Shown: piece by piece, positions 1 to 64,000 of the stretch
How the letters are laid out: each line of letters starts with the position of its first letter
Numbering within the stretch: position 1 is the stretch's first letter
Origin: Polytrichum commune
Taxonomy: Eukaryota; Streptophyta; Polytrichopsida; Polytrichales; Polytrichaceae
NCBI GenBank assembly: GCA_950295325.1
Contig: OX485803.1
Location: 63,007,554-63,071,553 of the forward strand
Direction of reading: 5' to 3'
Length of the DNA: 64,000 nucleotides
Translations under genes and position numbers: made by a program
The notes under the pieces: model-generated
What the model was told of the DNA's origin: nothing
Database searches by the model: none
The model's input: only the letters and a program-made list of their open reading frames with translations

Positions 1-66
1 GGTCATTCAGGAAAAGAGTGTGTAGAACATTCATACTGATTGCTGTCCCCTTGATCGAACTGGTAG

Positions 67-2832
67 GTTGGCATTACCGGGCTCATGAAGGCAAGTCACC
101 CTGCCACACGGTCTCCTGATGGCCTCTATGAAAAGGTGAGCATCTTCTATTTAAATGTCTTGAAATAGCACATACTGGTCAGGGACCTAGTGATGTTAAA
201 TGTACTAGTTTGATACATCTGAACTATATGGTCCGTCTATAAGTAATCTCAGGCAATGTCTGATAGTAAGCAGCTTTGCTAATGCTAAGTAGGTCGTGAT
301 CAATGCTTACTTTAAATGTCATTTCCGGCCTTTGTGTCAAGGAGCAACAGTCCTTATCATCTAGTCTCTCTGAAAGCAAATTTTGTTTGGTCAAATATAA
401 GTGATGATGCCTCCATTCATGTGTGTACCAGTTTTTCCCTATCATGGAAGAGTTGGCAACAGCTGCAGAAAGGTCATACCGTGATCTGACAGACGAAACA
501 GAGGGGTTTTATGATTATTTCTACGAATCAACTGTAGTCAATGAGATAAGTCTCATCAACATTGGCAGTCGTCCTGCTCGCCGCAAGGCAACAGTGCGAG
601 ATAAATCCTCTTTACGTGCCATTCCTTGGGTGTTTGGCTGGGCCCAGGTATATCTTCCAACCAGTTACCCAATGTAGCTTGTAAAAATTGAAAAATAGTG
701 GATAACACCTATGTTTGCCAACACTAGCATGAATTATAGAGTCCGGTTGCCTGCATGCTACTGCCTCAACAAAGAGGTGGACTCTTTCTCACTGCTGTAA
801 CAGGTGCAAATCTTTCTAACAATCGCAAGTAGGGCAACTTGATTGCCCATTGTTCCTCCCTACTCATTGTGTTGTGTTGTTTGTGGGCAACAGTCAAGGC
901 ATACTCTTCCAGCATGGTATGGTGTGGGGAGTGGCATCACATCATATACACAGGATGACCCAAAAAGGATTCAGGAGGTCCAACGTATGTATAAAGAGTG
1001 GCCCTTCTTCCGGACATTTCTTTCAAATGTCCAGGTATCTAATATTTCTCACCTCAACTTCATAGCTGAAGTAGACAACTCTGCATTGAACGTCAACTGT
1101 GACATGGATAGCCATTCGGGTTCATGAAAGCTTAATAATTGATGGGCTTACAGAGGTTGACTGGTTTCCAACACACAGGCATTGGGCTAATTAGCTGATA
1201 CCTCTCGCAAGTATGTCACTTTGTGTCTTAAACTTCAAGATGGCGAACTGAATCTGTAAAAACTTTGGCTAGTTGGAAGAGGTAGGACAAACAAACTGTG
1301 TCTGGACATTCATGATTTAGAAACTTGGCATGCTTGTATGTGAAACAGATTGATAAAATGCTACTTCTACTTACCAGAGATACTTTCCCTAATCAACATT
1401 GGTTGTTGCTTGAACAGATGTCTTTGTTCAAAGCTTCAATGGAGATTGCTCAAGAATATGCACGCCTTTGTTTGTATGTGTCCCACAAAATTAACTTGTA
1501 TTTCCTGTAGTAATTACTTAGACTATATGGCGCTTTTGTGTACTGTTTCAACTTCACTGGGAAACTCAATTTTTGTTTTAGAAAATATTGTCTTCCATCC
1601 TGCAACATGACAAAGTGCAGGCAGTAATGTTAGTTTGTTTTCTAGTTTCCCTGTTGACAACGACTTAGAGGGACGTCCTTCTACCACTATACAAGTTTCC
1701 AGATGTCCTAGAATGAAGTCTCCAAGGTATAGCTGATAGATAAATTTTGAATTTTGTGAGTATGAAGTTTGCAAATTTTCTTACATTCGTTTTTTTATCT
1801 GGTGAATCATTGAATACAGAAATCGCATCACTCAGAAGTTGGTGTTTGATCTAGTGTCACAAGAATATTTCCTCACCAGGGATCAGGTTGGTGTTGGCCT
1901 TTTAACAGTCACTCACAGCAAACAGTTCCTCAAATGCTTGGCTTTTACCTGCATATTAAAAGAGCTGTTTGCTATCCGTTTATGTGCAAGGACCATGATA
2001 GTGTACTTGTCTGAAGTAATATTTGACACGTGGAAATTAGTCCTCCTGATAGTGTTTTCATGCTGATTTTGGTATGGTATCCTTCTGCAGTTCCTCATGG
2101 TTTCACAGCAGGATCGATTGCTCATGGACAATCCACCATTGGAAAGATCTTTTGATACTAGGCGGAAATATCTTGATCCTCTTAACCATCTTCAGGTCCG
2201 TTCCCTTGCTTGCAAGCAATAGTTTCATTTTGAAAATCGTCCTGTCTGTGACGGTTGTGTAAGCCTGAACAACCTGTATTGATTTTCATTACACTATATA
2301 TTTTATTTAGTTTCATTGGCATTCTATATCACTGCGGTCACTTTTTCAGTGACACTTTCTATGAATAAGTTTACAAATGCTGTCCCCCAACTTACTTTCA
2401 GTTCATCCCAATACCAATTATTGAAACAAAAGTTTGGAATGATTTGCATCTTAACAGATTTGTGATGAAATGTTTTCATGGATGGTTGAAATGTGGATGA
2501 AAATCCACTTATTAAGTGACAGCAACACACTGAATCTATAATCCCCCAAAAAATCTACAAGAAATGACAAATAATGTCAGGTTAACATTTAGTGTTGGTG
2601 ACCAGGGTTTACAATTAGTATTGAGCAAGACAATCAGAATCGGTGACACTAAATACAATATTTAGTGTAGTTCCCGAACTGTCTATTGATGGTCTTTGGG
2701 TTGATTTGGCAGGTGATTTTGCTTGGAAGACAACGAGACCCAACGGCATCTGAGGGGGAGAAACCTTTGTGGGAAAAACCTCTCTTGAGGACCATCAAGG
2801 CTATTGCCAGTAACATGCGTAATACTGGTTAG
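67..2832 (+). CDS. Phosphoenolpyruvate carboxylase, C-terminal exons (5' part outside window; probably bacterial-type PEPC)
   Basis: PEPC carboxylates phosphoenolpyruvate to oxaloacetate in the cytosol. Seen: exon 432-647 encodes [16 protein letters not shown] and [12 protein letters not shown]; exon 894-1034 continues in phase with [15 protein letters not shown] and [14 protein letters not shown]; an exon begins at 1418 ([16 protein letters not shown]); 1820-1886 ([16 protein letters not shown]); 2091-2195 ([15 protein letters not shown]); 2713-2832 ends [16 protein letters not shown] then TAG. All have AG/GT borders. A probable upstream exon is 67-135. These are the conserved C-terminal PEPC blocks. 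The family carries QNTG at the end in plant-type and R/KNTG in bacterial-type enzymes, so RNTG favours the bacterial type. The exon structure between about 1471 and 1820 is unresolved. The gene enters from the left edge and looks intact where readable. Confidence 0.88.
2290..2669. mobile_element. MITE, TACACTA-ended family, copy 1 (in last PEPC intron)
   Basis: About 380 bp bounded by TACACTA and TAGTGTA, with related sub-terminal inverted sequence (ACACTAAATATTGTATTT-like). A second copy in opposite orientation, also about 380 bp with the same ends and recognisable internal similarity, is at 10,741-11,122. A flanking TA could be the target duplication. No coding capacity. The insertion sits wholly inside the intron 2,196-2,712. 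Confidence 0.6.
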
Positions 2833-4508
2833 GAAAGAGGAGTTTTACTAATCGTAATCAAAGAGCCCCAGGAAGTGACAATAAAAACCGAAATACTAAT
2901 GCATAGGTTGACTTGGGTGGGTTTATGGTCATTGAACCCTTAGCAGACCTGGGTCAAAACTCAATATAGAGGCTTGGAAGGGAAGTGCATGTCATCAAGT
3001 AGGTAAATTCAGAGGCTTAGTGAAGTTAAACCACCTTGGTGTCTTGAGAAGTTTTTCTTGACTGGATTAATAGCTTCACTTTCCCTCCGTTTGTAGATTT
3101 AGAATAGAAAGCAATTCCATTTGTTGGTTTCTTGCAATAACTTATCAATAGACTCAAGTTTTTGTCAGCCTCTTGTGTGACTTGAAGTTACTGTGATGGG
3201 CTTGTGCTGCAAAGAGGCTGTGCATTCTTCCTATACGATATTCAAGTTCCTGTCTTCCTTCTCTTGGAAGTTTGGAGCATTTTATTTCCTATCTCACATA
3301 GATTGGTTCTCCAAGAGAATTTGTTGAGCTAGTGGGTACTTGAACAGTAAGGTAGGTCTCGGGAATGGCACAGTAACTGTGATGACTAGATTTGAGATTG
3401 CAATTATTGACTTTCGTGGTACATCCGACATCAACCTTCAAATTCAAGTCGCCCTTCCTCTGAAGTGCAGCCTGTGATGTAGCAACGGAGTTCATTCTAG
3501 ATTTCTGGTGGATATTTTGTAGTGATCCGGTGAGGCGATTTTGCAGATGTATCTATTCCTGATTTATATTCAAGAAGGCACAATATTAATCATAATTTGA
3601 CCATGTCATGCCATGACCACTACATCCCGCAATGGACATGTATCATCTTGCTATCAGTTGTAGTAGACTGCATCCAACACCTACTGCAGTTGATAGGTTG
3701 GATACTTACTACAACCTGAGGCAGGGCTTCTTGTTCATAGGTCTGTATGGAATAATATCCACCACCATTGACTACCTCTAATCCAAATTCTTAACATAAT
3801 GGATGGCATCTGAGATGACCTCTTCTATTAACCATCTCTACACCCCAAACCCTAAACCCTATGAATACTTAGTGTAGTAGCCTCTGTAAGAATACGATGG
3901 TAACTTTTCAGATGGTAACTTTTCAGATGACATTTCTTATTAATGAGTCCATCCATTGGCCACAATTATAATCTCACCTACCATGCAAGTCAATTGTCAT
4001 CATTGTTGATGTCGCGAATACATGATGTTGGATTTATTGACTGATAATATTGAAAATATGATAGCCTTTCATTGTGCACTCCCCATTTAGAAAAGGAGCG
4101 ACACAGAGAGGTTGATGCCCCAGTCACACCAAACTTTCCGTCCGGTTTTGGATGTGAAATTGTCAGGGATTATGTTCAAAAATAGATGTTGGCCCATCAC
4201 TTTTCATACGGTTACAGTTGGAGATCCTGACGGATGGTGCTAGAAGTGGTGGGTGTGATCAGCCCATAAGTAATATTATGAAAGGCCAATGCCATATGAA
4301 TTAGAAACCAAGCCCTAGAAACATAAAAACACTTGGAGGAGAGATACACTACTGTAAATAGCTACACAATCCAATGAGAACCAACACCCAAGGACAATTT
4401 CCAAATCATCGAAAGGGAGATTAAGTAAAAATATAACAAAGGGATGTGGGAGGAGGGAGAAAAGAGGGCCAAAGCCCAACACAACCAATCACTTACATAA
4501 TGTTCTAA
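2833..4508. other. Intergenic DNA downstream of PEPC; one foldback
   Basis: No convincing coding sequence. At 3,656-3,716 a ~60-base foldback pairs GTTGTAGTA with TACTACAAC and ATCCAA/CCTA with TAGGTTGGAT around a short loop. A short telomere-like CCCTAAACCCT stretch lies near 3,848. Nothing else recognised. Confidence 0.5.
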
Positions 4509-5915
4509 GGGCCAAGTTCCATGTGCTGGTCCCGGTCTGTTTTTTTTAAAATAAATGGGTGGGCCTGTGAAAAGAGGGTGGTGCCATGTGCCCATCCCTC
4601 TCACCCAAGGACCAGTACCCCCCATGGATGGGTGTCCCACATTTTGTGTTGTGCAAGAACGGGTGCCAAAGGACCGGCAGTCTTAACGGTCACAAGGACA
4701 TGTGCCGGTTAGAAAGCTCCGGTGACCGGGTCGGCCGGTCACCTAGGGTACACCCTTGGATACTAAAGGCCACTTTGTTCTTCAAGTCCTTTTTTTGAGG
4801 AGTACTCTTAGGGAACGTGTATTTTATGATTTTTTTAGAATCTAGATCTTAACTATATATATATATAAGGCAAACAAACCAAAGGAAACACTCATGAAAT
4901 ATTTAAAAGACTATTTTGGTATCATTTAGGTGTCACAGTTAAAATCACTTATAAACAATGTACAATGACAATTTCAACTAAAAAAATAATATATGTAAAT
5001 ATTTACATATTTCCATAGATGACAGTACGTAGTACCAACCTACGCATATCAACAACACATAATTTAGAATTCATTCAATAAATGTATGGAAATTGATGTG
5101 CAAATCAAATATGAAAACTTAAATGATAATGACCTTCATTGCCAATGACCTTCATAAAGTGTCATGTCTTATCACTCACCAAATTTAGTTAGAAAGTAGG
5201 AAATCAAAACAAGAAAACGGTAGAACCGTGAGGCTCTGTCCTTTACTATGAAAGACTACAATTATAGTTGTTCACTTTGCTCATGCCAATCCATGGCTAT
5301 TTACTATACCAAAATTTTCTTGGATTTTGTGCACCTTCTTCTCAAATGCAGGTCAAGAATTGAAGCTACCCATTTATTACCCGAAATTTTTAGAATACAT
5401 AATCAAGAACTGCCGAAATAACTATAGTTAACTAGATTTCTTTCAATGCATTTTAGGAAGCAATTATAGTGTTAACTATATATACACATATATATATAAT
5501 TTTAGTTAACATCCACATTAAATAAAGTGGACCAAAAATAACAAGAACAAGTAACGTCCAAGTGTGAACGCAAAGTGGTTAGGAAATTTGCTCTTGAAAC
5601 GAAAAAGTTGATGCATAATCTCTGTCCTACAAACAGTGCCAATAAACTATAGATAACATCCACATTACATAAAGTGGACCAACAATAGCAAGAACAAGTA
5701 ACGTCCAAGTGTGAACACAAAGTGGTTAGGAAATTTGCTCTTGAAACGAAGAAGTTGATGCATAGTCTCTGTCCTACAAACAGAGCCAATAAACCGGCGC
5801 CCCACATAGAAGTACCCCTCCATAAAATGGGTGACATCACCCATTTTTTGGATGATCTCACCCGTTTCTCACCCATTTAAAAAGCGGACTGGGACCAGCA
5901 CATGGAACTTGGCCC
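4509..5915. mobile_element. PIF/Harbinger-like nonautonomous element with TAA target duplication
   Basis: The ends are inverted repeats: the left starts GGGCCAAGTTCCATGTGCTG and the right ends with its complement, with weaker similarity continuing through GGTCCC and a T-run to AATGGGTG. TAA flanks both ends (4,506-4,508 and 5,916-5,918), giving 1,407 bp. A 3-bp TWA duplication and G-rich termini fit PIF/Harbinger or Tourist elements. There is no intact transposase, so it would depend on an element elsewhere. Confidence 0.65.
5502..5800. repeat. 147-bp tandem duplication inside the Harbinger-like element
   Basis: Two adjacent diverged copies start with AACATCCACATT near 5,508 and 5,655 and run through AAGTGGACC, ACGTCCAAGTGTGAAC and CTCTGTCCTACAAACAG. 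One unit of the same sequence is present in the dispersed copy at 12,790-12,930. Confidence 0.75.
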
Positions 5916-5918
5916 TAA

Positions 5919-6790
5919 GTCCACATACACGAACCCAACCTATTTCTACATTGACAAAGAACACCTTTGACACCCCATGATTGATCAAAGTGACAAAGGA
6001 GCCCTTCTTCTGTGACTAGGTAAGTCTTGAGAACAATAGGTTGAATATTAAGAAAAATCAATTATGGTGACTATTGTTCTTCTCATAGAGTCAAACCGTC
6101 TATTCCCGATCAGGACCTCATTACGAATCTATAGGGTATCAGAATTTTGATCGAGATGAGATTGACTTCAGTAAAAATAATTTGTGGATGGTTAGAATAA
6201 GGTTCCGTGCTTCATTGCTCGGGCTTTTGTGCATGGCAAGGCATGATTTCTAGCTGTCACGTTAATTAGAGCATGAGTTAGTGAGAACTAATTAGAAGCA
6301 AAAATTTTTGTAGGTCATAATCTAGACCCCAAGAAAGTATTTATTTTTACTTCTACAAAAGTGTTTAACATATGCTTACAATATGAAAGCGATTCTAAAA
6401 GTGCTTAAAATTCTCTTACATTTTAGTTCCAAATAGTTGCAAGGGCTATAGAGAGGAAGAAGGATTGCATGCAATTTCCAAGTTGAATCATATCATATAT
6501 CTTAAGAATATGTTACATTAGCGACCACGTACTGTGACTAGACTCAAGTATGTTATTGTGGTTGTGTTTGGGAAAGAAGACAAGCGTAAATTAATCAAAT
6601 TGTAATCAACTCTTTAAAGTGTTTGGAAATGAAATAAATTAGAAAGGCCGCCTCTTTAAGGAGTCTATTTAATCGGATTTCATGATTAGAATGTGGGATA
6701 ACTAGACCAACGGGGAGATAGTGTGTAACTACTTTCATGTATTCTTTAGTAGACTATAGTAATAATACTATTGCCAAACATCACCCAGCA
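5919..6790. other. Intergenic DNA, nothing recognised
   Basis: AT-rich, stop-dense in all frames; no repeats, RNA gene or protein similarity seen. Confidence 0.5.
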
Positions 6791-7410
6791 TAGACAAGGA
6801 GAACGACAAGCAACAATGCACATTTCCGATACTTGGATTTTGCTCGATGGTGATCACGAGTGTTGATCAAGATGCCAATGCATGTAACACAGTTGGGTGC
6901 ATAGTCACACATAATTCAAGGCTATTAGCATCAGAACTCCATGTTAACTGTTTAAACAACTATTCTTCCTAAGTAGAGACAACGCAAAAGATGTGAATGG
7001 ATTGACAACAAGAGAGCACCTTCCAATGGTGAGATTTGGTCCACGACCGTTGTGGTTTGTTGATCAAGATGTCGGTGCATATCAAAGTCTTGGGTGCATT
7101 GTCACACGCAATTCAAGGCTACTACTAGCTTTTATAGCATTTCGTCCATTATTCCGATAGAAAGAGAGAAAAGAATATGCATGGATCAAAAATGGAAGCC
7201 TAGTGGTGGGATTTGGTCCACCGTGTAGTGGTTTGTTGATCGGGATGTCGGTGCGTTACAAGGTTATGGTTGCATTGTCTAACAAAATTCATAATTACAT
7301 AAATAATCAACGTGAGGCAATCCGACGTGAATTTCAACCTATTTGCCCTACCTTGCTTAGGAATTCTCCTGGTGTAGGGTGGGGTTTGTTGCCTACCTTG
7401 CGGTAACAAA
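6790..7410. repeat. Degenerate tandem repeat, about 180-bp units
   Basis: Three related blocks (near 6,840-6,930, 7,030-7,130 and 7,200-7,300) share the order GATTTGGTCCAC, GTTGATCAAGATG, GGTGCAT and CACACGCAATTCAAGGCTA with many changes. The third continues into CCCTACCTTGCTTAGGAATTC (7,340-7,400), which recurs inverted at about 10,085-10,175. Confidence 0.55.
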
Positions 7411-7446
7411 ATTCAAGATTACTAAGTAGGCTTCTTGCCTATCAAG

Positions 7447-7481
7447 TTTTTTTTTTTTTTTTTTTTTTTCCCCCCCCCCCC
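7447..7481. repeat. Homopolymer tract T24 followed by C11
   Basis: A run of 24 T directly joined to 11 C. Polypyrimidine tract; its length is likely unstable and also prone to sequencing error. Confidence 0.9.
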
Positions 7482-7689
7482 ATCATTAGAGGCAAATTGT
7501 GGTTCCGGTTTTGGTCATATGCAATGGTGTTTACACTCAAGCCCAACCACAAGCATGTTTTCTTCTGATGATAGCATTAAGTAAATAGTTGTAGTCTTCT
7601 CTTACCTATTTGAACCATGCTATATTACAACCTTGTGACAATCACAAAATCCACTTACATTTAGTCTTATAGTTATAAGGTAGATGTGC

Positions 7690-8040
7690 CGAATTCTAAC
7701 ACAACAATCATGTGGACACCTATCTTTTAGTGGTATGTTTTAGGTGTGGATTTAAGAACCGACGACACCAAAAAGATGTGTGTTTCAAAGAGATTGAAGT
7801 ACGTGCTCAAAAAATCCTAATTGTTTTAGACTCTATGGTGAACATTATTAGGAGGATCTATGTGACCACTTAACGAGCAAGAGAATGTTCACTCTGATAA
7901 TGAATAAGATATTCACATGGGCTCCAAAGGTTACAAGGCAAATGACTACGGGCACAATTTGGATTTGCTAATCATCTTGCACTAAGTACATGTTTCATAT
8001 CCTACAAGAAGAGGGTTTAGGGTGAAAAGTATCCAATTGA
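7690..8040. repeat. Diverged repeat, copy 1 (second copy about 10,310-10,630)
   Basis: Shares scattered blocks in the same orientation with 10,310-10,630: GGATTTAAGAAC/CTAAGAACGGATT, AAAGAGATTGAAGTACGTGCTCAAA, AATGAATAAGATATT, GATTTGCTAA and TGTTTCATATCCTA. No open frame. Probably an old transposon relic. Confidence 0.5.
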
Positions 8041-10310
8041 CGCCCATCTACCTTAGGTGTAGACCAAATCCCACAACTCACTTGATCATAGTGCTTTCCC
8101 ATCCACACTTTTAAAATTGGTATGGTTTACATTAATTTGAACTCAATATCGATTTTGATGCTAATATAATTTGTATGCATGATATCCATTACATAACATT
8201 ATAAAGCAAAGTGTGTTCATTCATGTGGACCCCGAGAACAAACCATGGGATGCCAACAACTAATGCGCATTCAAATTGAAGTTGCACTAGCTGTGACATT
8301 CATGGTTATATTCTTAGACCCCACATGAACAAATGCACACTGCTTAATAGTACATTAATTTTATTATAACTAAAATTATGTGTAGGAATACTTTAAGACG
8401 TTGAGAAAACATTTGGTGCATTTCTTTCTCTCACAATGCAAAAGGTCAAGAATAAACACAAAGTGAATGGCTCTTAATTGGAAATAGTAACCTACTTGGT
8501 AGAAGGATGTTGATTTAGTATTGTTGACTTTTGAGTCACCACCTACTTGATGATCATATTTATATGCTCACGGGTAAGCCTTGGTGGCAAAAGGAGAATA
8601 TCAAGTCACTTGGGGTAGGTGAGGTGATGAAAGTAACCGTGTCTAATGACAAGTGTTTGGATCATTCGGTCCACCTCCACTCCAAGCACTCTCAAAGTGA
8701 TGTGGGCCCAAGGCTTATTTGGACCACACAAATTAGGGATCCACTCAAATTAAATAAGCGGTGTTGTTGTTGAATGCACACCCCTCTAATGTGATCAGTC
8801 GTTAATGGCCTAGACATCCCAAAACCACACTCCAACTTCAAAAGATCAATCCTTGTTCCAAAAAAGTAGTTTTTAGCAATCCTTTACCTACTATTGAGAA
8901 TCTCTATCACTTATTATAAGTTTGATCATAAAACAACACTATCAACTTCAAGAATGAACAAACCACAATAATATTATTCTAGGTTTAAGCCAATGTGGAC
9001 TGGGTATCATTCTTGTTTACAATACCATTTGAGCATTTATAATGAGGATTTCACATCTTTTTGATACTAGGTGTGGGTATTTGAAGATTTTTTAGTTTTA
9101 AACTACATTCAGGTTTGCATAGCATGCACAAACCTTCATACCTAGGTAGAATCACCCTAGTATCAATATGGTTCAAAATATTATTGACCCAATAAAAACT
9201 TGGATATACAAAGATTCTTTTGCCTTGTGATACCCGCCAAATATTGATATCTACCTATAATTAAAATTTCAATAACAATTGGGGTAGATTCTTTGATACC
9301 ATTATTTTATATTGATGCCATTGATGCATTCACTTATTACCGGTCCAACATTTGTTTACTCACTAACCTACATGGTAGCATCAACAACATGCAAATAGCA
9401 CACCAAAATGCTAGGAGACAATATTTGTGGGGTGTTATGTTCACTATGGGAATAGTAGTCCCGTACCATTGTTTCTCTTCCATTATGTAGGTTTGAAATC
9501 TATGAATATGAATTGAAAATCTACTATTGTAATAGATCATAAAACCATAAAGTGAAAGAAAACCAATGGTTAAGAACCACAATTCCCGTAGTGGCTAGGC
9601 GCAATTTTTTGTTGTTATGCCCCCCATACTAGTTACATGATTTGGAAACCACCGTTCCAATTGTCGACCATATGGGTCGCCGACTAAGCACCACGAAAGC
9701 AACAAATTGTTCATCTATTGGCCTCGTGCTTTGTCTCGTTTTTGTCCATCAATGTCACTCGAAAGAAGAGCTCGTGGCCATGAAAATTAGTGAACCCGGT
9801 TGTATGCGGTGTGGAAAACAAACAAACAAACAAAGTTTGTCAAGCCCAAACACAGTTGGACCCCAAAAAGAAGAAGAAGTTGGAAATACAATGTTGCAAC
9901 TAGTATATACCGTATATGTAGTGGGAGGCTTTGGTCCGAGATGACCCTAAACTACTGGGTGATAGTGGAGAGGTACCCGTTTCCGAATGAAGTGGTTGGC
10001 AATTTGATTCTCGCTGTGAAATCTTCTCTCAACTTGACAAAAAAAACTAGCTAAGTAAGTAGGAAGCCAAAAACCCACCCACCACAAGGTAGGCAGTAGA
10101 CCCCACCCTGCACCAAGAGGATTCTTGAGCAAGGTAGGGCCAACATGCTCAAATTCACGTCAGATTGCCCAACGTTCATTATTTGTTTATTTATTTAGTT
10201 GAGGCTCTTATGAGTTGGCAAGTGTCGGTATATTTGAAGAGCGATGTTTTTCTATGTAATATTACTAGGTATGTGCAAAGGTAGACTGCCTAATTTGGTT
10301 ACTTACCTTA
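8040..10310. other. Gene-poor intergenic DNA
   Basis: No coding sequence with family-like features. Short ORFs (for example 9,642-9,944 +) lack recognisable motifs and are judged chance frames. The only structure is the inverted partner (10,085-10,175) of the 7,340-7,400 sequence. Confidence 0.45.
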
Positions 10311-10630
10311 TTTGGACACCTATATTCGAGTAGTTATGTGGTTTGTTGTGGCTCTAAGAACGGATTCCAAATTGGCATGTGTTCAAAAGAGATTAGAGTA
10401 CATGCTCAAAGTATATGAGAAGCATTCTAGGTTCACTAGTCATAATTGGGCGAGGGGGGGGGGGGCATACATGAACATTTAATAAGCACGAGAATATGAA
10501 CTTTGATAATGAATAAGATATTTGCACGACTCCACAAATTATGAGGATAGTGGTTATGGCCTTGATTTAGATTTGCTAACCATCGCGTGTTTCATATCCT
10601 AGGAGAAATAGGCTAATGAAAAAAGTAACC
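10310..10630. repeat. Diverged repeat, copy 2
   Basis: Partner of 7,690-8,040. It contains a G12 homopolymer around 10,454-10,466 that is absent from the other copy. Confidence 0.5.
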
Positions 10631-10740
10631 ATTTAAGGGATGCCTTCCTTACTTAGATACATACTAGTAGGCCCAAACTCATTTTAATCCAATCAAAACA
10701 CATACACCAAGATATGAATTTCCTTCAACGCCCGGATAAA

Positions 10741-11122
10741 TACACTAATGTTTCATTTAGTGTCACAAATACATTGTGTCTTGCTCGGTGCTGATTGTAA
10801 ATCGCACATAGTAGTGTCACCAACACTAAATGTAACCCTAACATTATTTTTTCGTTCCTTGTAAACAAATTTACAATGTTGCATTTCATCATCACTTACC
10901 AAGTGAAATTCATCCAAATCTCAATCATCCGCGACAAGGTTTCATTACATAAATGTTAGGATAAAGGTTATGCCAAACATTGTTTCAACAGTTGGGCATT
11001 TAGATGAACTGAAAGTACTTTGAAATGATAACACTTGTAAACTTGTTCATAAGAAGTGTCATTAGAAAAGCTACCATGGTGATATAAAATACCATATGGC
11101 ACTAAGTACAAAATATAGTGTA
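10741..11122. mobile_element. MITE, TACACTA-ended family, copy 2
   Basis: 382 bp starting TACACTA and ending TAGTGTA, in opposite orientation to the copy in the PEPC intron. Shared internal sequence includes a CATTTAGTGTTGGTGAC block and an AGTGTCATT/TTCTTATGAACAAG block, read on the complementary strand. No coding capacity. Confidence 0.6.
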
Positions 11123-12519
11123 GTATCAATTCATATGGGACGCCACCTAATATTCAACGAGGAATCCCGCCATGTTTGTGGGCTTTATCAAAGGTAAGTG
11201 GCAGCTAGACTACTAGTGGATATGTTTGTGCAAAGCATGAAAAGTACAATTATTTGCAGTGATGCATCTGACTTGGCACATGCTGACAACATGCACGATG
11301 CATTTCACAATAGAATTCAAAGAGGGACAAACTACACGATTATTCCCGTTAGCTAGCGCGTGCTCTGATTTGGAGTTACGCGGTGCTACCACTATTTCAC
11401 GAGAATGCAATATTTTAGCAAGCAAGAGTCATGTATGTTCTATAATGTCCGATTGAACGATCTATTGAGTTTCCGTTAGTAAAACTTGAACTCATAAGCA
11501 AGGCGTTATTGTATTGCGTAGTTTCGAATAGTAACATGCACTAATTGGGATAATTAGTGTAGTAGAATCTCATGAGATCCACCGTTCGAATTTCCTTGGT
11601 CCCTAATGCCCTCGAGGTTTAGTGGAAAGCGGATTGGGACGAATTCCACCTTTTCAATCAATAAAAAGCTGTGTGTATCAATGGTTGCGGGCCCTCATGC
11701 TCTAGTGCAAAGTGTCCTTGACACTTTGCTCTTGACTCCACGTGTGAAAGCTGACGCATACGTTTTTGTTCAAGCAGTCATCGTTGCCCAACAATTCTAG
11801 CGTACAAATTTTGTATTATTAACTTTTATTAATTGTTGATGATGAAATTTCGAGAGAACAGTCCTCACTCTAGACAACTTCCATCTATACATCCGTACGT
11901 AGCTAAGATAAGAGGTGTTGATTATCTTTCATAAGCTTCTAAATCGGATTGCATTGTTTTAGGCGATTTAGGGAAGATTTAACTTTGGTCTTGAAGGATC
12001 AAAGTGAATTGTTTTTCGCACAACTAGTTAATCCTTAAAGGACGTGGGGTCTCAACTTATGGTCATATTCACAATTTATAGGGGCTTCACGAAGTTCAAG
12101 AATCATAGTTCATATATTTATGTGCTTGAGACCTTATCATACACATTGTCATATGCCATGACTAAAAAATATACCGATACTAGACATTGACAGTCAAGAT
12201 ACAACATATGTATTTGCCTCGAAGGACACCCATGCTGCATATTTGAACTTAAATCTTCAATAACATCAATGTGTCTAACTTATTCAAACAATGCACTTGA
12301 AGAATAAGTTGATTTCAAGTAGGGTCACTTTGACATGATTAATTAAAAATGAAATTATGTAGCTCAAATACATTATTTTTTTTGCTTGAAAAGGCTCAGT
12401 CTGGACCCTTGGACGCTTAGGGGTAAACCATCTTGCTTCTTCAAGGTCGTGGATGATTCATCACACTTTGTATCTCATGGTTAACTTCCCCTCCCCCCCC
12501 AAAAAAAACACAAAACAAA
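11123..12519. other. Intergenic DNA, nothing recognised
   Basis: No gene, RNA or repeat could be supported. Short ORFs near 11,213-11,456 overlap each other on opposite strands without motifs. Confidence 0.45.
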
Positions 12520-12930
12520 CAAGAAAACGGTAGAACCGTGAGGCTTTGTTCTTTATTATGAAAGACTACAATTGTAGTTGTCCACTTTGCTCATGCCAAT
12601 TCATGGCTATTCACTATACCAAACCTTTCTTGGATTTTGTGCACCTTCTTCTCAAATACGGGTCAAGGATTGAAGCTACTCATTTATCACCCGAAGTTTT
12701 AAAAATAAATAATCAAGAACTACCGAAATAACTATAGTTAACTTGGTTTCTTTCAATGCATTTTAGGGAGCGCTTATATATGAACTATAGTTAACATCCA
12801 CATTAAATAAAGTGGACCAAAAATAACAAGAACAAGTAACGTCCAAGTGTGAACACAAAGTGGTTAGGAAATTTGCTCTTGAAACGAAGAAGTTGATGCA
12901 TAGTCTCTGTCCTACATACAGAGCCAACAA
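12520..12930. repeat. Dispersed repeat homologous to 5,209-5,790
   Basis: About 410 bp, same orientation and highly similar to the interior of the Harbinger-like element (AACAAGAAAACGGTAGAACC onward), but with only one of the two 147-bp units and without the element's ends. It is an internal fragment or a separate family sharing that interior. Confidence 0.75.
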
Positions 12931-15101
12931 ACAAACAAACATAAACATGAAATAAACTTCAAAATTGGTTAAGGCACCGCTAGGTAGCGGCACTTGAACA
13001 AGGGTTCTCTATATATATATCTCGTGTTTAGTAAGGAGATTTTTGAAATTAATGATTTTGGGGCCATGTATAGACATAGTTTTTGGGGCTCAAATGATAG
13101 GCAATGTAGCCAAAAGACCCAACACAGGAGGCAGCTGAGCACAATCTCCGAGGCAAAAGTGCAAGGCAGGCAGCAAGATGAGCAATTCACTTTATTATAA
13201 TACTTGTCAGCCATTTTTCCTTGGAGTCCCAAACTTCGAGTGATGCAAGTAAGTCAGTACGCACATACATCTAGTGGCTTTTTAGGAGACGTAGATTAGT
13301 TTTGTCCTCTCATCACTCATGATCAACATGCGGCGTTTGTCATGTTACTAGCTAGCCAGCCTCGCCTCGTGACTATTTGTCCGGCCACATCAACCACCCT
13401 TCACTCTCCTTGCACCAAGTGGCACATACTCACACGAGATGCATGAACGTTTTAAAATGAGTTTTTCCTTGTGTAGTGATATCATATATACTACATGCAA
13501 CGCAATAGTCGGCATTTATGTTCGGGAAAAACCGACGGCTAGTACATTATTAGCGGATGGATTTCCCCTCATGGCCGGTCTAAATTTCCAACCATCGGAT
13601 GGCAATCCGACTGTAATTTCAATCCTCCGGCAATTAGCCGATGGACCAGAAAATGTCCCGGAAATGTAGCCAATTCTTCTTGTGAGTTACTGGATTTCAG
13701 CCGGAAGCATCCATAGCACTATTTGTCTGGGGCATTTGATGATGCACTTGAGGAAGTACCCTAAACCTTAAACTTTTTGAATTATGCAACCTTTCCATGA
13801 CCAAATCCAATTGCTTCTATGAAGAATTGGGGGACCCTTGGCCTTCAAGCGGTGAAGGCATTGCTAGGTTCAATTCCTGCCAAGGATATTAACTCTTCAA
13901 ATTTAAAGTTTTGAACATGCCTTTCTTTTCACTTATTCAAGATTTTGTACTAAGAAATGATTTCTAATAACTTTTCATACATTTTTTAAACAAGTAGTGC
14001 CGCTATGAGTTCCATTTAATCGGATATTGGCCAATGAAAATATGAAGATATAGGCAATTGGCCGATTGATTTTACAAAAGACCGGCTCTTGCCGATGTAA
14101 ATTGGAAAAAATCCGACCCTTCGTAGCAACTACCGGCAATTAGCCACTAAGGCTTCAAAAACTTCCCGAACTCTGGTCGGCATCAAGCTGTATTTCTGAC
14201 AAAGTTTTTGCAAGTTTTTCAATTTTGACACGCTAAAACACACACACCCAAAAAAATGCACATCAATTGACACGTACTGTGACTTGTGAAGAAAATAAAA
14301 CACACATCAATTGACACACTAGAAATTGAAGTGACATGTATTACTAGGCAACTTAAGTATCATAAACTGTAGTTCAAGTGTCTAGAAAATATAACCCATG
14401 ACAGTAGGAGAATTTCTTACACAAATTTAATCTTTATAACCGGGAAGGCTACAAAAATTTAATTTTGGCTTGCAAATATTAGAGGTACCCCACTTTTCAA
14501 GGTTATCTGTTGGCACAAATTGTTGTATTTCATCACATTGCTAGAAGCCTAGCTTCTTATGATGCAAATGAGATTTTGTGAGTTTGTTTTAGGTTCGTAT
14601 CAACTCAAAGTAAACAAACTCTTATTCTGAATGAAAGGGAAGGGATTGAATTTGAACTTGTGGATTGAATAGTGTTGTGGTTTGAATTTGTGCAAGAAGT
14701 GCGTTTGGGTTGGGATGTAGGCTTCTGGTTGCCCAGGGTGTATGTGAATGGCTCACTCAAAGTAAACAAACTCTTGTTTTGAATGAAATGGAAGGCATAT
14801 ATTGAATTTGAATTTGTGAATTATTCTAACATTAATACCATACTCTTGAACTCACCTTCCTCATGAAGTTTCTTGAAGAAATGGGGATTTTGAAGGTAGC
14901 AAAAACATGCATGCACCAAGTGCTTTACGGATCATCCAATTGTGGTGGGGTGCAAATACTTGTTCATATGCCTTATATGCCGGTTCCTTTATCGAATTCC
15001 CTTTTCAAGGTTATTTGTTGCTACCACGGAAAACTCTCCTTTATAAAAATGTGACAACAACAAGAGAAATATTTTGCAATGTCAATGTTGTCCACTTGAG
15101 C
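12931..15101. other. Gene-poor region with small direct repeats
   Basis: CCGGCAATTAGCC occurs near 13,628 and 14,130 among other CCG/CGG-rich words. A block ACTCAAAGTAAACAAACTCTT plus flanking sequence is repeated near 14,605 and 14,756. No credible gene; the ORF at 13,439-13,669 lies in the repeat-like sequence. Confidence 0.45.
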
Positions 15102-15109
15102 ATCACAAG

Positions 15110-15522
15110 CACGGGGGGGGGGGGGGGTCACTCCATTGTCAAGTTGAACACCACGTGCGCGACAAGTTTGCTACCCCTATATTATGTGCCATAGATAATT
15201 TTAAAAATTATGAGATTTTTTCTACATATACATAACCATTGATAATATTTTTTTTAGATTAAAAAAAATTCATCTTCATTTTTTTAGTAATTGTTTTAGT
15301 TCAATCTTGCGTCATTCTAGTTAGAAATAGCATGTTTTATTAAAAAATAAATAGATCATCACATTTGGTTACCATTTTTTACTATGTAACAGGTACCATG
15401 TATATCTACTCATAAAAAAATTTGATAAAACTTTGACCCATTTTGATGATGCAACTTAGAAAAAGTAAATATTTTTGTCTCGCATGTGGTGTTCTACTTG
15501 ACAATGGAGTGCACCCCCCATG
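15110..15522. mobile_element. hAT-like MITE with 8-bp target duplication
   Basis: 413 bp flanked by ATCACAAG on both sides (15,102-15,109 and 15,523-15,530). Termini begin CACGGGGG and, on the other strand, CATGGGGG, followed by about 38 bp of inverted repeat (CACTCCATTGTCAAGT, GAACACCAC, TGCG). The left end has an expanded G run. An 8-bp duplication and CAnGG-type ends are typical of hAT elements. Non-coding. Confidence 0.8.
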
Positions 15523-15530
15523 ATCACAAG

Positions 15531-17175
15531 TCATTCACACAACTTCATGTATTACTCTTGATAAATCAAACAACCTACAATTCTCAGTGGAAAATGAAAT
15601 CCAACACAACCACTTCAAAGCATGGAACACCAGTTATGTAGAAGGTAACCCTAGAAAAAAATACTACATCAAGGAGGCACAAACAAAGATAAATCTCATG
15701 TGAATATTCTATGAGGGGCTTGTGTTTGCAGCCATTACTAACACATGAAAATGATTATGTAGGAAACCTTGATGAAGATTGGAAAGGCTCTATTGGACTA
15801 GTGGACAACCTAACGCTTATAAATTCAAATCATAGTTTGCATGCACATGTTATTCATGTAAAACCCTATTGTATACGGCTTCTCTTATTTATTGATATAA
15901 AATGATGAAAGAGTGAAAGTTGGTTCAATGGTTAATAAGATAACCATAAAAAGAGGTAATAAAAAAATAAAAATAAAAATAAACCCTTTCACGGAAATAT
16001 CCCTTGATATCAAAATGAGGGGATCAGTCCCACCTCCCTCATGTCGACCTTAAGGATAAATTGCAACAAAAGGATTCGAACACATACATTTACAAACATG
16101 TCAGTCAACCATGAACCATTCATAGCAATGGTGTGTATAAAATTTGTTACGAAGGATTAATCGCACTACACCTTTGTCTCAAGTTTTGCCAATCCTTGTT
16201 GCAATTGAGCCACCCTCAACGCCAAGTTATGGTTGGCATCTAGTTTCTAAAAGTGAGTTTTTCTTAGATTAATGAACCTAGACTTCCAAACTTGTGATTG
16301 GTGTGTTGCCCTCTTTTCTCAGTGAGGAAGAGACAACCTTCCAATATAAGGAAATGATTGGTAACAAGGAGGCCTCACATCGTTCTACCACTCAAGTTGT
16401 TAGGAATTTCTAGAAGGCCGCTATTTCTAGAAAGAAACGCAATGGGTAGAGCAAGCAAGAAACTAGAAGTATACTTGCAAACTTCTCAACAACCAGATAG
16501 AAGCAAGTTAAAAGTGGCCTAGTACCTGGTAATTCCACAATGAGCATTGTCTTCATGGTCAAATGCGTCCCAATGAAGTCCACTTCGTGGTAAATTTCAG
16601 AATTGCTCTCAAAATTTAGGGGGAATCACCTTGACGTTTGTGATGTCACAAAATTTAAGATAGCTAGGAGTTGGCACACATAATGCTCCGACAAAAAACC
16701 AAAGTTGATTGCCTTGACAATGTGTACCTGGCATTGCATCTCAAATGTGCTCGCATGTTGGCATCATCTGCAATAGTTTCGAATGGAAAGCTCAATAGCA
16801 ATATCAATTGTGGGGTATATTTAACATCCATATTTCAACGACACCCTCCAATGATTCAATGTTTTGTTTCATTATCACATGTCTTTCATACTAAAACACA
16901 TCCAAACAATATGTACTTGCATAATTAGACATGGCAACATGACTTGGAGTGGGGGAAAGATGGACACAAAATTCAAGGGAGACATGGAGAAAGGGTAGAA
17001 GCAAGTAGAACAAAAGGGATATCTCAATAACAATACTAACTGTGCATGTGGAAGTGGGGAGAAGACTCTAAAATTCCAGAATATATTACATAGAACATGA
17101 AGAAGGAAGCCTAAGAAGTAGGCCTTAGGGTGTTTGAGGTGTAGATTGTTGTGTTTGGGGGTTCCTTACTGTACC
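15531..17175. other. Intergenic DNA, nothing recognised
   Basis: No supported gene or repeat. Small ORFs at 15,711-15,905 and 16,671-16,928 have no family features. Confidence 0.45.
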
Positions 17176-18304
17176 TTTTAAAAGGGGGACGTTAAATACC
17201 CCCCCACGAACTTTTCGGACTATCAGAGTCGGGCTGGGGCAGCCGCCCGGCCAGAAAATCTGAATTTTCTAGACCCGACCGAAAACTGCTGCCCGCCCGC
17301 CCGATTTCGAAAAAACCATTGCCCTTGCATTCTTGAAGGCCACTTACTCACAAATCCCATATTGAGTGCACTTCACCTTCAAGGGCCAAAATCCAATATA
17401 TATGTTCACTTCCATTGAGTAAATAAGCAATTGATTGGGGTTTCATTATCAAATTGAAACCGTAAAAAAAAACATGTAATTAACTTGGAAGTCAAAAATA
17501 TTACAAAACCCTCACTAACATTGAGGTTATAATTTTTGTGACTCACAATTTGAAATTGTCTTTGTCATTCTAAAATGACACTTAAAACATGTAATTAACT
17601 TGGAAGTCAAAATATTAAAAAATTACATATATTAATTATTATAATTACCTCACTGGAATTAATTCCAATAATTAATTAATTACAGTAAGTACATTTTATA
17701 ATCAATTAGGTTTACTTAATTTGGTAAGCATAGTTTCTGATTTATTTGGGATTAATGAAGATTAATGAAGATTAATTAGACTTAATTATATTTAATCCCA
17801 CTTGATATTATTGAATGCGTATGAATACTTGTGAAAGTAGACGGCATTACCTAAAATATTATAAAATACACATACTAAATCAGCACACATGTTTTAAGTG
17901 TCATTTTAGAATGACAAAGACAATTTCAAATTGTGAGTCACAAAAATTATAACCTCAATGTTAGTGAGGGTTTTGTAATATTTTTGACTTCCAAGTTAAT
18001 TACATGTTTTTTTTTACGGTTTCAATTTGATAATGAAACCCCAGTCAATTGCTTATTTACTCAATGGAAGTGAACATATATATTGGATTTTGGCCCTTGA
18101 AGGTGAAGTGCACTCAATATGGGATTTGTGAGTAAGTGGCCTTCAAGAATGCAAGGGCAATGGTTTTTTCGAAATCGGACGGGCGGGCAGCAGTTTTCGG
18201 TCGGGTCCAGAAAATTCAGATTTTCTGGCCGGGCGGCTGCCCCAGCCCGACTCTGACAGTCCGAAAAGTTCGTGGGGGGGTATTTAACGTCCCCCCTTTT
18301 AAAA
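17176..18304. mobile_element. Foldback DNA element with ~417-bp terminal inverted repeats
   Basis: 17,176-17,592 and 17,887-18,304 are long inverted repeats with few differences. They begin with GGGGGACGTTAAATACCCCC-type sequence and include a GC-rich block (CGGGCTGGGGCAGCCGCCCG). TTTTAAAA occurs at both extremities (17,176-17,183 and 18,297-18,304) and may be the target duplication. The ~295-bp centre is AT-rich, with TTAATTAATT-like words and a second copy of the AACATGTAATTAACTTGG motif. No transposase; ORFs here are only inverted-repeat translations. Confidence 0.85.
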
Positions 18305-20512
18305 CTCTTATTTCTTTATTTACTAGATTTCGTTGGGGGTGTAGCTCGCCTTGATCTTGCAAGCTTTCCTTTCTTAGCGCTAGCCTTTGCTTCTTTGACA
18401 ACCTTCATTGTCTGCACAATTCTTGTTATATGTGTAGCTACAAAAGGACTCTCCATGGCCTTTATATTAATGGAATTGTATAGATCATCTTCCTCAAGAA
18501 TCACTACTACTTTTGGACAATTTAAGTACCATGGGCATTTGTTCACGTGTGGATGTGTCCAACTCACAAGGATCCCAACAATGCAAATACATTGGTCGTG
18601 TTGTGAGTGTTTTCACACCACTAAAAATGATGGTCTTTGATCGAGTGTTCCTTTTTCAAGAATGTCAAACCCAATATACAATGTGCAAGGAAGCAAGAAA
18701 GGAGGAAAAAAAGAAAAAAAAAAGACACACACACACATACATACATACATACAAACATTGAGTACCTATGTACCATGTATCAATAGCACTGAAATCCAAT
18801 TAGAAGCATTCCTCGTGAGAATATAGTGAGAACCTTTGACGCCTCCGTATTGTTGCTCAAATGTGTAACTACGTGACATCCCCTTATCAATGGAAAACTC
18901 CTTGAAGAAACAATCACTCCAAAGCAAGTTTCTCCAAATAGACACATAGTCAGGCAATGTTTGGTAGGCACCATCCAAGTGAAGGAGGACATAGGTATTG
19001 GATTTACCGTTTAGGCCTAAGGGTTTGTACCATATTTCTTTGGGGGTGTAGCTTGCTTAGATAGCAATGACGATCATAAGGCTTCATACATCCTTATGAT
19101 GAAATTGAGATGGACATTGCATTTCCAGATTATACCCTTGCTTCTTGTAGCAATGGTGATGATCTATGTCTTGCCATTGGTGCTTCACTTCATCCAAACC
19201 ATGGATTACCCATGTCTGCATTGGTTTTATAACATAGTGATTGATTTCTAGTTTTTGTCCCCACCTTTGGGGCCTTGTGATAGAGGTTAACAGGTACTTG
19301 TTGTCATGATCATTTCATCTTGAATTGCAAAGCATTGGGGTGTGTCAAGATGCCATGGGCCTCATAAAGAAAAATGGAACCATGCATGTCCCGCCCTTGC
19401 ATGCAAACAACCGTGGTCATCACTTTTGGATTCTACTGGCGAGCAACATCAAGAATGACCACAACATCATTTTCTAATATGCAACTTGTGTTGGTCAATT
19501 GGTGTGCCCCATAGCTCATGCATCTATCTTAAGTTACATAACTCACCAAACATGATTCTTTAGGTGGGAGCCACAAAAACCAACCTCATAGTGGATCTAG
19601 AGATTCAATGAAGTCAACACTTGCTTGTAAGCATTTTTTTGACCAAGCCTGAGTGTGTCAATCTTTTATTGCTAGAATGTTCTACATTGTGTACTACATT
19701 CAATATGAGAATAAGGTTTGTAGTCATGTCATGGAAAAACAACATTGATGTGTTTGAGGCTATTGTTTACAAATTTGACTAGAGCTTTGGTTCAATGGCC
19801 TCATTACTCTGTATTCATGAAAATAGGTATCATTTAATACAAAAAAATCGAGAAATAAAAACTTTTTTTATGATTGTAAAAAAATAAACAAACTGTCAGT
19901 TTTTTTTGGGTCTTATATGATAAGTCAGTTTTCCACGTAGACGTACAAATGACTAGAATTTGACAATGGCAGTGATATTTTTTTCCCTTCTGTAGACATG
20001 ATTGTGGCTAAACATATACGTGACATGACATTTTGACTACGATACGATTTTCTATGGTTAACAATGACTACATTGCAAAAGGTATAGAGTCATTTATGTG
20101 CACTAATTGTTCATCCCAACTTAACAATGATTACAAATTTTGATAAGAATCCCACTCGATGACGAAAAAGTTATTTGTGAACGACTAAACAATGACATGA
20201 ATTACTAAACAATGATTTTTGATGCAATGTCTGAAGTTTCAAAATAATAACGCCACATCAAGAAAAATTGCATTTACAATACCCTTGAAGTATGTTTCTA
20301 CCATACAAGTCCACACATTGAAATTGAAATCCAATATGAAAGTGGAAATCGTATATGAAAAGGAATAGCTATTTAAAATTTATTCTTGTGTTCCCAATAA
20401 AATACATGCGCGTGTTCATATGTGGGTTGAGGATTTACAGTGCGGAAGACCTATGTGTTTTGCATGTTACGTATGTGGGAGGAAAATCATGCTACTTCAT
20501 ATTCCTCTCATT
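18305..20512. other. ORF scraps and a CA/CATA microsatellite
   Basis: Overlapping ORFs on both strands at 18,272-18,992 (for instance minus strand 18,978-18,766, QTLPDYVSIWRNLLWSDCFF) look like remnants of a repeated gene, but the strand and family cannot be fixed. A purine run then (CA)n(CATA)n lies near 18,701-18,755. GGGGGTGTAGCT occurs at 18,335 and 19,042. The rest is stop-dense. Confidence 0.4.
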
Positions 20513-23500
20513 TCACAATGTGTTGCCTCCCACCACATCTTCAACTATCCATTGGTCCCATGCCTCATGTGAATATGCAAGACGCACACCTAAGTAAGTA
20601 GTGGTCACATCCACCTTGTAGCAAAAATCAGGAATGAACTTAAAATGGAATTTGTCCACACCACTAATTTTACCAGTTGTCACCTTTTGTTTCTTGTTTT
20701 TCGGACTCATCATGTGCACACGTTGCCCAACATTGAACTGCATCCACACTTCATCCACAAAACAATCAATCGCATACCATTCTGAAGTGTTTACATCATA
20801 ACACCAATGTGACACGAATCAAGCATTCTAGTGGAACTACATAGTGTACCTTGCCCTCCAATGTGAACTCCAGTGAATTCAAATACCCACACCCAATGCC
20901 ACATAGTTGAATTAACCTATATTGAAATATAAAAGAAGGATTGCACTAACATGGCGTGCATGCAAAGTTGTATTGCTCGATGTGCTATCCATTGCTTTCA
21001 CAACCCTTTCCCGGGAATCATCTACACACGCAATCACAACTCAACTTAAATCAGTCACCTAGCAACTTAAAGGTGAGGGGACAGTGTCCAATGTGAACTA
21101 CAAGTTCACAAATCCCCTCACCTCCTGACCTCTGTAGTCTTGAGCCTGCAATGGGAGTGCATGACCGATGCACTGCCATTTTCCTTGAAAATTGATTTAG
21201 ATCACACAACGCTGCTTGTATTTTGGAAAGATTGAAAGTGGACCAAAATCTTCCAACATCTTGGTGCGCATTAAGGCCTTGAAGAGCTGGCCACACATTT
21301 TCCTTTAAATATTCATTGTACTCTAATACATCCTTCATATTTGCAACATAAAAGGGGGGGGGGGATGATCACATACGCCTGTGGATTGCAGTCCACCCTA
21401 GGCTCATGGTGGTCTATGATGATGGTGTTGGTAGCAATGGAGAAGAAGGGTTATATGAAAGGTGGGAAAATGCAGAGGGATCACATTGACATCTAGGTAG
21501 GAGGAAAGAAGAATCACCTCAAGAGGTGGTTTAGAGAGCCAGGAATGACATCGATATGTGATTAGTAGGAAATAACAAATACATCAACACGTGGTTGGTA
21601 AGGGGAAAAAAAATCACCTTGAGAGATGGTTATGAGGGCACTAAATGGCATCGATAGGTGGAAACCTCGGCTAGTGAGATATGAGCCTACAAACTATAAA
21701 AATAGAAGAGAAATGGACTTCAGATGGCCACTTTACTATTGGGCCATAGTCATAGGTCAAGAGAGCAAGAGAGATGAGGGCCAGGAGAGAAGAAGACTAC
21801 TTGGAGAGCAGTGGGAGTCTTGGTGTCCCCCTATAGTGGCGGAAATAGGAGAAAGAAATGAAGACGACACTCCAGGCGGGGGAGACTTGCAGAGGATATT
21901 GCGCTACACTGACACGGATAGAAGGGGGTTCATCAACCTCTCTTGAGAATGCAGGAGGAGGATGAAATCTACATTGTCCATTTGTGTGGACGACATTTAG
22001 TCATGTGCCAAATTTACGACTAGACATGAACTCCACAGTGCAAACCCTAAGTGAGCAAATTCTAAGTGAGCGGATTAGCCTAGACATGGAGCATCTCCAT
22101 ACATTCATGCCGCCCACAAGAGGGAAGCTATCTTATGAGCGATGAGCAATGAGACATAAGCAGTGAGCGGTAACACATGAGCAATGAGTGGTAACACATG
22201 AGTATTGAATCCAAAATTAGTAAAGGTGCACGGTTTTAGGGTTCATAAACTAAATATAGTATTATATTAATTCTATATTTTCAATCATAAATTGGAAACA
22301 TTTTAATTGAAGCAAGAATGAAGGAGGTGTATTACCATGAATCATTTGAAATACTTTTGGTCCATTGTTATTTTTTTATTATAACAATCCAAACCAATAC
22401 ATGTCATTTATTGACATTCTTATATATGCGGCTTAATAGAACACTTGTAATACTACTCAAACTATACAATACGAGCAAGTTCAAGTAGTCGCATGACCTC
22501 GTTGTAGGTATATGTAGGTGCATGAATGAACTTGTCACTCTCGTAATCCACCTTGCACAAAAATCTAAATACATAATAAAGATGTTTGCAATACACCCAT
22601 TTCCCTTTCTTTCCCAATGCATGAGAGGACATTTTTGTAAAATCCGGGCATGTGCAATGCGGGATGTCGCCAATTATGACACGGTATGTGATATCCTCTT
22701 TGGACATAATGTTGATTATCACTCTAAAGCCCGGGTATGGAATGGCAGTTCACATAGTAACCGTCCATGAGTCCGGCGCCCTCCCATTTGTTTTTGTAAT
22801 CCGCCCCCGGTGCTGTTGGATTGCAACGCACTGTCTTTCCAAACCTTAATGTAGGGTGGGCGTTCGGGTTCGGTGGCATAAAAAAATGCGAGCGATGGAT
22901 GGGAAGGGTTGCGATTGTTGAAAGCTTACAACGAGGGGATAATGCCTCCCTTTGTTGTAGTTGAAATCTGGCGTTTTTAAATGCCAAAACCTCCTCTCTC
23001 AATAGGTTGGTCCCTATCTTCATTGGCCACGTGTTGGGTATTATAGGCCAATCCAACACATACTTCTTCTTATTGTCACTCACACAACGCTTAATGACGT
23101 CAGGGAAAAACCAAAATTCATACTCCACATTGTTGGGAGAGCAAAATTCCTTCCTGAGCCCTTTGTATGTTGAAGCAGGTATGTCATGCTTGCCAGTCCC
23201 AACTTTGGCATTGCACATAAGGTAGCGGGGCACATTCCCGCTCGAATTTCAGATTGGCATGTTCATTGGGGAGTTATTAAGGGGGAATCACTCTTGGAAG
23301 ATGTGTAAAGTACATTGGAAATTGGACCAATTGGAATAATTAATTTTGGATTAATATTGAATTAGTTATGAATTTTGGAAGGAGAACTCATAGGGGTACC
23401 CAAAACCACTCACCCCAAAAATGTACACCATGATTACATAGAAATTTGAGGTTGGAAGCTATAATGTACCTCTTATTTGGATAGGTCTAGTGAGCCGTTT

Positions 23501-24120
23501 AAGGACCCGAGCGGGAATGTGCCTTGCTACCTTAGTCCATATAATGGCTTGCAGTGCCCAACATTGTTTGACTGAGTTGGGTGGCAATCTTGCAATGTGC
23601 CACTTGGAAGCAAGACAATCAGTTTCCAACACGGATGTAGTATGAACCACACCATGAAGTGTAGAATTCAACTATTCCTTTATGCGTTGACGAGTTACCC
23701 GTCACCATCTCCGTAAATCATCATCACTGTATTCTAATAAGTTTGAGCACTATCAGCCATGACCCCTTTGAACTTTACGTTTGGTACACCATTATCTGCC
23801 ATGACAACATTCAAATTTTCCCAAAAGAGAGTTTGTGTTGTACCATCTTCAGATTGCATGTCACAATACGCAATGGTCAATACTTTATAGTATCAACTGT
23901 CATACACACTGCAAGCCATTGTTGTCCAGTCCTTCAAACGTTTAACATGGTCAAACATAATCCAAGAATACTCCATGTCTCCCTTGACTTGCATCCTCTT
24001 CACAAACTGGCTTTTGCATCCCGGCTTTTGGTGACCTCTTACAAGGAGATGTGTTTGATTCATAGAACTTTTATTTGAATTTTTGTATTCAATTTTTTTT
24101 ACAAATTCTTGTATGTTCAA
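20513..24120 (-). pseudogene. MULE-like transposase with SWIM zinc finger, broken
   Basis: Read on the minus strand, protein-like blocks follow in order. 24,120-23,890 reads SWIMFDHVKRLKDWTTMACS and continues past a stop into an RNase H-like stretch (VLTIAYCDMQSEDG, FKGVMADSAQ). Then come 23,671-23,459 (WHIARLPPNSVKQCWALQAI), 23,233-22,724, and 22,722-22,462 with the SWIM finger (HCTCPDF, then VYCKH). Possible C-terminal exons are 21,338-21,051 and 20,815-20,513. A one-base frame change near 22,724 and several in-frame stops show decay. Mutator-like transposases combine an RNase H core with a C-terminal SWIM finger, so this is the best fit. Terminal repeats were not identified. Confidence 0.65.
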
Positions 24121-24163
24121 TTATCTTGATATCTACTTAATAGTTGTTTGACTTGTCTTGTAG

Positions 24164-26906
24164 AATGACGTACTTCTTGTACGGGACTCCCTTCAACCTG
24201 TAGTTGAGTTAAATTTAGATGAGACTGAGCTTTTGATACGGAGATCACAGAAAGAAGACTCCAACACCGTGATTCACCGGATTTGAATCAAACCTCTTGA
24301 GAAGTCACTTTTCTCAATTCCATTGTGTCGATTGCGATGTCTTCCTCTTGTTCGGCCCATCAACGACGTTGATGTCGCTCAGTTGGGAAATGAATTCGTC
24401 ATGGGTTATCGTAACAGTGATCGGGCTATGTACGTCTCTCCATACAACAACCTTGATGAGGTCTTTTATGTCTTTGACGATATCAAGTCCTCTTGGAGTT
24501 CATTATGATATGAGGCCAATGACGAGTTCGATGCCATTCTCCAAAAAGACTCCGACCTTGCTCACTTTGTGGACAAGATGTTCTATGTGTGAGAGGGGAA
24601 CCATCGGTTGACAACTTAGTGGAGGCATATCAACAAGCATTACTCTTTGAACAAAAATTGGCACATATCTATTGATTGTATTGTCGTGGACCCAAGAAAT
24701 TGTACCACCGTCTTCCTTAATGCCCTTAATGCCATGAATGACATCAACTGGTGAGTTTTGGCATTTTTTATTTATTTATTTATTTTTGTTTCTCTCTTAC
24801 ATTATCTTTATTTAGGTCTATAGAGCATTATGGATAGCCTCCCCTTCAAGCTGCTTTGCATTCGGACATTTGGAAAGATGAAGTTCAAAGACCTCATTTC
24901 CGTTGCCAACTATAAAATGTGCGAGTCCAAGATGGAGAAGAATCCTACTTGGTATCCCCTGACATTAGACGTCATTGTCAAATTCTTATACAAGGTAATT
25001 TTTCTCTTCATTTTCATCTATCCATTTGATGCCCTTTCCTTATACTCTTCGGTGTTTGTTTTAGAGAGAGTTATCCAACTCGGCGTATACCGCAGCAAGG
25101 TTGTATCGGAAGGCCACTCCCGAGGCTCTTAGATTTGCTCCTCAAATTTGGGACACTATGACAAAAGCCCAAGATAGGTTGATTAAAAACATTCGATCTC
25201 GGAACTTTGGAAAGTTCATTTCCGTCGCCCACAAGAACAACGGCGATGACTTCTTCTACGAGGTGTCTCTCTTACATTTGTGTTTTTATTTTGTTTTTTA
25301 TTTTCTTGGAATTATTTTTGTATTTTATGTTTATTTTCTTACATTACACTCTTCTATGTTGCAGATTGATTGTCATTTATCCACCTTCCTCGTCACAAAT
25401 TTGACAATCGAAAAACTCCAAAAGGTGGCCACCACACATGTGGATGCCTCCTTCAAGGCCAAGTGGCTTTGATGGTGTAACTCCCCCGCCGAGGTCAAAA
25501 ACAAAAACAAGTTTCCCTTTGTTCTTCCTGTCAGAGAGAAAGTCCTCGAAAACTAGCTCAACAAAGCTTATTTTTGGACATAGGTCATCTACAACTTCTC
25601 TTTCTCTATTTGTTCTATTCTCTACTTGACATTTCTAACTATTGGTCTCTCTTATCATAGTTGGAGAAGAGGGTTGAGGCTGAGATCGCATCATTTGAAA
25701 ATGAGTGTTCCATTGACATCGACTAGGTTTCCGCGGAGGATATTTTGCAACCCGCCAATTATGTTGAGTATTGGAGGCTCATTTAATTTTGTGGGACAAG
25801 GCTTTCCGGGTGTATTTTGACGACAAAGGAGTTTTGAAGTTCATTAAAGGCCTCAATCTCATGGAGTTTGAGGAAGGCCCCAAAGCAATCAAACGCGTCG
25901 CTTACTAGTAATCTTTTGAATTGTCATTTAGTCTACACTATCTTCCTTTCCTTTCTTTTCTAGCACCGTTTTTTTGTCTGATGTTCTTCATTTTGCAGGT
26001 ACATTCACCATGAGCAAGTTGTTCAGAAAGCTTTGTCTTTTTCGTGCTTGCCCACTTTTCTTCTAGATTGGATCGACGACAACTTCAATCTTTGTGTGTA
26101 TACGGGCATGCAACTTGCAAAGTTTCCACTTGTGCACTTGGTGGCTGGTGGTTGGTACTTGGATTGCTCTCGTGGATTTGTGCCCGAGGTGGAAGAAACC
26201 CTTTACAACAGCCTTATAAGCTCTACCCCTGAGGTGATTGAATTTGAAGAAAAGCCGGAAGAAAATAATCTAACTCCTCCATCCAATGAGAAAAAAGTTA
26301 CACCGGTGAAGGGCAAAGGCAAGGGTAGGAAGGTTGCCACACATGCCTCTTCTCAAGTGTTTACTCGTTCTTTCACAAAGGCCTCGGTTCAACACATTAC
26401 TGCACCAACCACCACCATTGTTGGAAGTCCAACCACCACTCTTTTTGCCCCTGCCCCATATCATGTTGCCGCTCCTTCTCATAGCGGTGCAACCATCCCA
26501 TCTATGCCTCACAAGATGAAGGCGTTGTACCGGATACATTTGCGACTTCCTCAGAGAGGCCATCTACTCTCTTGTTGATTGAGAATGTGGATATGGGAGA
26601 GCTCATTAAGGATCTCATGCTGTCCAAGGTTCCCCCTCCGGCCTACTGCCGCATACAAGAATTCCTAACCAAGGTTTGTGTGCCTTTCTTTTGTTTTCTC
26701 CATTCAATCTATGGAATTCAATACTTATTTTTTTGTCTATTTTTCTCTGGATTTTTGCTTCACAGGTTGGAGCGGGCCGTACTCAACTGAACGCCAAGCC
26801 AAAGTTTCACACGGGCATTGAAATGCTCTTTGCATATATGCCCGAGAATCTGCGTGTGCCGAGGATCTCGGGGTCATCCTTGGATGTTCCTGCGTGGAAC
26901 AAATGA
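24164..26906 (+). pseudogene. Multi-exon ParB/DGQHR-like (GNHR) protein gene, decayed
   Basis: An exon from 24,164 reads DSLQPVVELNLDETELLIRR, then LPLVRPINDVDVAQLGNEF, then after stops EGNHRLTT, HISIDCIVVDPRNCTTVFLN. Further exons: 24,830-24,994, 25,064-25,262 (LYRKATPEALRFAPQIWDTM), 25,366-25,470, about 25,662-25,908, 26,000-26,517, a short stretch to 26,673, and 26,766-26,906. At least three in-frame stops (near 24,508, 24,590 and 24,620) and frame changes near 24,825 and 25,780 make it a pseudogene. The GNHR motif inside a charged alpha/beta region resembles the ParB/DGQHR fold. The later exons carry a K/T/P-rich linker. It shares the HR-motif-then-FLN order with the DGQH gene at 37-44 kb. 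Function unknown. Confidence 0.55.
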
Positions 26907-26999
26907 TCTTCCACATATTTTGAGGTTTTGTTTGCCTTCGCAAACGCCAACCTCTATGACGATGGCACCTGTGGTACCATTTTTTGGTCTGAATGCTTA

Positions 27000-27278
27000 A
27001 GTTTTAGTTTTGAGATGTAAATGCAGGATAAATTTTATTCAAGACTAGTAAAATAGTGAAGTATTAGACACTTAGTCACTCCGAAATGGAAACAGGCTAG
27101 GAAAGAAGAATTTCCTTTGCTGCCCAGAATTTATAGGATATGAGGGGGCATGGAATTCACATGTGACAATTAGAAGTAGCACTTGGAATCCTAGTTGCAG
27201 ACAGTCACCACCTTTTGAGGATAGAAAGATAAGAAGAAGGAAGGAGAAGACAAGGGGGGCATTATAATTTTGATCTTC
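27000..27278. other. Non-coding flank between pseudogene and hairpin array
   Basis: No coding or repeat feature seen; mirrored at about 62,367-62,645. Confidence 0.4.
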
Positions 27279-28318
27279 CTCTCGTGAAGAGAGTGAATTC
27301 CTCAACTCCCAGAGTGTGAAGCCCTTAATTTTATGTGTACAGTCTCTTTTTATATCAATACAAAGTGCCATTATTAAATCCTTCTTTAAGTTGTGAATGT
27401 GAAATTGAAAGTCTTGTGATTGGATCGGTGTGTGGATGTCCTAGAGTTGTTACCACTGTGGAAGTGGGAAGCGGGAGTGTTGTTGTTAATGTGGAGTTGT
27501 GATACAGGAGTGTGAAACTCTTGAATTGAATCGCATGTGTTTTATGTGTGGATTGTGAACAGTCGTATATGGAGTTATATGGACAGTGTCTTAAGGTTCT
27601 AAGAAAAGTTACAGTCAATGTGGAGACAGTGAATGTCCCTAATTCGGAGTAAGTTAAGAGGAAATTCATTTTATCCTACTCTTGTGAAGGGAGTAAGGAT
27701 TAGTTGTGTGACTTCAACTTCTTGTGAAGGAGTCAGTGACGAATAGGAGAGTGAGAAACTCTCAGTCACCCTCACAAGTGGAATGTGAAGTTCCACTGTG
27801 GGTAATTACGTAAGTAATCCTTGAGAATACCATAAGAGAAATAACAAATGATACTCTCGGGAAGAGAGTGAGAACTTGAAGTGTAAGAGATTGAATGGAT
27901 TATGATTGAATTTGTGTCTGAGTGTAGACACCAGGAATTTCCTGTGAAAGGAAATTAGAACTCCAGTCCGGGGTTAGCTTATGAAATCTAACTTCTTGAC
28001 TGAGGAAAGTTTTCTCAATTAAGTAAGAGGAAATCGCTGTAAAATTCCATCCGCATGCCAATCCCTTATGAAGGAGTGACCTTTACTAAATCAGAGTCTA
28101 TGAAAATTATACATAGTAAGTGCAAGAATTGTCCATATCCCTGTGAAAGGAGTTATGAAAAATTCATGTGGGAGTGTTAATCTGTTCCGACCATAAGCTT
28201 TGCTAATGCAGGATGTGAAGCTTGTCATTTCTCATATCCCACTTAAACTGGAATTGAAGAGATCCATGAGTTTTAACTTTAACACTATATTCGTTAATCG
28301 GAGACTTTCGAAAGTCTC
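27279..28318. repeat. Array of short hairpins with constant GTGAA-type loop (left copy)
   Basis: At least ten short inverted repeats have unrelated stems but the same loop. Examples (stem; loop): CTCTC; GTGAA at 27,279. CCACT; GTGGA at 27,453. GAGT; GTGAA at 27,508. GAGACA; GTGAA at 27,623. GAGAGT; GAGAA at 27,747. AGTGGAAT; GTGAA at 27,777. ACTCTC; GGGAA at 27,853. AATTTCCT; GTGAA at 27,936. ATTAC; GTAA at 27,805 and GTGTCT; GAGTGT at 27,914 are variants. A nested hairpin spans 27,673-27,700, and a loopless palindrome GAGACTTTCGAAAGTCTC ends the array at 28,301. Spacing is about 30-100 bp. No open frame is maintained. Confidence 0.8.
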
Positions 28319-28683
28319 AAAATAAAATCTGCCCATAGTTTGGGATGCCAATATTGTGGGCATACGGAATATTGGGAACAACAAGAACATAACGATTTAA
28401 AAAGTTGCACGTAAAGAATATTCTTATTTCTAAAAATAGAGAATGTCAATTAAAATGCAAACGTGAGCTCCATGTGGAAAATAACAATCGAATCTAAAAA
28501 AACAAATGGTTTATGTCATTATAGAGTTTGGGGTGCGCATCCCATAAGTAAGGCTCTTATGAATTTGGATGGCACATCCCAAACGTATACCACAATGGAG
28601 TGTGACAAGTCCATGAAGTCTATTAAAAACCAAGTCTACTAAGCGTCCATGTTTTTCGCCATGAACTCCCACCTATGTTATGT

Positions 28684-31600
28684 TTACACATCTCCGTCTT
28701 CCGCTTCATATCCATTATCGGCGTCATTTTCCGCAGCTGCAATACGTGCCAAGTTGTCTTTGGCAAAATCTATATGTTTTTGGGGGATGGTCATTGTTTC
28801 TGTTTTGGAACCTTTGCGCGGCTTCCAAGCACAAAGTATAGTATCCGTGTTTATCCAAACCGGTGTGTACGCTGAGTCCACTGTCCACTTAAAATTCTTT
28901 TTGGTGTTCCAACCTAAATAAGTGCGTAGCACGTTCTGGTCTTTAGTACTTGGACGACAATATTCCACCTCAATCTGACGAAAGTTGGGGCTAGTTCGAA
29001 CAAAATTGGGTGAAGACAATGCTTTCACCAACCAAATTGGCTTGGGATGTTCCTCATCCCCTGCTCGTACAAGGACCAAATAACCTTCATGGCAATCAAC
29101 ACCTACACGAAACGACGATGCCGGTCGATTGCGGGCAGGGCCAACGTAATGCTCGTCCATTGCGAACTCTTCACGAACGTCTCCATTGCTAAAAACCATG
29201 GTGTCGGACTCGACAACCGTCAAACGACTTTGTGGCCAAAATCCTTGTGTTAAAGTTGTACGGGTGTCACCACCAAGTGTCATTAGGGCCGAGCGAATGC
29301 GATCCCAATACGCAATCAAAGGTTCATGAGTATCTCTAACACGTCTAGTGATGTCCTCCTCACACAACTCTTTCCAATATTCAATGAATCCGGATATGCC
29401 TTTGATGATTTCCGGCCCATTCCTCATGGGGTCGGGTTTGCAAGGCTTTGGATCCCCATCCGGGAGCAAACATTTCCCATCATTGTCTTGACGCCATACG
29501 AGTATACCATCATCCGGTCCCCAATTAGGAGATGTGCACAAAAGTTTGAATTGCATGGCTGGGAGACCATCATCCCTTATATAGAATCGGAATTGTTGTG
29601 CTTTGGTATGCCCCACCAAACGGTCCCCTCCCTTCAACATGTATGACTTGATGAAGGCCTTGAAATCTGGTACTTCCTCAATCATGTGCGGAATTACTGG
29701 CATATGGTCCAAATCCATATACGATTTCATAAGAAGAGGTATGGTTGGAAAATCTTCTTCATGCAACTTCATGCTCCACCGTCCGAATGATGCATCAATG
29801 TCGTCGTGTGTATGTCCCACCATCAAAAACGACACAAACACCTCCTTGAAGATTCCTTTCGCCACGAGCAATGACCAAAAACAAAATACGTATCGACATT
29901 TGTTGTCTTTCGCGCAATTATCAAGTTGAACGTGAAGAGTTGGAGGCAATGGTTTTGCACAAATAGGTTCTCCCGGTGGTTCTGGCAATGACGACATACA
30001 AACCTCCTTCCCCGCAAGCACTGCTTCGTAAAGGGGTGTCGTTCCACAACCATCAAAAAGTACACGTGATGAATGTAACGGCGGCTTCTCCAGATCGCGC
30101 AAGAGTTTTGCAAATGAACCCACTGTGTGGTTAGCATCGCCAGGGTAAAAATCCAACCCATAATGGGCATACTTTACGTCTCCATGGCCGTGGGCAATCA
30201 TCCCTGCGAAAAAAAACAAACGATGCTTGAACAACAACAATAACAACGACAACTCCAAACGGAGGTATGAAATTGGACATTTGGCAAACACACCCAGTAA
30301 AATTTGAGAGAATTTGAATACATATTTGTGATTCAATACAAACCTGTGACAGATACGGGCAACTTGAAGAGACCATCCGTGGCCTTAATTTTGCGTGCAT
30401 AACAAGGGCATGCGGTCTTGGCGTGGTCCATTTTATCATGGATGATTGTTAGAACCTCTGTAGGCCTCATTATGGATAGAGCACGGTTCTTGTAGTAATC
30501 TTGACGGTGAGCCTCTTGGTTGTTGACATGTTCAATATATTTTGCTTGGTGTCTAGTGTGGGATTCGGTGCCTATGGGGTGGGCGTCTCGAAGACCTTTG
30601 TATTTTTCACACGTCGTACACCTAGCGAACTTGTCCCCAGGTCTCTTCAAAATGTATTCGGTAAACTGTTGGTTTTTAATCACACTCAACTTGGACAAAG
30701 AAATGGGCCCACATCCCGCTATGCGACCCACTTCATTGATGTCCGTTAATATGTTCTTCCATTTTGTACCCGTGGGCAATACCATTTGTACAACTTTCTC
30801 CCCTGACGACAATGTCCTCGTCTTGTGGGGCATTGCATCGGCCAATGGGACTATGATGGTGGAGAGTGTCGCGGAGGCTTGGAGTGTAGCCTCCCTAGGT
30901 TTCTTTGTGCCCGAATTGCCATGAAATCGAGAGCGGCGACCGAACAATGAATATTTTTGAAACCTATAAAAGTCAGACTTTGACACGGCGTGGATGGTAT
31001 ACCACGCAGTACAACACACTTCCACATTCTCAAGTGTGACCACCTTACGCCCATGGGTGTCAATGTGGACATTTCTGTGGACCTCGAGTTTCTTTGCCGA
31101 TCTCATACGGAAATCCGCAAGCCACATCTCTTGATGTAGGGACTTAATTTTCTCCCGCGGGAAAAATTGGCAACATTTCCTCTCGCAACAGTCTTTGGCG
31201 GACACAAGACGGATAGTTTCGTCTCCCAATATGCGATCCCGTCGACGTTCCTTATCTCCACGAGGCACACGGTTAGAATCATATCTGCGTAGGCCTTTGC
31301 GAGGACGTATTTTGGTCAACAAAGCTAATTGCGTTTGATTATGGCGGCGCTCATGGTCCAACAAGCTTACTCCGTCATGGAGAACCCGACAAAGAGGCCA
31401 TCGACGCAAGGAAAATCTCCATGTCACCGGGACGTCAAGCGGAAGCAAAGAATTCAAGATGCACACACCCACATCATCGGGACCAAGGGGGTTGGCATCA
31501 ACACAATCACGGGGATCAGAGTTTCTACATATGCCATCTGCCACGGGGACACCAACATCGTTGAAAAGAACAACATCAAGGCCCACCCATTGCTCCCTAC

Positions 31601-31820
31601 CGAAACCGGCACATAACGGAATGTCATCATTGTCATCCCCGGAACGTATAGATTGTTCGTGCGCTTCAAATGATTCGTGGGAGGATGCATCCACAAACCC
31701 ACCCATGGCATTTGCCATGCCATGACTACCCGCCGATGGCGAAGATAGTTTACAGTCATCATCGGAAGAGGAAGCTTTTGTGGACAACTCCAATGAACTA
31801 TATCCAATGTGCATCGCCAT
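28684..31820 (-). CDS. DUF7869-like, RNase H-type transposase-like protein (left copy)
   Basis: Two exons on the minus strand, 31,820-30,344 and 30,203-28,684, joined across a 140-bp GT/AG intron (phase 1), give 998 codons plus stop with no breaks. ATG at 31,820 is the first in frame; an open stretch upstream lacks ATG. The N-terminal half is basic and Cys-rich (CCERKCC about residue 200-210; CTTCEKYKG near 430). The second half has VLFDG (~541), QLDNCAKDNKCRYVF (~585) and GHTHDDIDASF (~622), the hallmark of a plant/animal family (DUF7869) thought to derive from DDE transposases. The acidic residues are present. It faces away from the DGQH gene, and its 5' flank carries ten copies of the 18-bp palindrome. 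The exact transposon superfamily is uncertain. Confidence 0.8.
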
Positions 31821-31963
31821 CCAACCTAAACAAACCACCAATAAAATGACCAACACAACAACCACCGCAATGCATACAAAAGTGGATACGAGATATGCCT
31901 ACATATATGGCTCAAAAATCACAAACAACTCTCGCCACACCGTTGCGGGACCTCACATATGAA

Positions 31964-33042
31964 GACGAACGTGCGTTCGACAACAACTCGATGACATGCA
32001 AATCCTACACGGGACTCAGACGTCCCTGCACAACGGAACCCCATTCCGATATATATTACCCGTGAAGGGCTTTGGGTCGAGTCGCCAATAAAACATTGGA
32101 AGGGTTGTCCACCACCAAGGGACAACACAAGCACATATATTCACGAACGCGCGGACGAAAATATCAGCCCAATATACAATAAAATCTAAATGGAACATAT
32201 TATAAGAGCACCTAAAATATATTTGCCACTTTATCCACATGCAGTAAGCATCATATTTGATGGGCGAGTGTTTACGAACGATCGTTCGTAAGTTCCAGCC
32301 GAAACTTAGGGGCGGATGCAAACGACCGATCATCTGTATGTCACAGCCGCGACAGTGTTTGGAAAAAATGATTGGACACGTCCGAATAGAGGTATCTATA
32401 GCCACGTTACAGGGAAACATGTTATCCAATAACCAGTGGAAAATGACAGTCGAAATCTATCACTAAATCATGATTGCATAGATACGAACGAGCGTTCGTA
32501 TCTATCATAAACACGGTGTAGTCCTCTACACATGCTTGCGTCAACAGGCCTGTTGGTGGATGCGTGGACGGTGGACAGGTGGTATTTACGAACGTGCGTT
32601 CGTAAAATTCAACTAACATAATTCTCCGCGGACACAAACGGTAGTGAGAAATACGAACGCTCGTTCGTATTTAACTTGCATATTGTTAACGTGGCCAATG
32701 CACTGAAGTGTATAAATTAAGGAATGTTTTTTGGATTCTTGAAAAATAATCCCAGGTGATATTTACGAACGCACGTTCGTAAATATCCCATCACCAGATG
32801 TTCCGTTGGAGAAAACGGTTACACGGGAACTCATGCGCGTCTGGGTCTTGAAGGTAGATATACGAACGTACGTTCGTATATCATCGACACAATTTTCGTG
32901 CCTAGTTCTGTCTATAAGGAACTCAATGTCGAGTACGGTTGTGATCAACTTACGAACGCACGTTCGTAAACAACTCATATCATATCGATGTACCTATTGT
33001 ACATGTGCTACCAACTCACGTTTACGAACGTGCGTTCGTAAA
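31964..33042. repeat. Palindrome cluster A (10 sites) upstream of transposase-like gene, left arm
   Basis: Copies of TACGAACGNNCGTTCGTA or close variants lie at about 31,965, 32,143 (degenerate), 32,272, 32,483, 32,585, 32,652, 32,763, 32,862, 32,951 and 33,022. The central pair varies (AT, AG, TG, CT, CA, TA). Self-complementarity often continues outward with different bases at each site (arms of 14 at 32,759 and 13 at 32,479 and 33,018). CpG-rich against an AT-rich background. Confidence 0.9.
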
Positions 33043-34350
33043 CGTCCGGTATTTGCGGCGGTATATACGGGTATGTGCAGTCTGTAGTGGACCTGGGTGG
33101 TGTAGGGTTGGCGCACAAGAAAATGGTTTGAGCACGTTCCAGTCAGGTCTGTGGAGCGCACACTTGGATGTGCCGCAGAAAAGAGCTCTTCTGTGGGGGG
33201 GAAGAGCTTTAAGTACCTTCCCCCCGATGGTTCAAAATCCCTTGGATGCTATTTAAAAAGCGGATTCCCGCCGCCTACTTTGACCTAACAATATGCCATT
33301 CCATCCATGCGCAATATATAAATAGCATTATGTATGGAACATGTCTTGCGTGCACGCAACATATTGTAAATATATAAATCCGTCGCACACCTTAGTTGTT
33401 ACCAAGGTCGCACAAAAATATGTCTATATGTCTATATGTCTATATTTATATGTATATATATGTATATTTTACTATTTTATATATGGGTTATTATATTATA
33501 TATATATAGGTTGATGGGTTAACATTGAGTGTTAAATTATTTGCGACTAAGGTGTGAAGTCCAAGTGAATTGATGAAGGTCTAAGTGATATATATATTCA
33601 CACACACAATGAGGTAAGAGTGGCTAAGAACATATTGTGGAATCCCCTAAAATTGTAGGTATCATATGATTCACATAAAAAAAATGCTTGTAATATGGTC
33701 ACCAAGTGCATGAATACCAATAAAAAGTCGCTTAATCCATAATGGCTTGTGCTAAGTAGATTGAGGACATTTGGAACTGGAGGCTCACCAAACATCGGCC
33801 CATATTAATATGAATCATTGTTGCAATTCATCATTGGTGAAAATTAAAGTTTAATGCACTAGTATTCGATCGTTAGTTCAAGTTGACACCTAATTAAATG
33901 ACTTGACGTCCTATTGGAAATTCACTTTAGGTCCACCATGGTGTGGAAATGGATAACGAATTTGGAATGGTGCATACAATAGTATGCACTTACAATTATA
34001 TATTTGTATTATTTGCAACAAGAAGTATGTGCATGACCATAGCTTAACTGTTGATTTAAGTTGAAGTCTTATACCATTCATGTTATAATAAGACTAAGTG
34101 TGTATTGTGTCATCAAATTGCACTCAAAACTATTAAGGTGAAAGGGCTAGCATTTCAAAATTCACTCTTCACCCCCTAAACCAATGTTTTATATCAAAAT
34201 GACAATTATTGGCATGAGTCTAGATTATTATAGTTGCTATGACCCAAATAAAGCAATTTCCAATCGAACCAACATTGGTAGACCATTTTGACATGATGCG
34301 CATAGACCACAACATGACCATATATAAGAAAGGTTGGTAAGATAAAAAGA

Positions 34351-34386
34351 TGTAGGGTTTAGGGTTTGGGGTTTGGGGTTAGGGTA
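34351..34386. repeat. Interstitial telomere-like repeats (TTTAGGG type)
   Basis: TAGGGTTTAGGGTTTGGGG followed by GTTTGGGGTTAGGG: about five diverged TTTAGGG units. Another GGGTTTAG lies at 34,427. Mirrored near 55,259-55,294. Confidence 0.7.
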
Positions 34387-34573
34387 TAGAGTTTGTGAAA
34401 GAGTTGTCTATGTGGTTTGCGGGCTTAGGGTTTAGATCGTTACTTCAATGCATTATATACACAAACAATATCGACTCCTAAATAATCCATATCGCACTAA
34501 CTTAATTTATGGGAAGCTCATACTATCAATTGATACTACTAGCAAAACATGCGACCACATGGCTAAAATACAC

Positions 34574-34869
34574 TACACTAAATATGATATTTAGTGTTTG
34601 ATTGTATAATATAGTGTTGTTACGCTATCATGGTCAACACTAAATTTCAATTCTTTGATAATTAGTGTTGGACATATTAAATGGGCCACCACATTTCCTA
34701 CTACCATGTCCTTTATGCTTTTATCATTGTTAATTATTTTTTTCATATTAATTTTCTTACACAAAATTTGTGCATGCGACATCCACATATTACCATTATA
34801 GTTGACATTAAGTGTTTGAGTTCGCAATGAATAGTAGTTACCTTCATAGGGTCAGTGATATTTAGTGTA
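34574..34869. mobile_element. TACACTA-ended MITE, copy 3 (left arm)
   Basis: Starts TACACTAAATATGATATTTA and ends ATATTTAGTGTA. It shares terminal sequence with the copies at 2,290 and 10,741. Internal ACACTAAAT/ATTTAGTGT words repeat several times to 34,910. Boundaries approximate; mirrored at 54,776-55,071. Confidence 0.5.
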
Positions 34870-35316
34870 CTATGCGTTTGTATTTAGAGTATCTAACACT
34901 AAATATCATATTAAGGGTGGTTCAAGCTAACACCTCATGAAATTAATGACATCGTATTGAAAATTGAATTTTCATCCACCTCTTGTGGAGAATCAGATAG
35001 CCCCTCTCCACAATTTAAATTGAGTCATTTACATATGTAATATTTATTTGAGGAACCATTGAAGAACTTTAAAGATGTCTCGTTCATGAAAACGACATTT
35101 GCATCTTGGGGGTGGATTCTTCATCGAAAACCTACTAAATGACATGAATTGTTAAATACAAATTATCTGAACATACTTTTCTAAAATATGTTTACAAGGA
35201 ATCCATATGTCGAGGTACTAAGGGGATACGGAAAGTCAAATTTATGTCCCTAAACTAAGCTCCTCCCATCTCCTATTTCATTTTTCCTGAACCCTCATCC
35301 CTCCATGTCCCCATGG

Positions 35317-35455
35317 TATCCCCTCATCCCCATCCCCTCCCCCTCCCCTCCCCTCCCCTTCCCATCCCCTCCCCATCCCCTCCCATCCTCATCCCCTCCC
35401 CATTCCCTCCCCATTCCCATTCCCCATCCCCATCCCCCTCCCCCATCCCAGCCCT
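35317..35455. repeat. Pyrimidine-rich CCCCTCCCC/CCCCATCCC tract (left arm)
   Basis: Nearly pure C/T/A on the + strand with C4-C5 runs every 4-8 bases. The complement is G-run rich and could form quadruplex or triplex structures. Mirrored at 54,190-54,328. Confidence 0.85.
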
Positions 35456-35639
35456 CGCCAGTGGCCACTAGCCACGTGGCCGCCGCTTGGAAACCCTAGC
35501 GGCGCCGGCTACCTCCCCGCGCCCCTCTCTCTCCTCCTCATTTGTCATTTGGAGCAGAGGAGGAGAGGAGCTCTTAGGTGCGGCGAAGCCCTTGCCAATT
35601 TTAGAGCCTCATTGTGAATGTTGTTTTGTTGTGTTGTCA

Positions 35640-35955
35640 GAACCTTGAGAATAGGAAAGCTTGAGAGTAGGAAAGGTTGAGAGGTTGAGAGTTATAGAAA
35701 GCTTGAGAGGTTTAGAGTTTTAGAAAGCTTGAGAGCTTGAGTTTTAGAAAGATTGAGAGGTAGAGAGTTTTAGAAAGCTTGAGAGGTTTAGAGTTTTAGA
35801 AAGCTTGAGAGCTTGAGTTTTAGAAAGCTTGAGTTTTAGAAAGCTTGAGTTTTAGAAAGCTTGAGAGCTTGAGTTTGAGGTTGAGAGGTTGAGAGTTTCA
35901 AAAAGGTTGAGAGCTTGAGAGCTTGAGAGCTTCAGAAAGCTTGAGTTTTGTGAAG
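35640..35955. repeat. Minisatellite TTTTAGAAAGCTTGAG (left arm)
   Basis: Interleaved 16-bp and longer units made of GAGTTTTAGAAAGCTTGAG and GAGAGGTTGAG words. The left arm has one more 16-bp unit than the right, explaining the 16-base offset between arms. Confidence 0.85.
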
Positions 35956-36381
35956 CTTGTGAGTTGTGTACATCAGGGTTTGTGTAGGATTTGCATATAA
36001 GTTGTGAAGGCTTGAGAGTGTGACAAAGTGAAGGCAGGAGGATTTGTGTGCAACAATTCAATGTGAGTACAGGTTTCTTTTACAAATCACTCCTTCACAA
36101 TCTGAAATTGTTGTTTGATGGATTCCTTGTGATTTGTTTTCTGCATTATGAGGTATGTCATGTTTTGTATGAAATAACACTTTCCTCTTCATTCTGAACT
36201 ATCAATCACTGACTCGCAATTTTGTTCTGATTCCATTTTTCACTTGTGTTTCATCAATCTGATCACGAGTTGCAGGATCATGAACAATGCCAGATTGCAA
36301 CATTCATACCAACATTTATACGTATATGTACGGATATATATGCACATAAATAAATATACCATTTCCTAATCCCAGATGACC

Positions 36382-36952
36382 ACATTTACGAACGTTCGTT
36401 CGTAAATGTGGCGTGAATACATGCCTTACCCCACAAACATATACGAACGTGCATTCGTAAATACGCACCTCACCCTCCATTTTTACGAACGCACGTTCAT
36501 ATATTCGTCTATACCCTGTACATCAAAAAATCCTCAAATCCAATTACACATACAAAAATACGAACGAACGTTCGTAATCACAAACTATAACAATATACCA
36601 AACCCTTCATGGTAATTGTCTGCATTTCCAAGTAGTATTATTTACGAACGCACGTTCGTAAATAAGAACTAAAGTATTAATTCACCTATTTAGAAGATGC
36701 TCATGGAAATTCGAACAACCCTCGTGGAAATTAGATAACCCTGGACAACTCGTGGACTTGTTTAGAAACAATACGAACGCACGTTCGTAAACTTGTGTCA
36801 AATACACCTTAGCAACCACATTCTTTACGAACGATCGTTCGTAAATGAAATCAGCGAAGACATCATTACAACTTCTCACGGGTATCCATAGCCAGAGTTC
36901 AATGATTAGTGTATATGATTTGCTTTGTCAATTACGAACGCTCGTTCGTAAA
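36382..36952. repeat. Palindrome cluster B (8 sites) upstream of DGQH gene, left arm
   Basis: Sites at about 36,384, 36,442 and 36,483 (both degenerate), 36,558, 36,641, 36,772, 36,825 and 36,933. The first has arms of 15 (CCACATTTACGAACG and complement around TT). The last two lie just before the first recognised coding exon. Confidence 0.9.
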
Positions 36953-36982
36953 CACAATACTAAATGTTTATGTGCTCTGCAG

Positions 36983-39900
36983 ATGGCCAGACCGAGCAGA
37001 AGCGCCATTGAGATGTTCGCTGTGCAGATAGATCAACTACCAGAGTCAGTGTCCGACCCCAACGGAAACGATAATTATGTCCCCAAGGAGGACTTCATAG
37101 GGGAATGGACGGCACTGCCAGAGAAGACATCAGACGGTCTTTTCTGTCTTCGCTTCACATACGAGCTGGAAACGACGCCGGACCAGCCAGCAATGGGTGC
37201 AGATGAAGACTTGGGAAGTAGAATCAATTGAGGCACAAGGAGATTATGTGATTCTAGACATGAAAAACAAGAAGGATCACATTAACCTATTGTTAGAGTA
37301 CAGGAGACATAGTTTCTCCTACACATACGCGGAAAATAACGTAGTGGCTGATGCCAAACACTTCCTCAAGGACCTCTTCACGAAGTACGCCCTGAGCTCG
37401 TACTGGACAGCAAGGAAGTTGGCCGCGCTCTCCTTGAATATCTCCAAGTACAATAGCGCGGTCGCGGAAGCCAACAAGAAGAAGAAGAGCCCACGGAAAC
37501 CATCCGCATCCGGGGCAGGAGGATCGAGAAGTGCACCCAAGCCGGTGCCTTCCGCGAGCAGGGTGACGGAGGGTCCCAGCCGTCATTCCACGCCATCGAA
37601 GAGGTCCCGGGACGAAATGGAGAGGTCTGGGGTAACAGAGGGCGCTGAGGTGAGCTCTCCTCCCGTGATGCCAACCCCTTTAAAGAAGGGTGAGAATCCA
37701 GATGCGGTGAAGGCAACGAAGATCCTACGAGATTTCAATAATTACTCGAAGGATTGCTGGCCCATGGGGCGCCACTTCACGTTCAACGTGGACTGCTTCA
37801 AGTGCGAAAAGTCACCCAACAAGTGGGTGGTAAGGTCTCGCGAGAGCGGTGGGGTGAAGTGGCAGATAAACAACCTCATGAATAACGTCAAGTGGGATAG
37901 ACAAACAGTCTGCGTCATGCCCAAGGGGCTGACATCCCGACCGACAGAGGTGGATTGGCCGCGAATCCAGAATGGAGAATTCTGGATTGTAGATGGTCAG
38001 CACAGCTTGGAGGCGTCGCAACAGATCCTCAAGGACGACAACTTCCAGCACGAGCTGAAGGCTGACCTGCGGTACTGGAAGGCGTTCTTGGTCTGGTCGG
38101 ACGATTGGGACAAGCTGCGCAAGATTTCAACCTTCCTGAACTCGGGGAACAAAATCAAGGCGTTCGAGGCTTCGTGGGCGGCTAACATAGTGGCTGCCAG
38201 AGACGTCTGGGTGGCACACGGATGCCCACCAAAGGAAAGGGAGAACGCCAAGAACCAGTCTCCCCAATGGAAGGTGAGTTTACGAACGAACGTTCGTAAA
38301 GTGTTAGATTCATGAAAACTTCAATTACATACTCAATTTACGAACGTGCGTTCGTATTATGTGCAACACTGACATCTTGTTTTGTGCAGGCATTTTGCGA
38401 CGCGATGGTAGACAAGTTCTCTTCCATCGATATGAAGTCCACCACCACCAAGTCAGTGCTTGAGCTGAAGGGTGAGCTCAGACTGATCTGCTGCAACAGG
38501 GACACCTGGGACTTGTGGACACAGTTTTTTGATGCACACAGCTCGGGCGATTTGGTCAATCCCGACACCGAGGAGAAGTACAGCACGGAAAAAACCGGTG
38601 AGGCGCCCCCACTACTGAGGGAGTTCTTTAGACACCTCCAGGGATTGACGGAGTCAGAGCTGAAGAGGTGTGCGATTCATGTTCTTGGGAACACCGTGGG
38701 AAGAAACCTTCCCTATCCCAAGATCTTTTTGAAGAGGCCAAAGCACAAGCCCGGCACGTACTCTATCAAGGAGTGGTGTGACCACCGGAAGCTGAAGACT
38801 GCTGCCATGAGAGAATTGAGCGTACTCGCACCAGAGTACAAAATCTTTGAAGTCGACGGCGACATCAACTGGCCGCAATGGCAATTGTTAAAGGTCGACT
38901 ACAACATCAACGGAGCCTCCATGCGCATTCTGGTCAAGGAGCACGCCTCGGTTTTGAAGTTGAAGGGGACAAAAGGACTAAGAAAACCGACACGGATCCC
39001 CACGAGGTAATGTTGTACATACAATTTTTGGAGAGGAAGAGGAACGCCACATTCGAAGGGGTGGCAAGGTTTTGCGTGATGACCTCCGGCGTGGAGAGGG
39101 TCACATTTTCCAAGTGGGACGGCACCATAAGCAGGGCCGAGGTGAGGGAGGATCGACGGGGTTGCCCTTTTGCCCTGATCGATTTCAGGGGGATCCCGGG
39201 TGCGTCAAGGCAGGGGGGGGAAGGACATTCCCTTCTACAACCCCTTCATGGCCAAGTTCATGGAGTTCAAATCGCCAGCCATGAGGGAGCCACACGTTTG
39301 GCTGTGGATAGTCGAACAGGAGAAGCTGTCGGTCGTCACAGAGCTGTACGAGCAGAAGATCAAATTCGAGTACAGCATCTTCCACAGCACGTACGTGCCA
39401 GCGAAGACGGAGGGGATCGTGGCCATCAACGAGGCCAGGGGCAACAAGCAAGTGGGAGCGGTCAGCCTGATTTTCTTGACGTACAATGAGCTTAGGGATG
39501 GGCGACCGCCTATCAAGGCGAACAACACGTTCAAGAAAATCTACAGCATCCCGCATCCCCCTCCCAAGGATCTGCTGCAAGAGACCCTCTACACCGTCTT
39601 CCCCGCCATGGAACTCAGGATGGAGTTCTACGTCTCTATATTGCAGAGTCTGGTTATAAGTGGAGAGACGGTATACAACGTATGTGGAGGCTCCAAATTC
39701 ATGTATGCGGCCATGGTAAATTGTCCAGACTCCATTTACGAACGCTCGTTCGTAAAGTTAACCAACTTCTCAACGCATTGTTTCAAAGTCGCTGCACGTG
39801 ACGCATTGATGTTTACGAACGCTCGTTCGTAAACATAACCCCCTTCGTAATGTAATGCTTGAAACTCGTTGCACGCCACGCTTTGATGTTTACGAACGTG

Positions 39901-42900
39901 CGTTCGTATTTTCTGACCTTATTGCTCTCTTCTCACAGATGATGGGTCTCGTAGTCAACACCTTCGTTGACGCTATCGACGAAGAAGACTTCAAGTTCCA
40001 CCGTGCGAAGGCGTCGACGATGGACCTCAAGGACATCTCTGTCCCAAGGATGGACTTCAGTATGCCCGCCGACGAGGGCATACCACTCCACGATTCAGAG
40101 GACGACGAGCCCGCCCCCTCCGCCAACGTGGACGCCATTCTGCAGTCCTTCGACGTACCCCCGCTTCGGATCTTGCCGCCAACGACAGATCTTCCCGACC
40201 CTCAAGGGACTCCGGGTGGTTATACAGGGTCGTCCGCGGGGACAACCCTGGACCTCCTCCCCGCGCGAACGTCTCTTGCGGAGCCTTTCGGAACGCCAGG
40301 CGGATGCTCGACGTCACAGTCTCCAAGGCCCGCCGTGGTTCCGAAGATGGAAACCCTGGACATCCTCGACCAACGCTCGCGTCCATCTTTGGACCTCTTC
40401 CGCAACACGAGGAGGAGGATGAAGAAGACTCCCTACGTGGAGTTGCCGCCGGGAGCAATCATCGAGGTCTCCGACGAGGACGAGGGGGACATGGACATCA
40501 TGGCCGAGCTTGGGGTGGACTACGACAAGAACAAGCGGGTGAAGGAGGAGGCGCTTACCGTCTCTGAGCTCAACGCCAAGCTGGAGGCGAAGATGAAGGA
40601 GGAGATGGCTGCAGCCCAGGAGGAGAGCGCCAAGCATCTGGCTAGGCTGCAAGAGCAGCTGAGGGAATCAGCGGCCAAAACTGACGCCATCTTCGAGATG
40701 CTCAGAAACATGCAGAGCTTCTCTGCGCCGGTCCAGCAACCTTACCCCTTCCCCCCTGGAGGATACCCCTCACAGCCCCCACCTCCAGTCATGTACCAAG
40801 GAGGGCCTTCCCACCAAACAGCGCCACACCCAACGCCGGCGGGAAGTCCATTGCCCCCGGAGGTGACGGCGACCGCCTCAACCTCCCACGATGCAATCAC
40901 GGCGGCGCTAAGGGAGGACGAAGATTTACGAACGCGCGTTCGTGAATCTTCAGGTCCGGCAGTCCTGACCCCTCCCCCTTCAAGGGTAGGACTGCCCACA
41001 GACACGGACACGGCCTCTTTCACCGTCGTCCCAAGGGTTGTAGATAGGAGGGGCGATGACACTGCGCAACACACTGACATGGTCATTGTGGAGGAAACGC
41101 AGGGGAGCCCCAATGACTCGGCAGGTCCGCGTGGGATGGTCGTGGAGAGCCCTGAACAGGAACGACATCCATCCGCGCACATGGAGGATGTCCGCATGGA
41201 GAGACTCGACCTGGGCGGGGACGACGACGTGGAGCTCATCCAACAGACCCAGTCGTCTCAGGCGGAGCGTCCGGCGGAGGTCATGGATCCAGAGGCTGCT
41301 GCCCCAATGGATATTACGAACGCGCGTTCGTTAACCAAAGAGGTAACTCATCTCTGAGAATGCCAAATGTTTTACGAACGCGCGTTCGTAACATCACTAA
41401 CCCCCGCGTTGTGTTCTTGGCGCTTCAACTCCATCGACATCACGTTGCCCGCGCGAGCCTTTTTCTACGTGATCCCTTGGGCCGATCAATTTTGTAGGAC
41501 ACTGAATTTTTTCCTTAGGAAATTTTGATAGATTATCACGCGAGACAATTGTACATATTCACCGAATTAATATATGAGCAGACGATCTCTGCTCGCATCA
41601 CCACAACTTATTGCATATTCTCGCGTCTTGTGTTGTCTGTGCTCTTGCGCATCTTTGCATTCTTTGCATACACACCTCACTCACGAACGCTCGTTCGTAA
41701 AACTGTCCGACCCCCTCTCGACTTCCTTCGCGAACGAGCGTTCGTATATGTATGCATCCGCGCTCACGAGCGAGCGTTCGTAAATGATGCGCACCGCCCC
41801 CGCAGCCTTCATTCACGAACGCTCGTTCGCAATTGTGCCCTTGTGCATATTTCCTTGAACCCTCCTTACTTCCTCCTCTTTTCCCATAATGCATCGTCTT
41901 TATTTTGAACGCAAAAATTTCATTATTGGATCATAGAATTAAACTAGTCGCGTTGTTCATCACAGGACCCCCCGGAGATAGGTCGCAACCCCTCGACCAG
42001 TGGACCTCGAACCCGGAACAAGCCTTTCATAGTTTTTGACCTCAACGGGGTCTTGTGTCACACCCAACACATCCCCAGGGTTCCCACGCGTCCCTTCCGT
42101 CACCCCGACGAAAGGGACTATGACGGCGAGCTCGACACCCTCATAAACCGCAAGGCTGTCCGCGCCCGTCCCGGCCTGCGCGACTTCCTTCGCGAGGTGG
42201 TCGAGTTCGCCCACGTCGTTGTGTGGAGCTCCATGGTCATGGACAACACGGAGCCCATCGTCGACTTCTTGTTCCGTGATCTCCCGCGCCCTTGCCTCGT
42301 CCTCGGCCAAGAGGAATGCGACGAGCTGCTCGACGAGAAGGGCCAACCGGTGCCCAAGTTTGGCGGTCGAGGCGGAGGACAACAGTTCCTCAAGGTCCTC
42401 CGCTCGAGACTCTGGCGAGGCGTCCCCTGTCTGCAAGGGACGCCGCACGGGTGGTGGCCGACTCCAGAGAACACCGTCCTCATCGACGACAGTCCCACCA
42501 AGAGCGTGTTGAACCCCCCGGGCAACGTCATCTTCCCGGACACTTGGACCGGCGATAGGCAAGACACCTTTTTGGTCGATAGGCTAGCCCCCTACCTTAG
42601 AAGGCTCGTGCTCCACGCCGGTAGCATCCCATTTTTTGTTAGGTCCAACCCCTTCGGCAATGCGGCGCTAAGCCCCCGCGATAATGTATATAAGAGCATC
42701 ATGAGGCTCGCCAAACTCAATAAATTGATTTGAAATGCCTCCATGTCTTTGCTTGTTATCATGTGGTTCACATATCTAATGCTTGCCCCGTTTTTGGATG
42801 TCTTTTGTTGTTGTGATTGTTGTTGTTCTTGTTCTTGCCCATAGTCTGCCCCCATATGCGACGCCCCTGTGGTCGACGGCCCTTCCCGTCCCCTCTCGCT

Positions 42901-43831
42901 CCCCGCATCCCCTTCCCGCGACGTCACGGACTTCCAAATGCCATCCCTCTACCACTTCTCGGCGGTCGACGCGGCCTCGGCCGTGGATTACTCCCGCGAC
43001 GTCGGCATCGACGACGGCGTCGTCAACAGCCCGCCCCCCGCACTTGTCGCCCGCGCCTACGCCCCGTCGCCCTCCCCCCTCTCCAAGGAGAAACGGACGC
43101 TCGTTCGTTTGGGGCACCTCTCGCCCTCTAAGGACGACGGCGTCGCTCGTCGCGGGCCGAGCCGGCCTCTCCGCATGGAAGGCCCCCGTTGCCACACCTC
43201 CCCCGCCGACTCCGTTCCTCCCCCCGCAACGTCCTCCGCCATCATGGGCCCTCCACGCCTCGACTCCCCCCCGCCATCCAACATTGCAATAGTTCCATCG
43301 GCTCCGGATGCTCCCGTCGACGCCCCCCTCGTTCCCACCGTTCCCCGCATGGACGTCCCCAAATCCAAGGTGCCCTCCTCAACCCTAAACCCCTTTCCCG
43401 CTTTTGCTTTCCTTGTCTTCCGTTTGCGTGCCGTTCTCTTTACGAGCGCCCATCCCAAACCGCCCTTCATTATTTTCCCCACTCCATTCCTATTCTTATC
43501 TTCCTATGACGTTGTTTCGCAGGTGGCTACCCGCTCGCTTGGTGCCGGGCCCTCCTCCACGTCCTCCTTGGATAGGCACGCCCTCAAGGCCGCATCTTCC
43601 GAGTCCGATCGTTGTCTGGCCCTCCGGAGAAGCGCAAGACGTTCCCTTTCGCAAACGCCCTCGTATTCTACTTATAATACCACCTCGTACAATTCGGGAG
43701 CGCGTCCTGAAACATGCAAGAACGACACATATTCCTATCCAGGCAACACACAAGGATTCAGTCGTGGGCCTGAGATTTTTAGAGCCATGGAGGCCGCCAA
43801 AAAAAAGGACTTAGCCGCAAAAAAAAAATAG
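36983..43831 (+). CDS. DGQH (ParB/DGQHR-like) - coiled coil - FCP1/NLI HAD phosphatase fusion gene (left, complete copy)
   Basis: Predicted exons are 36,983-38,273, 38,390-39,715, 39,939-41,342, 41,966-42,685, 42,845-43,369 and 43,523-43,831, all with GT/AG borders in phase 0. Exon 1 has EFWIVDGQHSLEAS (about 37,976-38,017), like the ParB/DGQHR fold. Exon 3 has a coiled coil (40,560-40,715) then a Pro-rich stretch. Exon 4 has HAD motifs: FDLNGVLCHT (42,035-42,064), VVWSSM (42,218-42,235) and VLIDDSPTK (42,476-42,502), as in FCP1/NLI phosphatases, but with Asn for the second motif-I Asp. Exons 5-6 are Ser/Pro-rich, ending in KKKDLAAKKK. If the donor at 42,686 is skipped, translation stops at 42,733. 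Three frame changes (about 37,190; 38,975; G8 at 39,211) interrupt exons 1-2. The first exon and the joining of all six are inferred. Confidence 0.55.
38279..38358. repeat. Two palindromes in intron 1 of DGQH gene (left)
   Basis: 38,279-38,300 (centre AA) begins inside the GTGAGTTT donor region, and 38,337-38,358 has centre TG. The intron is only 116 bp, so the two sites fill over a third of it. Confidence 0.9.
39734..39911. repeat. Three palindromes in intron 2 of DGQH gene (left)
   Basis: Sites at 39,734 (centre CT), 39,811 (CT, arms of 13 with ATG/CAT flanks) and 39,890 (TG) within a 223-bp intron. Confidence 0.9.
40920..40951. repeat. Palindrome within coding exon 3 (left)
   Basis: Core ACGAACG-CG-CGTTCGT. 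The self-complementary arms extend to 15 bases (GAAGATT outward), with one T/G pair that would be a wobble in RNA. It encodes LRTRVRESS in frame. Confidence 0.9.
41316..41331. repeat. Palindrome at 3' end of exon 3 (left)
   Basis: ACGAACGCGCGTTCGT, encoding TNARS just before the exon 3 donor at 41,343. Confidence 0.85.
41370..41832. repeat. Five palindromes in intron 3 of DGQH gene (left)
   Basis: Sites at about 41,372, 41,682, 41,730, 41,766 (degenerate, ACGAGCG) and 41,814. The intact target site of the LTR-like insertion seen in the other arm (ACCCC, 41,710-41,714) lies between two of them. Confidence 0.85.
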
Positions 43832-44237
43832 TGGGTCGGACTAGTGTGACTAGAAGCGTACTAGTGGGACGGACTCCCTAAATGGGCTTAGGTGTAGAAC
43901 ATATTTAAGTGCTTACTTTCTATGCTATTCCAAGTTACTCAAGACATTGATGGTATTTCCATTATAATTGTATTTCTATCCCAATTAATTCATTCAACTT
44001 CCATTCATTCTTCGCATCTTCCCTTCCATTCATAACGAGTTGTCATTTCATACGCAACTATTTTCATGTATGCCTCACATTTTTGTTCACTTCCATGCCT
44101 TTATGTATAATAATAGTAGCATACCATTATACATATGGGATTTTTAGTCGTCATTACTGGTCCATTTTTGAAATGTGCATCCTTATATAGTCTCATAATC
44201 AACAAAAAGTCTCCAAATACCGAATATAGAGGTCCAA
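43204..44237. other. Unique spacer between the inverted-repeat arms
   Basis: 1,034 bp. The first 628 bp are the 3' end of the left DGQH-phosphatase gene (rest of exon 5, a 153-bp intron, exon 6). From 43,832 to 44,237 is AT-rich DNA without recognisable features. The right junction falls in GGTCCAAGG|GGAGGTGTGG at 44,237/44,238. Confidence 0.9.
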
Positions 44238-45731
44238 GGGGAGGTGTGGCAACGGGGGCCTTCCATGCGGAGACGCCGGCTCGGCCCGCGACGAGCGACG
44301 CCGTCGTCCTTAGAGGGCGAGAGGTGCCCCAAACGAACGAGCGTCCGTTTCTCCTTGGAGAGGGGGGAGGGCGACGGGGCGTAGGCGCGGGCGACAAGTG
44401 CGGGGGGCGGGCTGTTGACGACGCCGTCGTCGATGCCGACGTCGCGGGAGTAATCCACGGCCGAGGCCGCGTCGACCGCCGAGAAGTGGTAGAGGGATGG
44501 CATTTGGAAGTCCGTGACGTCGCGGGAAGGGGATGCGGGGAGCGAGAGGGGACGGGAAGGGCCGTCGACCACAGGGGCGTCGCATATGGGGGCAGACTAT
44601 GGGCAAGAACAAGAACAACAACAATCACAACAACAAAAGACATCCAAAAACGGGGCAAGCATTAGATATGTGAACCACATGATAACAAGCAAAGACATGG
44701 AGGCATTTCAAATCAATTTATTGAGTTTGGCGAGCCTCATGATGCTCTTATATACATTATCGCGGGGGCTTAGCGCCGCATTGCCGAAGGGGTTGGACCT
44801 AACAAAAAATGGGATGCTACCGGCGTGGAGCACGAGCCTTCTAAGGTAGGGGGCTAGCCTATCGACCAAAAAGGTGTCTTGCCTATCGCCGGTCCAAGTG
44901 TCCGGGAAGATGACGTTGCCCGGGGGGTTCAACACGCTCTTGGTGGGACTGTCGTCGATGAGGACGGTGTTCTCTGGAGTCGGCCACCACCCGTGCGGCG
45001 TCCCTTGCAGACAGGGGACGCCTCGCCAGAGTCTCGAGCGGAGGACCTTGAGGAACTGTTGTCCTCCGCCTCGACCGCCAAACTTGGGCACCGGTTGGCC
45101 CTTCTCGTCGAGCAGCTCGTCGCATTCCTCTTGGCCGAGGACGAGGCAAGGGCGCGGGAGATCACGGAACAAGAAGTCGACGATGGGCTCCGTGTTGTCC
45201 ATGACCATGGAGCTCCACACAACGACGTGGGCGAACTCGACCACCTCGCGAAGGAAGTCGCGCAGGCCGGGACGGGCGCGGACAGCCTTGCGGTTTATGA
45301 GGGTGTCGAGCTCGCCGTCATAGTCCCTTTCGTCGGGGTGACGGAAGGGACGCGTGGGAACCCTGGGGATGTGTTGGGTGTGACACAAGACCCCGTTGAG
45401 GTCAAAAACTATGAAAGGCTTGTTCCGGGTTCGAGGTCCACTGGTCGAGGGGTTGCGACCTATCTCCGGGGGGTCCTGTGATGAACAACGCGACTAGTTT
45501 AATTCTATGATCCAATAATGAAATTTTTGCGTTCAAAATAAAGACGATGCATTATGGGAAAAGAGGAGGAAGTAAGGAGGGTTCAAGGAAATATGCACAA
45601 GGGCACAATTGCGAACGAGCGTTCGTGAATGAAGGCTGCGGGGGCGGTGCGCATCATTTACGAACGCTCGCTCGTGAGCGCGGATGCATACATATACGAA
45701 CGCTCGTTCGCGAAGGAAGTCGAGAGGGGGT

Positions 45732-47946
45732 TGTGAGCCCAAAAGGGTGCCCACATTTAGTCTTAGACCCTTGAAACGTTAGTTGATGCACTTTGAAGTA
45801 GCATGTTACTTCACAAAAATATAAAAAGAGTGAAATGTTAGTCTTAGAAGTACCATGTTGTAAGAGGCTAGGATGTGAGTTGTTATTGTGTTTTTACCTT
45901 CGGAAGGATTTGAGTGAATGAGGATAGGTAAGGAGAACTTGGATTGAGTAGTTAGTGAGTAGGCTAGTACAAATGGATGGAGACAACCAAAGTGACTCAA
46001 GAGGCAAGTGCATTCGAATTGGGATGAATGGAGGATCACATGGAGCGCACAAGTGGACCACCTCATCATGGCCACTTAATGGGGAAGGCCCAAGGAAGAA
46101 TGCAAGGTGGAGGATAAGCAAATTCTCAAAGCACCAATCAAATCACGAGTTAAGCATCGTGGTTTGAATTAAGTGGTGAGCGACGATTTGGGAAAGTAAG
46201 GGGAGAAAGTTATGGCGGCGGAAAGCGAAGGAGGCTAAGTTTGGGTTGAAGCATCCCAAGTTTGGTAAAGTGTGGTAGGTAGAAAGCCAAGGCTAGTTAA
46301 ATGTTCGAATTAGGATCCTTGTTGATCATTTGAGGGAGGAAGGCTTAGAAGATAGGATTGGCGCCTACTAAGTAGGAGGAAATCTCAAGGGCTTATCGTG
46401 AGCCTTGAGGGTGCTCACCCCCTCAAGCTTACTATATAATCCCTCATTCTTCCCTCACTCATCCTCTCTTTCCTTTGTGCTCCAAGGCACCCCACGAGTT
46501 ATAAGTGTGGGTGTGGGAAGCCATATTGGAGCACATGTGTGTGCTTAGTTTTTAGTTTGAGAGCCAAGGCTTGTTAGCCTTGAAGAGGGCTTGACCTCTT
46601 GGTAGAATTAGTGTTGACGTGAAGGATTTTAAAGTTAATTCATGATTCCAATTTGTGGTACTTAAAGTTCATGTTTTGAATACACGTGGTTGCAAGTTCC
46701 ATGTTTAAGAGTTGAGCACTTGATGTTGTGATGAGTGCAAAAATATACTTGTGTGGATTAGTTAGTCTTAGTGAAGTTAGGAAATTCTCTCTCTCCCTCT
46801 CTTCTCTAGGAAGTTGAGCTCTTAGAGCTCGGGAAAAATTGTGGAATTAGGTAGGGGACTTAGTGGGATTAGTGGAATTAGGTAGGTGAATTAGGGGGAG
46901 GCCTTGGAGAAGCTCTCTTTTGTTCATTTTCTGGTTTTTGTGGTTGAGGGTGGAGAAACTTAGTTAGAAGTAGCCGCAGCTAAGGAGCTGGGTTTATGAA
47001 GGAGCTGGGTTTATTTAATTAGAAGTAAGGAGCTGGGTTTATTTAGTTAGAAGTAAGGAGCTGGGTTTATGAAGGAGCTGGGTTTGTTTAGTTAGAAAGT
47101 AAAGAGCTGGGTTTATGAAGGACCTGGGTTTGTTTAGTTAGAAGCTAAGTAGCTGGGTTTATGAAGGAGCTGGGTTTATGAAGGAGCTGGGTTTGTTTAG
47201 TTAGAAGCTAAGAAGCTGGGTTTATGAAGGAGCTGGGTTTATGAAGGAGCTTAGTAGATAGCCTACCTAATTAGCTCATAGACAAGTAGTTAGTTACATT
47301 ATGCTAGTTAGTGTTATGTGTGGCTTTCACAAGTAAATGTATTTGAGATTGACTATGAGAATAGTGTTTTTTTTAACACTTGCATCCTCTCTTTAAAAAT
47401 AAACCACGTGCACAACTTAATGGAGAATGTGGAGCACTCTCGCGATGGCAAGACAAAGGAAGCAAAGACCAAAGGTGCGAGGGAGAGATTGACATAAGTC
47501 ACATAAGTATTTCTTAATACTTAAAGGCTTATGTACGGTATGGAGACACCAAGTGAGACCTCTTATAGTAGCGATACGGAATACACAAGTGATAGTTCAA
47601 GTGGTAGTATAGAGTCAACGGCACGGACTCCATTTAGGAGAGGGATATCCTTAAGGGCTTGTGTAGCTAAAGCAGCCGGATGGACGTTAGAAGCAAACAA
47701 AGACAAAATAGCACCCGAGCATAAGGAGGTTAAAATAACATAGTTAACTTGTGCATTCTCCACATACGTATTGAAATCGTACATTGAGTTGTTAAAAGTG
47801 AAATTCCAGTTAAATCCAAGACCACTTGAAGGGTGAACCTTGTACTATGGACTCATCCAAGTCCAAATCCAATACCGCGGAGGAATGTGAGCCCAAACCC
47901 ACTACTCGGACTACGGACGCTTAAGGGTGGGGGGTTTGGCCTCACA
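45732..47946. mobile_element. Solo-LTR-like insertion with 5-bp duplication, present only in the right arm
   Basis: Starts TGTGAGCCC and ends GGCCTCACA (TG...CA ends, 6-bp inverted termini). GGGGT is duplicated at 45,727-45,731 and 47,947-47,951 and is single in the left arm (41,710-41,714). Length 2,215 bp. TACTATATAATCC near 46,430 could be an LTR promoter. No gag-pol and no second LTR were found, so a solo LTR (or very small LTR element) fits best. The ORF at 47,531-47,743 has no family features. Confidence 0.85.
46980..47265. repeat. Tandem repeat GGAGCTGGGTTTATGAA inside the LTR-like element
   Basis: About ten irregular units of AAGGAGCTGGGTTTATGAA alternating with TTTAGTTAGAAG spacers. 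Confidence 0.9.
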
Positions 47947-47959
47947 GGGGTCGGACAGT

Positions 47960-49772
47960 TTTACGAACGAGCGTTCGTGAGTGAGGTGTGTATGCAAAGA
48001 ATGCAAAGATGCGCAAGAGCACAGACAACACAAGACGCGAGAATATGCAATAAGTTGTGGTGATGCGAGCAGAGATCGTCTGCTCATATATTAATTCGGT
48101 GAATATGTACAATTGTCTCGCGTGATAATCTATCAAAATTTCCTAAGGAAAAAATTCAGTGTCCTACAAAATTGATCGGCCCAAGGGATCACGTAGAAAA
48201 AGGCTCGCGCGGGCAACGTGATGTCGATGGAGTTGAAGCGCCAAGAACACAACGCGGGGGTTAGTGATGTTACGAACGCGCGTTCGTAAAACATTTGGCA
48301 TTCTCAGAGATGAGTTACCTCTTTGGTTAACGAACGCGCGTTCGTAATATCCATTGGGGCAGCAGCCTCTGGATCCATGACCTCCGCCGGACGCTCCGCC
48401 TGAGACGACTGGGTCTGTTGGATGAGCTCCACGTCGTCGTCCCCGCCCAGGTCGAGTCTCTCCATGCGGACATCCTCCATGTGCGCGGATGGATGTCGTT
48501 CCTGTTCAGGGCTCTCCACGACCATCCCACGCGGACCTGCCGAGTCATTGGGGCTCCCCTGCGTTTCCTCCACAATGACCATGTCAGTGTGTTGCGCAGT
48601 GTCATCGCCCCTCCTATCTACAACCCTTGGGACGACGGTGAAAGAGGCCGTGTCCGTGTCTGTGGGCAGTCCTACCCTTGAAGGGGGAGGGGTCAGGACT
48701 GCCGGACCTGAAGATTCACGAACGCGCGTTCGTAAATCTTCGTCCTCCCTTAGCGCCGCCGTGATTGCATCGTGGGAGGTTGAGGCGGTCGCCGTCACCT
48801 CCGGGGGCAATGGACTTCCCGCCGGCGTTGGGTGTGGCGCTGTTTGGTGGGAAGGCCCTCCTTGGTACATGACTGGAGGTGGGGGCTGTGAGGGGTATCC
48901 TCCAGGGGGGAAGGGGTAAGGTTGCTGGACCGGCGCAGAGAAGCTCTGCATGTTTCTGAGCATCTCGAAGATGGCGTCAGTTTTGGCCGCTGATTCCCTC
49001 AGCTGCTCTTGCAGCCTAGCCAGATGCTTGGCGCTCTCCTCCTGGGCTGCAGCCATCTCCTCCTTCATCTTCGCCTCCAGCTTGGCGTTGAGCTCAGAGA
49101 CGGTAAGCGCCTCCTCCTTCACCCGCTTGTTCTTGTCGTAGTCCACCCCAAGCTCGGCCATGATGTCCATGTCCCCCTCGTCCTCGTCGGAGACCTCGAT
49201 GATTGCTCCCGGCGGCAACTCCACGTAGGGAGTCTTCTTCATCCTCCTCCTCGTGTTGCGGAAGAGGTCCAAAGATGGACGCGAGCGTTGGTCGAGGATG
49301 TCCAGGGTTTCCATCTTCGGAACCACGGCGGGCCTTGGAGACTGTGACGTCGAGCATCCGCCTGGCGTTCCGAAAGGCTCCGCAAGAGACGTTCGCGCGG
49401 GGAGGAGGTCCAGGGTTGTCCCCGCGGACGACCCTGTATAACCACCCGGAGTCCCTTGAGGGTCGGGAAGATCTGTCGTTGGCGGCAAGATCCGAAGCGG
49501 GGGTACGTCGAAGGACTGCAGAATGGCGTCCACGTTGGCGGAGGGGGCGGGCTCGTCGTCCTCTGAATCGTGGAGTGGTATGCCCTCGTCGGCGGGCATA
49601 CTGAAGTCCATCCTTGGGACAGAGATGTCCTTGAGGTCCATCGTCGACGCCTTCGCACGGTGGAACTTGAAGTCTTCTTCGTCGATAGCGTCAACGAAGG
49701 TGTTGACTACGAGACCCATCATCTGTGAGAAGAGAGCAATAAGGTCAGAAAATACGAACGCACGTTCGTAAA
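47960..49772. repeat. Palindromes in intron 3/exon 3 of right DGQH gene
   Basis: Mirrors of the left sites, at about 47,962, 48,273, 48,331, 48,711 and 49,753; further intron 3 sites lie at 45,612, 45,660 and 45,697 on the other side of the LTR-like insertion. Sequence unchanged from the left arm where compared. Confidence 0.85.
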
Positions 49773-52708
49773 CATCAAAGCGTGGCGTGCAACGAGTTTC
49801 AAGCATTACATTACGAAGGGGGTTATGTTTACGAACGAGCGTTCGTAAACATCAATGCGTCACGTGCAGCGACTTTGAAACAATGCGTTGAGAAGTTGGT
49901 TAACTTTACGAACGAGCGTTCGTAAATGGAGTCTGGACAATTTACCATGGCCGCATACATGAATTTGGAGCCTCCACATACGTTGTATACCGTCTCTCCA
50001 CTTATAACCAGACTCTGCAATATAGAGACGTAGAACTCCATCCTGAGTTCCATGGCGGGGAAGACGGTGTAGAGGGTCTCTTGCAGCAGATCCTTGGGAG
50101 GGGGATGCGGGATGCTGTAGATTTTCTTGAACGTGTTGTTCGCCTTGATAGGCGGTCGCCCATCCCTAAGCTCATTGTACGTCAAGAAAATCAGGCTGAC
50201 CGCTCCCACTTGCTTGTTGCCCCTGGCCTCGTTGATGGCCACGATCCCCTCCGTCTTCGCTGGCACGTACGTGCTGTGGAAGATGCTGTACTCGAATTTG
50301 ATCTTCTGCTCGTACAGCTCTGTGACGACCGACAGCTTCTCCTGTTCGACTATCCACAGCCAAACGTGTGGCTCCCTCATGGCTGGCGATTTGAACTCCA
50401 TGAACTTGGCCATGAAGGGGTTGTAGAAGGGAATGTCCTTCCCCCCCCTGCCTTGACGCACCCGGGATCCCCCTGAAATCGATCAGGGCAAAAGGGCAAC
50501 CCCGTCGATCCTCCCTCACCTCGGCCCTGCTTATGGTGCCGTCCCACTTGGAAAATGTGACCCTCTCCACGCCGGAGGTCATCACGCAAAACCTTGCCAC
50601 CCCTTCGAATGTGGCGTTCCTCTTCCTCTCCAAAAATTGTATGTACAACATTACCTCGTGGGGATCCGTGTCGGTTTTCTTAGTCCTTTTGTCCCCTTCA
50701 ACTTCAAAACCGAGGCGTGCTCCTTGACCAGAATGCGCATGGAGGCTCCGTTGATGTTGTAGTCGACCTTTAACAATTGCCATTGCGGCCAGTTGATGTC
50801 GCCGTCGACTTCAAAGATTTTGTACTCTGGTGCGAGTACGCTCAATTCTCTCATGGCAGCAGTCTTCAGCTTCCGGTGGTCACACCACTCCTTGATAGAG
50901 TACGTGCCGGGCTTGTGCTTTGGCCTCTTCAAAAAGATCTTGGGATAGGGAAGGTTTCTTCCCACGGTGTTCCCAAGAACATGAATCGCACACCTCTTCA
51001 GCTCTGACTCCGTCAATCCCTGGAGGTGTCTAAAGAACTCCCTCAGTAGTGGGGGCGCCTCACCGGTTTTTTCCGTGCTGTACTTCTCCTCGGTGTCGGG
51101 ATTGACCAAATCGCCCGAGCTGTGTGCATCAAAAAACTGTGTCCACAAGTCCCAGGTGTCCCTGTTGCAGCAGATCAGTCTGAGCTCACCCTTCAGCTCA
51201 AGCACTGACTTGGTGGTGGTGGACTTCATATCGATGGAAGAGAACTTGTCTACCATCGCGTCGCAAAATGCCTGCACAAAACAAGATGTCAGTGTTGCAC
51301 ATAATACGAACGCACGTTCGTAAATTGAGTATGTAATTGAAGTTTTCATGAATCTAACACTTTACGAACGTTCGTTCGTAAACTCACCTTCCATTGGGGA
51401 GACTGGTTCTTGGCGTTCTCCCTTTCCTTTGGTGGGCATCCGTGTGCCACCCAGACGTCTCTGGCAGCCACTATGTTAGCCGCCCACGAAGCCTCGAACG
51501 CCTTGATTTTGTTCCCCGAGTTCAGGAAGGTTGAAATCTTGCGCAGCTTGTCCCAATCGTCCGACCAGACCAAGAACGCCTTCCAGTACCGCAGGTCAGC
51601 CTTCAGCTCGTGCTGGAAGTTGTCGTCCTTGAGGATCTGTTGCGACGCCTCCAAGCTGTGCTGACCATCTACAATCCAGAATTCTCCATTCTGGATTCGC
51701 GGCCAATCCACCTCTGTCGGTCGGGATGTCAGCCCCTTGGGCATGACGCAGACTGTTTGTCTATCCCACTTGACGTTATTCATGAGGTTGTTTATCTGCC
51801 ACTTCACCCCACCGCTCTCGCGAGACCTTACCACCCACTTGTTGGGTGACTTTTCGCACTTGAAGCAGTCCACGTTGAACGTGAAGTGGCGCCCCATGGG
51901 CCAGCAATCCTTCGAGTAATTATTGAAATCTCGTAGGATCTTCGTTGCCTTCACCGCATCTGGATTCTCACCCTTCTTTAAAGGGGTTGGCATCACGGGA
52001 GGAGAGCTCACCTCAGCGCCCTCTGTTACCCCAGACCTCTCCATTTCGTCCCGGGACCTCTTCGATGGCGTGGAATGACGGCTGGGACCCTCCGTCACCC
52101 TGCTCGCGGAAGGCACCGGCTTGGGTGCACTTCTCGATCCTCCTGCCCCGGATGCGGATGGTTTCCGTGGGCTCTTCTTCTTCTTGTTGGCTTCCGCGAC
52201 CGCGCTATTGTACTTGGAGATATTCAAGGAGAGCGCGGCCAACTTCCTTGCTGTCCAGTACGAGCTCAGGGCGTACTTCGTGAAGAGGTCCTTGAGGAAG
52301 TGTTTGGCATCAGCCACTACGTTATTTTCCGCGTATGTGTAGGAGAAACTATGTCTCCTGTACTCTAACAATAGGTTAATGTGATCCTTCTTGTTTTTCA
52401 TGTCTAGAATCACATAATCTCCTTGTGCCTCAATTGATTCTACTTCCCAAGTCTTCATCTGCACCCATTGCTGGCTGGTCCGGCGTCGTTTCCAGCTCGT
52501 ATGTGAAGCGAAGACAGAAAAGACCGTCTGATGTCTTCTCTGGCAGTGCCGTCCATTCCCCTATGAAGTCCTCCTTGGGGACATAATTATCGTTTCCGTT
52601 GGGGTCGGACACTGACTCTGGTAGTTGATCTATCTGCACAGCGAACATCTCAATGGCGCTTCTGCTCGGTCTGGCCATCTGCAGAGCACATAAACATTTA
52701 GTATTGTG

Positions 52709-53279
52709 TTTACGAACGAGCGTTCGTAATTGACAAAGCAAATCATATACACTAATCATTGAACTCTGGCTATGGATACCCGTGAGAAGTTGTAATGATG
52801 TCTTCGCTGATTTCATTTACGAACGATCGTTCGTAAAGAATGTGGTTGCTAAGGTGTATTTGACACAAGTTTACGAACGTGCGTTCGTATTGTTTCTAAA
52901 CAAGTCCACGAGTTGTCCAGGGTTATCTAATTTCCACGAGGGTTGTTCGAATTTCCATGAGCATCTTCTAAATAGGTGAATTAATACTTTAGTTCTTATT
53001 TACGAACGTGCGTTCGTAAATAATACTACTTGGAAATGCAGACAATTACCATGAAGGGTTTGGTATATTGTTATAGTTTGTGATTACGAACGTTCGTTCG
53101 TATTTTTGTATGTGTAATTGGATTTGAGGATTTTTTGATGTACAGGGTATAGACGAATATATGAACGTGCGTTCGTAAAAATGGAGGGTGAGGTGCGTAT
53201 TTACGAATGCACGTTCGTATATGTTTGTGGGGTAAGGCATGTATTCACGCCACATTTACGAACGAACGTTCGTAAATGT
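52709..53279. repeat. Palindrome cluster B, right arm
   Basis: Eight sites mirroring 36,382-36,952, upstream of the right DGQH gene. Confidence 0.9.
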
Positions 53280-56200
53280 GGTCATCTGGGATTAGGAAAT
53301 GGTATATTTATTTATGTGCATATATATCCGTACATATACGTATAAATGTTGGTATGAATGTTGCAATCTGGCATTGTTCATGATCCTGCAACTCGTGATC
53401 AGATTGATGAAACACAAGTGAAAAATGGAATCAGAACAAAATTGCGAGTCAGTGATTGATAGTTCAGAATGAAGAGGAAAGTGTTATTTCATACAAAACA
53501 TGACATACCTCATAATGCAGAAAACAAATCACAAGGAATCCATCAAACAACAATTTCAGATTGTGAAGGAGTGATTTGTAAAAGAAACCTGTACTCACAT
53601 TGAATTGTTGCACACAAATCCTCCTGCCTTCACTTTGTCACACTCTCAAGCCTTCACAACTTATATGCAAATCCTACACAAACCCTGATGTACACAACTC
53701 ACAAGCTTCACAAAACTCAAGCTTTCTGAAGCTCTCAAGCTCTCAAGCTCTCAACCTTTTTGAAACTCTCAACCTCTCAACCTCAAACTCAAGCTCTCAA
53801 GCTTTCTAAAACTCAAGCTTTCTAAAACTCAAGCTCTCAAGCTTTCTAAAACTCTAAACCTCTCAAGCTTTCTAAAACTCTCTACCTCTCAATCTTTCTA
53901 AAACTCAAGCTCTCAAGCTTTCTAAAACTCTAAACCTCTCAAGCTTTCTATAACTCTCAACCTCTCAACCTTTCCTACTCTCAAGCTTTCCTATTCTCAA
54001 GGTTCTGACAACACAACAAAACAACATTCACAATGAGGCTCTAAAATTGGCAAGGGCTTCGCCGCACCTAAGAGCTCCTCTCCTCCTCTGCTCCAAATGA
54101 CAAATGAGGAGGAGAGAGAGGGGCGCGGGGAGGTAGCCGGCGCCGCTAGGGTTTCCAAGCGGCGGCCACGTGGCTAGTGGCCACTGGCGAGGGCTGGGAT
54201 GGGGGAGGGGGATGGGGATGGGGAATGGGAATGGGGAGGGAATGGGGAGGGGATGAGGATGGGAGGGGATGGGGAGGGGATGGGAAGGGGAGGGGAGGGG
54301 AGGGGGAGGGGATGGGGATGAGGGGATACCATGGGGACATGGAGGGATGAGGGTTCAGGAAAAATGAAATAGGAGATGGGAGGAGCTTAGTTTAGGGACA
54401 TAAATTTGACTTTCCGTATCCCCTTAGTACCTCGACATATGGATTCCTTGTAAACATATTTTAGAAAAGTATGTTCAGATAATTTGTATTTAACAATTCA
54501 TGTCATTTAGTAGGTTTTCGATGAAGAATCCACCCCCAAGATGCAAATGTCGTTTTCATGAACGAGACATCTTTAAAGTTCTTCAATGGTTCCTCAAATA
54601 AATATTACATATGTAAATGACTCAATTTAAATTGTGGAGAGGGGCTATCTGATTCTCCACAAGAGGTGGATGAAAATTCAATTTTCAATACGATGTCATT
54701 AATTTCATGAGGTGTTAGCTTGAACCACCCTTAATATGATATTTAGTGTTAGATACTCTAAATACAAACGCATAGTACACTAAATATCACTGACCCTATG
54801 AAGGTAACTACTATTCATTGCGAACTCAAACACTTAATGTCAACTATAATGGTAATATGTGGATGTCGCATGCACAAATTTTGTGTAAGAAAATTAATAT
54901 GAAAAAAATAATTAACAATGATAAAAGCATAAAGGACATGGTAGTAGGAAATGTGGTGGCCCATTTAATATGTCCAACACTAATTATCAAAGAATTGAAA
55001 TTTAGTGTTGACCATGATAGCGTAACAACACTATATTATACAATCAAACACTAAATATCATATTTAGTGTAGTGTATTTTAGCCATGTGGTCGCATGTTT
55101 TGCTAGTAGTATCAATTGATAGTATGAGCTTCCCATAAATTAAGTTAGTGCGATATGGATTATTTAGGAGTCGATATTGTTTGTGTATATAATGCATTGA
55201 AGTAACGATCTAAACCCTAAGCCCGCAAACCACATAGACAACTCTTTCACAAACTCTATACCCTAACCCCAAACCCCAAACCCTAAACCCTACATCTTTT
55301 TATCTTACCAACCTTTCTTATATATGGTCATGTTGTGGTCTATGCGCATCATGTCAAAATGGTCTACCAATGTTGGTTCGATTGGAAATTGCTTTATTTG
55401 GGTCATAGCAACTATAATAATCTAGACTCATGCCAATAATTGTCATTTTGATATAAAACATTGGTTTAGGGGGTGAAGAGTGAATTTTGAAATGCTAGCC
55501 CTTTCACCTTAATAGTTTTGAGTGCAATTTGATGACACAATACACACTTAGTCTTATTATAACATGAATGGTATAAGACTTCAACTTAAATCAACAGTTA
55601 AGCTATGGTCATGCACATACTTCTTGTTGCAAATAATACAAATATATAATTGTAAGTGCATACTATTGTATGCACCATTCCAAATTCGTTATCCATTTCC
55701 ACACCATGGTGGACCTAAAGTGAATTTCCAATAGGACGTCAAGTCATTTAATTAGGTGTCAACTTGAACTAACGATCGAATACTAGTGCATTAAACTTTA
55801 ATTTTCACCAATGATGAATTGCAACAATGATTCATATTAATATGGGCCGATGTTTGGTGAGCCTCCAGTTCCAAATGTCCTCAATCTACTTAGCACAAGC
55901 CATTATGGATTAAGCGACTTTTTATTGGTATTCATACACTTGGTGACCATATTACAAGCATTTTTTTTATGTGAATCATATGATACCTACAATTTTAGGG
56001 GATTCCACAATATGTTCTTAGCCACTCTTACCTCATTGTGTGTGTGAATATATATATCACTTAGACCTTCATCAATTCACTTGGACTTCACACCTTAGTC
56101 GCAAATAATTTAACACTCAATGTTAACCCATCAACCTATATATATATAATATAATAACCCATATATAAAATAGTAAAATATACATATATATACATATAAA

Positions 56201-56602
56201 TATAGACATATAGACATATAGACATATTTTTGTGCGACCTTGGTAACAACTAAGGTGTGCGACGGATTTATATATTTACAATATGTTGCGTGCACGCAAG
56301 ACATGTTCCATACATAATGCTATTTATATATTGCGCATGGATGGAATGGCATATTGTTAGGTCAAAGTAGGCGGCGGGAATCCGCTTTTTAAATAGCATC
56401 CAAGGGATTTTGAACCATCGGGGGGAAGGTACTTAAAGCTCTTCCCCCCCACAGAAGAGCTCTTTTCTGCGGCACATCCAAGTGTGCGCTCCACAGACCT
56501 GACTGGAACGTGCTCAAACCATTTTCTTGTGCGCCAACCCTACACCACCCAGGTCCACTACAGACTGCACATACCCGTATATACCGCCGCAAATACCGGA
56601 CG
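53280..56602. other. Intergenic DNA between the divergent genes, right arm
   Basis: Mirror of 33,043-36,381: minisatellite (53,706-54,005, one unit shorter), purine-rich tract (54,190-54,328), MITE (54,776-55,071) and telomere-like repeats (55,259-55,294). The arms differ at 55,936 (A here; the complement of the left base at 33,709 would be G). No genes. Confidence 0.75.
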
Positions 56603-57681
56603 TTTACGAACGCACGTTCGTAAACGTGAGTTGGTAGCACATGTACAATAGGTACATCGATATGATATGAGTTGTTTACGAACGTGCGTTCGTAAGTTGA
56701 TCACAACCGTACTCGACATTGAGTTCCTTATAGACAGAACTAGGCACGAAAATTGTGTCGATGATATACGAACGTACGTTCGTATATCTACCTTCAAGAC
56801 CCAGACGCGCATGAGTTCCCGTGTAACCGTTTTCTCCAACGGAACATCTGGTGATGGGATATTTACGAACGTGCGTTCGTAAATATCACCTGGGATTATT
56901 TTTCAAGAATCCAAAAAACATTCCTTAATTTATACACTTCAGTGCATTGGCCACGTTAACAATATGCAAGTTAAATACGAACGAGCGTTCGTATTTCTCA
57001 CTACCGTTTGTGTCCGCGGAGAATTATGTTAGTTGAATTTTACGAACGCACGTTCGTAAATACCACCTGTCCACCGTCCACGCATCCACCAACAGGCCTG
57101 TTGACGCAAGCATGTGTAGAGGACTACACCGTGTTTATGATAGATACGAACGCTCGTTCGTATCTATGCAATCATGATTTAGTGATAGATTTCGACTGTC
57201 ATTTTCCACTGGTTATTGGATAACATGTTTCCCTGTAACGTGGCTATAGATACCTCTATTCGGACGTGTCCAATCATTTTTTCCAAACACTGTCGCGGCT
57301 GTGACATACAGATGATCGGTCGTTTGCATCCGCCCCTAAGTTTCGGCTGGAACTTACGAACGATCGTTCGTAAACACTCGCCCATCAAATATGATGCTTA
57401 CTGCATGTGGATAAAGTGGCAAATATATTTTAGGTGCTCTTATAATATGTTCCATTTAGATTTTATTGTATATTGGGCTGATATTTTCGTCCGCGCGTTC
57501 GTGAATATATGTGCTTGTGTTGTCCCTTGGTGGTGGACAACCCTTCCAATGTTTTATTGGCGACTCGACCCAAAGCCCTTCACGGGTAATATATATCGGA
57601 ATGGGGTTCCGTTGTGCAGGGACGTCTGAGTCCCGTGTAGGATTTGCATGTCATCGAGTTGTTGTCGAACGCACGTTCGTC
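56603..57681. repeat. Palindrome cluster A, right arm
   Basis: Ten sites mirroring 31,964-33,042, just upstream of the right transposase-like gene (first ATG at 57,825). Confidence 0.9.
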
Positions 57682-57824
57682 TTCATATGTGAGGTCCCGC
57701 AACGGTGTGGCGAGAGTTGTTTGTGATTTTTGAGCCATATATGTAGGCATATCTCGTATCCACTTTTGTATGCATTGCGGTGGTTGTTGTGTTGGTCATT
57801 TTATTGGTGGTTTGTTTAGGTTGG

Positions 57825-60800
57825 ATGGCGATGCACATTGGATATAGTTCATTGGAGTTGTCCACAAAAGCTTCCTCTTCCGATGATGACTGTAAACTAT
57901 CTTCGCCATCGGCGGGTAGTCATGGCATGGCAAATGCCATGGGTGGGTTTGTGGATGCATCCTCCCACGAATCATTTGAAGCGCACGAACAATCTATACG
58001 TTCCGGGGATGACAATGATGACATTCCGTTATGTGCCGGTTTCGGTAGGGAGCAATGGGTGGGCCTTGATGTTGTTCTTTTCAACGATGTTGGTGTCCCC
58101 GTGGCAGATGGCATATGTAGAAACTCTGATCCCCGTGATTGTGTTGATGCCAACCCCCTTGGTCCCGATGATGTGGGTGTGTGCATCTTGAATTCTTTGC
58201 TTCCGCTTGACGTCCCGGTGACATGGAGATTTTCCTTGCGTCGATGGCCTCTTTGTCGGGTTCTCCATGACGGAGTAAGCTTGTTGGACCATGAGCGCCG
58301 CCATAATCAAACGCAATTAGCTTTGTTGACCAAAATACGTCCTCGCAAAGGCCTACGCAGATATGATTCTAACCGTGTGCCTCGTGGAGATAAGGAACGT
58401 CGACGGGATCGCATATTGGGAGACGAAACTATCCGTCTTGTGTCCGCCAAAGACTGTTGCGAGAGGAAATGTTGCCAATTTTTCCCGCGGGAGAAAATTA
58501 AGTCCCTACATCAAGAGATGTGGCTTGCGGATTTCCGTATGAGATCGGCAAAGAAACTCGAGGTCCACAGAAATGTCCACATTGACACCCATGGGCGTAA
58601 GGTGGTCACACTTGAGAATGTGGAAGTGTGTTGTACTGCGTGGTATACCATCCACGCCGTGTCAAAGTCTGACTTTTATAGGTTTCAAAAATATTCATTG
58701 TTCGGTCGCCGCTCTCGATTTCATGGCAATTCGGGCACAAAGAAACCTAGGGAGGCTACACTCCAAGCCTCCGCGACACTCTCCACCATCATAGTCCCAT
58801 TGGCCGATGCAATGCCCCACAAGACGAGGACATTGTCGTCAGGGGAGAAAGTTGTACAAATGGTATTGCCCACGGGTACAAAATGGAAGAACATATTAAC
58901 GGACATCAATGAAGTGGGTCGCATAGCGGGATGTGGGCCCATTTCTTTGTCCAAGTTGAGTGTGATTAAAAACCAACAGTTTACCGAATACATTTTGAAG
59001 AGACCTGGGGACAAGTTCGCTAGGTGTACGACGTGTGAAAAATACAAAGGTCTTCGAGACGCCCACCCCATAGGCACCGAATCCCACACTAGACACCAAG
59101 CAAAATATATTGAACATGTCAACAACCAAGAGGCTCACCGTCAAGATTACTACAAGAACCGTGCTCTATCCATAATGAGGCCTACAGAGGTTCTAACAAT
59201 CATCCATGATAAAATGGACCACGCCAAGACCGCATGCCCTTGTTATGCACGCAAAATTAAGGCCACGGATGGTCTCTTCAAGTTGCCCGTATCTGTCACA
59301 GGTTTGTATTGAATCACAAATATGTATTCAAATTCTCTCAAATTTTACTGGGTGTGTTTGCCAAATGTCCAATTTCATACCTCCGTTTGGAGTTGTCGTT
59401 GTTATTGTTGTTGTTCAAGCATCGTTTGTTTTTTTTCGCAGGGATGATTGCCCACGGCCATGGAGACGTAAAGTATGCCCATTATGGGTTGGATTTTTAC
59501 CCTGGCGATGCTAACCACACAGTGGGTTCATTTGCAAAACTCTTGCGCGATCTGGAGAAGCCGCCGTTACATTCATCACGTGTACTTTTTGATGGTTGTG
59601 GAACGACACCCCTTTACGAAGCAGTGCTTGCGGGGAAGGAGGTTTGTATGTCGTCATTGCCAGAACCACCGGGAGAACCTATTTGTGCAAAACCATTGCC
59701 TCCAACTCTTCACGTTCAACTTGATAATTGCGCGAAAGACAACAAATGTCGATACGTATTTTGTTTTTGGTCATTGCTCGTGGCGAAAGGAATCTTCAAG
59801 GAGGTGTTTGTGTCGTTTTTGATGGTGGGACATACACACGACGACATTGATGCATCATTCGGACGGTGGAGCATGAAGTTGCATGAAGAAGATTTTCCAA
59901 CCATACCTCTTCTTATGAAATCGTATATGGATTTGGACCATATGCCAGTAATTCCGCACATGATTGAGGAAGTACCAGATTTCAAGGCCTTCATCAAGTC
60001 ATACATGTTGAAGGGAGGGGACCGTTTGGTGGGGCATACCAAAGCACAACAATTCCGATTCTATATAAGGGATGATGGTCTCCCAGCCATGCAATTCAAA
60101 CTTTTGTGCACATCTCCTAATTGGGGACCGGATGATGGTATACTCGTATGGCGTCAAGACAATGATGGGAAATGTTTGCTCCCGGATGGGGATCCAAAGC
60201 CTTGCAAACCCGACCCCATGAGGAATGGGCCGGAAATCATCAAAGGCATATCCGGATTCATTGAATATTGGAAAGAGTTGTGTGAGGAGGACATCACTAG
60301 ACGTGTTAGAGATACTCATGAACCTTTGATTGCGTATTGGGATCGCATTCGCTCGGCCCTAATGACACTTGGTGGTGACACCCGTACAACTTTAACACAA
60401 GGATTTTGGCCACAAAGTCGTTTGACGGTTGTCGAGTCCGACACCATGGTTTTTAGCAATGGAGACGTTCGTGAAGAGTTCGCAATGGACGAGCATTACG
60501 TTGGCCCTGCCCGCAATCGACCGGCATCGTCGTTTCGTGTAGGTGTTGATTGCCATGAAGGTTATTTGGTCCTTGTACGAGCAGGGGATGAGGAACATCC
60601 CAAGCCAATTTGGTTGGTGAAAGCATTGTCTTCACCCAATTTTGTTCGAACTAGCCCCAACTTTCGTCAGATTGAGGTGGAATATTGTCGTCCAAGTACT
60701 AAAGACCAGAACGTGCTACGCACTTATTTAGGTTGGAACACCAAAAAGAATTTTAAGTGGACAGTGGACTCAGCGTACACACCGGTTTGGATAAACACGG

Positions 60801-60961
60801 ATACTATACTTTGTGCTTGGAAGCCGCGCAAAGGTTCCAAAACAGAAACAATGACCATCCCCCAAAAACATATAGATTTTGCCAAAGACAACTTGGCACG
60901 TATTGCAGCTGCGGAAAATGACGCCGATAATGGATATGAAGCGGAAGACGGAGATGTGTAA
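57825..60961 (+). CDS. DUF7869-like transposase-like protein (right copy)
   Basis: Exons 57,825-59,301 and 59,442-60,961 (intron 59,302-59,441) give 998 residues, apparently identical to the left copy. QLDN is near residue 585 and GHTHDDID at about 622-629. A third start option is further upstream only at non-ATG codons, so ATG at 57,825 is preferred; a splice acceptor-like TTTGTTTAG just before it leaves room for a 5' leader exon. Both copies being intact means neither arm shows relaxed decay at this gene. Confidence 0.8.
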
Positions 60962-61326
60962 ACATAACATAGGTGGGAGTTCATGGCGAAAAACATGGAC
61001 GCTTAGTAGACTTGGTTTTTAATAGACTTCATGGACTTGTCACACTCCATTGTGGTATACGTTTGGGATGTGCCATCCAAATTCATAAGAGCCTTACTTA
61101 TGGGATGCGCACCCCAAACTCTATAATGACATAAACCATTTGTTTTTTTAGATTCGATTGTTATTTTCCACATGGAGCTCACGTTTGCATTTTAATTGAC
61201 ATTCTCTATTTTTAGAAATAAGAATATTCTTTACGTGCAACTTTTTAAATCGTTATGTTCTTGTTGTTCCCAATATTCCGTATGCCCACAATATTGGCAT
61301 CCCAAACTATGGGCAGATTTTATTTT

Positions 61327-62366
61327 GAGACTTTCGAAAGTCTCCGATTAACGAATATAGTGTTAAAGTTAAAACTCATGGATCTCTTCAATTCCAGTTT
61401 AAGTGGGATATGAGAAATGACAAGCTTCACATCCTGCATTAGCAAAGCTTATGGTCGGAACAGATTAACACTCCCACATGAATTTTTCATAACTCCTTTC
61501 ACAGGGATATGGACAATTCTTGCACTTACTATGTATAATTTTCATAGACTCTGATTTAGTAAAGGTCACTCCTTCATAAGGGATTGGCATGCGGATGGAA
61601 TTTTACAGCGATTTCCTCTTACTTAATTGAGAAAACTTTCCTCAGTCAAGAAGTTAGATTTCATAAGCTAACCCCGGACTGGAGTTCTAATTTCCTTTCA
61701 CAGGAAATTCCTGGTGTCTACACTCAGACACAAATTCAATCATAATCCATTCAATCTCTTACACTTCAAGTTCTCACTCTCTTCCCGAGAGTATCATTTG
61801 TTATTTCTCTTATGGTATTCTCAAGGATTACTTACGTAATTACCCACAGTGGAACTTCACATTCCACTTGTGAGGGTGACTGAGAGTTTCTCACTCTCCT
61901 ATTCGTCACTGACTCCTTCACAAGAAGTTGAAGTCACACAACTAATCCTTACTCCCTTCACAAGAGTAGGATAAAATGAATTTCCTCTTAACTTACTCCG
62001 AATTAGGGACATTCACTGTCTCCACATTGACTGTAACTTTTCTTAGAACCTTAAGACACTGTCCATATAACTCCATATACGACTGTTCACAATCCACACA
62101 TAAAACACATGCGATTCAATTCAAGAGTTTCACACTCCTGTATCACAACTCCACATTAACAACAACACTCCCGCTTCCCACTTCCACAGTGGTAACAACT
62201 CTAGGACATCCACACACCGATCCAATCACAAGACTTTCAATTTCACATTCACAACTTAAAGAAGGATTTAATAATGGCACTTTGTATTGATATAAAAAGA
62301 GACTGTACACATAAAATTAAGGGCTTCACACTCTGGGAGTTGAGGAATTCACTCTCTTCACGAGAG
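61327..62366. repeat. Constant-loop hairpin array (right copy)
   Basis: Mirror of 27,279-28,318; here the loops read TTCAC (for example stem GTGGAA near 61,850, stem GAGAGT near 61,885, stem CTCTC near 62,355). It starts about 370 bp after the stop of the transposase-like gene. Confidence 0.8.
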
Positions 62367-62738
62367 GAAGATCAAAATTATAATGCCCCCCTTGTCTTCT
62401 CCTTCCTTCTTCTTATCTTTCTATCCTCAAAAGGTGGTGACTGTCTGCAACTAGGATTCCAAGTGCTACTTCTAATTGTCACATGTGAATTCCATGCCCC
62501 CTCATATCCTATAAATTCTGGGCAGCAAAGGAAATTCTTCTTTCCTAGCCTGTTTCCATTTCGGAGTGACTAAGTGTCTAATACTTCACTATTTTACTAG
62601 TCTTGAATAAAATTTATCCTGCATTTACATCTCAAAACTAAAACTTAAGCATTCAGACCAAAAAATGGTACCACAGGTGCCATCGTCATAGAGGTTGGCG
62701 TTTGCGAAGGCAAACAAAACCTCAAAATATGTGGAAGA

Positions 62739-64000
62739 TCATTTGTTCCACGCAGGAACATCCAAGGATGACCCCGAGATCCTCGGCACACGCAGATTCT
62801 CGGGCATATATGCAAAGAGCATTTCAATGCCCGTGTGAAACTTTGGCTTGGCGTTCAGTTGAGTACGGCCCGCTCCAACCTGTGAAGCAAAAATCCAGAG
62901 AAAAATAGACAAAAAAATAAGTATTGAATTCCATAGATTGAATGGAGAAAACAAAAGAAAGGCACACAAACCTTGGTTAGGAATTCTTGTATGCGGCAGT
63001 AGGCCGGAGGGGGAACCTTGGACAGCATGAGATCCTTAATGAGCTCTCCCATATCCACATTCTCAATCAACAAGAGAGTAGATGGCCTCTCTGAGGAAGT
63101 CGCAAATGTATCCGGTACAACGCCTTCATCTTGTGAGGCATAGATGGGATGGTTGCACCGCTATGAGAAGGAGCGGCAACATGATATGGGGCAGGGGCAA
63201 AAAGAGTGGTGGTTGGACTTCCAACAATGGTGGTGGTTGGTGCAGTAATGTGTTGAACCGAGGCCTTTGTGAAAGAACGAGTAAACACTTGAGAAGAGGC
63301 ATGTGTGGCAACCTTCCTACCCTTGCCTTTGCCCTTCACCGGTGTAACTTTTTTCTCATTGGATGGAGGAGTTAGATTATTTTCTTCCGGCTTTTCTTCA
63401 AATTCAATCACCTCAGGGGTAGAGCTTATAAGGCTGTTGTAAAGGGTTTCTTCCACCTCGGGCACAAATCCACGAGAGCAATCCAAGTACCAACCACCAG
63501 CCACCAAGTGCACAAGTGGAAACTTTGCAAGTTGCATGCCCGTATACACACAAAGATTGAAGTTGTCGTCGATCCAATCTAGAAGAAAAGTGGGCAAGCA
63601 CGAAAAAGACAAAGCTTTCTGAACAACTTGCTCATGGTGAATGTACCTGCAAAATGAAGAACATCAGACAAAAAAACGGTGCTAGAAAAGAAAGGAAAGG
63701 AAGATAGTGTAGACTAAATGACAATTCAAAAGATTACTAGTAAGCGACGCGTTTGATTGCTTTGGGGCCTTCCTCAAACTCCATGAGATTGAGGCCTTTA
63801 ATGAACTTCAAAACTCCTTTGTCGTCAAAATACACCCGGAAAGCCTTGTCCCACAAAATTAAATGAGCCTCCAATACTCAACATAATTGGCGGGTTGCAA
63901 AATATCCTCCGCGGAAACCTAGTCGATGTCAATGGAACACTCATTTTCAAATGATGCGATCTCAGCCTCAACCCTCTTCTCCAACTATGATAAGAGAGAC
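62739..64000 (-). pseudogene. 3' part of the decayed GNHR gene (right copy, cut by window end)
   Basis: Reverse complement of 25,645-26,906, with the C-terminal exons FAYMPENLRVPRISGSS, the K/T/P-rich linker and LPTFLLDWIDDNFNLCVY. The GNHR-encoding exon would lie beyond 64,000 if the arm continues. Confidence 0.6.

Follow-up and report, generated by a model that had tools for sequence, protein, structure and literature searches.

Introduction

CACTA elements carry subterminal repeats, and in En/Spm the TnpA protein binds subterminal motifs, which consist of many copies of a short motif. In Arabidopsis, VANDAL elements hold family-specific motifs in the upstream regions and introns of their own copies, multiplied partly by tandem repeats, and these motifs are read by an element protein, VANC, which relieves silencing (PMC5735166, PMC10398659). 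Chapaev elements are reported to have ends in 5'-CAC and to make duplications of 3 to 4 bp (PMC4079192).

The locus of Polytrichum commune that we compare with these systems lies in a 64-kb stretch of DNA, hereafter the window, and is a transposon with copies of a palindrome between its two genes, in introns and even in an exon. We consider that these palindromes are probably cis-acting recognition sites for an element-encoded protein, most likely the product of the gene which we call DGQH, and that, by analogy with VANDAL elements, they would work like the anti-silencing motifs of VANC.

Palindromic sites in the window

CGAACGNNCGTTCG has 52 exact matches in the window, all within 31966-57679, against 0 in 100 dinucleotide shuffles; since the window is a near-perfect inverted duplication, the independent number is 26 sites per arm and not 52. 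The full palindrome, TACGAACGNNCGTTCGTA, has 40 exact matches and, when the whole window is searched with up to 4 mismatches, 62, of which 31 fall in each arm and none (0/62) outside 31964-57681, in agreement with the first-pass annotation, which had estimated about 31 copies per arm and had noticed them at one locus of the window only. The two arms lie head to head at 23739-43203 and at 44238-64000 and beyond, and they are 99.9-100% identical except for indels of 16 bp and about 2.2 kb; the duplication is either a very recent event or a fold-back assembly artefact.

Promoters, introns and exons had been named as the places of the palindrome, and this was borne out when 27 sites of the left arm were placed on the gene model described below: 15 fall in the space that separates the divergent genes, and within the DGQH gene introns 1, 2 and 3 hold 2, 3 and 5 sites and exon 3 holds 2. 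With up to 3 mismatches allowed, nine sites are located upstream of the DUF7869 gene (31964..33040, unstranded; 8 exact 18-bp sites and 1 with 3 mismatches) and eight just upstream of the DGQH gene (36387..36950, unstranded; 2 of them with one mismatch). The latter cluster may be part of an intron in the 5'UTR, with CAG as its last bases just before the ATG; in several homologues, the read-through ends in Q ahead of M.

The palindrome had also been described as a fixed CGAACG/CGTTCG core with a free central dinucleotide. The core is as described, but full freedom of the centre is not found: among 99 exact 18-bp sites, counted in the left arm of the window and in the stretches E1-E4 of the same genome, G stands beside CGAACG in either half-site just 3 times (GT, GA and TC), and in the derivative copy E0 the centres GG/CC, which are avoided by the other copies, are favoured. 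Beyond the 18 bp, the flanks are strongly symmetric in the window (two statistics, with 13 and 1 of 10000 permutations; 1 of 5000 in another run) and less so in E1 (104 of 5000), while the permutation test gave no significance in E2-E4 or in the diverged family B, and flank symmetry was therefore dropped as a general feature.

The transposon and its two genes

All the palindrome sites lie inside one kind of DNA transposon of about 16 kb, which occupies 28281-44229 of the window and was defined against the stretches E0-E4. Copy 1 (28281..44229, plus strand) begins with the left terminus AACACTATATTCG at 28281, and its right terminus ends at about 44229 with the last bases altered at the joint of the duplication; these termini are common to other genomic copies. 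Copy 2 (44238..61364, minus strand) is inverted, is without about 1 kb of the right end, and is interrupted at 45732-47946 by about 2.2 kb of inserted DNA, which is 93.6% like a stretch beside E0 and is thus taken as another repeat family. The terminal repeats are 13 bp long (AACACTATATTCG); the left terminus reads AACACTATATTCGTTAATCGGAGACTTT and the right one ends CGAATATAGTGTT in intact copies, with a variant in E1 that reads CAATA. Outside AACACTA...TAGTGTT, a 4-bp direct duplication (CATA, ATGT and ATAA) is found in three of the four copies of which both ends were read, and none is found in the remaining one, on C4. Another palindrome, GAGACTTTCGAAAGTCTC, lies just inside the left terminus at 28301-28318 and has a near-copy in other elements. 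Elsewhere in the window, an inverted repeat (17176-17592 / 17887-18303) is 99% complementary and about 80% like a repeat in E4. Within one transposon copy of E2, 14760-29254 (L044-L045) holds six stretches of about 975 bp that are about 95% mutually identical, and the contig ends of C1 and C2 read TTTAGGG.

The left gene, at 28684..31865 on the minus strand, is the transposase candidate: it matches DUF7869 (PF25273, E 6.4e-40) and consists of two ORFs, probably separated by an intron near 30336, the junction being placed by eye, and no sequence relative of it was found in PDB (best E 0.65, taken as chance). The divergent right gene, DGQH, is modelled on the plus strand as four exons with phase-0 introns. 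Exon 1 (36983..38273) has an N-terminal PH/FERM-like domain, from a weak match, and the ParB/Srx-like DGQH domain, and intron 1 (38274..38389) has palindromes at 38281, directly after the 5' splice site, and at 38339. Exon 2 (38390..39715) has a helical region and a putative MT-A70-like methyltransferase fold, and is followed by intron 2 (39716..39938), in which palindromes stand at 39737, 39814 and 39891 with a spacing of 77 bp. In exon 3 (39939..41342) there are a low-complexity region and two coding palindromes, at 40927 and 41315, with one mismatch each, and in intron 3 (41343..41965) palindromes at 41373, 41682, 41729, 41765 and 41814 with 0 to 2 mismatches. Exon 4 (41966..42733), entered at a phase-0 junction, encodes a NIF/FCP1-like phosphatase domain (PF03031, E 7.7e-14). 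The environmental protein P0098 continues across the predicted join of exons 1 and 2; the join of exons 3 and 4 was made from splice sites and phase only. Exons 1 and 2 (36983-39715) of the window copy have single-base frame slips, one of them near 37190, which are the same in both arms and may be homopolymer errors. Environmental sequence holds a DGQH homologue whose protein is 98% identical.

Above the Pfam cut-off, the ORFs of the element gave DUF7869 and NIF only, with no domain of VANC or of VANDAL transposases, and the homologues of exons 1-2 gave no family; sub-cut-off matches to DUF6551 (7 of 27 rows, best E 0.012) and of P0060 to GHBP (E 0.0013) were set aside. No sequence relative of exon 1 or exon 2 was found in PDB either (best E 0.49 and 0.44, taken as chance). 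Fold prediction gives a ParB-N/Srx-like fold for the DGQH domain of exon 1. The first-pass annotation had invited comparison with ParB-parS, and the predicted fold and the palindromic multicopy sites favour this comparison, but the motif does not. The nucleotide motif of ParB and Noc is GxRR, while in all 27 rows compared G, Q and H of the DGQH motif are invariant and the next residue is S or T instead of R, so that the domain has DGQHS/T without the second arginine of GxRR. No helix-turn-helix was seen among the fold-search matches listed for exons 1-2. For exon 2, a methyltransferase-like fold is suggested by a weak match, and all 40 rows compared have DF[RC]xxP at the position judged to correspond to the catalytic motif DPPW/DPPY of MT-A70/beta-class methyltransferases.

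Conservation of the sites between copies

The window copy was compared with E1-E4, 17, 18, 20 and 9 of 26 sites being alignable, respectively. Identity is 97-98% at the 16 fixed bases, 67-82% at the central NN and 73-77% in the 10-bp flanks on each side, against 78-85% in other non-coding DNA and 84-87% in coding DNA, and CpG retention is 94-98% in the palindromes, against 54-74% in other non-coding and 59-70% in coding DNA, although the values for the palindromes are inflated because the sites were chosen as intact in the window copy and alignable.

How would such sites look if they were a functionless by-product of local tandem duplication? Some arrays are indeed tandem, such as that with the 77-bp spacing in intron 2 and the regular arrays in E0. 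However, the cores are conserved while the flanks and the centre change, both exon-3 palindromes are kept in E1 and E3, and homologues that range from about 40% to 98% identity again have a palindrome close to the splice donor; passive amplification is, to our mind, extremely improbable.

Another possibility is that the palindromes act in RNA, where hairpins in introns, or pairing between palindromes there, would regulate splicing of the element's own transcript. The two palindromes of intron 1 pair with each other in the RNA fold (z -2.97), and most homologues with a legible tail (37 of 45, see below) have a palindrome a short way past the 5' splice site. But the cluster upstream of the DUF7869 gene has nine sites, and the transitions counted in degraded sites of six stretches (1-2 mismatches), if read on the sense strand of DGQH, yield 18 G-U pairs, 2 Watson-Crick pairs and 30 broken pairs. 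Pairing is thus not favoured, and, with no preference for G-U, the selection looks like that for DNA recognition and not for RNA pairing, which leaves an action in RNA quite unlikely.

Sites and gene pairs in the genome

In the whole genome, the 18-bp palindrome has 4680 matches against 0 for the control, which was the reversed pattern alone. Among the 18-bp matches listed, all but one (C1:2367516) fall in the stretches E0-E4. Both genes are present in E1, E2 and E4, and the DGQH gene with part of the DUF7869 gene in E3; E0 is a 9.5-kb derivative, with both termini present, in which tblastn found short relics of two genes only, and its stretch holds 42 palindrome sites at up to 2 mismatches, some in regular arrays. 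It had been proposed to check whether the palindrome tracks copies of the gene pair genome-wide, and the places inspected are indeed all in copies of the element, E0 with its gene relics included. The pair itself is common: at least 58 of the best 79 scored DUF7869 matches have a divergent DGQH match within 20 kb, 51 of these being 6.7-8.1 kb apart, and at least 57 of the best 110 scored DGQH matches have a divergent DUF7869 partner. A viral origin was considered and rejected; the 18-bp palindrome occurs in 7 viral stretches with one site each, which is taken as chance, and so are the 12 pattern matches that came from a search with the DGQH alignment, none of which was confirmed.

Half-sites of related families and the protein tree

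E3 also contains a diverged element, family B, whose DGQH protein is 39% identical to that of the window element (family A). It has ten copies of TTGGGTCGNNCGACCCAA, mostly as GTTTGGGTCGNNCGACCCAAAC, and one copy of its palindrome stands directly after the corresponding exon, as in family A. About 3 kb beyond the NIF exon of family B there is a CGAATATAGTG terminus like that of family A, which is taken as family B's own. Family B thus appears, from this one copy, to share termini with family A despite another palindrome, and this speaks against a role of the palindromes as sites for the DUF7869 transposase, used in transposition as the CACTA subterminal repeats might suggest. Such a role would suit the CACTA-like ends and the sites that persist and multiply in E0, which retains both termini. 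Nevertheless, the sites show no clustering at the ends and spread through 11 kb of internal sequence, reaching introns and exon 3, and we regard the transposase as an unlikely reader of them.

The half-site of family B, TTGGGTCG, is present 10011 times in the genome against 0 for the control, and TACGGACG, which was first read from environmental proteins and is known here by count alone, has 1382 matches against 0. P0060, an environmental homologue of family B, has at least 92 genome matches at 76-78%, and, among the matches listed, that at C1:2118741-2120105 lies inside a cluster of TTGGGTCG palindromes. E1 holds, at 24875-29746 (L042 about 4875-9746), a palindrome around GAGGCCTCGGATCCGAGGCCTC in 29-33 copies, many of them 96-127 bp apart, which is possibly a satellite or another such palindrome family.

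The predicted environmental proteins often continue past the exon into the first intron, and their tails were back-translated for a palindrome of the form X8-NN-X8'. Out of 64 proteins (P0001-P0064), 13 are without the exon end and 6 are too short; among the 45 left, 37 tails are compatible with an 18-bp palindrome at the first-intron donor and 8 are not (52 of 2583 positions, versus 26 of 51849 coding positions). For exon 2 and the intron-2 donor, 51 proteins gave 38 tails and 14 heads that were long enough, the head of P0098 being exon 1 itself; 26 tails and 4 heads are compatible, versus 24 of 56286 coding positions, and 12 tails are without a compatible palindrome. Eight half-site classes can be distinguished, TACGAACG, TACGGACG, TACGGCCG, TTAGGCCG, TTGGGTCG, TTCGGGCG, TTCGGTCG and TTGGGCCG; all have T first (C is possible in some tails) and G fourth, while the constancy of the inner CG is no result, since it was imposed by both scans, and certain tails leave base 1, or bases 2 and 5, open. 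Genome counts cover the TACGAACG-type 18-bp palindrome, TTGGGTCG and TACGGACG; the classes TTCGGGCG, TTCGGTCG, TTGGGCCG, TTAGGCCG and TACGGCCG come from proteins alone.

These classes follow the tree of the protein. On a tree of 47 DGQH proteins (33 rows labelled, P0010 from its head, and 14 without a legible class; P0014 and P0019 were left out), the 8 classes require 8 changes, where the minimum is 7, and 500 shuffles require at least 14 with a mean of 19.6, although the sites would co-vary with every gene of the element, so that the tree gives the DGQH protein no special place. By eye, exon-2 tails agree: the nearer clade shows TACGAACG, tails at 52-56% identity show TACGGACG, and P0110 shows TTGGGTCG. 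Judged from sequence, this suggests that the differing words of related elements change with their own ParB-like proteins, and that each element recognises its own copies.

Could a host DNA-binding protein or a host modification enzyme read the palindromes instead? A host methyl-CpG system would fit their CpG-rich core. However, this one genome has three half-sites side by side, each in over 1000 copies, where a single host factor should have kept to a single site, and among homologues the half-site class goes with the tree of the element protein; a host reader is hence highly unlikely. The first-pass annotation had read the palindromes as sites for a dimeric element-encoded or host protein, and this is supported in part: the element side is favoured over the host side, as the half-site class follows the protein tree, while binding and dimerisation are what we infer.

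A possible mode of action

If the palindromes are recognition sites of the DGQH protein, a dimer of this protein would occupy both half-sites, one being TACGAACG and the other its complement, through a site-reading domain which would lie in the same protein. Dozens of sites in promoters and introns would let the protein coat copies of its own family only and, once bound, it might keep these copies expressed against host silencing, an outcome supposed by analogy with VANC and VANDAL. The NIF phosphatase is a possible effector at the transcribing polymerase. It might even be that the transposon runs a eukaryotic system similar to ParB-parS, in which a protein combining a ParB fold, a methyltransferase-like part and a Pol II-type phosphatase loads on the palindromes of its own family in its promoters and introns, spreads over the element and marks it as self, with protein and site changing together and several families, each with thousands of sites, running side by side in one genome, but this extended version is doubtful.

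The families offer a natural series of co-diverged protein-site pairs, in which an element has dozens of sites and a genome thousands. From this series, the rules of target change by a transposon protein may be read, and they are open to test in vitro. Should the palindromes be bound by the ParB-like protein, ParB-style DNA recognition would exist in eukaryotic mobile elements, and the sequence-specific self-recognition known from VANC would have a second, unrelated origin.

Comparison with known systems

In the literature searched, with preprints outside the scope, no paper was found on DUF7869, nor, among the papers listed, any on a eukaryotic element of such a kind bearing CACTA ends, MT-A70 or ParB, or anything relevant on subterminal or palindromic motifs of the TnpA type. 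Concerning its ends, the element resembles the CACTA-Mirage-Chapaev group in its terminal repeats with CACTA...TAGTG and in the 4-bp duplications of three of four copies, but it has AA/TT outside CACTA/TAGTG, within the duplications, and the likeness rests on termini and duplications, the candidate transposase being DUF7869. With En/Spm it would share an element-encoded protein that reads many copies of a short motif, whereas the motifs here are internal, intronic, palindromic and family-specific. The predicted ParB-N/Srx fold and the short multicopy palindromic sites recall bacterial ParB/Noc with parS/NBS, yet here they belong to a eukaryotic transposon, with DGQHS/T for GxRR and many sites per element. 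As in VANC/VANDAL, arrays of a family-specific motif occupy non-coding parts of the element's own copies; the difference is that the motif here is an 18-bp dyad palindrome, accompanied by a DUF7869 gene and a ParB-like/NIF gene.
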